Of a DNA stretch of 64,000 nucleotides, positions 1-64,000 are shown piece by piece. How positions within the stretch are numbered: the stretch's first letter is position 1; each line of letters begins with the position of its first letter. The notes beneath the pieces were generated by a model. That model saw only the letters and a program-made list of their open reading frames with translations, had not been told where the DNA came from and searched no databases. Origin of the DNA: Strobilurus pachycystidiatus (lineage: Eukaryota > Basidiomycota > Agaricomycetes > Agaricales > Physalacriaceae); NCBI GenBank assembly GCA_019915135.1, contig JAHLMK010000012.1, positions 434,001-498,000 on the forward strand. Direction: 5' to 3'. Position numbers and translations under genes: made by a program.

Positions 1-1036
1 GAAGAAGCCGCCGAGTCGTCATCGTCATCGCGCCTATAGGCCGGGTACGGATAGTACCCGGTTTCCGTGGCCCGAGCCGAGGCGAGCCGAAGAGCCAACT
101 TCTGCCGACGTTTCTCTTCCTTCCTCGCCATGCCTTGCAACTTTAGGCCCTGTTCCTTCCGCATCCTCTCTGCTGTGTTCCACAAAAGGAACTGGACCGT
201 GTCCTCCTTTGCCTTCGACTCCAACTGCTGTCGATAGAACCGTTCCTCGGACAGCCTGGTGTCACGACGACGAGTAGGGCGGTCAAACCGATTGGTACGT
301 GGCTCTGACATAATGGAGTCGACGTCGAACGCGGAATCGTTAACAGGCAGGTTAGAGGCGCCAACAGGGACAGCTGCAAACGCGTAGTCGTCATCATCCG
401 CGACGATGGACGAGGTATCGGTATTCGGGAGGAAACAGCCGATGTCAACGGGAACGCGAGGGCGGGTAATGGCACCGTCAGGTAAGTGTACCTCAGCGAA
501 CCCGTCGGCCGAGCTAAGGATGTTGTACCAATGGCTGATGTGAAGGTACAGAATAGGCATGGGAATCGTCTGGTCGTATCCTCGGTCCAACAAGCCCTCG
601 TGGTACTCTACGACGCGCGCAAGCTCCTCATCAGTTGCTGACACGCGCGGACCACCACGAACTAGCGATGGAAAGGTCCACACCCCGTCGACACGGTTAA
701 TTTCAGATCCAGGGAAATTGTGAGGCCTAACGGACGCGTCGACGCGGGGTTGTAGAGGGGTGGCGGGCGTTTCCACGATTGGCGACCCTTCCGCGTACGG
801 AGGCGGTTCGGTGGTGCCGCGGGTGGGAAAGGGTGTTGGAGGACGGGGAGGCTGCATTGGAAGGAACTGGTGATGGTTAGGGACGGAATGGTGGATAGTA
901 GATGGAGTAGTAGGCGAGAAGTTGTTGTTGGTAAGTGTGTTGTCTTCTCGCTGTTCCTCCTGCTCATATTTATACTCATGAGCAGCTATTCCACTTTCAT
1001 CAAGTATGACTCCTGCTGCATACAAGACTTGCGCGT
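1..1036 (-). pseudogene. A1 polyprotein, C-terminal extension (fragment)
   Basis: The minus strand encodes the part of the family A polyprotein that follows the chromodomain. It is a low-complexity, proline- and glutamine-rich tail that includes a PRPPTPFPTRGTTEPPPYAE stretch and ends in charged residues just off the left edge. It matches 57072-58106 of copy A2 almost base for base. Here the codon after QQLES is AAG (lysine), whereas A2 has TAG, so this copy keeps the longer tail open to the window edge. The piece is separated from the rest of its gene by element B, inserted after the GCGT at 1033-1036. No enzymatic motif is visible; the role of this tail is unknown. Confidence 0.85.
1033..1036. 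repeat. 4-bp target-site duplication of element B
   Basis: GCGT lies directly before the first base of B (1037) and again directly after its last base (18317-18320). Uninterrupted copy A2 has a single GCGT at this point (near 58106). Confidence 0.93.
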
Positions 1037-1038
1037 TG

Positions 1039-1043
1039 ATACG
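1039..1043. repeat. 5-bp target-site duplication of the solo LTR
   Basis: ATACG occurs immediately before 1044 and again at 1928-1932. The intact LTR start at 16648 has it once. Confidence 0.88.
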
Positions 1044-1927
1044 TGTTACGACCTAATCCCGCCGTGACAAGGACTCGCTCACGATGGCGCGTCTCTACGC
1101 CCCGACCGTGGCTTTCCTGCGGGCACAACACACATATCTCCGGGACGCGTCCGTCCGGTCGCTTGGGAGGGATCACGGAGGACTTCGACGGATGCCCCTC
1201 CGTATCGCCCAGAGAGTGAACACCCAGGAGACCCCGTCTCCTGGTGTCGCGCGATTCATCGGACCCGGTCCGAGATGTGGCGCATTGAGATCCTTCGTTC
1301 GAGGAGTGGGGGGCGATATCGGAGTCACCGAGGGAGGGCATGGGGGGAGCCCTTGCTCAGAGGGAGTCAGAGTATCCGGCAAGAGAATGCGGAAGGAAAC
1401 TTGATAAGGACAAAGTCTCCCTATCTACTACAAAGAGCGTCTGTATTTATACGTCGACCTCTTGATGAATAACTCCTCTTCTCGAAGGTTCCGTCGGGAG
1501 CGCTCCCGACGCGTCGGGAGCGATGTGCTGCGGTAGCGCATGGTACTTTTGATCGAGCAAGGAAGGCGCGCTAGATCGAGCACCGCTGATTGGACGATGG
1601 GCGGGATAAGGCGGGATGAAGCGGGATAGGGCGGGCCGCCACCCATGCCATGCGGGACTGATCAGAAGATAGCGATCATTGAGTCATTCCTCGACCCAAT
1701 GGGGCGTCGCTTGTACGGAGTGGCGGGAATCGAGGGGAGGCGGCCGACGGATGTGACGTTGGTCCGGCTAGCGAGGCGCGGCGAGGCGCGCAGGGATCTG
1801 ATCGCGTTCCATCGGCAACTCCCGTGATGGCGCGACCTATTCTTTGGGATAAGTTCTCTCCTATGTGGCGCACCCAATCTATAGTTCGTGCGCGATCTCG
1901 TGACAGGTCCACGACCGAGTCATGACA
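1044..1927. repeat. Solo LTR of a third retrotransposon family
   Basis: The 884-bp segment begins TGTTACGACC and ends TCATGACA, the TG...CA ends of an LTR. It is flanked by a perfect 5-bp duplication ATACG at 1039-1043 and 1928-1932; removing it restores the TGATACGCAGGG start of the B LTR seen at 16648. No internal retroelement sequence accompanies it, so it is a solo LTR left by LTR-LTR recombination. It shares no evident sequence with the LTRs of A, B or D. A TATTTATA sequence near 1443 could be its TATA box. No coding region is supported. Confidence 0.85.
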
Positions 1928-2777
1928 ATACGCAGGGTACTATTCCAGTACTAGAAACGGGGAATTTTGCGATTCCTGAACAGCCCAAAGACCTTAGGAA
2001 CCTCCAGTCAGGTACTTAGGATAGAGCACGCAGGAGTTACTGCCTTGACGCGGGCAAGCCTCCAGGACAAGGTCCAGGCGCCTTAACAAGTCCTTTAGGA
2101 CAGGCGCGATCGAAACCTTCGATCACCTTCATCCGAATATCCTTATCCGCGCGTTGGATCCCTTTCAAGATCCCGTACCTTTGCGTGTACCTTGTACTAC
2201 AGACGATGTGCTATAACCATTCGCACCCAAGGAGGGTCCAAAGGTCTCCAGGCGGTTCAGTTCGAGCGACCCAAGACCTGCGCACCTCAACCCAAAGACC
2301 TGGAAGGTCCCGAAATAGTTCAAGGACGTCACAACCCTTTTGGGGAAACAATCTTCGGAGCTGTCAAGGACTCCGAACCGACGCCTTCCGCTATGCCGAT
2401 CGATCATGATCCACGATCAAGGACCACCCCGAAAGCAGGGTGTATTACCACTTTAAGAAAGCACTCCCCTGTAGTGTCTGCGCTCGAAAGGACGTTCTTA
2501 ACGATCTCCATCCAACCTATCCACAAGAAAGCAGGTGTCCGTAGGACCTTGCAACATAAAGATACCTAAGGATCGAAGTCCTTATCGGACCTTGATCTCC
2601 TGGGCACAAGGATTGTACCATACCGCCAAGGTGGCGTATATGGCTAAAGGACCAAGCGGCCTGTCCGCAGTTGTTTCGACCAGGGATAGCCAATAAGAAT
2701 CCAGCACTTGTATGACTCGAAAGTCCGATGTATCCGATCCTAGAATAGATGCTTACTCAGTAGGAACCCACCAGTAG

Positions 2778-2785
2778 TATAAAAG
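2778..2785 (+). promoter_or_regulatory. TATA box of the B LTR promoter
   Basis: TATAAAAG lies about 0.8 kb before the end of the LTR, as expected for the U3/R border. The same box is at 17500-17507 in the 3' LTR, and a TATAAAAGG box is at the matching place in the D LTRs (52264-52272 and 37382-37390, minus strand). Confidence 0.6.
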
Positions 2786-3599
2786 GGCCCAAAGGACCCA
2801 TATTTCGGTAGCTTAGAGCCCCCTCCAGTAGCCGCTAGTCAGACGCAGCCATTGTAGTGAATCTATCTCGAGTTTCGACTCATTTCTGCAAAGTACACAA
2901 AGACCCCAAAGACCTTTCCAAGATTTAAAGACATCAGGTGTTGCCAAACTCCTTGAAAGACTCGAAAGAACCTTATTCCGACGTACCAAGTCAAGTACCA
3001 ACAAATCTACTTGGTGTTAGAACCTTGTATTCGCAAGAAGGCCGGTTTGCAAGTGGTTCTGCCCTGCACTCACGCTCTTTCGTGAAGTACTTCCCTTTGA
3101 GGAATAAGTCGAGTTTGAACGAGTGTTGTCAACGTCTGAGACACCTTTCGGAACCTTTGGTCCCGGTGCAAGACACTAGAAGTTTGGTTTAAGTGCAAGA
3201 AGGAGTCCTTATCGTTAGCAGTCCAGCGGCGTAAAACCTGCGGTAGCGGCCTGACGATTCCAAGACAAAGTCCTTGTACACCAGAGCACTTGATAGGTAG
3301 AAGCTACATTGCCTCGCGCTGTTTAAGGTCTTCATACGTCAAGAGGTTCGGCCTACGACTTCAAGGTTTTCTTGTGTCATTTCGATCAGAATCCCTACAC
3401 CCCCAAAAACAACTCGTAGTTTAACTACAGCATTCGGAATACATCTCTATTTCTCCATTACCCAAAAGCACCTTGTTCTCTCAAACCTTTGTGCACCCCA
3501 GCTCCCTTACAAGGAGTGTTAGTTGTGATAAGGATTGATAGTGTGGTTAGACGATAGCTTCTTTTTCAGAGGTCTATTCCGAACTTGCACATCATATTT

Positions 3600-3617
3600 T
3601 GGAGCCCACCGCAAGGG
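3600..3617 (+). other. Primer-binding site of element B
   Basis: TGGAGCCCACCGCAAGGG starts 5 bases after the LTR end. It begins with TGG, complementary to a tRNA CCA end, and element D has the same sequence with one change at the same place (51423-51440). I cannot say which tRNA primes. Confidence 0.6.
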
Positions 3618-3687
3618 GGTGTAAATTTTGATTTCGAAAGAGACTTCTAAGTCGACCTTGAGATCAGAATCTCCATAACAAAAGACA

Positions 3688-5529
3688 CTGGCTGCAAGGA
3701 ACTCTGGTCGTTACACCAACAGCCAGAACCGCGCAAATCCACAACCACCAAAAGGAGACCCAGTTATTGCCGGATCTTCAAATCCAGCAACCTCTGGTAT
3801 CACTAGTCGCCTAAGAAGCAATCGCCCAATCGCCGGCTCACTTTACAACGGTTTACCTAGTGAAGTAGCTCAAGCACAGCGACGCTTTGCAGACCCGACT
3901 ACTCCCAAGAACCAAAAGAAGAAACGTACGCAAGTACCCCCTTCAACACCTACTGCCTCTAGGATCAGATCTTCTTCAGATCCTGAATCACCTTTGAGAA
4001 CTCCAACCAGTACCCGAAGACATTCGGACTCTAGAACTTCGCCTAGTCCCGCATTTGTGACACCTTTCGGAAGTCCTTTGACTGACCTTGAAGACCCCGA
4101 AAGTCCAGAACCTATTACCCCCTTCATTGACTTTAACACGTCTATCCAAAACACGATACCAGTTCCAGTAATGGCAGTACGAGCAATTGTACCTTCCGAG
4201 GAGCTTAGTGCTGAAGCTAAGAAAGAGATCCAAGGCAAGAAGATTCCGATACCATTCTCAAGAGATGCTCCCAAATTCAAGGGACACTCCGGCGATGATG
4301 TGAGGGAGTTCTTCACGATGTGCAACTGGATCTTTGACCAGACAGGAATCGCCGAACAAGGTACTAAGTTGGAAGTAGCCGCGCTATACGCCGGCCACGA
4401 ACAACGCCTAAGGTGGCACAAAAACCCAGACTACTTGAAAGGTGTCTGGGCGGACTTCCAAGAATCAGTTCTCTCCTCATACTCAAAGGGAAAGAACAAT
4501 CCTACGTACGTCCCGGCCGACCTAAAGGATGCCTTGGACCCGTACCTGGCTAGGCCCATAGCCAACAAGCAAAAGTGGGAAAGCTTTCAGCGCGAAGTGC
4601 TCCATATCATGGGACATCTTATCACGTCGGGAGAACTTACCAATAAGGGTGCTATAGAAGATATCAAGTCCTCTATCACAGAGGGAGTTTGGCATAATGT
4701 CCTTGGGGACCTCAGGCGCGATGCGAAAGCTAATGCAACAGCCGGGACAACCCCCACCTATGACTTCACATTGTCAGAGGTCGAGGCAGCAATCTCCAAC
4801 TACTTCTTGACCGATAAATGGATGAGCAAGAGTGCGAAGGATAGTCCTTATAACAGAGAACTTATTCCCGCCTCTACCACCCGGATCAAGACAGAGGAGT
4901 TAGATGAATACCTTAACAGGGTAGCTAGCCTTCAGGATATTATCCAGAAAGGAGAAAAGGAACGCGAAGAGGCTCGCAAGGCTGATCAGAAGATGATGGC
5001 AGAACTTCTCCATACCTTACAGCGTGGAGGTCCGCAAGGACTCCGCACACAAGGTTTTGTACAAGAAGCCTCGCCGGTTTATCTACAAACACCTGCTCAA
5101 GGTGTCTCAGTCCCGACCAACTTACCGAACGGACTCTACAAAGCTCCTCCGGGCGCGTTCCCAGGAAACAAGTTCGTAGTTAACGATGGAAGGTGCTACT
5201 TCTGTCGTGAGCTAGGACACATTGTAGCAAATTGTCCTACAAAGGAAATGTGCGAAAGCAATGGTCATATCTACAAGCCTGGCGGTACCAACATATATCA
5301 TGTAACGAATGGAACTACTAGTCAACCTATTCAAAGGGTTAGTCCCAAGCAGCCTCTCAGCCCTTGGGAACAAGTTCAGAAGTTTCAACAAGAAAATGCA
5401 CCTAAGGTATCGGCGTTCCAATCTCAAGAAGATGAGTTCGCACCTGAGGTCGCGATGTATGTTCAAACCCCAACCCAAGAAGAAGAGTTTGCCCCCGACG
5501 CCTATCAGGGTTTCGGCAGGGCTCGATGA
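3688..5529 (+). CDS. gag: Gag of element B (probable CTG start)
   Basis: This is the structural protein that packages element RNA. The frame ends at TGA 5527-5529 and has a retroviral-type zinc knuckle near the C-terminus, CYFCRELGHIVANC (C-x2-C-x4-H-x4-C). The first in-frame ATG is at 4171 (MAVRAIVPSEE), but the frame is open and conserved with element D for about 160 codons before it. In both elements that conserved part begins just after a TAA stop, at a CTG in the context purine-x-x-CTGG (3688-3690), so I set the start there, giving 613 residues. A spliced leader supplying an ATG is the alternative. Gag is followed by a -1 shift site and overlaps pro by four bases (ATGA). The frame is intact. 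Confidence 0.85.
   Translation: MAARNSGRYTNSQNRANPQPPKGDPVIAGSSNPATSGITSRLRSNRPIAGSLYNGLPSEVAQAQRRFADPTTPKNQKKKRTQVPPSTPTASRIRSSSDPESPLRTPTSTRRHSDSRTSPSPAFVTPFGSPLTDLEDPESPEPITPFIDFNTSIQNTIPVPVMAVRAIVPSEELSAEAKKEIQGKKIPIPFSRDAPKFKGHSGDDVREFFTMCNWIFDQTGIAEQGTKLEVAALYAGHEQRLRWHKNPDYLKGVWADFQESVLSSYSKGKNNPTYVPADLKDALDPYLARPIANKQKWESFQREVLHIMGHLITSGELTNKGAIEDIKSSITEGVWHNVLGDLRRDAKANATAGTTPTYDFTLSEVEAAISNYFLTDKWMSKSAKDSPYNRELIPASTTRIKTEELDEYLNRVASLQDIIQKGEKEREEARKADQKMMAELLHTLQRGGPQGLRTQGFVQEASPVYLQTPAQGVSVPTNLPNGLYKAPPGAFPGNKFVVNDGRCYFCRELGHIVANCPTKEMCESNGHIYKPGGTNIYHVTNGTTSQPIQRVSPKQPLSPWEQVQKFQQENAPKVSAFQSQEDEFAPEVAMYVQTPTQEEEFAPDAYQGFGRAR
5508..5514 (+). promoter_or_regulatory. Candidate -1 frameshift heptamer, gag to pro
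   Basis: G GGT TTC is positioned in the Gag frame as X-XXY-YYZ, 12 bases before the gag stop. A -1 slip enters the protease frame, giving RQGSMKEGV. D has the same heptamer at 49528-49534 and the same downstream residues RQG(L)MKEGV. Overlapping ATGA could instead allow reinitiation. Confidence 0.55.
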
Positions 5530-6698
5530 AGGAAGGAGTGCAGTTAGCACATACTCCTCCGGAGAGCCAGTTCACTGTAGAAACTTGTCAAACTCGTCAG
5601 AGTACAAAAGCACCTAGTGCACCTTTGGATTCAACTCCACAAAAGAAGGTAACCTCATGGCCTAAGGACCGGGTGTCCGTGGTCATTCCAAAAGCAGCGC
5701 CGCCTAAGGTATCATTCTCCAAGCCGGAAGTCACTCAAGAAGTAGAACCTGTTGACCAGGAACTTCTTGACGAAGTCCTGGCGATGGAAGAACCAGACCC
5801 GGTGCCGCAACCAAAAGCAGATTCAACTCTGCCAGAAAAGAACCAACCAAAGGTTCAACCTAAGGAACCTAAGGTCAAGAGTTTCCAACGTCGTAGCCTG
5901 GCAGAAGAACTCTTGCACAAGAATCCCAGTTGGCGTGAAGCCTGGAAGTTCTTGTTACCCGAAGCCCTACTAGCTACCAACCCCCCTTGGCAGCAGAGCA
6001 TTTCGGACTTCATCAGGAAACGCAACACGCCTGTGGCTGTATTCAAGACGGAAGTAGTGGCCGATACGGTCCAGGATCACTTCCAACCCGAGCTATATTC
6101 AGTCAACTTTCATGAGCAAGGTGATTTACCTATTGGTGGGATTGTAGTCCACGATGCGGTAGAACAGTTTGTAAACCTTTCCGGAGGTCACTATACTGGT
6201 CCCTTTCAAATGATAAGTGGCAATATGGCGCCGGAAAATGCAGATCTACGAACCTTTTGGCCCTTGATTAACAAGAATGGTAAAAAGGAGAGTTTAGTGG
6301 ATGGTGGGTCACAGATTGCCTCCATTTCGCTCAAGGCAGCATTGGAACTAGGAATAGCCTATGATCCCACTTTCACCATTACTATGGAAAGTGCGGACAA
6401 GGGACGAACCAGTACCTTGGGATTGGCTCGTAACATACCTTTTGACTTTGAAGGTATTGTCTATTACCTTCAGCTGCATGTGTTGCAGGATCCCGCCTAT
6501 GAGGTCCTACTGGGACGACCTTTCGAGATCGTTTCCAACCTGGTCATCACCAACCTCCCCAACGGGAACGCAATTGGAACCCTTACGGATAACACCAATG
6601 GGAAGAAGTTATTGTTACCTTCTTACCGTAGAGGTCAAATTCCAAGGCATATGATTCCAGGCGGACAAACGGGTTTTCACGGGAACCTAAGGACGTAG
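5526..6698 (+). CDS. Retropepsin-like protease ORF of element B
   Basis: The 390-residue frame lies one base back from gag and overlaps its stop codon. The first half is proline- and lysine-rich. The second half holds an aspartic-protease signature in variant form, LVDGGSQIAS (catalytic Asp followed by Gly-Gly instead of Thr/Ser-Gly), then a distal hydrophobic segment ending YEVLLGRPFEI, which fits the conserved ILGRDF-type strand of retropepsins. It would process the polyproteins. D has a closely similar ORF at 48341-49516 with the same variant signature. It ends at TAG 6696-6698, overlapping the pol frame, which is open from 6632. The ORF is intact. Translation could come from the ATG at 5526 or by frameshift from gag. 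Confidence 0.85.
   Translation: MKEGVQLAHTPPESQFTVETCQTRQSTKAPSAPLDSTPQKKVTSWPKDRVSVVIPKAAPPKVSFSKPEVTQEVEPVDQELLDEVLAMEEPDPVPQPKADSTLPEKNQPKVQPKEPKVKSFQRRSLAEELLHKNPSWREAWKFLLPEALLATNPPWQQSISDFIRKRNTPVAVFKTEVVADTVQDHFQPELYSVNFHEQGDLPIGGIVVHDAVEQFVNLSGGHYTGPFQMISGNMAPENADLRTFWPLINKNGKKESLVDGGSQIASISLKAALELGIAYDPTFTITMESADKGRTSTLGLARNIPFDFEGIVYYLQLHVLQDPAYEVLLGRPFEIVSNLVITNLPNGNAIGTLTDNTNGKKLLLPSYRRGQIPRHMIPGGQTGFHGNLRT
6671..6677 (+). promoter_or_regulatory. Candidate -1 frameshift heptamer, pro to pol
   Basis: G GGT TTT sits in the protease frame as X-XXY-YYZ, 21 bases before its stop. A -1 slip joins to the pol frame, which runs SREPKDVGNSYEEAVLILE. D has the identical heptamer at 48362-48368 and a conserved overlap peptide, EVGNAYGEAVLILE. 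Confidence 0.55.
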
Positions 6699-9600
6699 GA
6701 AATTCCTACGAAGAAGCCGTGTTGATCCTCGAAAGGTCACCAGAAGGAAACATCGAAGTAAAGCAAAGTTGGATACCTGGGGATAACAGGGAGACCTTCG
6801 GGGAAGGGGACTTAACGTCCTTATACATGAAGAAGTCACCCAATAGGGTTCATCAGGCAGCCAAAAGGTTAAGGAAACAACACGCCTTTATGCATGCATC
6901 GATGCACCCAGCATCGACACACATGACTGTCCCAGAACATATGGTGACACCTACGGGACTATTAAAGGTCCCAACCAAGACTCAAGGCTTTCGCAAGGTA
7001 TTCAATATCAACCAGATTGCGGAAGACCAAGAAGAACTTAAGTCCTACGCCACTGCAACTTTGAATCTCTTTTACGGGGTACCAAAGGAGCTAGAACAAG
7101 TCTTTACGGGCTTGTCGGTAACCTTACCAAAGGATTACATGGCGGAGGCCCAACAGGAGTTCCTAAGGTTGGAAAGTCAGATCCCTAAGAGGGGTGTATT
7201 CGTAGGAAAGAAGTACAAACCAGTGGCCTTGAAAACCAAAGCTCACCTTGGAACCTTACCTGAAGAATTCAGGATCAAGCGCCACATTCATGGAAACCCA
7301 CTAGCTGGGATGCCTGAATTAGTACCTGATCCACCACCTTTCGTACCCACAGGTAGGTACACTGCCGAAAGGAGGGAACAGATACAAGCCGACCACGTCG
7401 GGGACTTCCTGACGGATGCAGAAAGACGGATTATAGACTCCATCTTCTGTAACCAGAACGAAGGCTTTGCCTGGGAAGAATCTGAGAAAGGACACTTCAA
7501 ACCCGAGTTCTTTCCACCAGTGGATATCCCGGTAATACCACACACACCTTGGGTGTTAAGGAACATACCAATTCCACCAGGAATCTACGATGAAGTCTGT
7601 AAGATTATCAAACACAAACTAGACTTGGGCGTGTATGAGCCTTCGAACTCCTCATACCGCTCCAGGTGGTTTTGTGTTGTTAAGAAGGATGGAAAGAAGC
7701 TTCGCCTAGTGCATAGTCTGGAACCACTCAATGCGGTGACCATTGCGCACTCAGGGTTACCTCCAGCCACGGAGGAACTAGCGGAGTCCTTTGCAGGACG
7801 AAGTTGTGGAGGGACCTTGGACCTGTTCGTTGGATACGACGAACGGCTCCTTGCCACCGCGTCTCGCGATATGACCACCTTCTCGACACCTTACGGAGCG
7901 TTAAGGTTAAAGACCTTACCAATGGGCTGGACTAATTCAGTACCTATCTTTCATGACGATGTTACAACGATTCTCAAGGATGAAATACCAGCCTTCACCA
8001 GACCTTATATCGACGATGTGCCCGTCCGCGGGCCCGCCACGCGATATGAACAAGCTGATGGTACCTACGAAACGCTTCCAGGTCATCCTGAAGTAAGGCG
8101 TTTCGTTTGGGAACACCTTGTGAACATGAACAGAATCATACAACGAATGAAACATGCCGGAGGGACCTTTTCTGGTCACAAGGCTATCATTTGTGCAGAA
8201 GAAATTGTGGTAGTGGGACATGTCTGTACCTACGAAGGTAGAAAGCCAGCTGAAGATCGCGTTAAGGTGATCTCGGATTGGCCCCCTTGTAAAGCGCTCA
8301 CGGAAGTCCGTTCGTTCTTAGGAACAGCTGGAATCTTCAGAGCCTTTGTAAAGGACTACTCTAAGAAGGCGTTACCTTTGACCAGGTTAACCAAAGACAT
8401 TACCAAGTTCAGATGGACAGACGAGGAGCAAGAAAGTATGGATACCTTAAAGGAAGCCATACGAACTTGTCCGATGCTGAAACCACTGAATTATGAATGG
8501 TCCACGCCAATCACGCTGTCGGTAGACACCTCTTACCAGGCAGTAGGTTTCTATCTGTCCCAGGTAGATCCCAAGGACCCTAAGAAACGATACTTTGCCA
8601 AGTTTATGTCTCTGACATTGAACGAAAGAGAGGCAAGGTACTCGCAAGCCAAGCGAGAACTATTCGGGCTCTTCAGAGCTCTGTCCGCGTGCAAGTACTA
8701 CCTTCTAGGTTGTAGAAAGCTAGAAATTGAAGTAGATGCAAAATACATCAAGGGCATGTTATCCAACGTAGACTCCTTAGCGAACGCAAACCTGCAAAGG
8801 TGGGCTGAGGAGATCTTGATGTACCACTTCACGCTTGTACACGTACCAGGAAAGGTTCATGGCCCGGATGGTTTAAGTCGCCGTCCAGCCTCAGAGCATG
8901 ATGTAGTAGTACCCAGACCTCACATAGACATAGAGGATGACGAGGTCAATACCTTTGAGTACCAGGAGCCCAAAGGTCTGCCTATAGAGAAGCAACCTTT
9001 AGACTTTGACACTTTCAGGAATGACATCGACAGTAGGGGAGGCTATTTCCAGGAAATAGTACGGAGTCCTTTACCAGACCATATAAAGGTTTCTAAAGCG
9101 GTAAGGACTGCGGGACTAGTCAACGTTAAAGATATCGAAGGATGGATGCATATCACGGAGTTCCCGGAGCTCAATAAGAGCAAACGAGAACGGTTGTGGG
9201 AGACCTATTTGCCCAAACTTCAACCTTACTTACAATCGGAAGATGTACTTGAGGACGAAGACTTGGAGAAATGGAGCAAGGACTTCTTTGTCCAGCATGA
9301 AAGGTTATACCGAACACATTCGGACTCCCACCCCCGTCGAGTGCTACTTCCAAATGAACGAATCCCGGTTTGTAAAGCTCTACACGACCGGGCAGGCCAT
9401 AAAGGACAATATTCCGTGTTACAACTCATAATGAAGCGATTCTGGTGGCCAGGTATGGAGGTCGACATACGATGGTATGTAAGGACCTGCGTCCTATGCC
9501 AGAAACGCCAGAAACGTAACATAAAAGTTGCACCAACAATTACTTCGACTCCAGGTATCTACGAAAGGGCTTATATAGACACCTTCCGGATGCCTAAGGC

Positions 9601-10564
9601 AGGAGAGGAATCCATTCGAAAGAAACGACCTTCGAAATGGGCTGGCTTCAATGCTGTGACCGTAGCAAGGTGTGGATTAACAAGTTGGCCAGAGGCAAGG
9701 GCTCTCAAGGAAGAGACCGCCGAGTCGCTGGGAGAATGGATCTTCGAGGACATTCTGTGCAGGTGGGGTTGTATCAAGGAAATTGTAACCGATAATGGGC
9801 CAGCAATCAAGAAGGCCTTAGTACATATCGAACAGAAATATGGTATTACAGGTATCTTGATCACGGCGTACAATAAACAAGCCAACGGAAAGGTTGAACG
9901 AGGACACTGGGATATCCGTCAATCTCTCTTCAAGGTATGCAGGGGTAAACCCGAGCAATGGCCAGAGTTCCTACATGAGGTCCTTTGGGCAGAGCGCATT
10001 ACCATAAAGAGAAGTCTAGGTACTTCAGCGTTCCAGGCAGTAACCGGTTGTGAACCAATCATGCCAATGGACCTGGAGGAATTGACTTGGCTGGTCGAAG
10101 CACCAGGTCGGCTGGTCTCCCATTCGGACCTTATTGCCTTCCGAGCTAGGCAGCTCATCAAGCACAAAGAGGATACTGTCAAGCTAAGGTCAAAGGTCCT
10201 TCTAAATAAACAGAAGGCCGCTGCAAAGTTCTTGGAGGACTTCCAGAAAAGTATACCTCGCTACAAATTCAAAACTGGTGAACTAGTACTAGTAAGGAAC
10301 ACTAGGATCGAATCAGAAATGAATGCGAAGTTCAAGGAAAGGTTTATGGGACCTTACGCGGTAGTAACAAGGACCTCGGCAGGAAACTATGTGGTCTGCG
10401 AGTTGGACGGAACGATCTACAAAGACAAGATAGCTCAGTTCCGTGTAATACCTTTTGTATCGCGACGAGATCCTATAGACCTTGGAAAACAGTTCTTTGA
10501 CCGACTACACTTCATAAGTAAGCCGATCACGAAGACCTTAGATGTCCTTGCCAGAACTACGTGA
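6677..10564 (+). CDS. pol: Pol of element B: RT, RNase H, integrase
   Basis: This is the replication polyprotein; the frame is open from 6632 and intact to TGA 10562-10564, with no in-frame ATG near the start, so entry is probably by -1 shift at 6671-6677. Counting from 6719: RT has the active-site PYIDDVPV (Asp-Asp near residue 430); RNase H follows, with LSVDTSY and a REARYSQAKRE segment; integrase has the H-H-C-C zinc region (DRAGHKGQY ... CVLCQKRQ, about 890-925), then YIDTF, VTDNG (Asp 1025) and GKVERGH (Glu 1060) as the D-D-E triad. A GPY motif (RFMGPYAVV) follows near the C-terminus. There is no chromodomain, unlike family A. The absence of stops makes B the only copy here with a complete pol. 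Confidence 0.93.
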   Translation, partial: SREPKDVGNSYEEAVLILERSPEGNIEVKQSWIPGDNRETFGEGDLTSLYMKKSPNRVHQAAKRLRKQHAFMHASMHPASTHMTVPEHMVTPTGLLKVPTKTQGFRKVFNINQIAEDQEELKSYATATLNLFYGVPKELEQVFTGLSVTLPKDYMAEAQQEFLRLESQIPKRGVFVGKKYKPVALKTKAHLGTLPEEFRIKRHIHGNPLAGMPELVPDPPPFVPTGRYTAERREQIQADHVGDFLTDAERRIIDSIFCNQNEGFAWEESEKGHFKPEFFPPVDIPVIPHTPWVLRNIPIPPGIYDEVCKIIKHKLDLGVYEPSNSSYRSRWFCVVKKDGKKLRLVHSLEPLNAVTIAHSGLPPATEELAESFAGRSCGGTLDLFVGYDERLLATASRDMTTFSTPYGALRLKTLPMGWTNSVPIFHDDVTTILKDEIPAFTRPYIDDVPVRGPATRYEQADGTYETLPGHPEVRRFVWEHLVNMNRIIQRMKHAGGTFSGHKAIICAEEIVVVGHVCTYEGRKPAEDRVKVISDWPPCKALTEVRSFLGTAGIFRAFVKDYSKKALPLTRLTKDITKFRWTDEEQESMDTLKEAIRTCPMLKPLNYEWSTPITLSVDTSYQAVGFYLSQVDPKDPKKRYFAKFMSLTLNEREARYSQAKRELFGLFRALSACKYYLLGCRKLEIEVDAKYIKGMLSNVDSLANANLQRWAEEILMYHFTLVHVPGKVHGPDGLSRRPASEHDVVVPRPHIDIEDDEVNTFEYQEPKGLPIEKQPLDFDTFRNDIDSRGGYFQEIVRSPLPDHIKVSKAVRTAGLVNVKDIEGWMHITEFPELNKSKRERLWETYLPKLQPYLQSEDVLEDEDLEKWSKDFFVQHERLYRTHSDSHPRRVLLPNERIPVCKALHDRAGHKGQYSVLQLIMKRFWWPGMEVDIRWYVRTCVLCQKRQKRNIKVAPTITSTPGIYERAYIDTFRMPKAGEESIRKKRPSKWAGFNAVTVARCGLTSWPEARALKEETAESLGEWIFEDILCRWGCIKEIVTDNGPAIKKALVHIEQKYGITGILITAYNKQANGKVERGHWDIRQSLFKVCRGKPEQWPEFLHEVLWAERITIKRSLGTSAFQAVTGCEPIMPMDLEELTWLVEAPGRLVSHSDLIAFRARQLIKHKEDTVKLRSKVLLNKQKAAAKFLEDFQKSIPRYKFKTGELVLVRNTRIESEMNAKFKERFMGPYAVVTRTSAGNYVVCELDGTIYKDKIAQFRVIPFVSRRDPIDLGKQFFDRLHFISKPITKTLDVLARTT

Positions 10565-10617
10565 CCTTGAGCACCCAAGAATGAACTACAGCCTCAAAGG
10601 AAGCTAAGGTACCATAC

Positions 10618-10700
10618 CCGATGACGGGGACGTCATCAGAAAAGTAAAGAGAGAATAGAGGGACACCGGTCCATTTATTCAAAAGACTATAAAAAATTTT
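10618..10700 (+). promoter_or_regulatory. Conserved block with palindrome and TATA, likely promoter of gene Z
   Basis: The space between pol and Z is otherwise noncoding, but this stretch is strongly conserved in D (44228-44308, minus strand). It contains the perfect stem GATGACG-GGGA-CGTCATC (10620-10637; CRE-like ACGTCA half sites), a shared CATTTATTC and a GACTATAA TATA-like sequence about 215 bp before the Z start. It could instead be a 3' processing signal for the gag-pol transcript or a transcript-level structure. Confidence 0.5.
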
Positions 10701-10903
10701 ATTTAACTTATTCTGTGCCCAGCTGGCTACAAAGGTAGCTAGGGTAGCATTGAACTAAGGACAGAATAAGGAAGCAAGACAAGGCACGAGGCATCAGGGA
10801 AGTGGCGGGGTGCGAATAAAGAAAAGCTTAAAAGTGATAAGCCCGTAGGCGATGTGGTAAGCGCAGAAAAGGAAGCACCACTCACCAAACAACCACCACA
10901 ACC

Positions 10904-13016
10904 ATGCTCCCTCAAGAGAACGACCCCACTGTGGACGCAAAGGTAAGTGCCTGGCACGATCACAGCGTAGAACGAGGCGGTGAACTTACTTACCAAAAGG
11001 AGCAGTCACCGCCGCCATCGCAGCCGCCGACGAAAGACAACCAGGAGCCTCCCGCAGTCCAGGAAGAGAAGGAAATGGAGGTGCAAGGGCAGGAGCAGGT
11101 GAGTAGTGACAAACAACGCGTTGAGAAACGGCGAAACTCACCACTACCACCCCCTCTGCTAGCTCCCGTCCATTCCCTGCGAAGCCAGGCCGGACCATGT
11201 CAAAATGACGCGTCCCCTGTTCGACTACGGCGGTTTCTTGACGAACAGGACCGCGCCGCCGGAACTAGACGCAGGTATCAGCCTGCACCTGGCCGAGTTG
11301 CTGTGCGCCAACCCAACGACGACACGGGAGATCTTGCAAAAGGCCGGGTACCACGACTACCTGCACAATGGGGTATTCTGGCTAACGTTCCAGGACGCGC
11401 TAGCGGCGAAACCAGCCAGCAGAGCCACTCCGCTCGAACGAGTGGAGACCGCGCTCAGCACCGCGTGGCGCGCCACCTCCGCCTACAAAAAGCAGGTCCG
11501 CCCCACCCGAGCCACCACTTTCCTGAACAACGACCGCGTGGCCCCAGAGCTCGCGATCCGGCTCTCAGAAGACGACGCTCAGCGTTGTTTTCTGGAGTTG
11601 GACCATCTCTGGAACTTCGTGCACGATCAGGACCGCGCCAACCTATTCTGGGGCGCCTTGATAGTGGAGATGCGCAAGCAGCGCGACGACCTTCCCATCC
11701 GCAGGTCGTTCCTCAAGACGATGGATAACCTCATCAAAAGCGCGATCGCCGAGCTTGGCATCGCAGACTACCAGCGCGACGAAACACCGAGTCTCGACAG
11801 CAAGGTCGACGACAAGGGCACTCCGCGCCCCACCATGCAGCAGCTTGCGCAGGAGGCGTCGCCCAGTCCCCGCGACTCGCAAATCCCGTCACCAGCGCCC
11901 GCCTCGCACCACGAACCCACGCCCGAGCCCGAGATGGAACCCCCGGCGCGTCGACCATACGTCGCGGCAGGGAAGGGGGGCCCCAAATTGGTTACCAAGT
12001 ACGTCGCTCACCGTACCGTCGCACCCGTAATCTTTGCTAATGCCCCGGCCAGGCCGAAGGCCGTCGTCGTAAAAGTGGAACCGAAGGACAAGGACGTCGC
12101 CCCCACCCGGAAAACCTCGGTCGCGCGCGCCACCACTGGTGGAAGCCAGAAGCGCAAGTTCGTCGAGGAGGAACCGGAGGAGGAGGACGAGTTGGACGAA
12201 GATGCCGAAGCCAGCGACGAGGAGGAGGACGACTTTGTCCTCGATGTACGCGACAAGACCAACCCGCGTATCCCCCTCCACCGCGACGACGGCTTCTGCG
12301 TCCCGTGCATCAAGCAGAAGTTGGGTTGCACCTACTTCAGGATCCACGCCACGCCCGCGGAGAAGAATAACAGCTTCACCTGCGACCAGTGCAAGGAGAA
12401 GGACGGGCAGCACGGTCCGTGCTGGGTCGCATGGAGGCGAAGCCAGGTCCCCAAGCCGTGGAAGGAGGTCGCGCTGAAGGTCCGCGCCCAGTTGCAGGCT
12501 GTGGCAAGGAACAAGCCCGACTCCCAGATCCGGGCCCGGCGCCACCAGGACTACTCCAACGCCGCGCAAGCCATCGCCAAGGAAGCGGACCAGCGGTGGA
12601 AGGAGGAGAAGCAGAGGAAGAAGGACGAGCCCCCGGCGAAGCGCCGTCGCGTCGAGAGCACGGCGGGAAAGAAGGGCAAGGCGAAGAAGGAGGAAACGTC
12701 GGACGAAGAGGGCACCGGCGACTCCGACGTCGAGGAGGTCCAAGCGCCCCGCACCCGCCTCCAGAAGGGAAAGGTCAGCGCCGCCCCGCCTCCCGCCTCG
12801 ACCAAGTCCTCGAAGGGGGCCACCACCTCGATCAGCGCGGCCCAACGACAGGACAAGGGCGAAGGAGTCAGCCGTCAAGGCGCGCCGTCCTCCGCCTCCG
12901 CCAGCCGTGTCGACCCCGCCGAGGACGTGGACAAGGTCCTGGCGTTGTACTTCTCCCTGAGTGAGAAGAATCGTCGGAAGTTCAGGAAGGTAGCCGAGAT
13001 TGCGGTGGGACGTTAG
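10904..13016 (+). CDS. Accessory gene Z: Zn2Cys6-like cysteine-cluster protein (sense, 3 exons)
   Basis: Exons 10904-10942, 11000-11098 and 11163-13016 give 663 residues; introns are GT-AG of 57 and 64 bp and all phases are 0. After a Pro/Gln-rich start comes a conserved N-terminal domain of about 200 residues beginning RPLFDYGGF. Next are an acidic block, then CVPCIKQKLGC ... CDQCKEKDGQHGPC (about residues 425-470), spaced C-x2-C-x6-C-x17-C-x2-C-x9-C. This resembles a fungal Zn(II)2Cys6 DNA-binding cluster with a long loop. Basic, NLS-like runs (AKRRRVE) and a conserved short helix (ALYFSL) follow at the C-terminus. Element D has an orthologue with the same three-exon structure. A nuclear DNA- or RNA-binding role is inference; I recognise no named family. 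The overlapping antisense ORF at 11889-12878 is a GC-codon shadow. Confidence 0.85.
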
Positions 13017-13402
13017 TAGCGTCCCGCCGCTAAATCTTTTTTATCTATATACACAAATACCAGTCAGTGCCAAAAGGACACTTTTTCATATACGCATTCC
13101 CCGCCCCGTTGTATTTTATAAAAATATACAACTTCTTGTATTCCAAAGAACCGTGTGAAAACACTAAGAATGCAAGAACAAGGGACCTTAGCTGGCACCT
13201 TTAAGTCAAGGGGAGAGTCCAGGACTCTCCTTGATATACCAAAGGTCGCGAAGGTCAGCGGCTAGGGACCTTAGACGATAAAAAGGTCCACAGGGAACTG
13301 CTTTACAAGTAAAGTAATACAGACAAAGCAATGTGACTATAAGGAACATTCGTAAGGAAGAAATGAAAAGCGACCTTTAGGTCAAAAGAAGTCATCTAAG
13401 GA
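13017..13402. other. Intergenic between convergent Z and Y
   Basis: This AT-richer stretch holds the probable 3' ends of Z (plus) and Y (minus), the internal polypurine tract, and a perfect 9-bp inverted repeat GGAGAGTCC-A-GGACTCTCC at 13211-13229 that overlaps the tract. No gene is seen. Confidence 0.6.
13202..13216 (+). other. Internal second polypurine tract of element B
   Basis: TAAGTCAAGGGGAGA is identical over 15 bases to the polypurine tract at 16633-16647 directly before the 3' LTR. D has the equivalent internal copy at 41691-41707, matching its own terminal tract. It could be a central plus-strand primer or a scar of how the antisense module was added. Confidence 0.65.
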
Positions 13403-14540
13403 CTAAGCAAAACGACTCCAATCAGGAGGGACCGCAAGGTTCGCAAGGCGGGCGTAGAAAGGTCCTGCGTTGCGAAGGTCGATTGCTAACATACTAGCAG
13501 CAAGGAGTTCGTAGTCTACTTCGGTGGCCTCCGACCAGTCGATGAGCCAGAGCAGTGGATTGATGATAGGCAGCGACTGGTTGGGGCGCTGGAAACACAG
13601 AAGTTACAAACGGACCTCAAACTACGAAGTTGTTCACGGACCCGATTGGCGGGAAGGTCAATCTCGGGGATCAACCGACGCATATTGGGAGGTCTATCCA
13701 ACGCGTAGGCGTCGTCCCAGCCGTAAAGAGCAGAGTTCTGACGTTGGAACTCTGGCCACCACTTCATAACCGTGACAAGGTCGGCAGGAAGGTCCCCATA
13801 CTGAACAGGAAGGACCTTCAGGTTGTCAGACCCGATGTAAAGCAAGCGAAGGAGTGTGGAAAAGCCGGAGTAACCACCAAAGTGGGCCTCGACCTACGTC
13901 TAAGGTCAGCGCCGACCACAAGACATGAAAGGAAAAGACCAGGTTTAACTCACCATGAAAGGTCCGATGAACTCTTGGGTAAACCAAGGGTGACTCGCAA
14001 GGATGTCCATGTTAAGGTCCCCCAGGTGGAAGCGGGCGCCTTCACCGTCAAAGGTATTGCCTTCGGCGAACCAAGCTTTGCAAAGTTCGACGGCGGTGTA
14101 GTACAAAGGAAAGAAGTGCGCCTTGAAACCGTGAGGAATGGCCCCGTTCTGGAAGTGAAAAGCGGGTTCCCAGATATAACGAAAGCGGACCTAAGGACCA
14201 TCCGTTAAAACGAGAAAGGTGTCGAGACAAAATCAACTAGACTGACCAGAACGTGCAAAAGATAGCGCAAGGTCGGGACGTCTAGAGGTTCGTCACGACC
14301 AAAGGCATGAACCGGAGGCTTGAGCTGGGGAAGGAGGCAAGTGTCGTCTTCCGTAGCTAAGGTCCCATCAGGACGACGAACTACCGCGACGAAGTAGCGT
14401 GTATAGTTGTACATCTCCATGGCGCAGCTCAGCGCAAGGTCAGCTGTGACTAAGTCATGTTGAAAGGAGGTCAAAGGCGAGCGAAGTCGAACGCCTTGAA
14501 TACGGGTATCTGCAAAGGAAGGCAGGACGGGCGCGGGCAT
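13403..14540 (-). CDS. Accessory gene Y (antisense, 4 exons), unknown function
   Basis: Read on the minus strand the exons are 14540-14247, 14190-13954, 13893-13642 and 13588-13403, giving 322 residues, the same total as its counterpart in D (40415-41534). Exon lengths are 294, 237, 252 and 186 bases against 294, 240, 252 and 183 in D; all introns are phase 0. The start MPAPVLPSFADTR matches MPIPILPSFSDTR in D. Conserved blocks include PLDVPTLRYLL, FFPLYYTAVELCKAWF and VTVMKWWPEFQRQNSALYG. The last 53-bp intron has weak donors (GTCCGT here, GTTCGT in D) but is needed in both to reach the conserved WLIDWSEA / WEIDWSNA reading. There is no signal peptide, membrane segment or known enzymatic motif. 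Being antisense, its introns cannot be spliced out of the genomic RNA. Confidence 0.85.
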
Positions 14541-14915
14541 GATCAAAGATGAGATTCCTGTCGCCACGACCGACTTAAAAGAAAACCTCCGCCAGTCAAG
14601 AAGGTCCGAACACGCCGATAAAAGGACAAAGTTTAGGCGCCACCAATCTAAAGGTAGGTACGATCGGCGATAGCCGATCAAACTAAGTTCGATCTTAGGC
14701 CTACCAGGAGGCGGTCAGGAAACTTTGAGGGTTCAAATCGAAAGGAGTTGGATTATGCACCAACTGGGCCTAGAGTAGTCTAAGGAAACAAAGTGACTAC
14801 CGCTCCTACAAGTAGAGAAGAAATCCGAAACCAGTATAAAGACGAAGTAGAGAAAAACTATGAGTAGTACTGGTTAAGACTTGGCGAAAGCTAAGCTAAA
14901 GAAGGACCTTGTAGT
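14541..14915. other. Intergenic between Y and X
   Basis: These 375 bp must hold the promoter of Y and the 3' end of X, both on the minus strand. I see no clear TATA box for Y here, whereas the D copy has one (40373-40380). No gene seen. Confidence 0.5.
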
Positions 14916-16449
14916 CTACTGAGCCTGGTCAATCGCGTCTAAGGCCGAGATATAAAGGTCGCGAGTTGACTGCAAGACTTGGATACGACCCCGAATCTTG
15001 TTGAAGGTCGAGATAATGTCGTGCCGGTACTGGCGTTCCAAAATGACCAAGTTGGGCGAGATGTTGGGATCGTCAAGACCAGACAACCTTGACATACGCT
15101 TGTGGACTTGGGCCAAGGCAGCAGACAGACCATTGATGTACTGGTTCGCTAAGGGGAAGTAACCAGGAATCAACAAGGCAAACCAAGGAGCGAGGAAGAA
15201 GCACCTTACCGCCTTCAAGTTGTTTAAGAACGACGGGTTCGACCCCAAAGGTCGAAGGCCGGGCCGCCTTTACAACACGGCGAGCATTCTCATCGTTAAG
15301 CTTACGCTTAGGAGGAGCTTCTTGACCATTGATCGCGCCCAAGGTTTGAAGGGCTTTCTGGTAAACACGGGCGTTAATGTCCATACCGGGAAGAGCTGCG
15401 AAAGGAAGGTAACGGACGGAAGATGACTATTAAAGAAGTCATAAGGAAGTCCGGGACAAACATAGGATTCAAAGGAACGTACCGCTTCGGCTTCCTTTGA
15501 CAAGGAATTGGCGACTTGGAGCTGGCGAAAGGCTTCAATAAAGGAAGATGAGACTGGCAAAGAAATTGAGCGCACAGTATCACCGACGACGACAACGGAG
15601 TCCTCACCGTCGCTCTCGCCAGCTGCCACATCGTCAGCCCAATTAAAGTACTCCGGACGAAAGAAGCGCGCACAAGAGTCGGGATCCATCGCGACGTCGC
15701 CGTCTCCCGTCTCGGCTCGTTTCTCCATGGCCTCAGTAACGACCTCGGGCGATTTCTTCGTCTTCTAAGCGAAGACATCCAGAGGTTACAGTAGGAAACC
15801 GACGAGTAACAAACGGACATACCTTGCCTTTCTCAACCTTGTCCGGCTTGAAATAAGCGTTATCCGGATGCATAGGGTGACCCGGGGACAGGCCAGGGAA
15901 GTGGGCGTTAGACGCCTTCTTGCAGCTGCTCACCAAAGGTTGGAGGATATGAGCGATGTGGTGCGTCGGCGTCTGAGGGTGAATCCCCAGCAGGTGTACC
16001 AGCATCCCTACATAGAGGCGAAGGTTGAAAAAGAACACCGCCATGTCCGTCGACACCTTGGAACCATTCGGAAAGGTGCGAAGGTCATGGGCGACGGCCT
16101 AAAGAAAACAAGGACAGGATGAAGTCAGGATCAGGAAAAGAACACAGCGAAGGAGACACACAAGGACTCTCTCCATGATCTTGTCAACATAGCCGGTGAT
16201 CTCCAGTGCCACGTCGGGATTCGAACACGCCTTCTTGAGGTCCAGACGATGGACCTTGGGAATGATGAGCGTAAGATGCATGCCGAGGTACATAAGGAAG
16301 TCGGGTGTGTTGGCTGGAGGGTCGTAGTCAAGCGCATAAGCGACGAGACCGGCGCCAAGGTCGCGCGTAGTGATCAGGCCCTTTGCGGACGGAACGTGCG
16401 GCGTTGTGGGAAGCAGTCTTGCGATGGGAGTCCAAGTTTTGGGAGCCAT
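14916..16449 (-). CDS. Accessory gene X (antisense, 6 exons), unknown function
   Basis: Minus-strand exons are 16449-16162, 16098-15823, 15764-15576, 15521-15483, 15426-15210 and 15148-14916, coding 413 residues. Exon sizes 288, 276, 189, 39, 217, 233 compare with 288, 270, 183, 39, 217, 233 in D, with the same phases. Conserved parts are the start MAPKTWTPIARLLP, LLGIHPQTPTHHIAHILQPL, SVRYLPFAALPGMDINARVY, and a helical C-terminus with QYINGLSAALAQVHKRM and LERQYRHDIIS. The third exon is acidic. No transmembrane segment, signal peptide or catalytic motif is visible and I recognise no family. A TATA box lies 47 bases upstream, so it appears to be its own transcription unit, opposite to the retroelement RNA. 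Confidence 0.87.
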
Positions 16450-16495
16450 GATAGAATAAAGGCAGGAATGAAAGGTCTGAGGACAAGTCCCAGGA

Positions 16496-16504
16496 CCTTT
16501 TATA
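16496..16504 (-). promoter_or_regulatory. TATA box of gene X in B
   Basis: TATAAAAGG on the minus strand, 47 bases before the X start codon. D has TATAAAAA at 38402-38408 in the matching position. Confidence 0.6.
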
Positions 16505-16632
16505 ACGGAACGAAGTTAGGCAAAAGAGGGTCCATCGGGCGATAGAAACCAAAAGGGGACTTCGTCACGGCGGCCTGGTACCCAGGATAAAGGTTCTGAA
16601 CCACCAAGGACTATGTCGCGGACGACATTTCA

Positions 16633-16647
16633 TAAGTCAAGGGGAGA
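16633..16647 (+). other. Polypurine tract of element B
   Basis: TAAGTCAAGGGGAGA ends directly at the first base of the 3' LTR, where plus-strand DNA synthesis is primed. Confidence 0.8.
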
Positions 16648-18316
16648 TGATACGCAGGGTACTATTCCAGTACTAGAAACGGGGAATTTTGCGATTCCTG
16701 AACAGCCCAAAGACCTTAGGAACCTCCAGTCAGGTACTTAGGATAGAGCACACAGGAGTTACTGCCTTGACGCGGGCAAGCCTCCAGGACAAGGTCCAGG
16801 CGCCTTAACAAGTCCTTTAGGACAGGCGCGATCGAAACCTTCGATCACCTTCATCCGAATATCCTTATCCGCGCGTTGGATCCCTTTCAAGATCCCGTAC
16901 CTTTGCGTGTACCTTGTACTACAGACGATGTGCTATAACCATTCGCACCCAAGGAGGGTCCAAAGGTCTCCAGGCGATTCAGTTCGAGCGACCCAAGACC
17001 TGCGCACCTCAACCCAAAGACCTGGAAGGTCCCGAAATAGTTCAAGGACGTCACAACCCTTTTGGGGAAACAATCTTCGGAGCTGTCAAGGACTCCGAAC
17101 CGACGCCTTCCGCTATGCCGATCGATCATGATCCACGATCAAGGACCACCCCGAAAGCAGGGTGTATTACCACTTTAAGAAAGCACTCCCCTGTAGTGTC
17201 TGCGCTCGAAAGGACGTTCTTAACGATCTCCATCCAACCTATCCACAAGAAAGCAGGTGTCCGTAGGACCTTGCAACATAAAGATACCTAAGGATCGAAG
17301 TCCTTATCGGACCTTGATCTCCTGGGCACAAGGATTGTACCATACCGCCAAGGTGGCGTATATGGCTAAAGGACCAAGCGGCCTGTCCGCAGTTGTTTCG
17401 ACCAGGGATAGCCAATAAGAATCCAGCACTTGTATGACTCGAAAGTCCGATGTATCCGATCCTAGAATAGATGCTTACTCAGTAGGAACCCACCAGTAGT
17501 ATAAAAGGGCCCAAAGGACCCATATTTCGGTAGCTTAGAGCCCCCTCCAGTAGCCGCTAGTCAGACGCAGCCATTGTAGTGAATCTATCTCGAGTTTCGA
17601 CTCATTTCTGCAAAGTACACAAAGACCCCAAAGACCTTTCCAAGATTTAAAGACATCAGGTGTTGCCAAACTCCTTGAAAGACTCGAAAGAACCTTATTC
17701 CGACGTACCAAGTCAAGTACCAACAAATCTACTTGGTGTTAGAACCTTGTATTCGCAAGAAGGCCGGTTTGCAAGTGGTTCTGCCCTGCACTCACGCTCT
17801 TTCGTGAAGTACTTCCCTTTGAGGAATAAGTCGAGTTTGAACGAGTGTTGTCAACGTCTGAGACACCTTTCGGAACCTTTGGTCCCGGTGCAAGACACTA
17901 GAAGTTTGGTTTAAGTGCAAGAAGGAGTCCTTATCGTTAGCAGTCCAGCGGCGTAAAACCTGCGGTAGCGGCCTGACGATTCCAAGACAAAGTCCTTGTA
18001 CACCAGAGCACTTGATAGGTAGAAGCTACATTGCCTCGCGCTGTTTAAGGTCTTCATACGTCAAGAGGTTCGGCCTACGACTTCAAGGTTTTCTTGTGTC
18101 ATTTCGATCAGAATCCCTACACCCCCAAAAACAACTCGTAGTTTAACTACAGCATTCGGAATACATCTCTATTTCTCCATTACCCAAAAGCACCTTGTTC
18201 TCTCAAACCTTTGTGCACCCCAGCTCCCTTACAAGGAGTGTTAGTTGTGATAAGGATTGATAGTGTGGTTAGACGATAGCTTCTTTTTCAGAGGTCTATT
18301 CCGAACTTGCACATCA
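16648..18316 (+). repeat. 3' LTR of element B
   Basis: 1669 bp, starting TGATACGC and ending GCACATCA, with short inverted termini. It is nearly identical to the 5' LTR and is followed by the GCGT duplication. Confidence 0.95.
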
Positions 18317-21300
18317 GCGTCCTCCTCAATGGAGTCAAGCTCTTTATCACTCGGCAATCTTGAGATTTTGGTAATTCCCAGTGCTTCCAAATAATCCTGC
18401 AGGGCATCTAATTGCTCTACTTGCGCCACAGGGAGCCAAGTTATATCCCCCGACTTCCATTTCACTTCAAACAGTGCATTCGAGCCTTTACCGGAATGGG
18501 ACAGTATTCTGTCGACGGCCCATTCGCCCTTCAAATCCTCGAACGACGCAACTTGATTTTCTGCGCGCCCGGGGAACAATTGATCATCATTCGGCTGATG
18601 TATGCGAAGGTAAGACGCGTGAAATACGTCGTGAACGCCGCGTCTAACGAGAACTTCAGGTAGCAAGATTCTGAATGCACCGTTTCTGAAGTCTCTAAGT
18701 ATTCGGTAAGGTCCCATGTATTTTGGGATGAGTTTGCGAGCTAATCCTTTCGGAAAAGCTATATTCTTGGTTGATACGTATACGAGGTCATTCTCTGCGA
18801 AAGGTACGATTCTTCGCTTTCGGTTAGCGTCTCGAGTCTGTTTGACTCTGACCTCCAGAATACTATCATGTGCCGACATTACGGCCTGCTTGATTCGTTG
18901 TGCGAACACGCGTACGCCTGGATATTCCGTCTTGTCAGCGGAATTCCAAATCATGGATCTAGGAACGCGTCCAGTGTTCAGGAAGAAAGGCGAGTATCCC
19001 GTTGTGTCAGAACGAGCTAAGTTAATGGCAAACTCAATTCCAGGTAAGCGCGCGACCCAGTCCTTCTGATCTGGAGCAATACATTGACGGAGCATCTGAC
19101 TAACAGTTCGGTTCGCTCTTTCAGTCAGTCCGTCGGTCTCAGGATGATACGCGCTCGACATCTTGAGCTTTGTTCCGATAAGTTTATGTAGGTGAGTCCA
19201 GAATGTACTCGTAAATAAGACGTCGCGATCGCTAACGATGGCCTTAGGAAGTCCATGATGTTTGTAGACTTCCGTGAACACGAGCTCGGCAACATCGCGA
19301 GCCTTGTAATTGATCCTTCCAGGTACGAGATGTACCATTCCCGTTAAGTGGTCAATGATAACGACTAACGAATTGTAGTTGCCATCGCGATTCGATGATA
19401 CGGGCAGCGGTCCCATGAAATCGATTCCAATCACGTCCCATGGCCGAGCAGGTGGACCAAGTGGGTGCAGCAGACCAAATGGCCGTTGATTACTAGGCTT
19501 GGTCTTGCTGCACGTCGTGCACGTCTTACAGTACGTGTCAACATCTTTGACCATGGTCTTCCACCAGACATGGTCACGGAGATATGTCAGTGTCTTCTGT
19601 GAACCGAGGTGAGCCAACAGTGAATGTGCTTCATCGATTACGAGTTCTCTAACACTTCGTCCGTTCACAGTTACGTTCGGAATACACAGAAGTTTCTTTT
19701 TGGATGTCTGCAAGTACACGAGCCCGTCAACAGCCTCAAAGTTACGATACTTGTTGGGCTTCTCGAGCACGGCCTTGAACGCTGGATCCGACGCGTAACA
19801 ATTACAAATTTCGCTTTCTAAGTCGATTCTGGCGCGCCCTCCAGACAGAACATTCAACAAAGGGTCTCCATTCTCCACAGGTTCCTGTGGATCAGTCTGT
19901 GTTGTCGTTGCCTGTTCAGGTAAGGTTGCAGGTCCCTGTGTATCTCTACTATCCTGAGTCTCGCTTACAGGTATTGCTTCCGGTTGCTCTTCTGCATTTG
20001 GTGTGCTGGTCTCGTGGTTCTGAGACCTTTCCTTTGTGAGTGCATTTTTGAGTGCAGAACTCGGCGTGAATTTACTAATCTCTGTTGTGGCAGAAGTTCT
20101 GTTGATACCCTCGCCCTCCTTTCGTTCTTTTGGGCCTAAGAGGACGAAACGATTACGCATGCGCTTTGCAAACTGTGCGCTGGTCTCAGGCTTATCGGGA
20201 TTGGCGGCCCTTAACGCCACCGAAGTCAGTTCCTCCGTCTCATTAATGAGTTTTGTTTCATTAATCAGTACGGCATCAGAGTCTAATAGACGTGATTCTG
20301 CCTCAAGACCGACTATCACGGGCGTATCATTCGGTGAGTCTTCGTCAACAATATTATGATACGTGTATTCACTGGACGCGCGTACAGTTCCTGGCGCGTC
20401 ATTCGAGTATATGCGCGATAACGCGTCTGCTACAATGTTGGATTCACCAGGTTTGTACTTCACAGTGAAGTCAAAACCGCCAATCTTCTCGATCCAACGC
20501 GCCTGCCGTCCTTGGATGTCATCACCAAGTTTCTTTGTGGCAAGATACACGAGAGCTTTGTGGTCAGTGATCCATGTGAATCTGGCACCCTGTAGGATAT
20601 CGCAGTGCCGTAGCATTGTTTCGACTCCGGCTAACATTTCAATTTCAGTTACTGTATAGTTCTGCTGAGCGGAGTTGAGCTTCGCAGAATAGAAAGCAGC
20701 GATATGAGCCTTCCGCCAATCGTCACCTTGACAGATGAAACCGGCAACGCCGGTACTACATCCGTCGGTTACCATCCATATTGGTGGCGCATTCGGTGAG
20801 TAGTCTAACGGTTTTTGCTTGTGGTTACGCGCCCGCTCAATACACTTCTTGATATCTTGGAAGGCACGCTGTTCAGTGTAACCCCAGCGAAACGGAACTG
20901 TGTCGCCTGTGATTGCGCTTAGGATGCCCATAGGTATCCGAACATCACCGGCATCGTCAGCAAGGTACCCTACGGATCCTAGGAACCCGCGAAGTAAGTC
21001 TCTATTCGTGGGTGTAGGCCATTTCATGACTGAATCTACTTTGTCAGGATCCATCCGGATGCCGTCCTTGTTGATGACGCGGCCCAGAATTTTCAGCTCT
21101 TTGGCAAGGAAGAAGACTTTGTGTTCTCCAAGGTAGAATTTCTCCTTTCGAAGAACATCAATACATGTTTTAACATGCTGTATGTGCTCTTCCAGTGTGT
21201 CTGAATAGATGATAATGTCATCGAGATATACATCCATGAACCGTCCGATATAAGGTGAGAAAATATGATTCATCAGTGCTTGGAAGGTAGCGGGTGCATT

Positions 21301-22469
21301 GCAGTCACCCTGCTGCATTACGAAACTAACCATATTTCCATCGGGCGTAGATACAGTCGTTCTATCGACATGTTCCGGTGCGACGCGAACCTGCTCGTAC
21401 GCGTCACTGCTATCCATCAATGACCGGTACTTGCAGCGCGCCACTCGGCGAAGAATTCCTTCGATCACGGGCATCGGCGAGGCCATCTTCTGCGTATTCG
21501 CATTTTGTGCACGGAGGTCTACGACGACTCGGAGTTTGGACTTGTCACTTGCTTTCGGAATCAAGAGCATCAGGACCGTGTTCGTTGCATTGGTCATCTT
21601 CCAACGCCCGGATTTGATGTATGCGTCTCGTTTTGACGCCCATTCCCCTCGAAACTTTTCTGGACATCGAGACGGACGCCAAGGCAGGATCAGAGACTCG
21701 TCAATCAACGGGATCGTGTGGTTGATTGCGCGGAGTGGAGGCAACGGAGTCTGGTGAGCCTTCAGGAATAGTGGACGTGCGTACTCCACTAACTCCTTCC
21801 GGTACTCATCTAATCCTGCTTCGTAGAGGATTGTTGCTCGCGAGGCGAGCTGAGTGACCGCCGGACCTATGATCGGTAAGCTCTTCTTGCTACCTACAAT
21901 AACCTTGGCTTCATTGAAACCAACCGTCACAGCATGTTGGAACGTGAACGGAGTACCGAGAATCACATCGTAGTTCGAGATGTTGGCTACATCAAAGTAT
22001 CGTCTCTCATTGATTCCTTGGTACCGAAACTGAACCGTCGTTCCGTAGTTAACCTTGGATCTCGATCCTTGAACGGCTAACTGCAATGGTATAGGTGTTG
22101 TTAGTTCTTGCTTAACAACCTTGAGCTGATCAGCTGCTGTTGTTGACAGGAAGTCCGCCATAGATCCAGTGTCTATCAGTGCGCGAACGGGTTCATCATT
22201 TACATGGCAATGTATCACCAGGGTCTTCGGGATCTTTTGACCTACATCTTTCACGTTGGACGCATTTCGCTGTACTGCAGGTACGAGATGTCTCGGGATT
22301 TGCGTTCCCGAAACGACAATCTCCGTGATTTCATTCTGACCCTCATCATTTACAGATTCGTTGTCAATTTGAGGCTCTGGTCCGTCTGGTGTGTTATCAC
22401 GCAGCGCACGACCGGTTGCTGGCAAGTCCAGCCACATGTCTTCACGGAACTGGACTTCCCAGTCAAGGT
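18317..22469 (-). pseudogene. pol: A1 polyprotein: protease, RT, RNase H, integrase, chromodomain (fragment)
   Basis: This is an uninterrupted minus-strand frame within A1. In protein order it has a retropepsin with RALIDTGSMADFLS; RT with SFVMQQGDCNAPATFQ and VYLDDIIIYS; RNase H with MVTDGCSTGVAGF; integrase with the zinc region (HLGSQKTLTYL ... CKTCTTC) and D-D-E elements GIDFMGPLP, IVSDRDVLF and ETDGLTERANR; then a chromodomain-like segment WAVDRILSHSG ... LFEVKWKSGDITWLP that suggests targeting to modified chromatin. The catalytic second Asp is intact here, unlike in A2. The frame is cut at its N-terminal side by the KDZ element (22469/22470) and at its C-terminal side by B, so no functional product is expected. 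Confidence 0.93.
22462..22469. repeat. 8-bp target-site duplication of the KDZ element
   Basis: GTCAAGGT lies before 22470 and again at 35993-36000. A2 has a single copy near 62720-62727. KDZ elements are known to make 8-bp duplications. Confidence 0.9.
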
Positions 22470-22547
22470 CAGGCCAAGCTGTAATATGAGGGGTATCCAA
22501 AAGGTTATAACCACAGAATGCAATACCATCCGTGTTGTTGTAACCAG
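22470..22547 (+). repeat. Left degenerate terminal inverted repeat of the KDZ element
   Basis: It pairs with 35915-35992. Shared blocks, read inward from each end, are AGGGG(T)ATCC, GGTTATAACC and TGTAACCAG; the last two are at equal distance from both ends. The outermost bases do not match well. Confidence 0.6.
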
Positions 22548-22938
22548 CTCAAGGGCTAACCCTAGCTATGGCTCCCCAAGCCCTATCTGATTTACTGAAC
22601 ATGCTTTTCCAGCCACGAGCACTTATAATCAGACCCGTTTATTCGCCACAATAAAGAAATGACACGATCAAAAAGTTTCAGCCCTCATTTGTCAGCGGCA
22701 CCAGTTGCCGTTGCCGGCTCCTCCCGCCCCGCCTTTTTGGATGCCATTGCCAGCGCTCACCGGCGCTACGCGGCGTACACTCACGCTTCATGACGAGTGT
22801 CCTCTCGGGCCCTCTGAACCAGTCTCAAGACGCGACACAGCGCCGCAGTGACCAAAAATGCTGGCATGTCGGATTTTGCCGGATCCCGATATGGATTGGG
22901 CGCCGGCGTGGTGGGCGCGCAGGGCGGCATTTTGGTCT

Positions 22939-22982
22939 CTAGTACTGTACCTAGCTGGTCCCTAGTACTGTACATAGCTGGT
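22939..22982. repeat. Two-copy short tandem repeat
   Basis: Two 21-base copies of CTAGTACTGTACNTAGCTGGT, 23 bp apart, differing at one base. Each contains palindromic AGTACT; possible protein-binding or remnant repeat. Confidence 0.7.
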
Positions 22983-23204
22983 ACAGTGCCACTCACAGTT
23001 TAAGACATTCATTTGTCTCTTCCTGCGCTGGATGCCATCCGGATACCGTTGGTCCCGCCCCAGGGCCGCTCTGATCGATTTGGTATTTGTGGCGCAGCAT
23101 CCGCCTTCCTTGCAAGCAATTGGGCTAACAGTATTGCCCGCTTTGCGTCACCCTTGCTTTGCTGCTACAAACGAACACGTTCAAAGGAGATCCATTAGAG
23201 TATT

Positions 23205-23287
23205 ATACTTGGCTGGATTCGAACCCGCGGCCCGATTGCAAAAAGATACGCATAAGATACGTAGTAGATCCGTTAGGCCATAGACTG
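23205..23287 (-). tRNA. tRNA-like Pol III sequence (possible SINE head or tRNA pseudogene)
   Basis: On the minus strand there is an A-box-like TGGCCTAACGG (23270-23280) and a perfect B box GGTTCGAATCC (23215-23225). Between them is an anticodon-arm-like stem TACGT/GCGTA around a loop with CTT, and a long variable region as in class II tRNAs. The acceptor stem does not pair well, so I do not call a functional tRNA. A tRNA-derived SINE head or a decayed tRNA copy fits better. Confidence 0.4.
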
Positions 23288-23467
23288 GCTGTACTTTTGC
23301 TCGCAGACAGAGACTGCCTCGGTTCTGACTTCAGGACGTCAGCACTCCCTTTCTGTCCCGCCTCGTGCGTGGTGTTTCCGTTTATTTGTTTGCAGAATAC
23401 CTCTCTTCTTTGCGTTCATCGTTCACCAGATTCTTTTAGCCAAGTAACGCGCCGCGCCTTCTGAACA

Positions 23468-25783
23468 ATGGCATCACTCGCGTAAGTCAACAACCATCCG
23501 GCTCGTGATCTCTTGTCGCCCTGATACAACCCTGATATGTTAACGTTATTTGACACCCTCATCAGGAACGTCCCCACTTTCGACTCTACGTCCATCACTC
23601 CGTTCCGCAAGAACTGGGCAAAAGGTGGTCGCAAGACCATCATCGACAATGGCATGAATGGCTACATCGAGGCGCGTCGCAAGAGCAAGGGAGCTGCCGA
23701 CGACTATGCCGATACGATTTTCAACGACGTATGCGCCAAATACCCGTACGATCTACCTATGGATCAGGAACCTTTCCCGAACGCTCCCCCGCCGACACCG
23801 GATGCCTTTCTCTCCTCCTATGAGCGCGCCAAAAAGGCTGCCCTCCTTCAACGTCTATCGACCGTACGCGCCTCGTTATGTTCTGACACTCGTGTATGAC
23901 TAGATTGTTTATAGGGCATTCGCAACTACTACGACAGCCGTTGGACCAAGGCCAAGCCCATCGACAAGATGACCAAATCCCAGCTGGCGAAGGATCCTGT
24001 CGCCAATTTTCTATCCAAGGTCGCGGGCTATGACGTCACGCGTAAGCGAGCGCGTACTGCTATGCAACTTTGGATGATGCAAAACTTTGAGACGTTCAAG
24101 GACGGCTTCAACGAAGAGTTCGCAGCAACCAGCAAGGACTCCCGACGCCAGCGCATAGGCAACCTTGGAACTTTCGCAGCGGAACGATGGAAGTCCATTC
24201 CCGAGGCGGAGAAGGAAATCTGGCGACAACGATCCCTCGAGGACGCCAAGGAGGTCGCCGCTGGAAAGGAGGCTGCCGCTCGTCCAATTGAGCAACTCCC
24301 TCCCGATGAAACTCAGACGTAAGTTTCTTTCCTCATACGTCACCTTATACATCTCCAAATCTCCATCGCGCTCATGTTTTCCAAGAGCACTGGATGGCCT
24401 TGCAGCGAATTTGCAACCACTACTCGAAGGTCTCGCGACACTACTTGGCGGCAACATCTCATTCTCGTGGGCCGGTCCCGAGCCTCGCAAGGGAGGACAA
24501 GTGAATGTTATCTCGTAAGTTCATCATTCGTTCCAGCATAGCAATAGTTGACGCACGTCAAGTATCAATGTGGGGCAGAATCGGGCTCCTGCGCCGAAAG
24601 AATTTCACGATGCCGACGGAGACCTCGGGAAGCGACGCTACCGGACTTTCCAGGCAGCACTTGGTGAATTCGGAATGTCATGCTGGTGTAAGTCTTCCTC
24701 CTTTCATCGATATATGTCTCCTGATTATCATGTCGTGTCCTAGCCCTCGAGCAACAACGCGCTCGCTCACTTCCTGGCGTTGAGATGCCCAAGCAACTCC
24801 CTTGGTTCGCTCGCGATTCCCATCCATGGCATGATGTCCAGGCTGCATCCGTCGGCAGCAGTATTTCTGTCACCGCCTCTACAAAGGAGCACCACGAGGT
24901 CGACTCTGAAACGACAGGGAAGAAGCGCAAACGTAGCGACGGACCTAAGGCGCAGCCTCGAAAGAAGGGCCGTAGAGGCGGTCGAAAGGTCGGTACGGAA
25001 GGCGTCCACGACGACGAGGACGCCGAGAGCAGTGCAGACGACGCCGACACGGACCCGCTTGCCCGCTTCACGCGCTCACCCGTAGAGAAAGAAGTGACCA
25101 CCCGCACTGCGAGCCGACTGCCTCATCTAGCCGAGGTCACTAATCTGACAGGTGTCATCCCTCTCGATCCGGCCCTCTTCGTTCCGACCTGTGGTCCGAA
25201 CGATTCCACCCATCCCTTCGCTGCCCCTCCCGTTACCCCTCCCCGTCCCGCCACTCCAGATTCCTCACCATCCTCGCCAACATCGGGTTCACTGTCAGTC
25301 CCTGCCCATCCTCCCTACCTCGTCGACGGAGTGGCATATCTCAACGGATTTCAATTGGGAGACAGATGAAAGCGTCTCACCGAGGCATACGTCAGACTGG
25401 AAGAGCGAGAAGGCTTCGCGGTTGGCAAGCCAATCCCCGCTAACAGAATTCGGCCGAGCTCTATCCAGGATTGGATTCAACGTGCTCGCGCGCCTGATTA
25501 CCGCTCGGTTATGTCTTTCCGCGCGCACGCCGACTTATTCTGGCCCTGGTGGAAGTCTCTCCAGCCCCAATGGAGAGCTATCTCTAGCGATCGTGGTCCT
25601 TTCGAGCGTCCGGTTCCTGTTGGGGGGGATTGGGGAAGATTACGTACCAGTGGCGTTAATGGACATCTCAGCATTCTTGCGTACCTCGCTTGGTGGGGCC
25701 AATCATGTGGCGACGATGTGTTGGGATTGGGCGAGTGGGATTTTGCCGTCGAGGATGTCCTGTATGTTCTTGCTCACATTTAG
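23468..25783 (+). pseudogene. KDZ cargo gene K1, broken by an in-frame TGA
   Basis: Exons 23468-23481, 23566-23863, 23915-24318, 24386-24514, 24563-24687 and 24744 onward join in phase with GT-AG introns. The frame meets TGA at 25367-25369 (codon 532) and then stays open in the same frame for 137 codons to TAG 25781-25783. That stretch contains protein-like sequence (AYVRLEEREGFAVG, WPWWKSLQPQWR, GDWGRLRTSGVNG). The middle includes ARSLPGVEMPKQLPWF and a lysine/arginine-rich nuclear-type segment (GKKRKRSDG, RKKGRRGGRK). It resembles a widespread type of uncharacterised Agaricomycete protein; no function is known to me. The C-terminal end is uncertain: a further exon after an intron ending near 25842 (basic KRLRIKK) is possible. 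Confidence 0.7.
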
Positions 25784-26094
25784 TCTGTACACGATAGCTG
25801 CAAATACACTATACCATGCATAATATCATATTTTCTTGTAGTATCTGGAGCACAGAAGTGAAAGTAGCGAGCGGGAGGCAGAGCAGGCGAACAAACCGGG
25901 ACCGGGAAGTAAGCGGCTCAGAATCAAGAAGTTGCCGAGATCAACGAAACAAATTCCGTATGTTTTACCTTTGGAACGCTCAACCGAAAAAGACTAATGG
26001 CAAAGAGTGAGTCCGAACATTGTGTAAAAGTGTTAAGTTATGAAACCTCTGTCGAAAGTTTCTGGGTCAAAAAGACCATGAGATTATAATGGCA

Positions 26095-26156
26095 CCCCAT
26101 TGTAGACTGGTAGTGGAGCCAGTGGACTGGACACCACAACCAGTCTACCAATGGGG
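26095..26156. repeat. Long imperfect hairpin
   Basis: The arms CCCCATTG-t-AGACTGGT-a-GTGG and CCAC-a-ACCAGTCT-ac-CAATGGGG pair over about 20 bp around an 18-base loop. It is far too regular for chance; it could be a terminator-like RNA structure or a folded mini-element. Confidence 0.7.
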
Positions 26157-26479
26157 CGCATGAGGCTTCAATCTTTTTGGGTTTTATGGCAGCCATTCGC
26201 CTAGCTATCCACCTTGAACGGATCTCGGGGATAGACGTTGAAACGTCATTCATTGTCGGACCTCGTCTGATCCGAGGTCACATCAAAGTGACCATTCGGG
26301 AGCTTTACTCGGTCCTTGTCTTCCGATGCTCACCTTTCGCCAAAAAGCCTCTCAAGCTACAACAATGAGTTTTCCTTTTTGCGCCCCTTCCTGCTCTCTC
26401 TATTATCTCCGTGGCTTTGTCTTTTGAGTCCAAGCCATTTCGTGCTGTCGGAGCAGCGTTTTATCTATGTCCTGAAAGA

Positions 26480-26995
26480 GTCCAATGGAAATGGACGCGA
26501 AAGGTCCCTTTCTGTAAAGGTGAGTTCTTGTTGGTTACCTCTCGGATCGATGATACTCATTGCTCGAAGGCCGATACATGGACTGGGTTCAAATTCAGGT
26601 TTGCGACTCGACGCGGTGTGGCCAACTCGCAATCGGTCCAATAGAAGTCCAACGAATGCTATAACTTGTCGACGTCCTCTATCCGCTCGACAGTCTTGGA
26701 TCACCTCCGGATCCCGCTCCGACGAATATTCATGAAGGCCTTGATTGGACCCTATAGCTCCTGGAATGGTCCCCCGGCGCCGGTGGGAGTTCAGGGAAAC
26801 GGTCCAATAGCGGTCCAATAAGGTCCAATGACAGCTTATTATTCCTCTCCAAATCATGCCTTCGTTTAACGCTCTACGACACCCAATCCCCTCGCCAAAT
26901 ATCGCTAAATTCATGTTCAAATTGATTTTATTATGCTACCAGTTCAGAATAATTTAATTTGTGTCCAACGGAAAAAAGTCCAATATAGGTCCAAT
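26480..26995. repeat. Cluster of ten GTCCAA(T) motifs
   Basis: About ten copies of GTCCAA, most of them GGTCCAATA-like, occur in 516 bp, including three in a row near 26803-26830 and one inverted near 26746. No coding region is supported. They may be transposase-binding subterminal repeats of a decayed small DNA element. Confidence 0.55.
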
Positions 26996-27172
26996 GAACT
27001 GAGGGCCTAAGGTGATTCCCTTAAGAAAGTGCTCGTTTCCCATCGACTTCCACCACCGCCTACCAGCTTAACCACACCATTGCCGTATCCACCTGGGGTA
27101 TCCGTGCCGTTTCTCCTGATAACCACTTGGCTTACGCTTCACTCCTTACAGAACACCACCAACACAAAATAA

Positions 27173-27855
27173 ATGCCCCGTCAAAAGCTGTATACAACGC
27201 CTGAACAGAAAAAGGCGGCCGATAGAGAGAAGCGCCTTCGATGGTATCACAAGTGCGTCTTCGGGTTCCTACTAGCGCTCTCATCTAACTCCTCTCTCAT
27301 CCCTTAGGAACCGCGCTGAGCAGCTCGATGTGATGAAGAAGCGATACGATGACAAGGCCGCCAAGGAGGGCCGGAAACGTCGTCACCAGTCGGTCAAAGC
27401 GCTGGCCATTAAGTACGTTTGCTCTCCTTCACTACTTAGTGCCCTTCTCATAATCTGCTCGCTCTAGCTATTTCGACGAAGCTCTCTGCAAGCGGCTCCG
27501 CGCACGCGTGCGCCTTATTGACGCGGAGATGCGCTGCGAGACCGGGAACTCCCTCGTTGCCTTCAGCATCTCGCTCATCTCGTTCTATCACGAACATGGC
27601 CATATCCCGGGCTGCCAGCATCTGTCCACGAAGGAGGAGTTCTACCGGCAAAAACTCGAATATGTGCAAGACGTCGTCAAGCAAATTCAGGAGGAGGCGG
27701 GGGTCGACAGCGAATTTTGGAAGGATGTCGAGCAGACGCGGGCAAAGCTGGAGACCCTTCATAGCTATATTGCGGATATCTTCCACTACGCCGAGCGCTT
27801 GCATTTGCTCAAGGCCAAGAAGGCCGGTCGGCTTCTTTACCAGCAGGCTGTTTAA
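27173..27855 (+). CDS. KDZ cargo gene K2: small basic/coiled-coil protein
   Basis: Exons 27173-27252, 27308-27412 and 27468-27855 give 190 residues through two GT-AG introns of 55 bp. The N-terminus (MPRQKLYTTPEQKKAADREK ...) is strongly basic and helical, reminiscent of the basic region of small Agaricomycete proteins with bZIP-like starts. The C-terminal two thirds are helical with conserved-looking segments such as EFWKDVEQTRAKLETLHSYI. Its role is unknown; a nucleic-acid-binding role is only inference. It lies downstream of K1 in the same orientation, in the interior of the transposon. The frame is intact. Confidence 0.75.
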
Positions 27856-28235
27856 TTTTGGGTTGGTTTGTAGTCAGTCATTTTGTTGTATGTTCATGAT
27901 CTTGTCTGATTAGCATGCTTTCAGTTGTTGTATCTTCAAATCTGTCTCCTCGTTGCGAACTAGGGTCTCAATGCTACGTAATGGTCCAGTAGAAGTCCTG
28001 TCGGCGCGCGATGCCTCCCCGCTGGCTATGGCTCGGGCTCTCCACGTGTATCTAGCAATTTATCGGCCACCTTGTACCCCCCCTGCCGCTTCTAGGATCA
28101 CAGCTGAGTTTGTATGAGTGGCGGAGTATCGATTCGGCAGGAATCCGCGAACAAAAACGCGAAAATTTACCGTCCAGGCTATCTTTCACGGCTCTCCCTC
28201 TAATTACTGTGTCGCTCCTCATCAAAACAAGCCAC
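27856..28235. other. Gap between K2 and K3
   Basis: No gene, RNA or repeat recognised in these 380 bp; presumably the 3' end of K2 and the promoter of K3. Confidence 0.5.
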
Positions 28236-29097
28236 ATGTCTGCACAGACTTTCCTTTCGCCCCCATCGTTGCCCAAGGTATTCCATTCATCGTCGGCACG
28301 CCATGCAATCAACTGACGCGACGCGCAGCACTTCGACTTGGACGAGGCCGCGTTCTTTAAGGAATGGGCTCGCGTTTTGACGCGTTCCGTCCTCCTCGGC
28401 AACACCCTCCCCACCTTCAAGTCGCGCTTCACGACGATGTATCACGTCGAGTTCCCTCTCGCTCGTCTCGTTGACGAGAGTGAAGAGGCCTTCCAGAAAC
28501 GCTTCAACATTCGGCACAAGGTAAGATTCGACGCGTCTTTCGCATGCTACACGCTAATATCTACTGCAGCGACTCTACGGTGGACTACTCTGGGGTGTTC
28601 GCACCGTCACTCTCCACCAAAATCCGCGCAGTGGACTCTGGGAGTGTAAACCCCACATTCTCCTCCCCCCCCATCAACACAGTCCCCGCCCTCGTCCCCG
28701 TCCCATGCATCTCCTCTACGCGGAGAAGCTACGCGCCGCGAAGGCCTCCTACGCGACCGTCGCCGTCGAGGCTGCTGCCAAAGCTGCCAGACCCAGAGCC
28801 TTCCTATCTCCACGGGGCAGATCACCGACATCCCCATCCTCATCCGTGTCCTCTATCATCGACGACAACGTTGATACCATTGCCTACGAGACTGACGATA
28901 CGGCCGTTGATTTTGCCGACGAGCTCCGAGTCGCCAAGGATCTAGAGGAGGAGGAGGAGGAGGACGAGGAGGAGGAGGAGGAGAAGGATTCCATTACATC
29001 TGAGATTGTGCTTGAGTGGAGTAGGACTTTTGTTCGGAAGCAGCACCAGTCCCCAGCGCGCTCGCCGTCCCCATCTGCCTGGGGTCCCAAATTCTAG
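28236..29097 (+). CDS. KDZ cargo gene K3: acidic-tail hypothetical protein
   Basis: Exons 28236-28277, 28329-28520 and 28570-29097 encode 253 residues, all introns in phase 0 and about 50 bp long. The middle exon encodes EAAFFKEWARVLTRSVL and RFTTMYHVEFPLARLVDES, followed by a proline/arginine-rich part. The C-terminal third is extremely acidic, with a run of about 20 Glu/Asp. No catalytic motif or membrane segment is visible. I do not recognise a family. The apparent long poly-serine ORF on the opposite strand is a shadow of the acidic run. Confidence 0.7.
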
Positions 29098-29228
29098 CCC
29101 ATGTTTTCCTTCCAAAATCTCGTTTGTTTACCTTTGTCTTTTCAATATCTCGTTCGTGAACTCTGTGTCATTTACGGTCATCTTTGTCTTGTCGTCGTCA
29201 TGTATATAGTTTTAATCTGACCGATACA

Positions 29229-29946
29229 CTACTGCCAATGCTCGAAAGATTCCCAACCCGTGCGCCTGCCCGTGACGGGCCAATTGGTAACGTTGGGACA
29301 CTGTGAACCCGACGCCGCGTGCCACCTTTCGAGACTCTGCTGGCGCTCTAATTCCTCCACCTCCAGTTTCTGTAAATAGGCTAATGGATCTTCGAGGCGC
29401 TCGTGCACACGTGCGTCTTCTAGCGCATCAAACCAAGCATCCAGTGGATTGGTCGCAGTGATGACCATGCGGGCCATACGCATATTTATTTCTCGAAGGT
29501 CATCCCGCATTTGGAGCGCGGCGGTCGTAGCGGTGGGGTCATACGTTCCTATGAGGTTGCCGAACACGCACTGACCGGAAATATAAATTTTTTAACCGTC
29601 AGATGATGAGGTCCATACCTCGCCGAGAAGTTGACGATCCACAGCACTGAGCTCAGGGAACGTGGGCAGCAGTTCGTCGTCAATCCAGAACTGATAACGG
29701 TCTGGATCATAATGTTGGACCGAGTGCCACGAGAGGTGCCAGTGTCGGATCATGGCCGATTGTTCCTTCGTAAAGACAAATGCCATTCCTACATATAAAT
29801 GGCGGATCAGCAATCGTTCAGGGACGTGATAAACTTTTACCGTGGCGGAATACTGGCGGAATGGAACAAAGAAATGATGATGTCGTCATTGTAGGGGCGG
29901 CATTAATATTAATAGGGCCCGCACCTCCTTCTTGCCCATTGACCAT
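29229..29946 (-). CDS. KDZ cargo gene K4: hypothetical protein (only minus-strand cargo gene)
   Basis: Minus-strand exons join MAFVFTKEQSAMIRHWHLSW (29791 downward) to CVFGNLIGTYDPTATTAALQ through an intron with donor GTATGG and acceptor CAG; the stop is at 29229. An upstream exon starting at ATG 29946 (MVNGQEGG) can be joined through a further intron (donor GTAAAA, acceptor TAG near 29793), or translation may start at the ATG at 29791. The body is helical (DDLREINMRMARMVI, LEVEELERQQSLERWH). It is divergent from K5, whose ATG is only 9 bp from 29946, so the long start implies overlapping 5' regions. Function unknown. Confidence 0.6.
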
Positions 29947-29954
29947 CGTCTTCA

Positions 29955-30379
29955 ATGTCCGACACTCCCGTTGTTGCCGCCACCCCAGCGAGTGCTCCGC
30001 CTGCTGTCCCGGATGGCGTCGTTCTTGCATCCTTCAACCACCTTGTCCCGGGGTGCGTCGTTTTTGCATCGCTCAACCACCATGTCTATCCTGATCATCG
30101 ATTCAGAATTGACCACAATTTTGAACTGACATCTTCCTGTTTCCAACGAGGCGAGCGCAATACGTAGGTCGACGCTTCAATTATATTCCTTTGATCGACT
30201 CTGTATATAGGCTGGACCCTTTGTTCATCCTCCCCGGCAGCAACTGCGCCCTTGATTGGAAGAAACTCAAGCGCGCGAGCATGAGCTATGACACCGTTTG
30301 TTCCGGGAAGTGCCATGGACACTTTGGGGTGGACGACCCAGAGCCGAATGAGTGCGAGAAGAACAAGAAGACTTCCTAG
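29955..30379 (+). CDS. KDZ cargo gene K5: small hypothetical protein
   Basis: Exons 29955-30163 and 30211-30379 join in phase (ACG codon across a 47-bp intron) to give 125 residues. The first exon starts MSDTPVVAATPASAPP. The second reads LDPLFILPGSNCALDWKKLK and ends in a polar segment with NECEKNKKTS. It has no recognisable domain. The minus-strand ORF over the same place has a hydrophobic stretch but is probably only its complement. Confidence rests on splice phase and protein-like composition. Confidence 0.5.
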
Positions 30380-30548
30380 TGCAACAATAAAAATGTTTTG
30401 TCCCTCGGTTCCTCGTCGCATTTTTGTGTGATCTCAGTCGCCAGTTGCGTGGCGCTAGCCTGGCCTGGCGCTAAGTTGACTAATCGCATCAAACGTTCAA
30501 ATGTTGCTTCTCTCGACGTGTTCCCCCTTCGACACACCAACTACCATC

Positions 30549-31054
30549 ATGTTCTCCGATACCTCTGCAGCCAACCAAGCCCGCCTATCCATCCGTAACT
30601 ACATTGACGCTCATCGGGATATTGTCCAGGTGGAGGTTGACGACGCTGGTCAGCCATCTGTCGATGTATTTCTATGGATAATACTCATTATGCCTGTAGA
30701 GCTATCTATTGCCCTCGACTCCGGATGGAGCATGGGTGTCAAGTGGGAGCTCAGCTCGTCTTCGTCGTTCACAGCAAAGCCTCATGGTATGTTGCCGATC
30801 TATGTTCCCCACCCCCGCGTGTTGCTTACGATTGTGCAGAATTCACGGCCGAGGTCGCGCAATTCTACGACAATTGCGGATGGCAGGATCTGCTGGAGTA
30901 TTTTGTGGACATGCGGATGACCTCAAAGCTTGCGGTTCACCTTGTCATGGCCGGTATTCGGTCTGGCGCGACGAACCTGTACGACTTGTTGAAGTTGGCT
31001 TTGCCGGACAATTTAGACTTTCCCTCCTTCATTCGTCTCTTGGGAATGCTTTAG
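30549..31054 (+). CDS. KDZ cargo gene K6: small helical hypothetical protein
   Basis: Exons 30549-30786 and 30840-31054 are joined through a GTATGT...CAG intron of 53 bp with the phase preserved (CAT-GAA-TTC), giving 150 residues. The C-terminal exon is clearly protein-like: AEVAQFYDNCGWQDLLEYF and SGATNLYDLLKLAL. The first exon starts MFSDTSAANQARLSIRNYI. No domain recognised. It is followed at 185 bp by K7 in the same orientation. Confidence 0.65.
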
Positions 31055-31238
31055 ATTAAAGTGATGATCGATGTCGATGAACAGTTCCGAATCTCCGAGG
31101 TTGATCAAACATCAATAAGTGTAAGTACAACGTCTCGGAGACGTCCATCTCAAGGATGTTCGTCTTCCTTGGCTTCTGTTTGATGGACGGGGAGACCGAC
31201 CATTTAAAACCAGCTAGACCCGCCGTCGCACCAATGTC

Positions 31239-31856
31239 ATGGCCTCTCCCACTCTCCCACCTCACATGCTCACCTTCACTCGACTCTCCAAGCGCAGCTC
31301 GTCTCCCATCGGCCTCCAAGTTGCCAATTATATGGACCATTTGATGAACCCGAACAAGGTGAAGGTGATGATAAAAAGCCAATCATTACGTTTCATACCT
31401 GCTAACCATGCTTCCAGGCACCTCTTCAACCCAACGGCGGCGCCAGCATTCCACTGGCGAATGTATCGGTCGCACAAGAGCAGGTATACATATCAATCTT
31501 ACAAGCAGGCTTTACATCCTGAACTAATCTCTGGTACAGAGAAACCCTCCAAAACAAATGCGTCCGAAAAAGACCTTCTGTGTCCTCGTGCGCCGACTGT
31601 CCGATGACGAGAGGAGTACGTATCGGCACATCAACTCCATTGATTCCATTCCAGTGGCAAATGGAACGGTCGCAACAGAGCAGGTATACACACCAGTCTT
31701 AACAGCAGGCCTTATATACCGAACACATCTCTCGGACAGGGAAAACCTCAAGAACAAGCGCGTCCCAAAAAGACCTTCTGTGTCCTCGTGCGCCACCTGT
31801 CAGATGACGAGAGGAGTACGTACAAGCACATCAACTCCATTGAGTGCAGTGAATGA
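31239..31856 (+). CDS. KDZ cargo gene K7 with duplicated exon-intron unit
   Basis: Four exons (31239-31358, 31418-31483, 31540-31683, 31740-31856), all phase 0, encode 148 residues. Exons 3 and 4 are homologous: RPKKTFCVLVRRLSDDERST and RPKKTFCVLVRHLSDDERST. The preceding introns are also homologous, both starting GTATACA. A 200-bp unit is repeated in tandem at 31448 and 31648 with its intron inside. This is internal gene growth by tandem duplication. No function can be assigned. Preserved splice sites and frames in both copies argue that the gene is or was expressed. Confidence 0.65.
31448..31847 (+). repeat. 200-bp intragenic tandem duplication in K7
   Basis: Unit 1 starts ATTCCACTGGCGAATG at 31448, unit 2 starts ATTCCAGTGGCAAATG at 31648. 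Each covers the end of one exon, one complete intron and most of the next exon. Confidence 0.85.
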
Positions 31857-32076
31857 GCGCGACGGCGGGACACAAATACCGAATAAATTTTACTTTGCGT
31901 GTCGCCAATCAACGTCTTTGAAAGACACGAGCATAGAGTTTTGTCTAATTATCAGATGTAATTGAAAGCAGGATCAAACCATCACCACGACTCCATCACA
32001 ATGACTAAGCATGCTGTCTTCTCGAATACCATGACCCAGTTTCCTCCTTCGTTGCGCCGCCACGAAACGACCGACC

Positions 32077-35000
32077 ATGCCGCTGAAGAAGCGTCGCTTG
32101 AAGGCTATACGCGCTGACGACGACGAGGACGACGGCAATCTCAATGTGGTCCAAGCGCGCACCATCGCATTGTCCAAAGATCGGCGACATGGTTTGACGA
32201 GCACGACAAGCAGTTGCGCGCGTCGAGATGAAGAGACAGGTCACTCTCTCGTCTGGACAAATCGTTTCATTCCTCCTCCATTTGAATTTCCAAAGCCGCG
32301 CCGCTATGTCAATTCGGTATGGATACCTTCTTCATGTACCCTCGCGCGGTCGTTGACTTTCCAAAAGGATCAAAACCTGCTCGAATGGGTCGCAATGGAG
32401 CGGCCACAGGAGTTTCTCAACGAGTTCATCGGTTTAGAAGGACCAAGCGCGCCCCCGCCAGAATTCTTTTGCTACGGGCGTCACGACGGCATACATGATA
32501 CCGTACCTGGAGAGCCAATGTACCGTTGTGAAGATTGTTGGGGCACATACACGGAGTGTCTCGCGTGTACGCTCCATAATCACAGGCGTAATCCGCTGCA
32601 TCGTGTCCAGGTGAGCCGCGTGTTTTTTTGCTAGTGAGCGTATCCTGATAATTTGCAGCGTTGGAATGGTCTTTGTTTTGAACCGGTCACTCTACGGCAG
32701 CTTGGCTTGCGCGTACTCTTTGGACATCAAGACATTCCATTCTGTATCAATCCCCAACCTGGCAATAACGACTTCACGATCGTGCACGACAACACCGTCC
32801 ACAAGGTCAATGCGGATTTCTGCGGCTGCACCCAACGTTCGCCCCTTCGCATTCAAATGCTTCGCACTGAAGTATTCCCATCCACAACATTATTCCCCAA
32901 GACCGGAGCGACCCTTAGGACGCTGGAGCATTACGAGTCCCTCTCCGCCTCCGGGAAGCTTAGCGTGTTTGAGTACTACCAAGCCCTCGAGAAGATGACG
33001 GACAACACAAGGATCAGATTGCCCAAGGCACGTAGAGATCTCACTCTGATTCATGTTGTTGGTAACTAACGATATCTACAGTCGCGGTACAAATCCCTCT
33101 TCCGAATGATTCGTCAATTCGGTCATCTCAAAATGCTCAAACGAGCTGGGCGTGGTAATGTTTCCAATGGACGTGCGACAACGGAGGCTGGGGGTTTGGC
33201 GTTGCGATGCCCAGCTTGCCCCAGAGTTGGAGTGAATTTACCGCCGGATTGGGAAACGAAATCCCCGAAAGAGCAGTGAGCCATTTCCTTTTGTTGTGCT
33301 CTCGCAGTGATTCTGACGTCGGACTTCAGATACCTGTATCGATTAATCATCGCTCTCGACGCTAACTTTCGCCTCAAAAACCTGCGGCGCCCAAGTACCC
33401 TGGATCCGGGCTTACATACGGGCTGGGCCTACTTCGTGGAGCTCGACGCTTATCTCACTCACATCGCGAAATACCCAAAGCAAAAAGATGTAAGAGAATG
33501 CATTCTTATCCAGCTATTCATGACGCGTCAACATCTTCCTAGATCAGCTCGTGTGCTGGCTTCAAGACTTTAGCTCACGCCGAGTCCAAGAACGCGACTG
33601 GTCTACGGTCAACGGGCGTTGGCATGGCGATATGTGCGCGCCATGAGATGGTTTTCCCTAATGGTATCGGCGACCTACAACGCGGCGAACGGTACGAAGA
33701 TTTTTCATCATCATCTGATTATGTTGACCAATTGGCGTAGGTATTGCAATATGGATTACGTCGCCCTCTCAGCGCTCCGGGGCATCCTCCTTCGATCCGT
33801 CTTTTTCTCATACGACATTGTCTGTCAGTGGTCGATACACTTCAGGGAGCGGATGCTGGCATTACCTGTATGCCTACACTTGCCCGAGAACATCGCTATC
33901 GCATGGGGAGTCCCGAAGTGTCACTGTAAGGGACACAAGATTGGTTGCCAGGTCGAATTCAGCATGAACGTTCAGCAAGGCGTCGGGAGGACATGCGGTG
34001 AGGGCATCGAACGGACATGGCCGAAACTCAATAATGCCGCACCATCGACAAAGGAGATGCTTCCCGGAGCGCGACACGATGCGATAGATCGACAGATTTC
34101 CTCGCACAACTGGGAGAAAATGGTGGACCTCGGTATGATTTCATCGAGAATTGTCCATCTGGAGCTAACATATCCTCAGGGCGAAGCTTACATCGAAAAG
34201 CGTACCATGCTCAAATTGGCATGTTTCAGCAGGTAACGGCGCATGAGGAGTTCACGCATGCTCTTCCGGACGGCTGTGAGGCGACGTGGACGAAGGAGAT
34301 TGAGGAGTGGGAAGAGGATCACGCGAGAACAAACCCGTATTTCGTTCCAGCGCTCCGTATGTTTATCCACATCGACCGTTCCTATATCTATGCTCATGCC
34401 GCTTTTTAGATGCATCCAAAAACTCTGTTCGACAAGCGCTGGCCAACGAGGAACGTAGGGCTGCAGCAAGCGAGGTCCCATTGCACGAGACGAGTCCATC
34501 AGTGTGCATTGGCCTCGGACTCCTTATCGAGGATGAACAGTAGGTTTCTTCAAACTCGGGTACTAGTGCGGGCGCTCACTCCTTCTTATGGTAGACGCCG
34601 AATCAAGCAGTTACTTAGTTGCGAAGACAAGGACTCGCCCTGTACAATCAAGGAAATTCAAGACAAGCGTACTCAGATGCAGAACCAACTGCGACAGTTC
34701 CGCGACCTTCAGAAAGTCTACTTGCCAACTGTTGCCGGGATTGTCGCGGATCGTGCTGGTTCCCGTGAGGGCGATGTGGAGACGGAGGCGTTGTTTCTGC
34801 CATCATCTCTCCCAACAAGTCAATGGCGGCTGTGCAACGGTGATGTTGAGAAGAAGGAGGACACGCTTTGAGAGGCTCAATGCTATGACGCGTTGGAGAC
34901 AATTCGTGCGATGCAACGTTCGCGGCGTAGGATTACCGCTTTCCGTCGGGTCAACGTTCGAGGTCAGGATAGGACGACGCGCGTCCTCAAAATTATCAAG

Positions 35001-35687
35001 CGTCTCATCGCCAAATCCGACCTGGCGGTCCTGAAGTACCGCACCGCTCGGGCGGCACTTCTCAATCTACGTGGCCCTGGGGAGTGGGAGTCATCCCTCC
35101 GCACTCTCATGGACGAAGACGTTGCCGCGCTGGACAGCTACATTTTCGACATCGATTTACCGCCATCGAAGAAGAAGAAGACGATGGTTGGAAACGACGT
35201 GCAGTACGGCAGCGGCAGTTACAATGTTCCGTGGATCTGGCGTACAGAGAACGCTCTGACGAGTCTCGAGAAGGACGAGCTTCATGTGTCGATCCGAGTT
35301 GAGTGGCTCAAGAGTCGGGCAAGGGCTCGAACGTGGACGGAGGAGTGCCGTCTGGTTGAGGTGGAGAAGGAGCGGACACTTGCAACGTTTGCGGTAGAAG
35401 AGAGGACGTGGCTGGCGAGGGCAGCGGGTTGGGATGGCATCAGCGCGTCGCTGGCAAGGGGTGTACACGCGTATGCTCACCGGCAGGCGGCCGTCTATCG
35501 AGATCTAGGACGGCGTTTCACGGACATATGGTCCAAACCCTACAAGGCGCGCGCACGACGGATTCCAGACCGCATCGAGATCACGCAGGAGGAGGAGGAG
35601 GAATCGGACGATGAGCCGGAGGAGGATGGCCTGGCGGTTGCACGTGTTCTGGCTACGAATGACGACGACCCGACTCTGGACGATTGA
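32077..35687 (+). pseudogene. KDZ transposase with CxC2 domain, one premature stop
   Basis: Nine exons join in phase: 32077-32610, 32659-33027, 33082-33275, 33330-33489, 33543-33691, 33741-34132, 34180-34356, 34410-34539, 34595-35687. The first exon carries the CxC2 cysteine cluster that accompanies KDZ transposases (YRCEDCWGTYTECLACTLHN). Later exons carry typical KDZ core blocks: SRYKSLFRMIRQFGHLKML, IIALDANFRLKN, TGVGMAICARHEMVFPNGIG, FFSYDIVCQWSIHFRERM and WGVPKCHCKGHKIGC. One intron uses a GC donor (33028). TGA at 34869-34871 is codon 794 of 1066 and interrupts the expected L-R-EAQCYDALETIR reading; a CGA to TGA change would explain it. The tail ends in an acidic segment. The product would lack about a quarter of its length. 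Confidence 0.88.
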
Positions 35688-35992
35688 TACCTTGTACGGA
35701 CGTTATCTCGACTACATTTGGACTCTTTTCATCATGTACATAATAATTAACCTATTTTCGGCTTGCGACTCATTTTGTGGCGTGGTTAGGGTCTAGGAAA
35801 ACTGTTAGGCACCTGTCTGGGCACATCTGCAGTGCATGCAACGTCCTATATGCGGTCGGCAAGGCCTGGAGGGATACAACAATGAAAAAGCCCTTTTGTG
35901 AGTGGATTGAACATCTGGTTACATCCTCGGATTCTGGAATCGGGCTTTTGGGTTATAACCACTGCCATACAGGATCCCCTACCGCCATGGTT
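35688..35992. other. Right arm of the KDZ element
   Basis: Noncoding 305 bp ending in the right degenerate inverted repeat (35915-35992), with GGTTATAACC at 35951-35960. It presumably includes the transposase 3' end. Confidence 0.6.
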
Positions 35993-36563
35993 GTCAAGGT
36001 ATCCAAACATGGGTAAGTCATGCTCTTCTTCTATTTCCGAGAAGAAGTCATGAACCCAGTCTAGACGACGCCAGGCCTTCGCAATCTGAACTCGATACCA
36101 TCGTGCAAGATCAAACCTCGGATCCTTCATCAGGTGAACCTCGAGCCGCGCAACAAAACCAAGATGATTATCCATGATCTCGAAGTACTCACTGTCCCAC
36201 CAGGAACGCCGGATATCAAAACGCTTCACGTTTGGCTTATATGGAGCTGCCCAGTCGGCGATGTACGGCTGGTGTTGTATCAGCAAGTCCTCGATGGCAT
36301 CAATGAACACGTCGCCCATTCGCCCGGTACCGATCCAGGCATCCCGATCAGGCCAACGATAGTAAGGCTGTTCATTGTATATTCCTCGTTCATGTGCATA
36401 CCATTGAGTGATACAGAAGTCGGGATTCTCGAGCCATGAGCTCAAGATCTCGAGCTCCCAGGGTTGCGAGGCGTCATTATAATAGGAATCCATTATGACA
36501 TGGTGAGTCTCCGATGTTCTGTATACCAGGAAGCGGTCATAATCAATCTTAGACTCTGTACGG
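35993..36563 (-). pseudogene. A1 polyprotein: linker domain between Gag and protease (fragment)
   Basis: The minus-strand frame encodes a Trp/Tyr-rich, conserved-looking segment (KIDYDRFLVYRTSETHHVIM, WYAHERGIYNEQPYYRWPD, YRVQIAKAWRRLDWVHDFF). It matches A2 at 62720-63289 almost exactly. It lies between Gag and the protease of family A. I do not recognise the domain; its density of aromatic residues suggests a folded, possibly binding, module. It is bounded by the KDZ element on one side and by D on the other. Confidence 0.85.
36560..36563. repeat. 4-bp target-site duplication of element D
   Basis: ACGG lies before 36564 and again at 53141-53144. A2 has it once at about 63286-63289. Confidence 0.93.
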
Positions 36564-38258
36564 TGATATGCACGTTCGAAATAGACCTCTAAAAAGGGAC
36601 TATGAAATCTATCCTATCTATCCTTATATCTCACTAATACTCCTTGTGGGAGCGAGGCTGGTGTAGTTGTTCAAAGGAACAAGTACTTTTGGTATTGGAA
36701 CAATAGAGATGTATTACGAACTTGCGTTCGAGTAGTTTTAGGGGGTGTAGGGAGATTGATTCACAAAGTCGAACAAGATAATCTGAAAGTCGTAGGCCGA
36801 AGTCACAACGTACGGAGACCTTAAACAGCGCGAGGCAATGTAGCTCCTTCTTATTGATCGTTCTTTTATACAAGGTGATTGTCTTATGGCAGGCCGCTAC
36901 CGTAGGTGTTTATGCTACTGGACTGCTACCAAGTAAGGCGATTTCCTTGTCTTTAAACCAAACTTCTAGTGTCTTGGACTGGGACCAAAGATTCCGTAAG
37001 GTGTTTCAGACGATAACAACACTCGTTCAAACTCAACTAAACTCCTCAAAGGCGAATACTTCACAACAGAGCGTGATTGCAAGGCAGAACTACTTGCAAC
37101 CCGGCCTTCTAACGAACACAAGGGTCTAACGCCAAGTGGTGTCGTTTGGTATTGTCTTAGTGACTTGGAGGATAGGAACCTATGAGTTCTTCAAGGAGTT
37201 TGCTAACACCTGATATCGCCTAAATGGTTCTAAGGTCTTTTTGGGGCTTTCAAGGTCTTTTGGGTTCTCTCAAATTCAGAGTAAGTTGAGTCGAAACTTG
37301 AGTTAGATTCACTACAGCGACTGCGTATTACTAGCGGATACTGTGGGGGCACTAAGCTACCTATCTACTGGCGCTTGCTGGCCTTTTATACTATTCCTAC
37401 TATTCTGTACTGTAAGCGGGTTTACTACTCGTCGGGCCTCTCGGAGGTCGAGTCATTCTGTACTAGCGTCCTGATTGGCTATCCCTGTTCGAAACAGCCG
37501 ACCCGGGAGAAGACTGAACACTTGGTCAGCGCCAAGTGCGCCACACCACCGATCTGACTCTTCCTTAAGTCTATTTCTGTCTCCCGAGGTTCCGCTTGTC
37601 TTGGCAAAACTCCTTAATGAGTTCTTTCGTGTCTTTAGGCGTTGGTTGGGTTTATCCTTAGCGCTTGGAAGGTAATTCATTTTCGACAACCCAGTGACGC
37701 CACATCAATATGTGAGTTCCAGTGAGGTACAAGGTCCATGATCGGGCCTTTTAGCCAGGTCTATCTTTAGTGATCGGCGGCGGCGGATCGAAGTCCGTTT
37801 TCTTTGGTGCGGGGCGTCGGAGCGGAGATCACTATTCCGAAGGCGCCATGGCCCGGAAGAGAGATCTTCTCCTTTGATCTATTCTTGGTCGCGCGAGTTC
37901 TGACTTGGCACGAGTAAACTCCTTGAGCCTTCTTGGTAGAGTATCTCCTGCCTGGGTACTTTCCGTAGTGCTATTTCTGGTAGGCACTTGTCGTTGCATG
38001 ACCGACACGGTTGAATGAACTCCTGGTTTTAAGAGTACAACGCTTGGATAATGATATTCGGAGTTAAGGAGTATGATCGGTCGATCATACCGCGTCCTAA
38101 AGGCGCGTATCCCTTAGTCCTGGAGACTTGCCTGCGTTAAGGTAGTTTCTCCGTGTGTCTCTCTGGTCGTTGTGCTGTGACTGGAAGTCCTGGCATAGAC
38201 TCCGACAGGAATCGCAAAATTCCCTGGTTCTGGCACTAGGATTCTACAATGCGTATCA
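36564..38258 (-). repeat. 3' LTR of element D
   Basis: 1695 bp. On the minus strand it runs from TGATACGC (38258) to GCATATCA (36564). TATA box TATAAAAGG at 37382-37390. Confidence 0.95.
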
Positions 38259-38259
38259 T

Positions 38260-38276
38260 CTCCTCTTGACTTTTGA
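38260..38276 (-). other. Polypurine tract of element D
   Basis: TCAAAAGTCAAGAGGAG, one base before the 3' LTR. It is repeated exactly at 41691-41707. Confidence 0.8.
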
Positions 38277-38401
38277 AATGTCGTCCCCGACATCCTAGTA
38301 GTATCGCGAAAACGCTTATTCCTTCTGCCTTGGTGCAAAGCCCCAGACCTTTTGCCGCTCTATCTTTATCAAGGTCCTTGGCAATTTTCGCCTTGCTCGC
38401 C

Positions 38402-38408
38402 TATAAAA
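38402..38408 (+). promoter_or_regulatory. TATA box of gene X in D
   Basis: TATAAAA, 54 bases before the X start at 38456; X in B has one at the matching place. Confidence 0.6.
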
Positions 38409-38455
38409 ACGCCTGTTTTATCTCCTGGGCGTTTTCATCCTTACTTTCCTTCGAC

Positions 38456-39963
38456 ATGGCTCCCAAATCCTGGACTTCCTGCGCTCGTCTTTTGCCTTCG
38501 GTCCCTTACCTCCCTTCCGCGAAGGAGATCGCCACTCACAAGGACGCTTCCGTCGCCGTCCTCGCCTATTCCGTGGAATACGATCCTCCTGCGACCACCC
38601 CGGACACCTTTACGGTCCTCGGGCTTCGCATGTCGATGGCTCTCCCTCGCCTCAACCGTCTCGACATCAAAAAGGCCTGCCTCAACATGGAACTTTCCAA
38701 GCAGATCACCGAGCAGGTCGACAAAATCATGGAGGCGGTCTTGGTGTGTCCCTTTTTATCCTTCGTGCCTGTCGTCGTTTCCTTAATTCCTCCTAGATGG
38801 CCAACACCGACATCAAGTACGTTCCTTCCGACTCGAAGGTCCCATCCGACCTTGTCTTGTTCTTCCACAACGTCAAGAACTATCTCGGATTGACGCTTCA
38901 TCTCCTTGGCATTCATCCTCAAACGCCTTCGCACCACATCGCGCACATCTTCCAACCTTTGGTGAACACCGCCAAGAAGATGTCGAACGCGCAGTTCCAG
39001 CCTTTGCCTGCTGATCATCCCATGCATCCGACCAACGTCTTTGTTAAACCGGACCCCAAGGTCAAGGTTTGTCATACTTGTTCATTAGGTCTTTCTTAAC
39101 GCCTTACCTCTTCACAGGGAAAAAGCAAGAAATCTCCTGAAGTTATCACCGACGCTATGGAGAAACAGGCGGAAGAAGACATCGACATGGATGCCGATGG
39201 CCGTGCGCGATTCTTCAAGCGCGAGTATTTTGATTGGGCTGACGATGTTGCAGAAGCCGACACCGACGGTGAGGAGTCCGTGATTGTCGTTGGTGAGAAC
39301 GTACGCTCAATTCCTTTATAGCCCTTCGCCTTCAGCTGGCTGATTTCTTCCAACAGATGTCCTTGTCCAACAACCTTTTCAAAGAGGCGGAAGCGGTGAG
39401 TCGTTTATTACTCTTGGTCTTTTTGCCTTTACTTGGTTCTGATTGGGATTCCCCTTTAGAGCACTTCTGTGCGTTATCTTCCTTTTGCTGCCCTACCCAA
39501 GATGGACGTTAACGCCCGTGTTTATCAGCGCGCCATGCAAACCTTGGGATCCCTCAACGGTCAGGAACTTCCTCCTAAGCGCAAGCTCCCCGACGACCTT
39601 TCTCGCCGCGCCGCTAAGGCTGCTCGTCCTTCGACCTTTATGATCGAGCCGGTCTTGCTCAAGCAATTGGATGCGGGTACGTCCTGTTACTTTGATCTGT
39701 CTTTCTCCTTTCTGACTCCTTGGATATTAGCGCCCCAGTATATCAACGGTTTGCAGGCCGCCTTGACGCAGGTTCACAAGCGCATGACCCGCTTGGCCGG
39801 TGTGGATGATCCCAATATTTTGCCGGGACTTCTCCAGTTGGAGCGTCAATACCGCCACGACATTATCTCGTCTTACAATGAGATCCGGGGTCGTATTCAG
39901 TTCGTTTTGTCGACTCGGGATTTGTACATTTCCGCCTTAGACGGAGTGGACCAAGCCCAGTAG
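38456..39963 (+). CDS. Accessory gene X of element D (antisense, 6 exons), unknown function
   Basis: Exons 38456-38743, 38797-39066, 39118-39300, 39357-39395, 39460-39676 and 39731-39963 encode 409 residues. Start MAPKSWTSCARLLPSVPYLP is close to that of the B copy. Other conserved stretches are LLGIHPQTPSHHIAHIFQPL, SVRYLPFAALPKMDVNARVY and LERQYRHDIISSYNEIRGRI. Four of six exons have exactly the same length as in B, and the two acidic, variable exons differ by whole codons. This is the signature of a gene kept under protein-level constraint. It lies opposite to the direction of the retroelement transcript, with its own TATA box, and shares a 451-bp spacer with Y in head-to-tail order. No known domain. 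Confidence 0.87.
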
Positions 39964-40414
39964 TTTCCTAAAGGTGGTCTCAACCTCCTCCAAGTCTTAG
40001 CCAGTCGTCTAGCTCTTTCTCCTTTCATGTTTACACTGGCTTCGGATTTCGTTTTATCCCTTGTAGGTCCGGTAGCACTTTGTTTCCCGTAGCTACTTTA
40101 GTACACAGCCGTCTCAACACGACTACCCTTGTTTTTACCCTTTGGCGCGATCCGTTAGAACTCCGGCGATCCTTCTTAAGTCCAGTGATCGCCTTCATCA
40201 ACTAAGTAAGTTTGATCGGGAATTCCCGATCACCTTCGTCGAATCGTTCATCCTAAGTTTTTACAGCGCCTAGGTCTCTTTAATGGTCTTCGGAGTAGCT
40301 TAAGCTTTATTCCTAGACTCGCTTAAGCTATTTCTTCCTTTTCCTTGGATCGTCACGGCGGTCCCGGTACTCTATAAAAACGCCAGAGTTGCTTCTGGTT
40401 TTGCCATAACCGCC
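39964..40414. other. Intergenic between X and Y of D
   Basis: 451 bp with the X 3' end and the Y promoter. The only element I can name is the TATA box at 40373-40380. Confidence 0.5.
40373..40380 (+). promoter_or_regulatory. TATA box of gene Y in D
   Basis: TATAAAAA, 42 bases before the Y start codon; flanking TATAAAAACGCC resembles the X promoter of the same element. Confidence 0.6.
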
Positions 40415-41534
40415 ATGCCTATCCCGATTCTTCCTTCGTTTTCTGACACTCGCCTTCGCGGCATCCCTTTGCACAACCAACCTGCTCCGGAGGAGCTCGA
40501 GGCCCTACTTGGCGAATTGGCCTTGACCAGCGCCTTGGAATTGTATACCTTCGCTCGGCGATTCAGCATCGTTATCCGCTATGACGACGGTACTCTCTCC
40601 ACGGTTGACGATACTGCGGCGGTAGCTGCCTTAGAAGAGCCAGTGCTTCATTTTGGTGAAGGGAAGCCTTTGGATGTCCCGTCCCTGCGGTATTTGTTGT
40701 ATACCTTGGTGCGTAACAACGCCTTAGGCCCTTTATGCCTGCTTACTTCCACTCCAGCGTCGTCTGGCGTATATGTGGGATCCCGCCTTCTACGAAAACC
40801 CCGTCATTTACCTTGGCTTTCGCCAGTACTTCTTTCCCTTGTACTACGGAGCCGTGGAGCTCTGTAAGTCCTGGTTCCGAGCCGTCAATGGAAGGACCCT
40901 CGACGGTTTTGCCCTTGATAACTTCCTTGGGTATGGTTTGCTGGACATCCCGGGCGTGCATCCCGACTTGATGAAGGACATTATTCCCCGGTTCATGGTG
41001 CGCAAACACCTTCTCCAGAACCGCCTTGTCTGATTATTTCTTCCAGGTGGAATCCACCTTCGGCGGTTACATGGGATTCGATTCCACTCTTCGCGAGTTG
41101 ATCCTCGATCCAAACGCCTTGCGGATCCTCCCTGTTCAATACGATCAAACGCCTCCGTCCATCGTAACCGTTATGAAGTGGTGGCCGGAGTTCCAGCGAG
41201 CGAATTCTGCCTTGTATGGTTTTCCTAAGTTGGGAGCCTTGATGCGACCTACTCGTCTTAGGCGTTTGGCTCCCCACGTTGAAGTTCCTTCGAACACTGT
41301 TCGTCAACTCCTTCCCGCGCTTCGCACACCTTGTAACTTCTGTGCTTGTAGCGAGCCGATGAGCATTTGTCTTTTGTCACTCCATCCTTCTGGGAAATAG
41401 ACTGGTCAAACGCCTCTGCACTGGACTACAAACTCCTGGAGAACTATATCATGATTCTTGATGTTAGGTCTTCGGGTTTCTTCTACGAACGCTTAGCGCG
41501 TCTCCCAGTGGGTCCGGATTGGAATCGTTTTTAG
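40415..41534 (+). CDS. Accessory gene Y of element D (antisense, 4 exons), unknown function
   Basis: Exons 40415-40708, 40758-40997, 41047-41298 and 41352-41534 give 322 residues. Conserved with B: MPIPILPSFSDTR, GKPLDVPSLRYLLYTL, QYFFPLYYGAVELCKSWF, VTVMKWWPEFQRANSALYG, and the C-terminal GFFYERLARLPVGPDWNRF. The last intron (41299-41351, donor GTTCGT) is exactly 53 bp as in B. A shorter reading that skips it would create an apparent CNFC motif but would lose the conserved WEIDWSNA end. Transcription is opposite to the retroelement and convergent with Z. No signal peptide or membrane segment. Function unknown. Confidence 0.85.
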
Positions 41535-41939
41535 TCTTATTTCTTCATAGAAACTCCTTTACTTGTCTAAGTCTAACCACCTTAGTCTATAAAAGACCTT
41601 AGTCGTTTAGTCTACTTAGCCAGGTCCTATAGAATTTCTCCTTAGTTCGCTTTTATACACGCTTGTATTTCCCTTACACTTTATTCGAAACTCCTCTTGA
41701 CTTTTGAGAAGTTTGCCCTGCCTGGACTTGGCCTTTTAAGGCGTTTTTGCCTTAGCACCTTAGGTCTCGAGGTCCTTTTCTTTCTTCAAATAAAAATCAC
41801 ACTTGTTTTTAATGAAAAGCGGATTTTATTGTTGTCGGGCGGGTGCGTGCGGTAGATGTACATGTAGATAAAATGTTCGTAAATTGTTCTAAGAAAGCCA
41901 GGCGGCGGCGGCGAAGGGGAAACTGCCCGCGACGAAGTC
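41535..41939. other. Intergenic between convergent Y and Z of D
   Basis: About 400 bp with the 3' ends of Y and Z and the internal polypurine tract; no gene seen. Confidence 0.6.
41691..41707 (-). other. Internal second polypurine tract of element D
   Basis: TCAAAAGTCAAGAGGAG is identical over 17 bases to the terminal tract of D at 38260-38276. B has its own pair, differing in the purine run, in the equivalent place. Confidence 0.65.
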
Positions 41940-44076
41940 CTACTTCTTGCCAATGATCTCCCTGACTTTCTTCTGCGCGGTGGGCGGCAACGTGAAGTAC
42001 CACGACAGGATCAGGTTGACCCGGTCGGTGACTTCTTGTTGATCCATCGAGGGGAGGAAGTCGCGCGCGGATGAGGTTGGCGCGACGGTGTGGCGCGAAG
42101 ATCCTTCGCCTGCGTTGGCGGCCCTTCGCTTCTTGTCCTGCTCAGCCTTCTCTCTCTCCGTGACGAGACGGAGGGGCGACATGAGAGAGACGCGACGCGT
42201 CGACTCTCGGCGTGCGCGCGGGGCTTCGATCTCTTCGAGTTCTTCGTCGTCGTCGTCGTCCGGTACCGGGGTCGGGGCTCGTTTCGCCTTGGCCTTCCCC
42301 TTCTCCTTCTTCTTTGGGGGTTCGACCACCTCGACCTCGCTATCTTCCTCGACATCTCTCCGACGCTTCTTTGACTGCGCCGTTGCCTCTTTCTTCTCCT
42401 GCACTTCCGACTTGACGGCCGTTCCTCGACGCGCAGGGTAGACATAACGCGCGCTCGAGATCTTCTTGTCGCTGACCAGCGGCTGCGCCAGTTTCTGCAA
42501 CTTGGCCCGAAGACGCCCATCGAGACTCATCCAAGTTGGCGCCTTTGGCTCCCGGTCCCAGACGAGCAGGCACGGACCGTAGATCCCCCGACTCAGGGAA
42601 CATTGGTCGCAGCTGGTCTTGTTCCCGCGGTCGCTCGAGCGCATCCGGTTGAATGTGCATACGACGCTACGCTGCTCACAGGCGAGACAGTGCGCGTCGT
42701 CGTCGTACAGGGGAACGCGCCTGGTCATCTTGCTGGAGGCTTCCGTCGTTCCTTCTTCGGCCTCGGTTTCTCCTTCGGCGTCCTCCTCGACCTCCGAAGG
42801 TTCCTTGTCTCGTGGTTCGACCTTGGCGATGACTTTGGGCCTGATTCGGGTGTTAGGAGGGTATAACGGCGCCACGAATCGTTTAACCACGTACTTGTAA
42901 ACTGTCTTGGGCCCAAGCCCTTTCTTCGCCATGTGTCGTTTGGCGGCGGGGACTTCCACTGCCTTCATGGTTTTGGCTGGTGAGTGGGGCTTTGGTTGGG
43001 GACGGGGCCGCGTGGCTACAGGTGTGGGGGATTTCGTTGCCAGCTCGTCTTCTTCCTGGTCACTGCCTTCCTCGGCGGCCAAATCCTGCATCGTTCGCAG
43101 CGGCGTTCCCACACGTTCCCCGTCTTCGCCCTGATCGCCCTCCTTCTCGTCGCGTCCTGCGGCTTCCGGCGCGGCTTCTTCTTTCGTGAAAAGCTGAAGC
43201 TGGCTGAGCGTCGCCACTTCTTCAATCAGAAGGTCCAGGATGTGGCGGAAGGAGAAATAGACGGGCTGGGAGGTGCGGGCGTCCTTGAGTGCCGGGATCA
43301 GTCGACCCCAGAATTCCTCCGCTACCTCCGTTCGTGGTACGAAGGACCAGAGCTGCTCGGGCACGAGAAATACGACTTGCGTGTCGTCTTCCTCGAGTTC
43401 GAGGGCTATGTCTGGCCGAGCGCGGGGGTTACCTAGAAAGCGAGGCGCCGGCGGTTCGTTATTCTTTGGACCGAGTTCCACTTGATCGAGGGCCCGAGTG
43501 AGGGCGGTTTCGACGCGTTCCAGAGGTGAGTCAATGGCGGCGTCTAGCGTCTCGAGCACATCCTGAAATTCCGTCCAGAAGACGGCATCGGCACGGTAGG
43601 TCTTGTAGCCATGTCCCTCCAGAATTTTTCTGGTACGCTCCGGCGTCGCCGACAGCTCCTGTGCTAACGCCAGGTCTATACCCGCTGCTCGCAATCCGAC
43701 TGGTACGCGGTTGTTCAGGAGGAACCCGCTATAGTCGAACAACGGCCTTGCATCAGGTAGTTCCTCGGGACGCGCGTCTACCTGTTTTGACTCGTTTTTA
43801 GCCGTTCTTTTTCTTTTTCCCTGTCACGTCTGGCTTACCTTGACAGCCTTTTCGACGCGCTCTTCCTCTGGGGAGGCCTCCTTTTCGTTCGCAGGGGTGG
43901 GCGACTTCTCCTTTAGGTAAGTTAGTTCGCCTCCCTGCTGTGCCTTGTTGGTGGAGACGCACTTTGTTCTCCGGGGCGACCTCTGGTGTTGGCGACGACA
44001 TGGTGGGTGCGGTTGAAGGTGCGTGGACTTGCCCAGGCTTCTTTTCTTCGCTTCGTGCATCACCTTCGTTGCTCAT
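41940..44076 (-). CDS. Accessory gene Z of element D: Zn2Cys6-like protein (sense, 3 exons)
   Basis: Minus-strand exons 44076-43963, 43910-43839 and 43781-41940, phase 0, encode 675 residues. The short first exons (MSNEGDARSEEKK...) are variable; the third opens with ELPDARPLFDYSGFLLNN, aligning with RPLFDYGGFLTN of B. The cysteine cluster CLACEQRSVVC ... CDQCSLSRGIYGPC has the same C-x2-C-x6-C and C-x2-C-x9-C spacing. Acidic runs and basic NLS-like segments (KKRRRDVEE, PPKKKEKGKAK) follow, and the end DRVNLILSWYFTLPP matches the end of B. Both introns are conserved in position; the first ends in the shared sequence CTNACTTACCNAAAG, which holds branch site and acceptor. The frame is intact although pol is dead. 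Confidence 0.85.
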
Positions 44077-44482
44077 CACCTTTAAGCTTTCTCGTTCGTA
44101 GCCGGGCACAGCCCTGCCCGAGTCGTGCGTCATAGTCTCAAGGGGCTATGACCCTTTTTCTTTCCATTTCCTCGTTACGAAGGTCTCATGTACCGTATTT
44201 AGAGCCCAAAATTTCATTTTTATTTCGAAATTATAGTCTTTAGAATAAATGGGACCATTGTCCCTCTATTCCCTTCTTACTTTTTCTGATGACGTCCCCG
44301 TCATCCTGCCAGAGCACTTGCTAGATTTCGGACACCACTGGCTCAACGGCTGAGCGCCTCGCCTCGGACTTGGTTTCAAACCCGAGCGCCGGTTCGAGTA
44401 CCTCTGCTGCCAGTCTTGCATCCTTAACTGTCATTTGCATCCAAATCTTTTTGGTACGGCCTCTTCGTTACTACTTTTTGAT
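44077..44482. other. Intergenic between pol and Z of D
   Basis: 406 bp without a gene. Contains the conserved palindrome-plus-TATA block at 44228-44308. Confidence 0.6.
44228..44308 (-). promoter_or_regulatory. Conserved block upstream of gene Z in D
   Basis: Counterpart of 10618-10700: GATGACG-x4-CGTCATC palindrome at 44288-44305 (with a different loop, so the stem is kept while the loop varies), GAATAGAGGGACA and GACTATAA near 44230-44237. Confidence 0.5.
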
Positions 44483-47400
44483 CTAAGTAGTTTTCGCAAT
44501 CATATCCAACGCTTTTCCGACTCCGCGACTGATACGCCTAAGCCTAGAGAAGAATGTTTCTCCTAAAGCAATAGGGTCCCTTCTGGCTACGAAGGGGATT
44601 ACTCGAAATTGAGCTATCTTATCCCTCCAGATGGTGCCATCCAGCTCACATACCACATAATTCCCTGCGGATGTCCTGGAAACCACCGCAAAAGGTCCCA
44701 TAAAGCGTTCTTTAAACTTGGCGTTCATTTCGGCTTCAATCCGGGTGTTTCGTACTAACACTAATTCACCTGTTTTGAATACATAACGCGGAATGCTGTT
44801 GTTGAATTCCTCCATGAACTTCTCCGCTGCCTTCTGCTTGTTCAGAAGGACTTTAGACTTTAACCTTGCCGTATCGCCTTTGTGTTTTATTAACTGCCTT
44901 GCTCGGAGTGCAACCAAATCCGAGTGCGATACAAGGTGATCTGGCATGTCCACCAGCCAAGTAATCTCCACCAGGTCCATAGGCATTATAGGTTCACAGC
45001 CCGTTACAGCATGGAAGGGAGAAGTTCCTATACTCCTTTTGATAGTGATTCGTTCTGCCCATAGGACTTCGTGTAGATACTCCGGCCAATGTTCCGGATT
45101 TCCTTTACACACCTTAAAGAGTGACTGGCGAATATCCCAATGTCCTCTTTCGACTTTACCATTTGCCTGTTTGTTATAGGCGGTAATCAGGATACCCGTG
45201 ATGCCATATTTCTCCTCTATGTGTCTAAGGGCTTTCTTGATAGCTGGGCCATTGTCCGTTACAATCTCCTTGATGCAGCCCCAGCGGCAGAGAATGTCCT
45301 CAAAGATCCATTCTCCTAGTGTTTCCGCTGTCTCATCTCGGAGAGCTTTGGCTTCTGGCCAACCTGTCAGACCACACCTTGCCACGGTAACCGCGTTGAA
45401 CCCAGCCCACTTGGATGGTTGTTTCTTTTTGGCTGAATGTTCCCCGGCCTTGGGCATTCGGAAGGTGTCTATGTAGGCCCTCTCGAATATCCCAGGTGTA
45501 GAGGTGATGGTTGGCGCTATCTTTATGTTTCGTTTCTGTCTCTTTTGACATATAAGGCAAGATCGCACATACCACCGTATGTCTACCTCCATCCCTGGCC
45601 ACCAGAACCGTTTGGTAAGTAGCTGAAGCACCGAGTACTGACCTTTATGACCAGCTCTGTCATGCATAGCTTTACAAATCGGAATCCTTTCCTTCGGGAG
45701 GAGTACCCGGCGGAGATTTCCATCTAAGTGAGATCTATATAGTTTCTCGTGTCTCATTGAAAAGTCCTGACTCCATTTTTCGAAGTCCTCATCCTCCTGG
45801 ACTTTACTCCCGACCAAGTGTGGCTGGAGATCCGGCAACCTATTTTCCCAAAGGCGTTCTCGCTTGCTTTTTACTATGCTAGGGAACTCCTCGATCTCCA
45901 TCCACTCCTCAATGTCCTTGATACCAGTTAACGCGGAGGTCCTGATCGCCTTAGATACTTTCATATGCTTTGGCAAGGGACTTCTGACTTTCCTGACTGT
46001 AGCCTCCCCTAGTATCGATATCATATCTGAATGTCTCAAACTCCAGGGGTTTGTCTTCGGTCGGAAGGTCCTCAGGTTCTTGATATTCAAAGCTATTGAT
46101 TCGATCGTCCTCATCCCCTTGAGCGGGTCTGGGTATTACTTCGTCGTTCTCCGAAGCAGGACGGCGGCTAAGACCGTCTGGACCATGGACTTTTCCTGGT
46201 ACGTGTATAAGCTTGAAATGGTACATCAAAATCTCCTCTGCCCATCTTTGTAGGTTGGCATTGGCTAGGGAGTCAATATTCGACAGCATCCCTTTGATGT
46301 ACTTAGCATCTGTTTCAATCTCTAGTTTTCTACAACCTAGGAGATAGTACTTACACGCGGACAATGCCCGGAACAGACCAAACAATTCCCTCTTTGCTTG
46401 GGAGTACCTGGCTTCTCGGTCGTTGAGTGTTAAAGACATGAACTTGGCATAGTATCTTTTCTTCGGGTCATCCGGATCTACTTGGGATAGGTAATATCCT
46501 ACCGCTTAGTAAGAAGTATCTACCGACAAGGTGATCGGAGTTGACCATTCGTAATTCAAGGGTTTTAGCATCGGACAAGTCCTAACTGCTTCCTTGAGGA
46601 GGTCCATACTAGCTTGTTCAATATCCGTCCATTGAAACTTCGTTATGTCCTTAGTCAACCGGGTAAGAGGTAAGGCTTTCTTCGAGTAGTCTTTCACGAA
46701 GGCCCTGAAGATCCCCGCGGTCCCTAGGAAAGCTCTGACTTCGGTCAGTGCCTTGCAAGGTGGCCAATCAGAAATCACCTTAACTCTTTCTTCTGCCGGT
46801 TTCCTTCCTTCATAAGTGCAGACATGTCCTACGACTACTATTTCTTCCGCACATATGATGGCTTTATGTCCAGAAAAGGTGCCTCCGGCATATTTCATTC
46901 GTTGTATAATACGATTCATATTTAGAAGGTGTTCCCAGACAAAGCGCCTAACTTCTGGATGCCCCGGAAGCGTTTCATAACTTCCATCCGGCTGTACATA
47001 TCTAGTGGCTGGACCACGGACAGGTACATCATCGATGTAAGGTCTTGTGAACGCCGGTATCTCATCCATTAGAATGGTTGTAACGTCGTCGTGAAATATT
47101 GGAACCGAATTGGTCCATCCCATAGGTAAAGTCTTTAATCGTAAAGCACCGTAAGGTGTTGAGAAGGTAGTCATATCGCGAGAGGCAGTGGCCAGTAGCC
47201 GTTCATCATACCCGACATACAAGTCCAGGGTACCTCCACAGGCTCTTCCTGCGAACGCTTCAGCTAACTCCTCTGTAGCAGGAGGCAACCCCGAATGTGC
47301 GATGGTTACCGCGTTAAGAGGTTCCAAGCTATGTACCAAACGGAGTTTCTTGCCATCCTTTTTCACTACACAGAACCACCTTGAGCGATATGAAGAGTTC

Positions 47401-48368
47401 GAAGGTTCATATACGCCTGAGTCTAGTTTGTGCTTGATTATCTTACAGACTTCATCGTAGATTCCTGGGGGTATAGGTATGTTTCTTAACACCCACGGAG
47501 TATGTGGAATAACGGGTATATCGACAGGTGGAAAGTACTCTGGGTCAAAATGTCCTTTTTCCATTTCCTCCCAGGCGAATCCCGCATTCTGTCCACACAT
47601 AAGTTGGTCTACGATTCGTCTTTCCACCGAAGTCAGAAAATCTCCAGGGTGGTCCGCTTGTAGTTGTTCACGTCTTTCCGCAGTATACCTTCCAGTTGGT
47701 ACGAAGGGCGGGGGATCTGGACTGAGTTCAGGCATTCCTGCTAGAGGATCGCCTTTGATATGTCGTTTGATCCTGAATTCTTCGGGTAGAGTCCCCAGAT
47801 GGGCTTTGGTTTTCAGCGCCATCGGTTTATACTTTTTCCCGGCGAACACGCCTCGTACTGGACGTTGACTTTCCAACTCCAGGAACTTGTCCTGTGCTTC
47901 CGTCACATAATCTTTAGGTAGCGTTACTGAAAGTCCTGAGAATGATTTGTGCAACTCCTGTGGTACCCCATAGAAGAGATTCATGGTTACTGTGGCGTGG
48001 GACTTAGTTCGTTCTTGATCTTCGGCAATTCCCTTTATGTTAAACACCTTTCGAAATCCTTGTACCTTGGTTGCGTTGATTTCTTTCAATAAACCCCGAG
48101 GCGTTACCAGGCTAGCTGGGACAGTTCCTGGCACCGTAGAGGCTTTTATAAAGGCATGTTGTTTCCTAAGGCTTTTTGCCGCCTTGTCTATGTACGCAGG
48201 AGATTTCTTCAGGTAGAGGGACGTTAAGGCTCCTTCTCGGAAGTGTGCTTCATTTTCTCCTGGTACCCATGTTTGCTTGACTTCTACATTACCATTAGGT
48301 GATCTTTCCAGGATCAACACCGCCTCTCCGTAGGCGTTTCCTACTTCCTTGAGTCCAGGTGAAAACCC
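44483..48368 (-). pseudogene. pol: Pol of element D, disabled by a stop and a frameshift
   Basis: The frame aligns with B Pol over its whole length: PYIDDVPV in RT, RNase H, integrase zinc region (CLICQKRQ), YIDTF, VTDNG, GKVERGH, RFMGPFAVV. It breaks twice. TAA at 46506-46508 follows SVDTSY where B reads CAG (CAA to TAA would do). Near 45988-45992 two bases are missing relative to B (GAA-ATA-GTA-CGG against GAA-A-GTC-AGA), shifting the frame just before the integrase part. The reading frame upstream is entered at the conserved GGGTTTT (48362-48368). The stop at 44483 gives the same C-terminus type as B (DMIAKTT). Confidence 0.9.
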
Positions 48369-49516
48369 TGTTGCCCCGGTGGTAACATATGCCTAGGTAT
48401 TTGTCCTCGTCGGTACGACGGTATGGTCAACTTTTTGCCATTGGTATTATCTGTCAGAGTCCCCAAGGCGTTTCCATTGGACAAGTTCGTAATTACCAGA
48501 TTGGATACAATCTCGAATGGTCTACCTAATAGGACTTCATAGGCGGGGTCCTCCAGAACATGCAACTGGAGGTAGTACACAATCCCTTCGAAGTCAAAGG
48601 GTACATTGCGGGCTAACCCAAGTGTACTAGTCCGTCCTTTATCCGCGCTTTCCATGGTTATTTTGAAGTTGGGATCATAAGAAACCCCTAGTTCTAACGC
48701 AGCTTTCAGCGAGATTGAGGCGATTTGAGAACCCCCGTCAATGAGACTTTCCTTCTTTCCGTTGCGGTTTATCATAGGCCAGAAAGTCCTTAGATCAGCG
48801 TTCTCTGGTGCAATGTTTCCCGTAGTCATGTGGAATGGTCCAGTATATTGCCCTCCAGTGAGGTTTATGAACTGTTCCACCGCATCGTGAACTACAATTC
48901 CTCCAATCGGCAAGTTGTCTCGTGCTTGTAAGTTAACTGAGTATAACTCCGGTTGGTAGTCGTCTTGTACCGTTTCGGTCAATTCTTCCTGTTGGAGTAC
49001 CGAAACCGGCGCATTTCGTTTTCTAATGAAGTCCGATATGCTTTGCTGCCACGGAGGATTCGTTGCTAAAAGAGCTTCCGGAAGTAAGAACTTCCATGCT
49101 TCTCTCCAGCTCGGATTCTTGTGTAGCAATTCTTGCGCTAAGCTGCGGCGTTGGAAACTTTTGACCTTCTGCTGAGGGTGTAAGGTCTTCTGGTTCGTTG
49201 GTGTACTCGAAGGTAGAGTTGAATCTACCTTAGGCTGCACTGCAGGCGCAGGTTCTTCCATAGCCAGAATCTCCTCAAGAATTTCCTGATCCACAGGAGG
49301 TATTTCTTGGGTGACTTCAGGTTTAGTGAAGGTTACCTTTGGCGATACCGGGGCTTTAGGAGGTATTACCACGGAGACCCGGTCCCGAGGCCAAGGTATT
49401 TTTATCTTTTCCGGTGTTGAAACCGGTTTGGAATGATTATCTTTATTACTTTGTCGAGTTTGAACAGTCAACTGGCTCTCCGGAGGAGTCTGTGCACTAG
49501 GCACTCCTTCCTTCAT
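48341..49516 (-). CDS. Retropepsin-like protease ORF of element D
   Basis: Starting at the ATG whose A is the last base of the gag stop (TGATG overlap), the frame gives about 391 residues. The protease signature SLIDGGSQIASISLK again has Asp-Gly-Gly in place of Asp-Thr/Ser-Gly, and the distal strand is YEVLLGRPFEI as in B. The N-terminal half is proline-rich and less conserved. The frame is open and ends just downstream of the pro-pol heptamer. Its shared variant signature in two diverged elements shows that this is a family trait, not decay. Confidence 0.85.
   Translation of the reverse strand: MKEGVPSAQTPPESQLTVQTRQSNKDNHSKPVSTPEKIKIPWPRDRVSVVIPPKAPVSPKVTFTKPEVTQEIPPVDQEILEEILAMEEPAPAVQPKVDSTLPSSTPTNQKTLHPQQKVKSFQRRSLAQELLHKNPSWREAWKFLLPEALLATNPPWQQSISDFIRKRNAPVSVLQQEELTETVQDDYQPELYSVNLQARDNLPIGGIVVHDAVEQFINLTGGQYTGPFHMTTGNIAPENADLRTFWPMINRNGKKESLIDGGSQIASISLKAALELGVSYDPNFKITMESADKGRTSTLGLARNVPFDFEGIVYYLQLHVLEDPAYEVLLGRPFEIVSNLVITNLSNGNALGTLTDNTNGKKLTIPSYRRGQIPRHMLPPGQQGFHLDSRK
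48362..48368 (-). promoter_or_regulatory. Candidate -1 frameshift heptamer, pro to pol (D)
   Basis: GGGTTTT in the protease frame, identical to 6671-6677 in B. Confidence 0.55.
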
Positions 49517-51354
49517 CAAGCCTTGCCGAAACCCGAAAATGGTTCACTACTGAACTCGCTTTCCTGGGGAGTCATTTGCATATATACCGAAGGATCCGGC
49601 GCGAATTCATCTTCTTGGGATTGGAACGCGGAGACCTTGGTTGCATTTTCTTGCTGGTATTTCTGTACCTGTTCCCAAGGACTTAGCGGTTGCTTCGCAT
49701 TGGTCCTTTGAATGGGTTGTCCATTTTGTAAGTGGTAGATGTTTGTCCCCCCTGGTTTGAATATATGACCTTGGGTTTCACACATTTCTTTCACCGGACA
49801 ATTGGCGATTATATGCCCCACATCCCGGCAGAAATAACATCTTCCATCGTTTACTACAAACTTGTTGCCTGGAGGAATCGCACCTTGCGGAGTCTTATAG
49901 ATCCCGTTAGGCAGATTGGTCGGAAGCGAAACGCCATTCATTGGAGTTTGTAAATACACACTAGGTGTTTCTTGTACATAGCCTTGTGAACGCAGACCTT
50001 GAATGTTGGTCCTTTGCAGACTCTCCAGGACTGCCGTCAAGAGTTTCTGATCATTCTTTCTAGATTCCTCTCGATCTTTCTCTCCTTTCTGGATAACGTC
50101 CTGGAGCGAGGCTATACGGTTCAGGTATTCGTCCAGTTCCTCGGTCTTGACCCGCGACGTTGACATAGGGACTAAGTCCCTGGAAAACGCGTTCGTGGTT
50201 GGGGGACCAGATACCCATTTGTCCGTGAGGAAGTAATTGGAGACTGCCTTGGCTACTTGATCCAAGGTAAAATCATACGTTGGAGTAGTTCCAGCGACTG
50301 CTGTCTTTAACACTTCCTGCCTTAGATCTCCTAGGACATTGTGCCAGATTCCTTCCGTAAGGGAGGACTTTATATACTCAATAGCACCTTTGTTGGTTAC
50401 CTCTCCACTCTGAATCAAAGCTTCCAGGATATGGAGAACTTCGCGCGAGAACGCTTCCCAATACTGTTTGTTATTAACAGGCCGGGCGATGTAAGGTTCC
50501 AAAGCGTCCTTGAGGTCACTGGGGACATACTCCGGATCGTTCTTACCCTTCGAGTAGGAGGCTAAGATTGATTCCTTGAAGTCTGCCCAAACACCTTTTG
50601 CATAGTCTGCATGCCGGTGCCAGCGTTTCCTCTGTTCATGGCCTGCGTAGAAGGCAGCCATCTCCATTTTGGTTCCTTGTTCCTTGACGTTCGAGACATC
50701 GAAGATCCAGTCACAAGTCGCGAAGAATTCCCTAATATCTTCTCCAGTTTTGCCTTTGCATTTGGGGGCGTTGTTGGAGAAAGGTATGGGGACCTTTTTG
50801 TCCTTGATTTCTGCTTTTGCCTCATCACTGAGTTCGTCAGAAGGGATTAACTTTCTAACAGCAGCCATTGCGGGCATAGTGTTGGTTCGTGGGTTGGAGT
50901 TTCCGAAGTTAATAAACGTAGGAATCGGTGGTAAACTGTCGTCGTCTTCTAAACTAGTTAGAGGACTTCCAAAAGGTGTGGAGTTCGTAGAACTAGGCGA
51001 GATTTCGGAGGCTGAAGATCGCCTTTGGCTGGTAGTAGCTCGCGAAGGTGTTTCAGGATCCGAAGTAGCTCTTCTCCTAGTAGATGCTTGGGGCGTCGGT
51101 GGTACTTTTGTTCCACGTTTCGACTTTTTGGACTTTGGTGTTGACGGGTTCGCTAAACGCTTTTGAGCTGCAGCAACTTCTTGGGGAGTTCCGTTGAAGA
51201 GAGATCCGGCTGTAGGTCGTTTGGTTCGAAGCCGACTTGCTATCCCAGAGTTTGTAGGACTTGATGATCCTGCAATGACTGGTTTTGCTTTTGGTGGTGG
51301 CGGGTTTGCTTGGTTCTGACTGTTGGTATAACGTTCAGAGTTCCTAGCAGCCAG
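49516..51354 (-). CDS. gag: Gag of element D (probable CTG start)
   Basis: From a CTG at 51354-51352, which follows an in-frame TAA by six codons, the frame is open for 612 residues. The first ATG is at 50877 (MPAMAAVRKLIPSDELSDE). The segment before it is conserved with B: LAARNSERYTNSQNQ against LAARNSGRYTNSQNR, and ASRLRTKRPTAGSLFNG against TSRLRSNRPIAGSLYNG. The CTG has a purine at -3 and G at +4. Near the C-terminus is the zinc knuckle CYFCRDVGHIIANC. Packaging and particle formation are the expected roles. The gene ends in TGATG overlap with the protease ORF. Confidence 0.85.
   Translation of the reverse strand: MAARNSERYTNSQNQANPPPPKAKPVIAGSSSPTNSGIASRLRTKRPTAGSLFNGTPQEVAAAQKRLANPSTPKSKKSKRGTKVPPTPQASTRRRATSDPETPSRATTSQRRSSASEISPSSTNSTPFGSPLTSLEDDDSLPPIPTFINFGNSNPRTNTMPAMAAVRKLIPSDELSDEAKAEIKDKKVPIPFSNNAPKCKGKTGEDIREFFATCDWIFDVSNVKEQGTKMEMAAFYAGHEQRKRWHRHADYAKGVWADFKESILASYSKGKNDPEYVPSDLKDALEPYIARPVNNKQYWEAFSREVLHILEALIQSGEVTNKGAIEYIKSSLTEGIWHNVLGDLRQEVLKTAVAGTTPTYDFTLDQVAKAVSNYFLTDKWVSGPPTTNAFSRDLVPMSTSRVKTEELDEYLNRIASLQDVIQKGEKDREESRKNDQKLLTAVLESLQRTNIQGLRSQGYVQETPSVYLQTPMNGVSLPTNLPNGIYKTPQGAIPPGNKFVVNDGRCYFCRDVGHIIANCPVKEMCETQGHIFKPGGTNIYHLQNGQPIQRTNAKQPLSPWEQVQKYQQENATKVSAFQSQEDEFAPDPSVYMQMTPQESEFSSEPFSGFGKA
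49528..49534 (-). promoter_or_regulatory. Candidate -1 frameshift heptamer, gag to pro (D)
   Basis: GGGTTTC in the Gag frame (TC-G GGT TTC-GGC), identical to 5508-5514 in B and at the same distance class from the gag stop. Confidence 0.55.
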
Positions 51355-51422
51355 GTCGTTGTTTGGAATTTAAGACTTCGCAGATGCCTTGGTAGGTTTC
51401 GTTGAAATCAAAATATATCACC

Positions 51423-51440
51423 CCCTCGCGGTGGGCTCCA
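51423..51440 (-). other. Primer-binding site of element D
   Basis: TGGAGCCCACCGCGAGGG on the minus strand, 5 bases from the LTR end; one base different from B. Confidence 0.6.
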
Positions 51441-51445
51441 AAATA

Positions 51446-53140
51446 TGATATGCACGTTCGAAATAGACCTCTAAAAAGGGACTATGAAATCTATCCTATC
51501 TATCCTTATATCTCACTAATACTCCTTGTGGGAGCGAGGCTGGTGTAGTTGTTCAAAGGAACAAGTACTTTTGGTATTGGAACAATAGAGATGTATTACA
51601 AACTTGCGTTCGAGTAGTTTTAGGGGGTGTAGGGAGATTGATTCACAAAGTCGAACAAGATAATCTGAAAGTCGTAGGCCGAAGTCACAACGTACGGAGA
51701 CCTTAAACAGCGCGAGGCAATGTAGCTCCTTCTTATTGATCGTTCTTTTATACAAGGTGATTGTCTTATGGCAGGCCGCTACCGTAGGTGTTTATGCTAC
51801 TGGACTGCTACCAAGTAAGGCGATTTCCTTGTCTTTAAACCAAACTTCTAGTGTCTTGGACTGGGACCAAAGATTCCGTAAGGTGTTTCAGACGATAACA
51901 ACACTCGTTCAAACTCAACTAAACTCCTCAAAGGCGAATACTTCACAACAGAGCGTGATTGCAAGGCAGAACTACTTGCAACCCGGCCTTCTAACGAACA
52001 CAAGGGTCTAACGCCAAGTGGTGTCGTTTGGTATTGTCTTAGTGACTTGGAGGATAGGAACCTATGAGTTCTTCAAGGAGTTTGCTAACACCTGATATCG
52101 CCTAAATGGTTCTAAGGTCTTTTTGGGGCTTTCAAGGTCTTTTGGGTTCTCTCAAATTCAGAGTAAGTTGAGTCGAAACTTGAGTTAGATTCACTACAGC
52201 GACTGCGTATTACTAGCGGATACTGTGGGGGCACTAAGCTACCTATCTACTGGCGCTTGCTGGCCTTTTATACTATTCCTACTATTCTGTACTGTAAGCG
52301 GGTTTACTACTCGTCGGGCCTCTCGGAGGTCGAGTCATTCTGTACTAGCGTCCTGATTGGCTATCCCTGTTCGAAACAGCCGACCCGGGAGAAGACTGAA
52401 CACTTGGTCAGCGCCAAGTGCGCCACACCACCGATCTGACTCTTCCTTAAGTCTATTTCTGTCTCCCGAGGTTCCGCTTGTCTTGGCAAAACTCCTTAAT
52501 GAGTTCTTTCGTGTCTTTAGGCGTTGGTTGGGTTTATCCTTAGCGCTTGGAAGGTAATTCATTTTCGACAACCCAGTGACGCCACATCAATATGTGAGTT
52601 CCAGTGAGGTACAAGGTCCATGATCGGGCCTTTTAGCCAGGTCTATCTTTAGTGATCGGCGGCGGCGGATCGAAGTCCGTTTTCTTTGGTGCGGGGCGTC
52701 GGAGCGGAGATCACTATTCCGAAGGCGCCATGGCCCGGAAGAGAGATCTTCTCCTTTGATCTATTCTTGGTCGCGCGAGTTCTGACTTGGCACGAGTAAA
52801 CTCCTTGAGCCTTCTTGGTAGAGTATCTCCTGCCTGGGTACTTTCCGTAGTGCTATTTCTGGTAGGCACTTGTCGTTGCATGACCGACACGGTTGAATGA
52901 ACTCCTGGTTTTAAGAGTACAACGCTTGGATAATGATATTCGGAGTTAAGGAGTATGATCGGTCGATCATACCGCGTCCTAAAGGCGCGTATCCCTTAGT
53001 CCTGGAGACTTGCCTGCGTTAAGGTAGTTTCTCCGTGTGTCTCTCTGGTCGTTGTGCTGTGACTGGAAGTCCTGGCATAGACTCCGACAGGAATCGCAAA
53101 ATTCCCTGGTTCTGGCACTAGGATTCTACAATGCGTATCA
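51446..53140 (-). repeat. 5' LTR of element D
   Basis: 1695 bp, from TGATACGC (53140) to GCATATCA (51446) on the minus strand. TATA box at 52264-52272. Confidence 0.95.
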
Positions 53141-56100
53141 ACGGACCTCTCCCGGATACGGTGCACCGATGCACAAATGGTACTCGGCCGTGTTGGCCAG
53201 CAAGTCTCCTATAGCACGCGGAGGTGGGTCACTTTCTAGTCCAAACCTCGGAATGTTGAACCGCTTGTATCTCCAGATTCCTCGACGCGCTTCTCGCGAT
53301 GGACGATCCCTTGTGATGTACCCAAAGTACCCACTTGGGTCTGGTGATATCGGACAATCTGGAACATCCGGGACTAGATGCGGCGCATTTGCCGAAGTAC
53401 TGAATATCCGTAGGCACTCGGGCATCTCAGACTCGGCCTCAGAGCGTTCCTCGCTGGCTTTGTCTTCCACCGATTCAATTTCGGCTTCATCGTCACTATC
53501 GGATGCATCTGCAAGCTCGGGCAAGTCTGAGTACAACTCCGGATCGTCATCATCAGTTGACGACTCGTCTTCAGGTTCAGCCACGACTTCATGCTCTGAA
53601 CCATCTTGGAACCGGTAAATCTTTTCATATTCTTCAGCTAGATCTACATAGAGCTGATCCCGATCTAGGTACTTCTCCAGAATACAACGAACTTCAGGAT
53701 ACTCCGATGGTAGGGTACCTCTCGTGCTTCGGGACTTTGCCGAGTCATCGTTGGCGATATCCTCCTCAGTGATGCGCGAGAGAATTACAATCAGAGTGTC
53801 CGAGGTAAGCGTTCTAAGAAATTCAACCGGACAATCGGGCTCACCTTCAACTCGAAGGTTTAGGTTCCTTGTGATGATTTCCGACAGATCCGTGCCATGC
53901 TGTTGCATGAAAGACTGAACTGGCGCCCAGCAGGATGTTTCTTTAGCCGAGACATAGCTCCAATCAAGGAACATCAAGAGGAATTGGAAGTACTTGGATA
54001 ACGACATCTCCTGGAGGTCAATTGCGTCCATTCCTCCGTCATTGACTACTAATGAAGGATCTTCCAGGAACAAATTATCATCGAGCCGAACAGAGGACAC
54101 TGCGATAGCGTTAGACGACTTGGACATCTTCCGTAGTCCCTCCATATCAAACTGAACACCGGAGATCTGAATACCGGGAGGTTTGTTACTGCCCTTGGCG
54201 CCGCTGACGAACTTTCCTTTAGGACATTGTCTTGCCATATGGCCGGGCTCCTTGCAGCAGAAACACTTCCCTGCTGCCCTTAACTCTTCCTTTTCTTTTT
54301 CAGAGAGCTCGGTTCGTGGCGGCGAGGGTGACGGCTTGGAGGCATTACCGGAACTTCTAGAGTTTGACCCGGTATGTTTCTCAAACCGGCCGTTCTTATT
54401 TCGAGACTTATTAAAGCCTTTAGATTTGTGAGACTGCCTGTTTGATTCTGTATTGCCATGACGGTGTGTGTCCGAATTCCGCTTGGGTGTCACTTCATGT
54501 ACTGAGATGACCTTTTCTTTCTTCTTTCCAGATGAAGGTGCGGTTACGTTCTCGATGAGTTCAAGCAATTCGGCCGTCCGTTCGACCTCGGAATACAAGG
54601 ACAACTCGGGATTCAACTCCTTTCGCCACAAGCCAGCCTGTATGTTCTTGTTCAGGCCGGACCAGAGCTTGTGGACCTTCTCGCGTTCATCGAGTATGCC
54701 CACGGTGTTGAATAGTTCTCGGAGCTCGCCTGTGAACTGGCGTACCATCTTCTTGTTCTGAAAGGTACGTTTCAATTTCTGTCGTTGATCCAGACGGAAC
54801 GTTAACGGGAAGCAGTAATTGTATAGTTCGGTGAAGAATTCACGAAGACGCCATTCCTTCAGAGCATCCGATATGGTAGACACGTAGAAATCTTGTGCCG
54901 TACCAGTCAAGAAATGCGAGAGTTTCAGTACGCGATTCTTCTTCAGAACGTTCCCGTCTCGGACATAAGCAGTCGCGTCTGTCAAGAACTTCATGAACAC
55001 ACGTAAGTCCGCTACACCATTATATTTCTCAGGTGGATCTGGCTTCAGGAGCGGCCGACGATGATGGCTCTTCCTTCTGGACTGTGAATGCTTCTTGGAT
55101 CTATGACTGCTTTTCTTACGGTGATGTTTTCGACTGTGTTCCCTATGTCGATGGACCGTTGAGTCCGAACTCGAACTGGAGCTGTCAGATGGCGAGGACA
55201 AGGAACTTGAACTTGAACTTGGAGTGCTTGGACTCGAACTTGACGAGCTCGAGCTCGAGGTCGTGGATGAACTATCCGAGGACACTGACTCTGAATCTGA
55301 GTCATTATCACTCTCCACTACTGGTGGCTTGTGAGGCGGACGCGGCGGCTTCTGGTTAGATCCAGATGCATCGATCTTTAGCATACGGCCAAGGTGACTT
55401 CCGGGAGCGATCTGATTAGCAGGGGCCAAAGGTACCGTGTTGTGCTTCTCAGTGACCGGTCCTTTCTTGGGCGCCTTGGACCGCTTCTGACGATCGTGAA
55501 CGACGTTGCTTATATGAGCTTCAACCTGGCCTGTGATGGGCTCGGACGTGTCGCGTCTCGAGTGCTTGGTCTTTTTCTTAGACCTGTGCTTCCTATGCTT
55601 AGGTGGTCTGCGTTCATTGCTGCTAATATCAACAGATGAGACTTCAATATCCTGGATGACATTACCGTCATTGTCTGACTGTTCTGCTGCTAGCTCCTGT
55701 GCCTTCTTGAAGGAGGCAAATGCAGCTCTCTGTGCGTCAAGATCGAGATCTGCCATGTCTATGTTGGCGGCACCCCAGTTGCGAGGGTCGACGCCCTTGC
55801 CCTTGTCTCGAGACGGTCCTGCTTCAGGTTCTCGGGACGGTACCGCGTTTGTGGACTTACGCACAGCTGGTTTCTCAGGCACGACGGCCTTAGACTTCTT
55901 GACTGGTGGTTCCTGCGCACTAGTCTCTGGCGCAGGTTCCTTCTCAGACAGATTGGGCTCGTCGTCACTATCCGACGCGCTTTCAACAGTAACAACGCGC
56001 CTAGCGCGCTGCTTGATCTTGTCTTGCTGTTCCGGGGACAAACTAGCCTCGGCTTCTTGGACGGCAGTTTCTTGTTCTGCATCCAATACACTATATCTAT

Positions 56101-56500
56101 TCTCATTAGACATAGATGGCAACAGTACACGGTCTCTAACTAGAGATGTACGTGGACTATCACGAGAACGACGGTGAGGACTTTGCCTAGTCACCGAGGT
56201 CCAAGGACGATGATCGTCATCATCGTCCGCGATGATTTCTCCATCATCAAAACTATAGCTCCCGTCGAGCAGACTTCGTGAGCTCAGGGGAGCGGAGACG
56301 TCGCCACTTTTGTGTCCCTGCTGATCCATCGTCTGGCTCTCGGACTTGAGGTCCGGGTCAGATTGGAACCGAGGCTGAGCATCCTGGAAGGATTCCGGGA
56401 AGCCAGCGCTTTCCTGTTTGGGGGTTTCAGCAACATACACGAGAGGTGACGACTCACCTTTAGCCTTTGCACGGCTACTCCGGAGGGTTCTGGTAGACAT
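53141..56500 (-). pseudogene. gag: A1 Gag part of the single Gag-Pol frame
   Basis: A continuous frame of about 1,120 residues from ATG 56500 (MSTRTLRSSRAKAKGESSPL) to the D insertion. After a long charged region come a Ser/Asp-rich block and an Arg/His/Lys/Ser block near residues 400-480. A retrotransposon-gag-type domain follows (YNGVADLRVFMKFLTDATAY, ALKEWRLREFFTELYNYCFP; about 490-640), then a zinc knuckle CFCCKEPGHMARQC near residue 745, then an acidic region. In A2 the same frame continues without a stop into protease, RT and integrase, so Gag and Pol are one polyprotein. This copy is truncated by element D. Confidence 0.9.
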
Positions 56501-56771
56501 AACGTTATTGGGTTGGGGAGGAGGAGGAGGAGAGGAGGAGGTTGTTTCGAGTTATAGAGGTAAGCAGACAGTTAGTAATCGCCTCGGAGTGTCCTGGTTG
56601 ATCAGACCCGGGGTGTCCAGTGGCGAGTGTATAGATAGGTAGTCGAAGAAAGTTGTTCCGCGACCAATCAAAAATATGTGGGCTTGGCGTGACTGAGGTA
56701 CACGGCAAGTTCCACGCGGGAAGATAAGATGAGAGTTTCGTTCAAAGCTGATTGGGATGGGTTGTAAATTG
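56501..56771 (-). other. 5' leader of A1
   Basis: Noncoding 271 bp between the putative LTR and the gag ATG; on the plus strand it has a GGAGGAGGAGGAGG-type purine run near 56516-56540. No tRNA-type TGG primer site directly follows the LTR. Confidence 0.5.
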
Positions 56772-56979
56772 TGTAGCTACTTTACACGAAGTCTGTAACT
56801 TATATACTGGTAAGCTAACAAGGCTGTGTATGTAGTAGAGTCAGATTAATGATGTCTGGAATAACATAGAAGAAAACAGAAGATACTAGAGTCCCGTATT
56901 GACTCGTCGGGCAGTGACGAGAGGCGGTGCTACAAGATAACGCTTGGTCCGTGTGACGAGAAGTAACCTATTTGCTACA
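56772..56979 (-). repeat. Putative 208-bp LTR shared by tandem copies A2 and A1
   Basis: On the minus strand it reads TGTAGCAAATAGG ... AAAGTAGCTACA, with inverted TGTAGC/GCTACA ends and a TATATAAG box near 56805-56812. It is preceded by the purine-rich GGCTTGGAGGG after the A2 stop and followed by the A1 leader. No second copy is in the window, so this is inferred from position and ends. Confidence 0.55.
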
Positions 56980-57016
56980 CGCGCCCTCCAAGCCTTCGTT
57001 GGAGAAGGATTTACCT

Positions 57017-58844
57017 TCATTCAATAATTCTGACCTTCTTGCGGATCGAGACCGACGCGACGGCCAAAGTAGAAGAAGCCGCCGAGTCGTCATCGTCATC
57101 GCGCCTATAGGCCGGGTACGGATAGTACCCGGTTTCCGTGGCCCGAGCCGAGGCGAGCCGAAGAGCCAACTTCTGCCGACGTTTCTCTTCCTTCCTCGCC
57201 ATGCCTCGCAACTTTAGGCCCTGTTCCTTCCGCATCCTCTCTGCTGTGTTCCACAAAAGGAACTGGACCGTGTCCTCCTTCGCCTACGACTCCAACTGCT
57301 GTCGATAGAACCGTTCCTCGGACAGCCTGGTGTCACGACGACGAGTAGGGCGGTCAAACCGATTGGTACGTGGCTCTGACATAATGGAGTCGACGTCGAA
57401 CACGGAATCGTTAACAGGCAGGTTAGAGGCGCCGACAGGGACAGCTGCAAACGCGTAGTCGTCATCATCCGCGACGATGGACGAGGTATCGGTATTCGGG
57501 AGGAAACAGCCGATGTCGACGGGAACGCGAGGGCGGGTAATGGCACCGTCAGGTAAGTGTACCTCAGCGAACCCGTCGGCCGAGCTAAGGATGTTGTACC
57601 AATGGCTGATGTGAAGGTACAGAATAGGCATGGGAATCGTCTGGTCGTATCCTCGGTCCAACAAGCCCTCGTGGTACTCTACGACGCGCGCAAGCTCCTC
57701 ATCAGTTGCTGACACGCGCGGACCACCACGAACTAGCGATGGAAAGGTCCACACCCCGTCGACACGGTTAATTTCAGATCCAGGGAAATTGTGAGGCCTA
57801 ACGGACGCGTCGACGCGGGGTTGTAGAGGGGTGGCGGGCGTTTCCACGATTGGCAACCCTTCCGCGTACGGAGGCGGTTCGGTGGTGCCGCGGGTGGGAA
57901 AGGGTGTTGGAGGACGGGGAGGCTGCATTGGAAGGAACTGGTGATGGTTAGGGACGGAATGGTGGATAGTAGATGGAGTAGTAGGCGAGAAGTTGTTGTT
58001 GGTAAGTGTGTTGTCTTCTCGCTGTTCCTCCTGCTCATATTTATACTCATGAGCAGCTATTCCACTTTCATCAAGTATGACTCCTGCTGCATACAAGACT
58101 TGCGCGTCCTCCTCAATGGAGTCAAGCTCTTTATCACTCGGCAATCTTGAGATTTCGGTAATTCCCAGTGCTTCCAAATAATGCTGCAGGGCATCTAATT
58201 GCTCTACTTGCGCCACAGGGAGCCAAGTTATATCCCCCGACTTCCATTTCACTTCAAACAGTGCATTCGAGCCTTTACCGGAATGGGACAGTATTCTGTC
58301 GACGGCCCATTCGCCCTTCAAATCCTCGAACGGCGCGACTTGATTTTCTGCGCGCCCGGGGAACAATTGATCATCATTCGGCTGATGTATGCGAAGGTAA
58401 GACGCGTGAAATACGTCGTGAACGCCGCGTCTAACGAGACCTTCAGGTAGCGAGATTCTGAATGCGCCGTTTCTGAAGTCTCTAAGTATTCGGTAAGGTC
58501 CCATGTATTTTGGGATGAGTTTGCGAGCTAATCCTTTCGGAAAAGCTATATTCTTGGTTGATACGTATACGAGGTCATTCTCTGCAAAAGGTACGATTCT
58601 TCGCTTTTGGTTAGCGTCTCGAGTCTGTTTGACTCTGACCTCCAGAATACTATCATGTGCCGACATTACGGCCTGCTTGATTCGTTGTGCGAACACGCGT
58701 ACGCCTGGATATTCCGTCTTGTCAGCGGAATTCCAAATCATGGATCTAGGAACGCGTCCAGTGTTCAGGAAGAAAGGCGAGTATCCCGTTGTGTCAGAAC
58801 GAGCTAAGTTAATGGCAAACTCAATTCCAGGTAAGCGCGCGACC
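57017..58844 (-). pseudogene. pol: A2 polyprotein: end of integrase, chromodomain and tail
   Basis: The frame resumes after the MITE with LPGIEFAINLARS, passes the GPY-like KYMGPYRILRD, the chromodomain-like WAVDRILSHSG ... VKWKSGDITWLP, and a long tail. TAG at 57284-57286 replaces the AAG found in A1; after it the old frame stays open to a stop at 57017 (ending IRKKVRIIE), which shows the true family C-terminus. The premature stop removes about 90 residues of the tail. Confidence 0.88.
58837..58844. repeat. 8-bp target-site duplication of the MITE
   Basis: GCGCGACC before 58845 and again at 59307-59314. A1 has it once near 19037-19064. Confidence 0.92.
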
Positions 58845-59306
58845 TAGACATGACCACGAATAAGGAGTAAAGGAGAATATTCATGAATATATTCCTAATT
58901 TTATTCATGAATATGAATATGATGAATATATTATATTCGTGAATAAGAATAAGTTGATGAATATAGAATATGGACCCTCAAGTTCACATAATCCTCAACT
59001 CATTCATGAGTGTCTGACAATACTGAATTCCCAGTATTAAAGACAAGTTTATGATAAATTTAGATGCTGTTTGAATGATTTATAGGTTATTCAATAACTT
59101 TAACTGTGATTTTGAGTGACATTGAGATGATTATACTCGTATATTCGTGAATATTCATGAATAAAAGCAAGACATTCGCAGTGAAGATTAAGTTGACAAA
59201 TAAGATTAAGAGTATATTCATGAATAACAATTATGACCCTTGAGGGGGGGATTATTCGTGTGCATGAATAAGAATATACTCGAATATATATTCGTGGACA
59301 TCTCTA
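58845..59306. mobile_element. hAT-like nonautonomous element (MITE), 462 bp
   Basis: AT-rich, noncoding insert with terminal inverted repeats TAGACATGACCACGAATA and (from the right end) TAGAGATGTCCACGAATA, 16 of 18 matching. The 8-bp duplication and TAGAGATG-type ends fit hAT transposons. The inside is packed with ATTCATGAATAT-like palindromes. Confidence 0.85.
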
Positions 59307-59314
59307 GCGCGACC

Positions 59315-62300
59315 CAGTCCTTCTGATCTGGAGCAATACATTGACGGAGCATCTGACTAACAGTTCGGTTCGCTCTTTCAGTCAGTCCGTCGGTCTCAGG
59401 ATGATACGCGCTCGACATCTTGAGCTTTGTTCCGATAAGTTTATGTAGGTGAGTCCAGAATGTACTCGTAAATAAGACGTCGCGATTGCTAACGATGGCC
59501 TTAGGAAGTCCATGATGTTTGTAGACTTCCGCGAACACGAGCTCGGCAACATCGCGAGCCTTGTAATTGATCCTTCCAGGTACGAGATGTACCATTCCCG
59601 TTAAGTGGTCAATGATAACGACTAACGAATTGTAGTTGCCATCGCGATTCGATGATACGGGCAGCGGTCCCATGAAATCGATTCCAATCACGTCCCATGG
59701 CCGAGCAGGTGGACCAAGTGGGTGCAGCAGACCAAATGGCCGTTGATTACTAGGCTTGGTCTTGCTGCACGTCGTGCACGTCTTACAGTACGTGTCAACA
59801 TCTTTGACCATGGTCTTCCACCAGACATGGTCACGGAGATATGTCAGTGTCTTCTGTGAACCGAGGTGAGCCAACAGTGAATGTGCTTCATCGATTACGA
59901 GTTCTCTAACACTTCGTCCGTTCACAGTTACGTTCGGAATACACAGAAGTTTCTTTTCGGATGTCTGCAAGTACACGAGCCCGTCAACAGCCTCAAAGTT
60001 ACGATACTTGTTGGGCTTCTCGAGCACGGCCTTGAACGCTGGATCCGACGCGTAACAATTACAAATTTCGCTTTCTAAGTCGATTCTGGCGCGCCCTCCA
60101 GACAGAACATTCAACAAAGGGTCTCCATTCTCCACAGGTTCCTGTGGATCAGTCTGTGTTGTCGTTGCCTGTTCAGGTAAGGTTGCAGGTCCCTGTGTAT
60201 CTCTACTATCCTGAGTCTCGCTTACAGGTATTGCTTCCGGTTGCTCTTCTGCATTTGGTGTGCTGGTCTCGTGGTTCTGAGACCTTTCCTTTGTGAGTGC
60301 ATTTTTGAGTGCAGAACTCGGCGTGAATTTACTAATCTCTGTTGTGGCAGAAGTTCTGTTGATACCCTCGCCCTCCTTTCGTTCTTTTGGGCCTAAGAGG
60401 ACGAAACGATTACGCATGCGCTTTGCAAACTGTGCGCTGGTCTCAGGCTTATCGGGATTGGCGGCCCTTAACGCCACCAAAGTCAGTTCCTCCGTCTCAT
60501 TAATGAGTTTCGTTTCATTAATCAGTACGGCATCAGAGTCTAATAGACGTGATTCTGCCTCAAGACCGACTATCACGGGCGTATCATTCGGTGAGTCTTC
60601 GTCAACAATATTATGATATGTGTATTCACTGGACGCGCGTACAGTTCCTGGCGCGTCATTCGAGTATATGCGCGATAACGCGTCTGCTACAATGTTGGAT
60701 TCACCAGGTTTGTACTTCACAGTGAAGTCAAAACCGCCAATCTTCTCGATCCAACGCGCCTGCCGTCCTTGGATGTCATCATCAAGTTTCTTTGTGGCAA
60801 GATACACGAGAGCTTTGTGGTCAGTGATCCATGTGAATCTGGCACCCTGTAGGATATCGCGGTGCCGTAGCATTGTTTCGACTCCGGCTAACATTTCAAT
60901 TTCAGTTACTGTATAGTTCTGCTGAGCGGAGTTGAGCTTCGCAGAATAGAAAGCAGCGATATGAGCCTTCCGCCAATCGTCACCTTGACAGATGAAACCG
61001 GCAACGCCGGTACTACATCCGTCGGTTACCATCCATATTGGTGGCGCATTCGGTGAGTAGTCTAACGGTTTTTGCTTGTGGTTACGCGCCCGCTCAATAC
61101 ACTTCTTGATATCTTGGAAGGCACGCTGTTCAGTGTAACCCCAGCGAAACGGAACTGTGTCGCCTGTGATTGCGCTTAGGATGCCCATAGGTATCCGAAC
61201 ATCACCGGCATTGTCAGCAAGGTACCCTACGGATCCTAGGAACCCGCGAAGTAAGTCTCTATTCGTGGGTGTAGGCCATTTCATGACTGAATCTACTTTG
61301 TCAGGATCCATCCGGATGCCGTCCTTGTTGATGACGCGGCCCAGAATTTTCAGCTCTTTGGCAAGGAAGAAGACTTTGTGTTCTCCAAGGTAGAATTTCT
61401 CCTTTCGAAGAACATCAATACATGTTTTAACATGCTGTATGTGCTCTTCCAGTGTGTCTGAATAGATGATAATGTCATCGAGATATACATCCATGAACCG
61501 TCCGATATAAGGTGAGAAAATATGATTCATCAGTGCTTGGAAGGTAGCGGGTGCATTGCAGTCACCCTGCTGCATTACGAAACTAACCATATTTCCATCG
61601 GGCGTAGATACAGTCGTTCTATCGACATGTTCCGGTGCGACGCGAACCTGCTCGTACGCGTCACTGCTATCCATCAATGACCGGTACTTGCAGCGCGCCA
61701 CTCGGCGAAGAATTCCTTCGATCACGGGCATCGGCGAGGCCATCTTCTGCGTATTCGCATTTCGTGCACGGAGGTCTACGACGACTCGGAGTTTGGACTT
61801 GTCACTTGCTTTCGGAATCAAGAGCATCAGGACCGTGTTCGTTGCATTGGTCATCTTCCAACGCCCGGATTTGATGTATGCGTCTCGTTTTGACGCCCAT
61901 TCCCCTCGAAACTTTTCTGGACATCGAGACGGACGCCAAGGCAGGATCAGAGACTCGTCAATCAACGGGATCGTGTGGTTGATTGCGCGGAGTGGAGGCA
62001 ACGGAGTCTGGTGAGCCTTCAGGAATAGTGGACGTGCGTACTCCACTAACTCCTTCCGGTACTCATCTAATCCTGCTTCGTAGAGGATTGTTGCTCGCGA
62101 GGCGAGCTGAGTGACCGCCGGACCTATGATCGGTAAGCTCTTCTTGCTACCTACAATAACCTTGGCTTCATTGAAACCAACCGTCACAGCATGTTGGAAC
62201 GTGAACGGAGTACCGAGAATCACATCGTAGTTCGAGATGTTGGCTACATCAAAGTATCGTCTCTCATTGATTCCTTGGTACCGAAACTGAACCGTCGTTC

Positions 62301-64000
62301 CGTAGTTAACCTTGGATCTCGATCCTTGAACGGCTAACTGCAATGGTATAGGTGTTGTTAGTTCTTGCTTAACAACCTTGAGCTGATCAGCTGCTGTTGT
62401 TGACAGGAAGTCCGCCATAGATCCAGTGTCTATCAGTGCGCGAACGGGTTCATCATTTACATGGCAATGTATCACCAGGGTCTTCGGGATCTTTTGACCT
62501 ACATCTTTCACGTTGGACGCATTTCGCTGTACTGCAGGTACGAGATGTCTCGGGATTTGCGTTCCCGAAACGACAATCTCCGTGATTTCATTCTGACCCT
62601 CATCATTTACAGATTCGTTGTCAATTTGAGGCTCTGGTCCGTCTGGTGTGTTATCACGCAGCGCACGACCGGTTGCTGGCAAGTCCAGCCACATGTCTTC
62701 ACGGAACTGGACTTCCCAGTCAAGGTATCCAAACATGGGTAAGTCATGCTCTTCTTCTATTTCCGAGAAGAAGTCATGAACCCAGTCTAGACGACGCCAG
62801 GCCTTCGCAATCTGAACTCGATACCATCGTGCAAGATCAAACCTCGGATCCTTCATCAGGTGAACCTCGAGCCGCGCAACAAAACCAAGATGATTATCCA
62901 TGATCTCGAAGTACTCACTGTCCCACCAGGAACGCCGGATATCAAAACGCTTCACGTTTGGCTTATATGGAGCTGCCCAGTCGGCGATGTACGGCTGGTG
63001 TTGTATCAGCAAGTCCTCGATGGCATCAATGAACACGTCGCCCATTTGCCCGGTACCGATCCAGGCATCCCGATCAGGCCAACGATAGTAAGGCTGTTCA
63101 TTGTATATTCCTCGTTCATGTGCATACCATTGAGTGATACAGAAGTCGGGATTCTCGAGCCATGAGCTCAAGATCTCGAGCTCCCAGGGTTGCGAGGCGT
63201 CATTATAATAGGAATCCATTATGACATGGTGAGTCTCCGATGTTCTGTATACCAGGAAGCGGTCATAATCAATCTTAGACTCTGTACGGACCTCTCCCGG
63301 ATACGGTGCACCGATGCACAAATGGTACTCGGCCGTGTTGGCCAGCAAGTCTCCTATAGCACGCGGAGGTGGGTCACTTTCTAGTCCAAACCTCGGAATG
63401 TTGAACCGCTTGTATCTCCAGATTCCTCGACGCGCTTCTCGCGATGGACGATCCCTTGTGATGTACCCAAAGTACCCACTTGGGTCTGGTGATATCGGAC
63501 GATCTGGAACATCCGGGACTAGATGCGGCGCATTTGCCGAAGTACTGAATATCCGTAGGCACTCGGGCATCTCAGACTCGGCCTCAGAGCGTTCCTCGCT
63601 GGCTTTGTCTTCCACCGATTCAATTTCGGCTTCATCGTCACTATCGGATGCATCTGCAAGCTCGGGCAAGTCTGAGTACAACTCCGGATCGTCATCATCA
63701 GTTGACGACTCGTCTTCAGGTTCAGCCACGACTTCATGCTCTGAACCATCTTGGAACCGGTAAATCTTTTCATATTCTTCAGCTAGATCTACATAGAGCT
63801 GATCCCGATCTAGGTACTTCTCCAGAATACAACGAACTTCAGGATACTCCGATGGTAGGGTACCTCTCGTGCTTCGGGACTTTGCCGAGTCATCGTTGGC
63901 GATATCCTCCTCAGTGATGCGCGAGAGAATTACAATCAGAGTGTCCGAGGTAAGCGTTCTAAGAAATTCAACCGGACAATCGGGCTCACCTTCAACTCGA
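59315..64000 (-). pseudogene. pol: A2 polyprotein: Gag tail to integrase core
   Basis: An unbroken minus-strand frame from the right edge through the acidic Gag tail, the Trp/Tyr-rich linker domain, retropepsin (ALIDTGSMADFLS), RT (VYLDDIIIYS), RNase H (VTDGCSTGVAGF) and integrase (zinc region, GIDFMGPLP, ETDGLTERANR). It stops being collinear at the MITE after QKDWVA. In integrase the second catalytic Asp is changed: IVSNRDVLF (AAT at 59485-59487) where A1 has IVSDRDVLF. With the MITE this makes A2 inactive. It proves that Gag and Pol are one frame in this family and supplies the empty-site sequence for the three A1 insertions. Confidence 0.92.

Follow-up and report, generated by a model that had tools for sequence, protein, structure and literature searches.

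The window, that is, the whole stretch of 64,000 nucleotides of Strobilurus pachycystidiatus DNA analysed here, contains two large Ty3/Gypsy LTR retrotransposons: B (1928-18316) and D (36564-53140, minus strand). In both elements, three further genes lie between pol and the 3' LTR, with Z in sense orientation and Y and X in antisense (Table 1). This arrangement had been proposed in the preliminary description, and the spliced gene models and their layout confirmed it.

Table 1. Features of elements B and D within the window
Feature	Position	Strand	Remarks
B 5' LTR	1928..3594	+	1667 bp; 99.88% identity with 16650-18316
B gag frame, 616 aa, CCHC knuckle	3679..5529	+	zf-CCHC E 0.0011, 19.4 bits, under the cut-off of 20.8
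B protease-region frame, 416 aa	5448..6698	+	-1 frame overlap with gag; weak gag-asp_proteas match, E 0.017, under cut-off
B pol frame (RT, RNase H, integrase), 1310 aa	6632..10564	+	overlaps protease-region frame; Integrase_H2C2 1.4e-17, RT_RNaseH 4.4e-15
B Z gene, 663 aa, 3 exons	10904..13016 (10904-10942, 11000-11098, 11163-13016)	+	Cys cluster CX2CX6CX17CX2CX9C; hypervariable among copies
B Y gene, 322 aa, 4 exons	13403..14540 (14540-14247, 14190-13954, 13893-13642, 13588-13403)	-	
B X gene, 409-431 aa, 5 or 6 exons	14916..16449 (16449-16162, 16098-15823, 15764-15483, 15426-15210, 15148-14916)	-	spliced alignment
TATAAA, candidate antisense promoter of B X	16499..16504	-	55 nt before ATG; present in 2.2% of dinucleotide shuffles of these 150 nt
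B 3' LTR	16650..18316	+	partner of 5' LTR, 99.88% identity
D 3' LTR	36564..38258	-	1695 bp; 99.94% identity with 51446-53140
D X gene, 412 aa, 6 exons	38456..39963	+ (antisense to D pol)	63% identity with B X
D Y gene, 322 aa, 4 exons	40415..41534	+	49% identity with B Y
D Z gene, exon-3 frame 627 aa	41940..44001	-	36% identity with B Z
D pol region	44483..48392	-	frame broken in the D copy: two separate frames
D 5' LTR	51446..53140	-	99.94% identity with 3' LTR

The Ty3/Gypsy assignment rests on LTRs flanking gag and pol, on RT and RNase H preceding the integrase (in B pol, RNase H at 595-731 and H2C2 at 909-962), and on an RT nearest to that of Ty3. The closest solved structure for pol was Ty3 Gag-Pol (4e-37 for B), and the gag proteins of B and D are 67% identical. 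Repeat pairs with 98.7-99.9% identity flank the two elements (18317-22548/58104-63999; 1-1036/57072-58107; 35993-36563/62719-63289; 53141-53855/63286-64000), and B and D seem to be nested inside copies of other Gypsy-type elements. Among the results listed, none of the X, Y and Z matches fell in these flanking Gypsy-type stretches of the window.

At the gene level, exon models were built by hand and then confirmed with a spliced protein-to-DNA aligner. Among 23 B-type modules, X fits five exons in 21, all of which have the same donor hexamers and TAG at the acceptors, and Y fits four exons in all –one copy uses a GC donor and has an intron of 105 nt–, a fit that is partly by construction because the aligner permits only such introns and no stops. 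Introns are mostly 53-67 nt long, a size that points to a fungal host. Each of the four introns of B X has a phase-matched counterpart in D no more than two alignment columns away, with one extra intron in D, and all three Y introns of B and D fall in the same column. Family E agrees by column in its first Y intron and its final X intron; its remaining X introns have equal phases and are 2 to 17 columns off, its third Y intron is not common to the others, and its Y frame stops ~8 residues beyond 322 aa. X and Y are antisense intron-bearing genes, not chance frames. We located TATAAA 39-55 nt upstream of four of the six antisense start codons tested (B X, D X at 54 nt, D Y at 42 nt, and E Y); it was absent upstream of those of B Y and E X.

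None of the three proteins gave a Pfam family above cut-off, in agreement with the preliminary description, which recognised no family for them. Structure prediction did not solve the fold of Z. X and Z carry basic NLS-like stretches, and hydrophobic sequence is scarce; a basic KRK stretch of X is kept in four families. An env-like product was rejected on hydropathy alone: across eight X, Y and Z proteins, 19-residue windows above 1.6 numbered at most two per protein, both in B X. Z partly resembles fungal Zn(2)Cys(6) factors (Zn_clus), whose six cysteines are spaced CX2CX6C/CX2CX6-8C, in its cysteine pattern, CX2CX6C ... CX2CX6-9C, found in five of the six Z proteins compared, one of these with an extra Cys. 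The second half of the pattern reads CX2CX6C in two E-family proteins and CX2CX9C in B, D and a further copy (L033), and family F has one Cys replaced. However, the middle loop of Z has 15-22 residues, whereas the usual Zn(2)Cys(6) loop has 5-12, and the Zn_clus profile scored far under its gathering cut-off.

The preliminary description had interpreted the module as a stable cargo kept by selection in an LTR lineage, and this is supported in part. The layout is common to B, D and E, at 31-63% identity to B for X and 25-49% for Y; at least three families carry the module, and X was found in a fourth. Genome-wide, 75 of 81 X matches and 58 of 59 Y matches have a related pol within 20 kb upstream, in the opposite orientation. 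The dN/dS ratios were 0.09 for X, 0.15 for Y, 0.18 for Z and 0.06 for pol, which indicates purifying selection and is not near 1. Z is exchanged between backbones, as detailed below.

Some loci depart from the common layout. One (L027, C1:4004342-4014330) has pol, Y and X without Z, with a pol-to-Y gap of 448 bp. Family E has two tandem Z-like genes (L029 6345-7899, and 9071-9991 with L030 1-909, minus strand) with ~30% identity in their C-terminal parts. Two further relatives of Z showed 67% and 45% identity. Downstream of the F-family X and Y remnant, frames at L031 6700-9990 look like pieces of a P-type ATPase gene; a host gene may have disrupted the F element, or the element may have landed next to one.

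The fixed layout, the antisense intron-bearing X and Y, the purifying selection and the presence in several families speak against captured junk. Our tentative reading, still short of an even chance, is that Z, Y and X serve a Ty3/Gypsy lineage as a functional accessory module, trans-acting and nuclear, with element-wide control.

Each family has a short motif: AAGGT in B and D, and AWTCGA in E. In B, AAGGT occurs 106 times in coding DNA against 48.7 in synonymous-codon shuffles, and 35 times in noncoding DNA against 8.9. Enrichment stands out in B and in the noncoding DNA of E, and is weaker in D. These motifs might have no function and simply arise from biased reverse-transcriptase errors or unusual codon use, with the module consisting of plain regulators without a motif system. 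We consider this somewhat unlikely. In its favour, the motifs were initially chosen from the same data, motif sites showed no significant constraint among B-family copies, and a control noncoding set also had one word over the null limit (GTCCAA, z 7.4). However, AAGGT exceeds the synonymous-codon shuffles, the excess extends to noncoding DNA, and in an unbiased scan an AAGGT word topped both halves of B and exceeded the null limit in gag-pro-pol, while three module-less control coding frames showed no enrichment, all remaining under their limits.

Z is the most diverse part of the module. We found seven Z types on one backbone, differing by 0.6% within and by 16% between types, a count that rests on nucleotide alignments because the Z-frame filter kept only 14 of the 30 sequences tried. 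Positive selection as the source of this diversity was ruled out, with a ratio of 0.04-0.24 in all windows along the comparison. Mosaic copies are present, and the data show that Z has been exchanged between backbones. In line with this exchange, AAGGT density per kb is lower in Z than elsewhere (3.3 vs. 7.3-18.1 in B; 1.9 vs. 4.4-10.1 in D).

Such diversity could also reflect self-recognition or copy control by Z, with or without X and Y: each Z type would limit itself, rare types would gain, and many would persist by negative frequency dependence. The seven types on a common backbone and the mosaic copies fit this, and the types look functional, since dN/dS among six type representatives was 0.12-0.16. 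However, comparing LTRs to Z type revealed no type-specific LTR targets (Zn-LTR rho 0.17, Mantel p 0.16), and co-variation of Y and X with the type is weak, so no clear type-specific cis target is seen outside Z. Moreover, E-family copies are mostly 96-100% alike in each of their two Z genes over ~20 copies. Overall, we regard copy control as unlikely. Between Y and X, a smaller second block (B 14400-15000 and the same stretch in 20 copies) has two haplotypes (92-94% vs. ~99%) that do not fully track Z type.

Module-less derivatives of these elements are also present. At least 15 loci carry an identical deletion junction (among 40 of 94 candidates listed). Of these deletion copies, the other 14 each differ from one of them, L036, in a 71-base query –nine with equal score–, while intact copies among the matches listed are 100% identical to L036 on both sides of the junction, the pattern to be expected if one line first suffered the deletion and then spread. 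Z, Y and X were thus lost together in derivatives that still spread, showing that the module is dispensable in cis. Two deletion copies, at C3:2141138 and C3:2154775 (G000), are 13,637 bp apart with gag and pol equally offset; the pair is perhaps a tandem or segmental duplication.

The spread of module-less copies, together with purifying selection, would suit trans replication factors, acting in particle assembly, RNA export, nuclear import or targeting, with gag-pol-only derivatives mobilised by full copies. We find this improbable: gag-pol alone is enough for most LTR elements, Z and X have no similarity to gag, and no Pfam family passed its cut-off. Finally, an origin of Z, Y and X as host genes picked up by transduction, or as cargo that benefits the host, is very improbable: their introns are typical of host genes and X had no relative in the protein collection searched (the fungal coverage of the databases being uncertain), but X and Y keep their place beside related pol genes, and introns common to B, D and largely E, whose pol protein is 68% identical to that of B, argue for old residence in the lineage.

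For the accessory module as a functional system, we propose the following mechanism. The module would act in trans, in the nucleus, on all family copies bearing the family's short motif, and its likeliest role would be to protect the transcription of these copies from host silencing, or to adjust its level. In this scheme the conserved machinery would be X and Y, each driven by an antisense promoter of its own. Z, with its Zn2Cys6-like Cys cluster and fast-turning N-terminal half, would be an exchangeable subunit for specificity or host contact. Because X and Y are antisense, their introns can persist when the element passes through a sense-strand RNA. The parts of this scheme that we infer are its action in trans, its place in the nucleus, the reading of the motif and the countering of silencing.

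The nearest systems in anatomy are the plant Ty3/Gypsy elements Retand, Grande (gene23) and RIRE2, which, in the available portions of the sources, have additional antisense ORFs that follow pol and precede the 3' LTR, within a long post-pol region like that of B and D (PMC7264820, PMC11963269). The same portions describe an own antisense promoter in Grande, comparable to the TATAAA candidates here, a nuclear protein suspected to be regulatory, and defective copies that were recently active. However, the Retand/Grande antisense ORF has a TRP28 domain (PF04195), which Pfam scans of four X and three Y proteins did not find at E up to 1. Complex retroviruses (HTLV, Tat, Rev), as mentioned in parts of these papers (PMC7264820, PMC11963269), also have regulatory genes beside gag-pol, some of them antisense, whereas the module has no strongly hydrophobic env-like product and no Pfam relation to them was found.

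In behaviour, the module resembles the VANC anti-silencing system of VANDAL elements. VANDAL is a DNA transposon, in contrast with the LTR retrotransposon backbone here. In the portions of the Arabidopsis papers at hand, VANC/VANDAL pairs a rapidly evolving element protein with motifs specific to each family, and, as in the module, accessory proteins diverge between related elements that have short element-specific motifs (PMC5735166, PMC10398659). According to the same portions, VANC targets are noncoding and often tandemly repeated, whereas here the motif is in coding and noncoding DNA and a search for VANC-like tandem repeats in B gave one weak array only. We regard the two systems as alike but probably not homologous, and the module may counter silencing by analogy with VANC. 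A bolder version, which we hold to be rather unlikely, is an LTR lineage with sequence-specific, trans-acting recognition of its own family. X, Y and a swappable Zn-cluster Z would read the pentamer or hexamer code in coding and noncoding DNA, shielding or activating all copies that bear it, with an origin independent of plant VANC.

Our paper searches, limited to open-access PMC, turned up no fungal element of this kind, and for plant LTR retrotransposons the portion of the source available says that it is not known what the additional antisense genes do (PMC7264820). This genome offers a natural experiment: complete elements occur side by side with derivatives that lack Z or all of Z, Y and X, together with seven Z types and several families whose motif codes differ. 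What antisense accessory genes do can therefore be tested directly here, and the outcome would show if sequence-specific counter-silencing evolved more than once.

Apart from the module, the gag-pro-pol region of B consists of three overlapping frames, with a GGGTTTY heptamer in -1 register in both overlaps (GGGTTTC at 5508-5514 and GGGTTTT at 6671-6677). The same heptamers are present in the D overlaps (49516-49543 and 48341-48392), and this layout would fit two -1 frameshifts.
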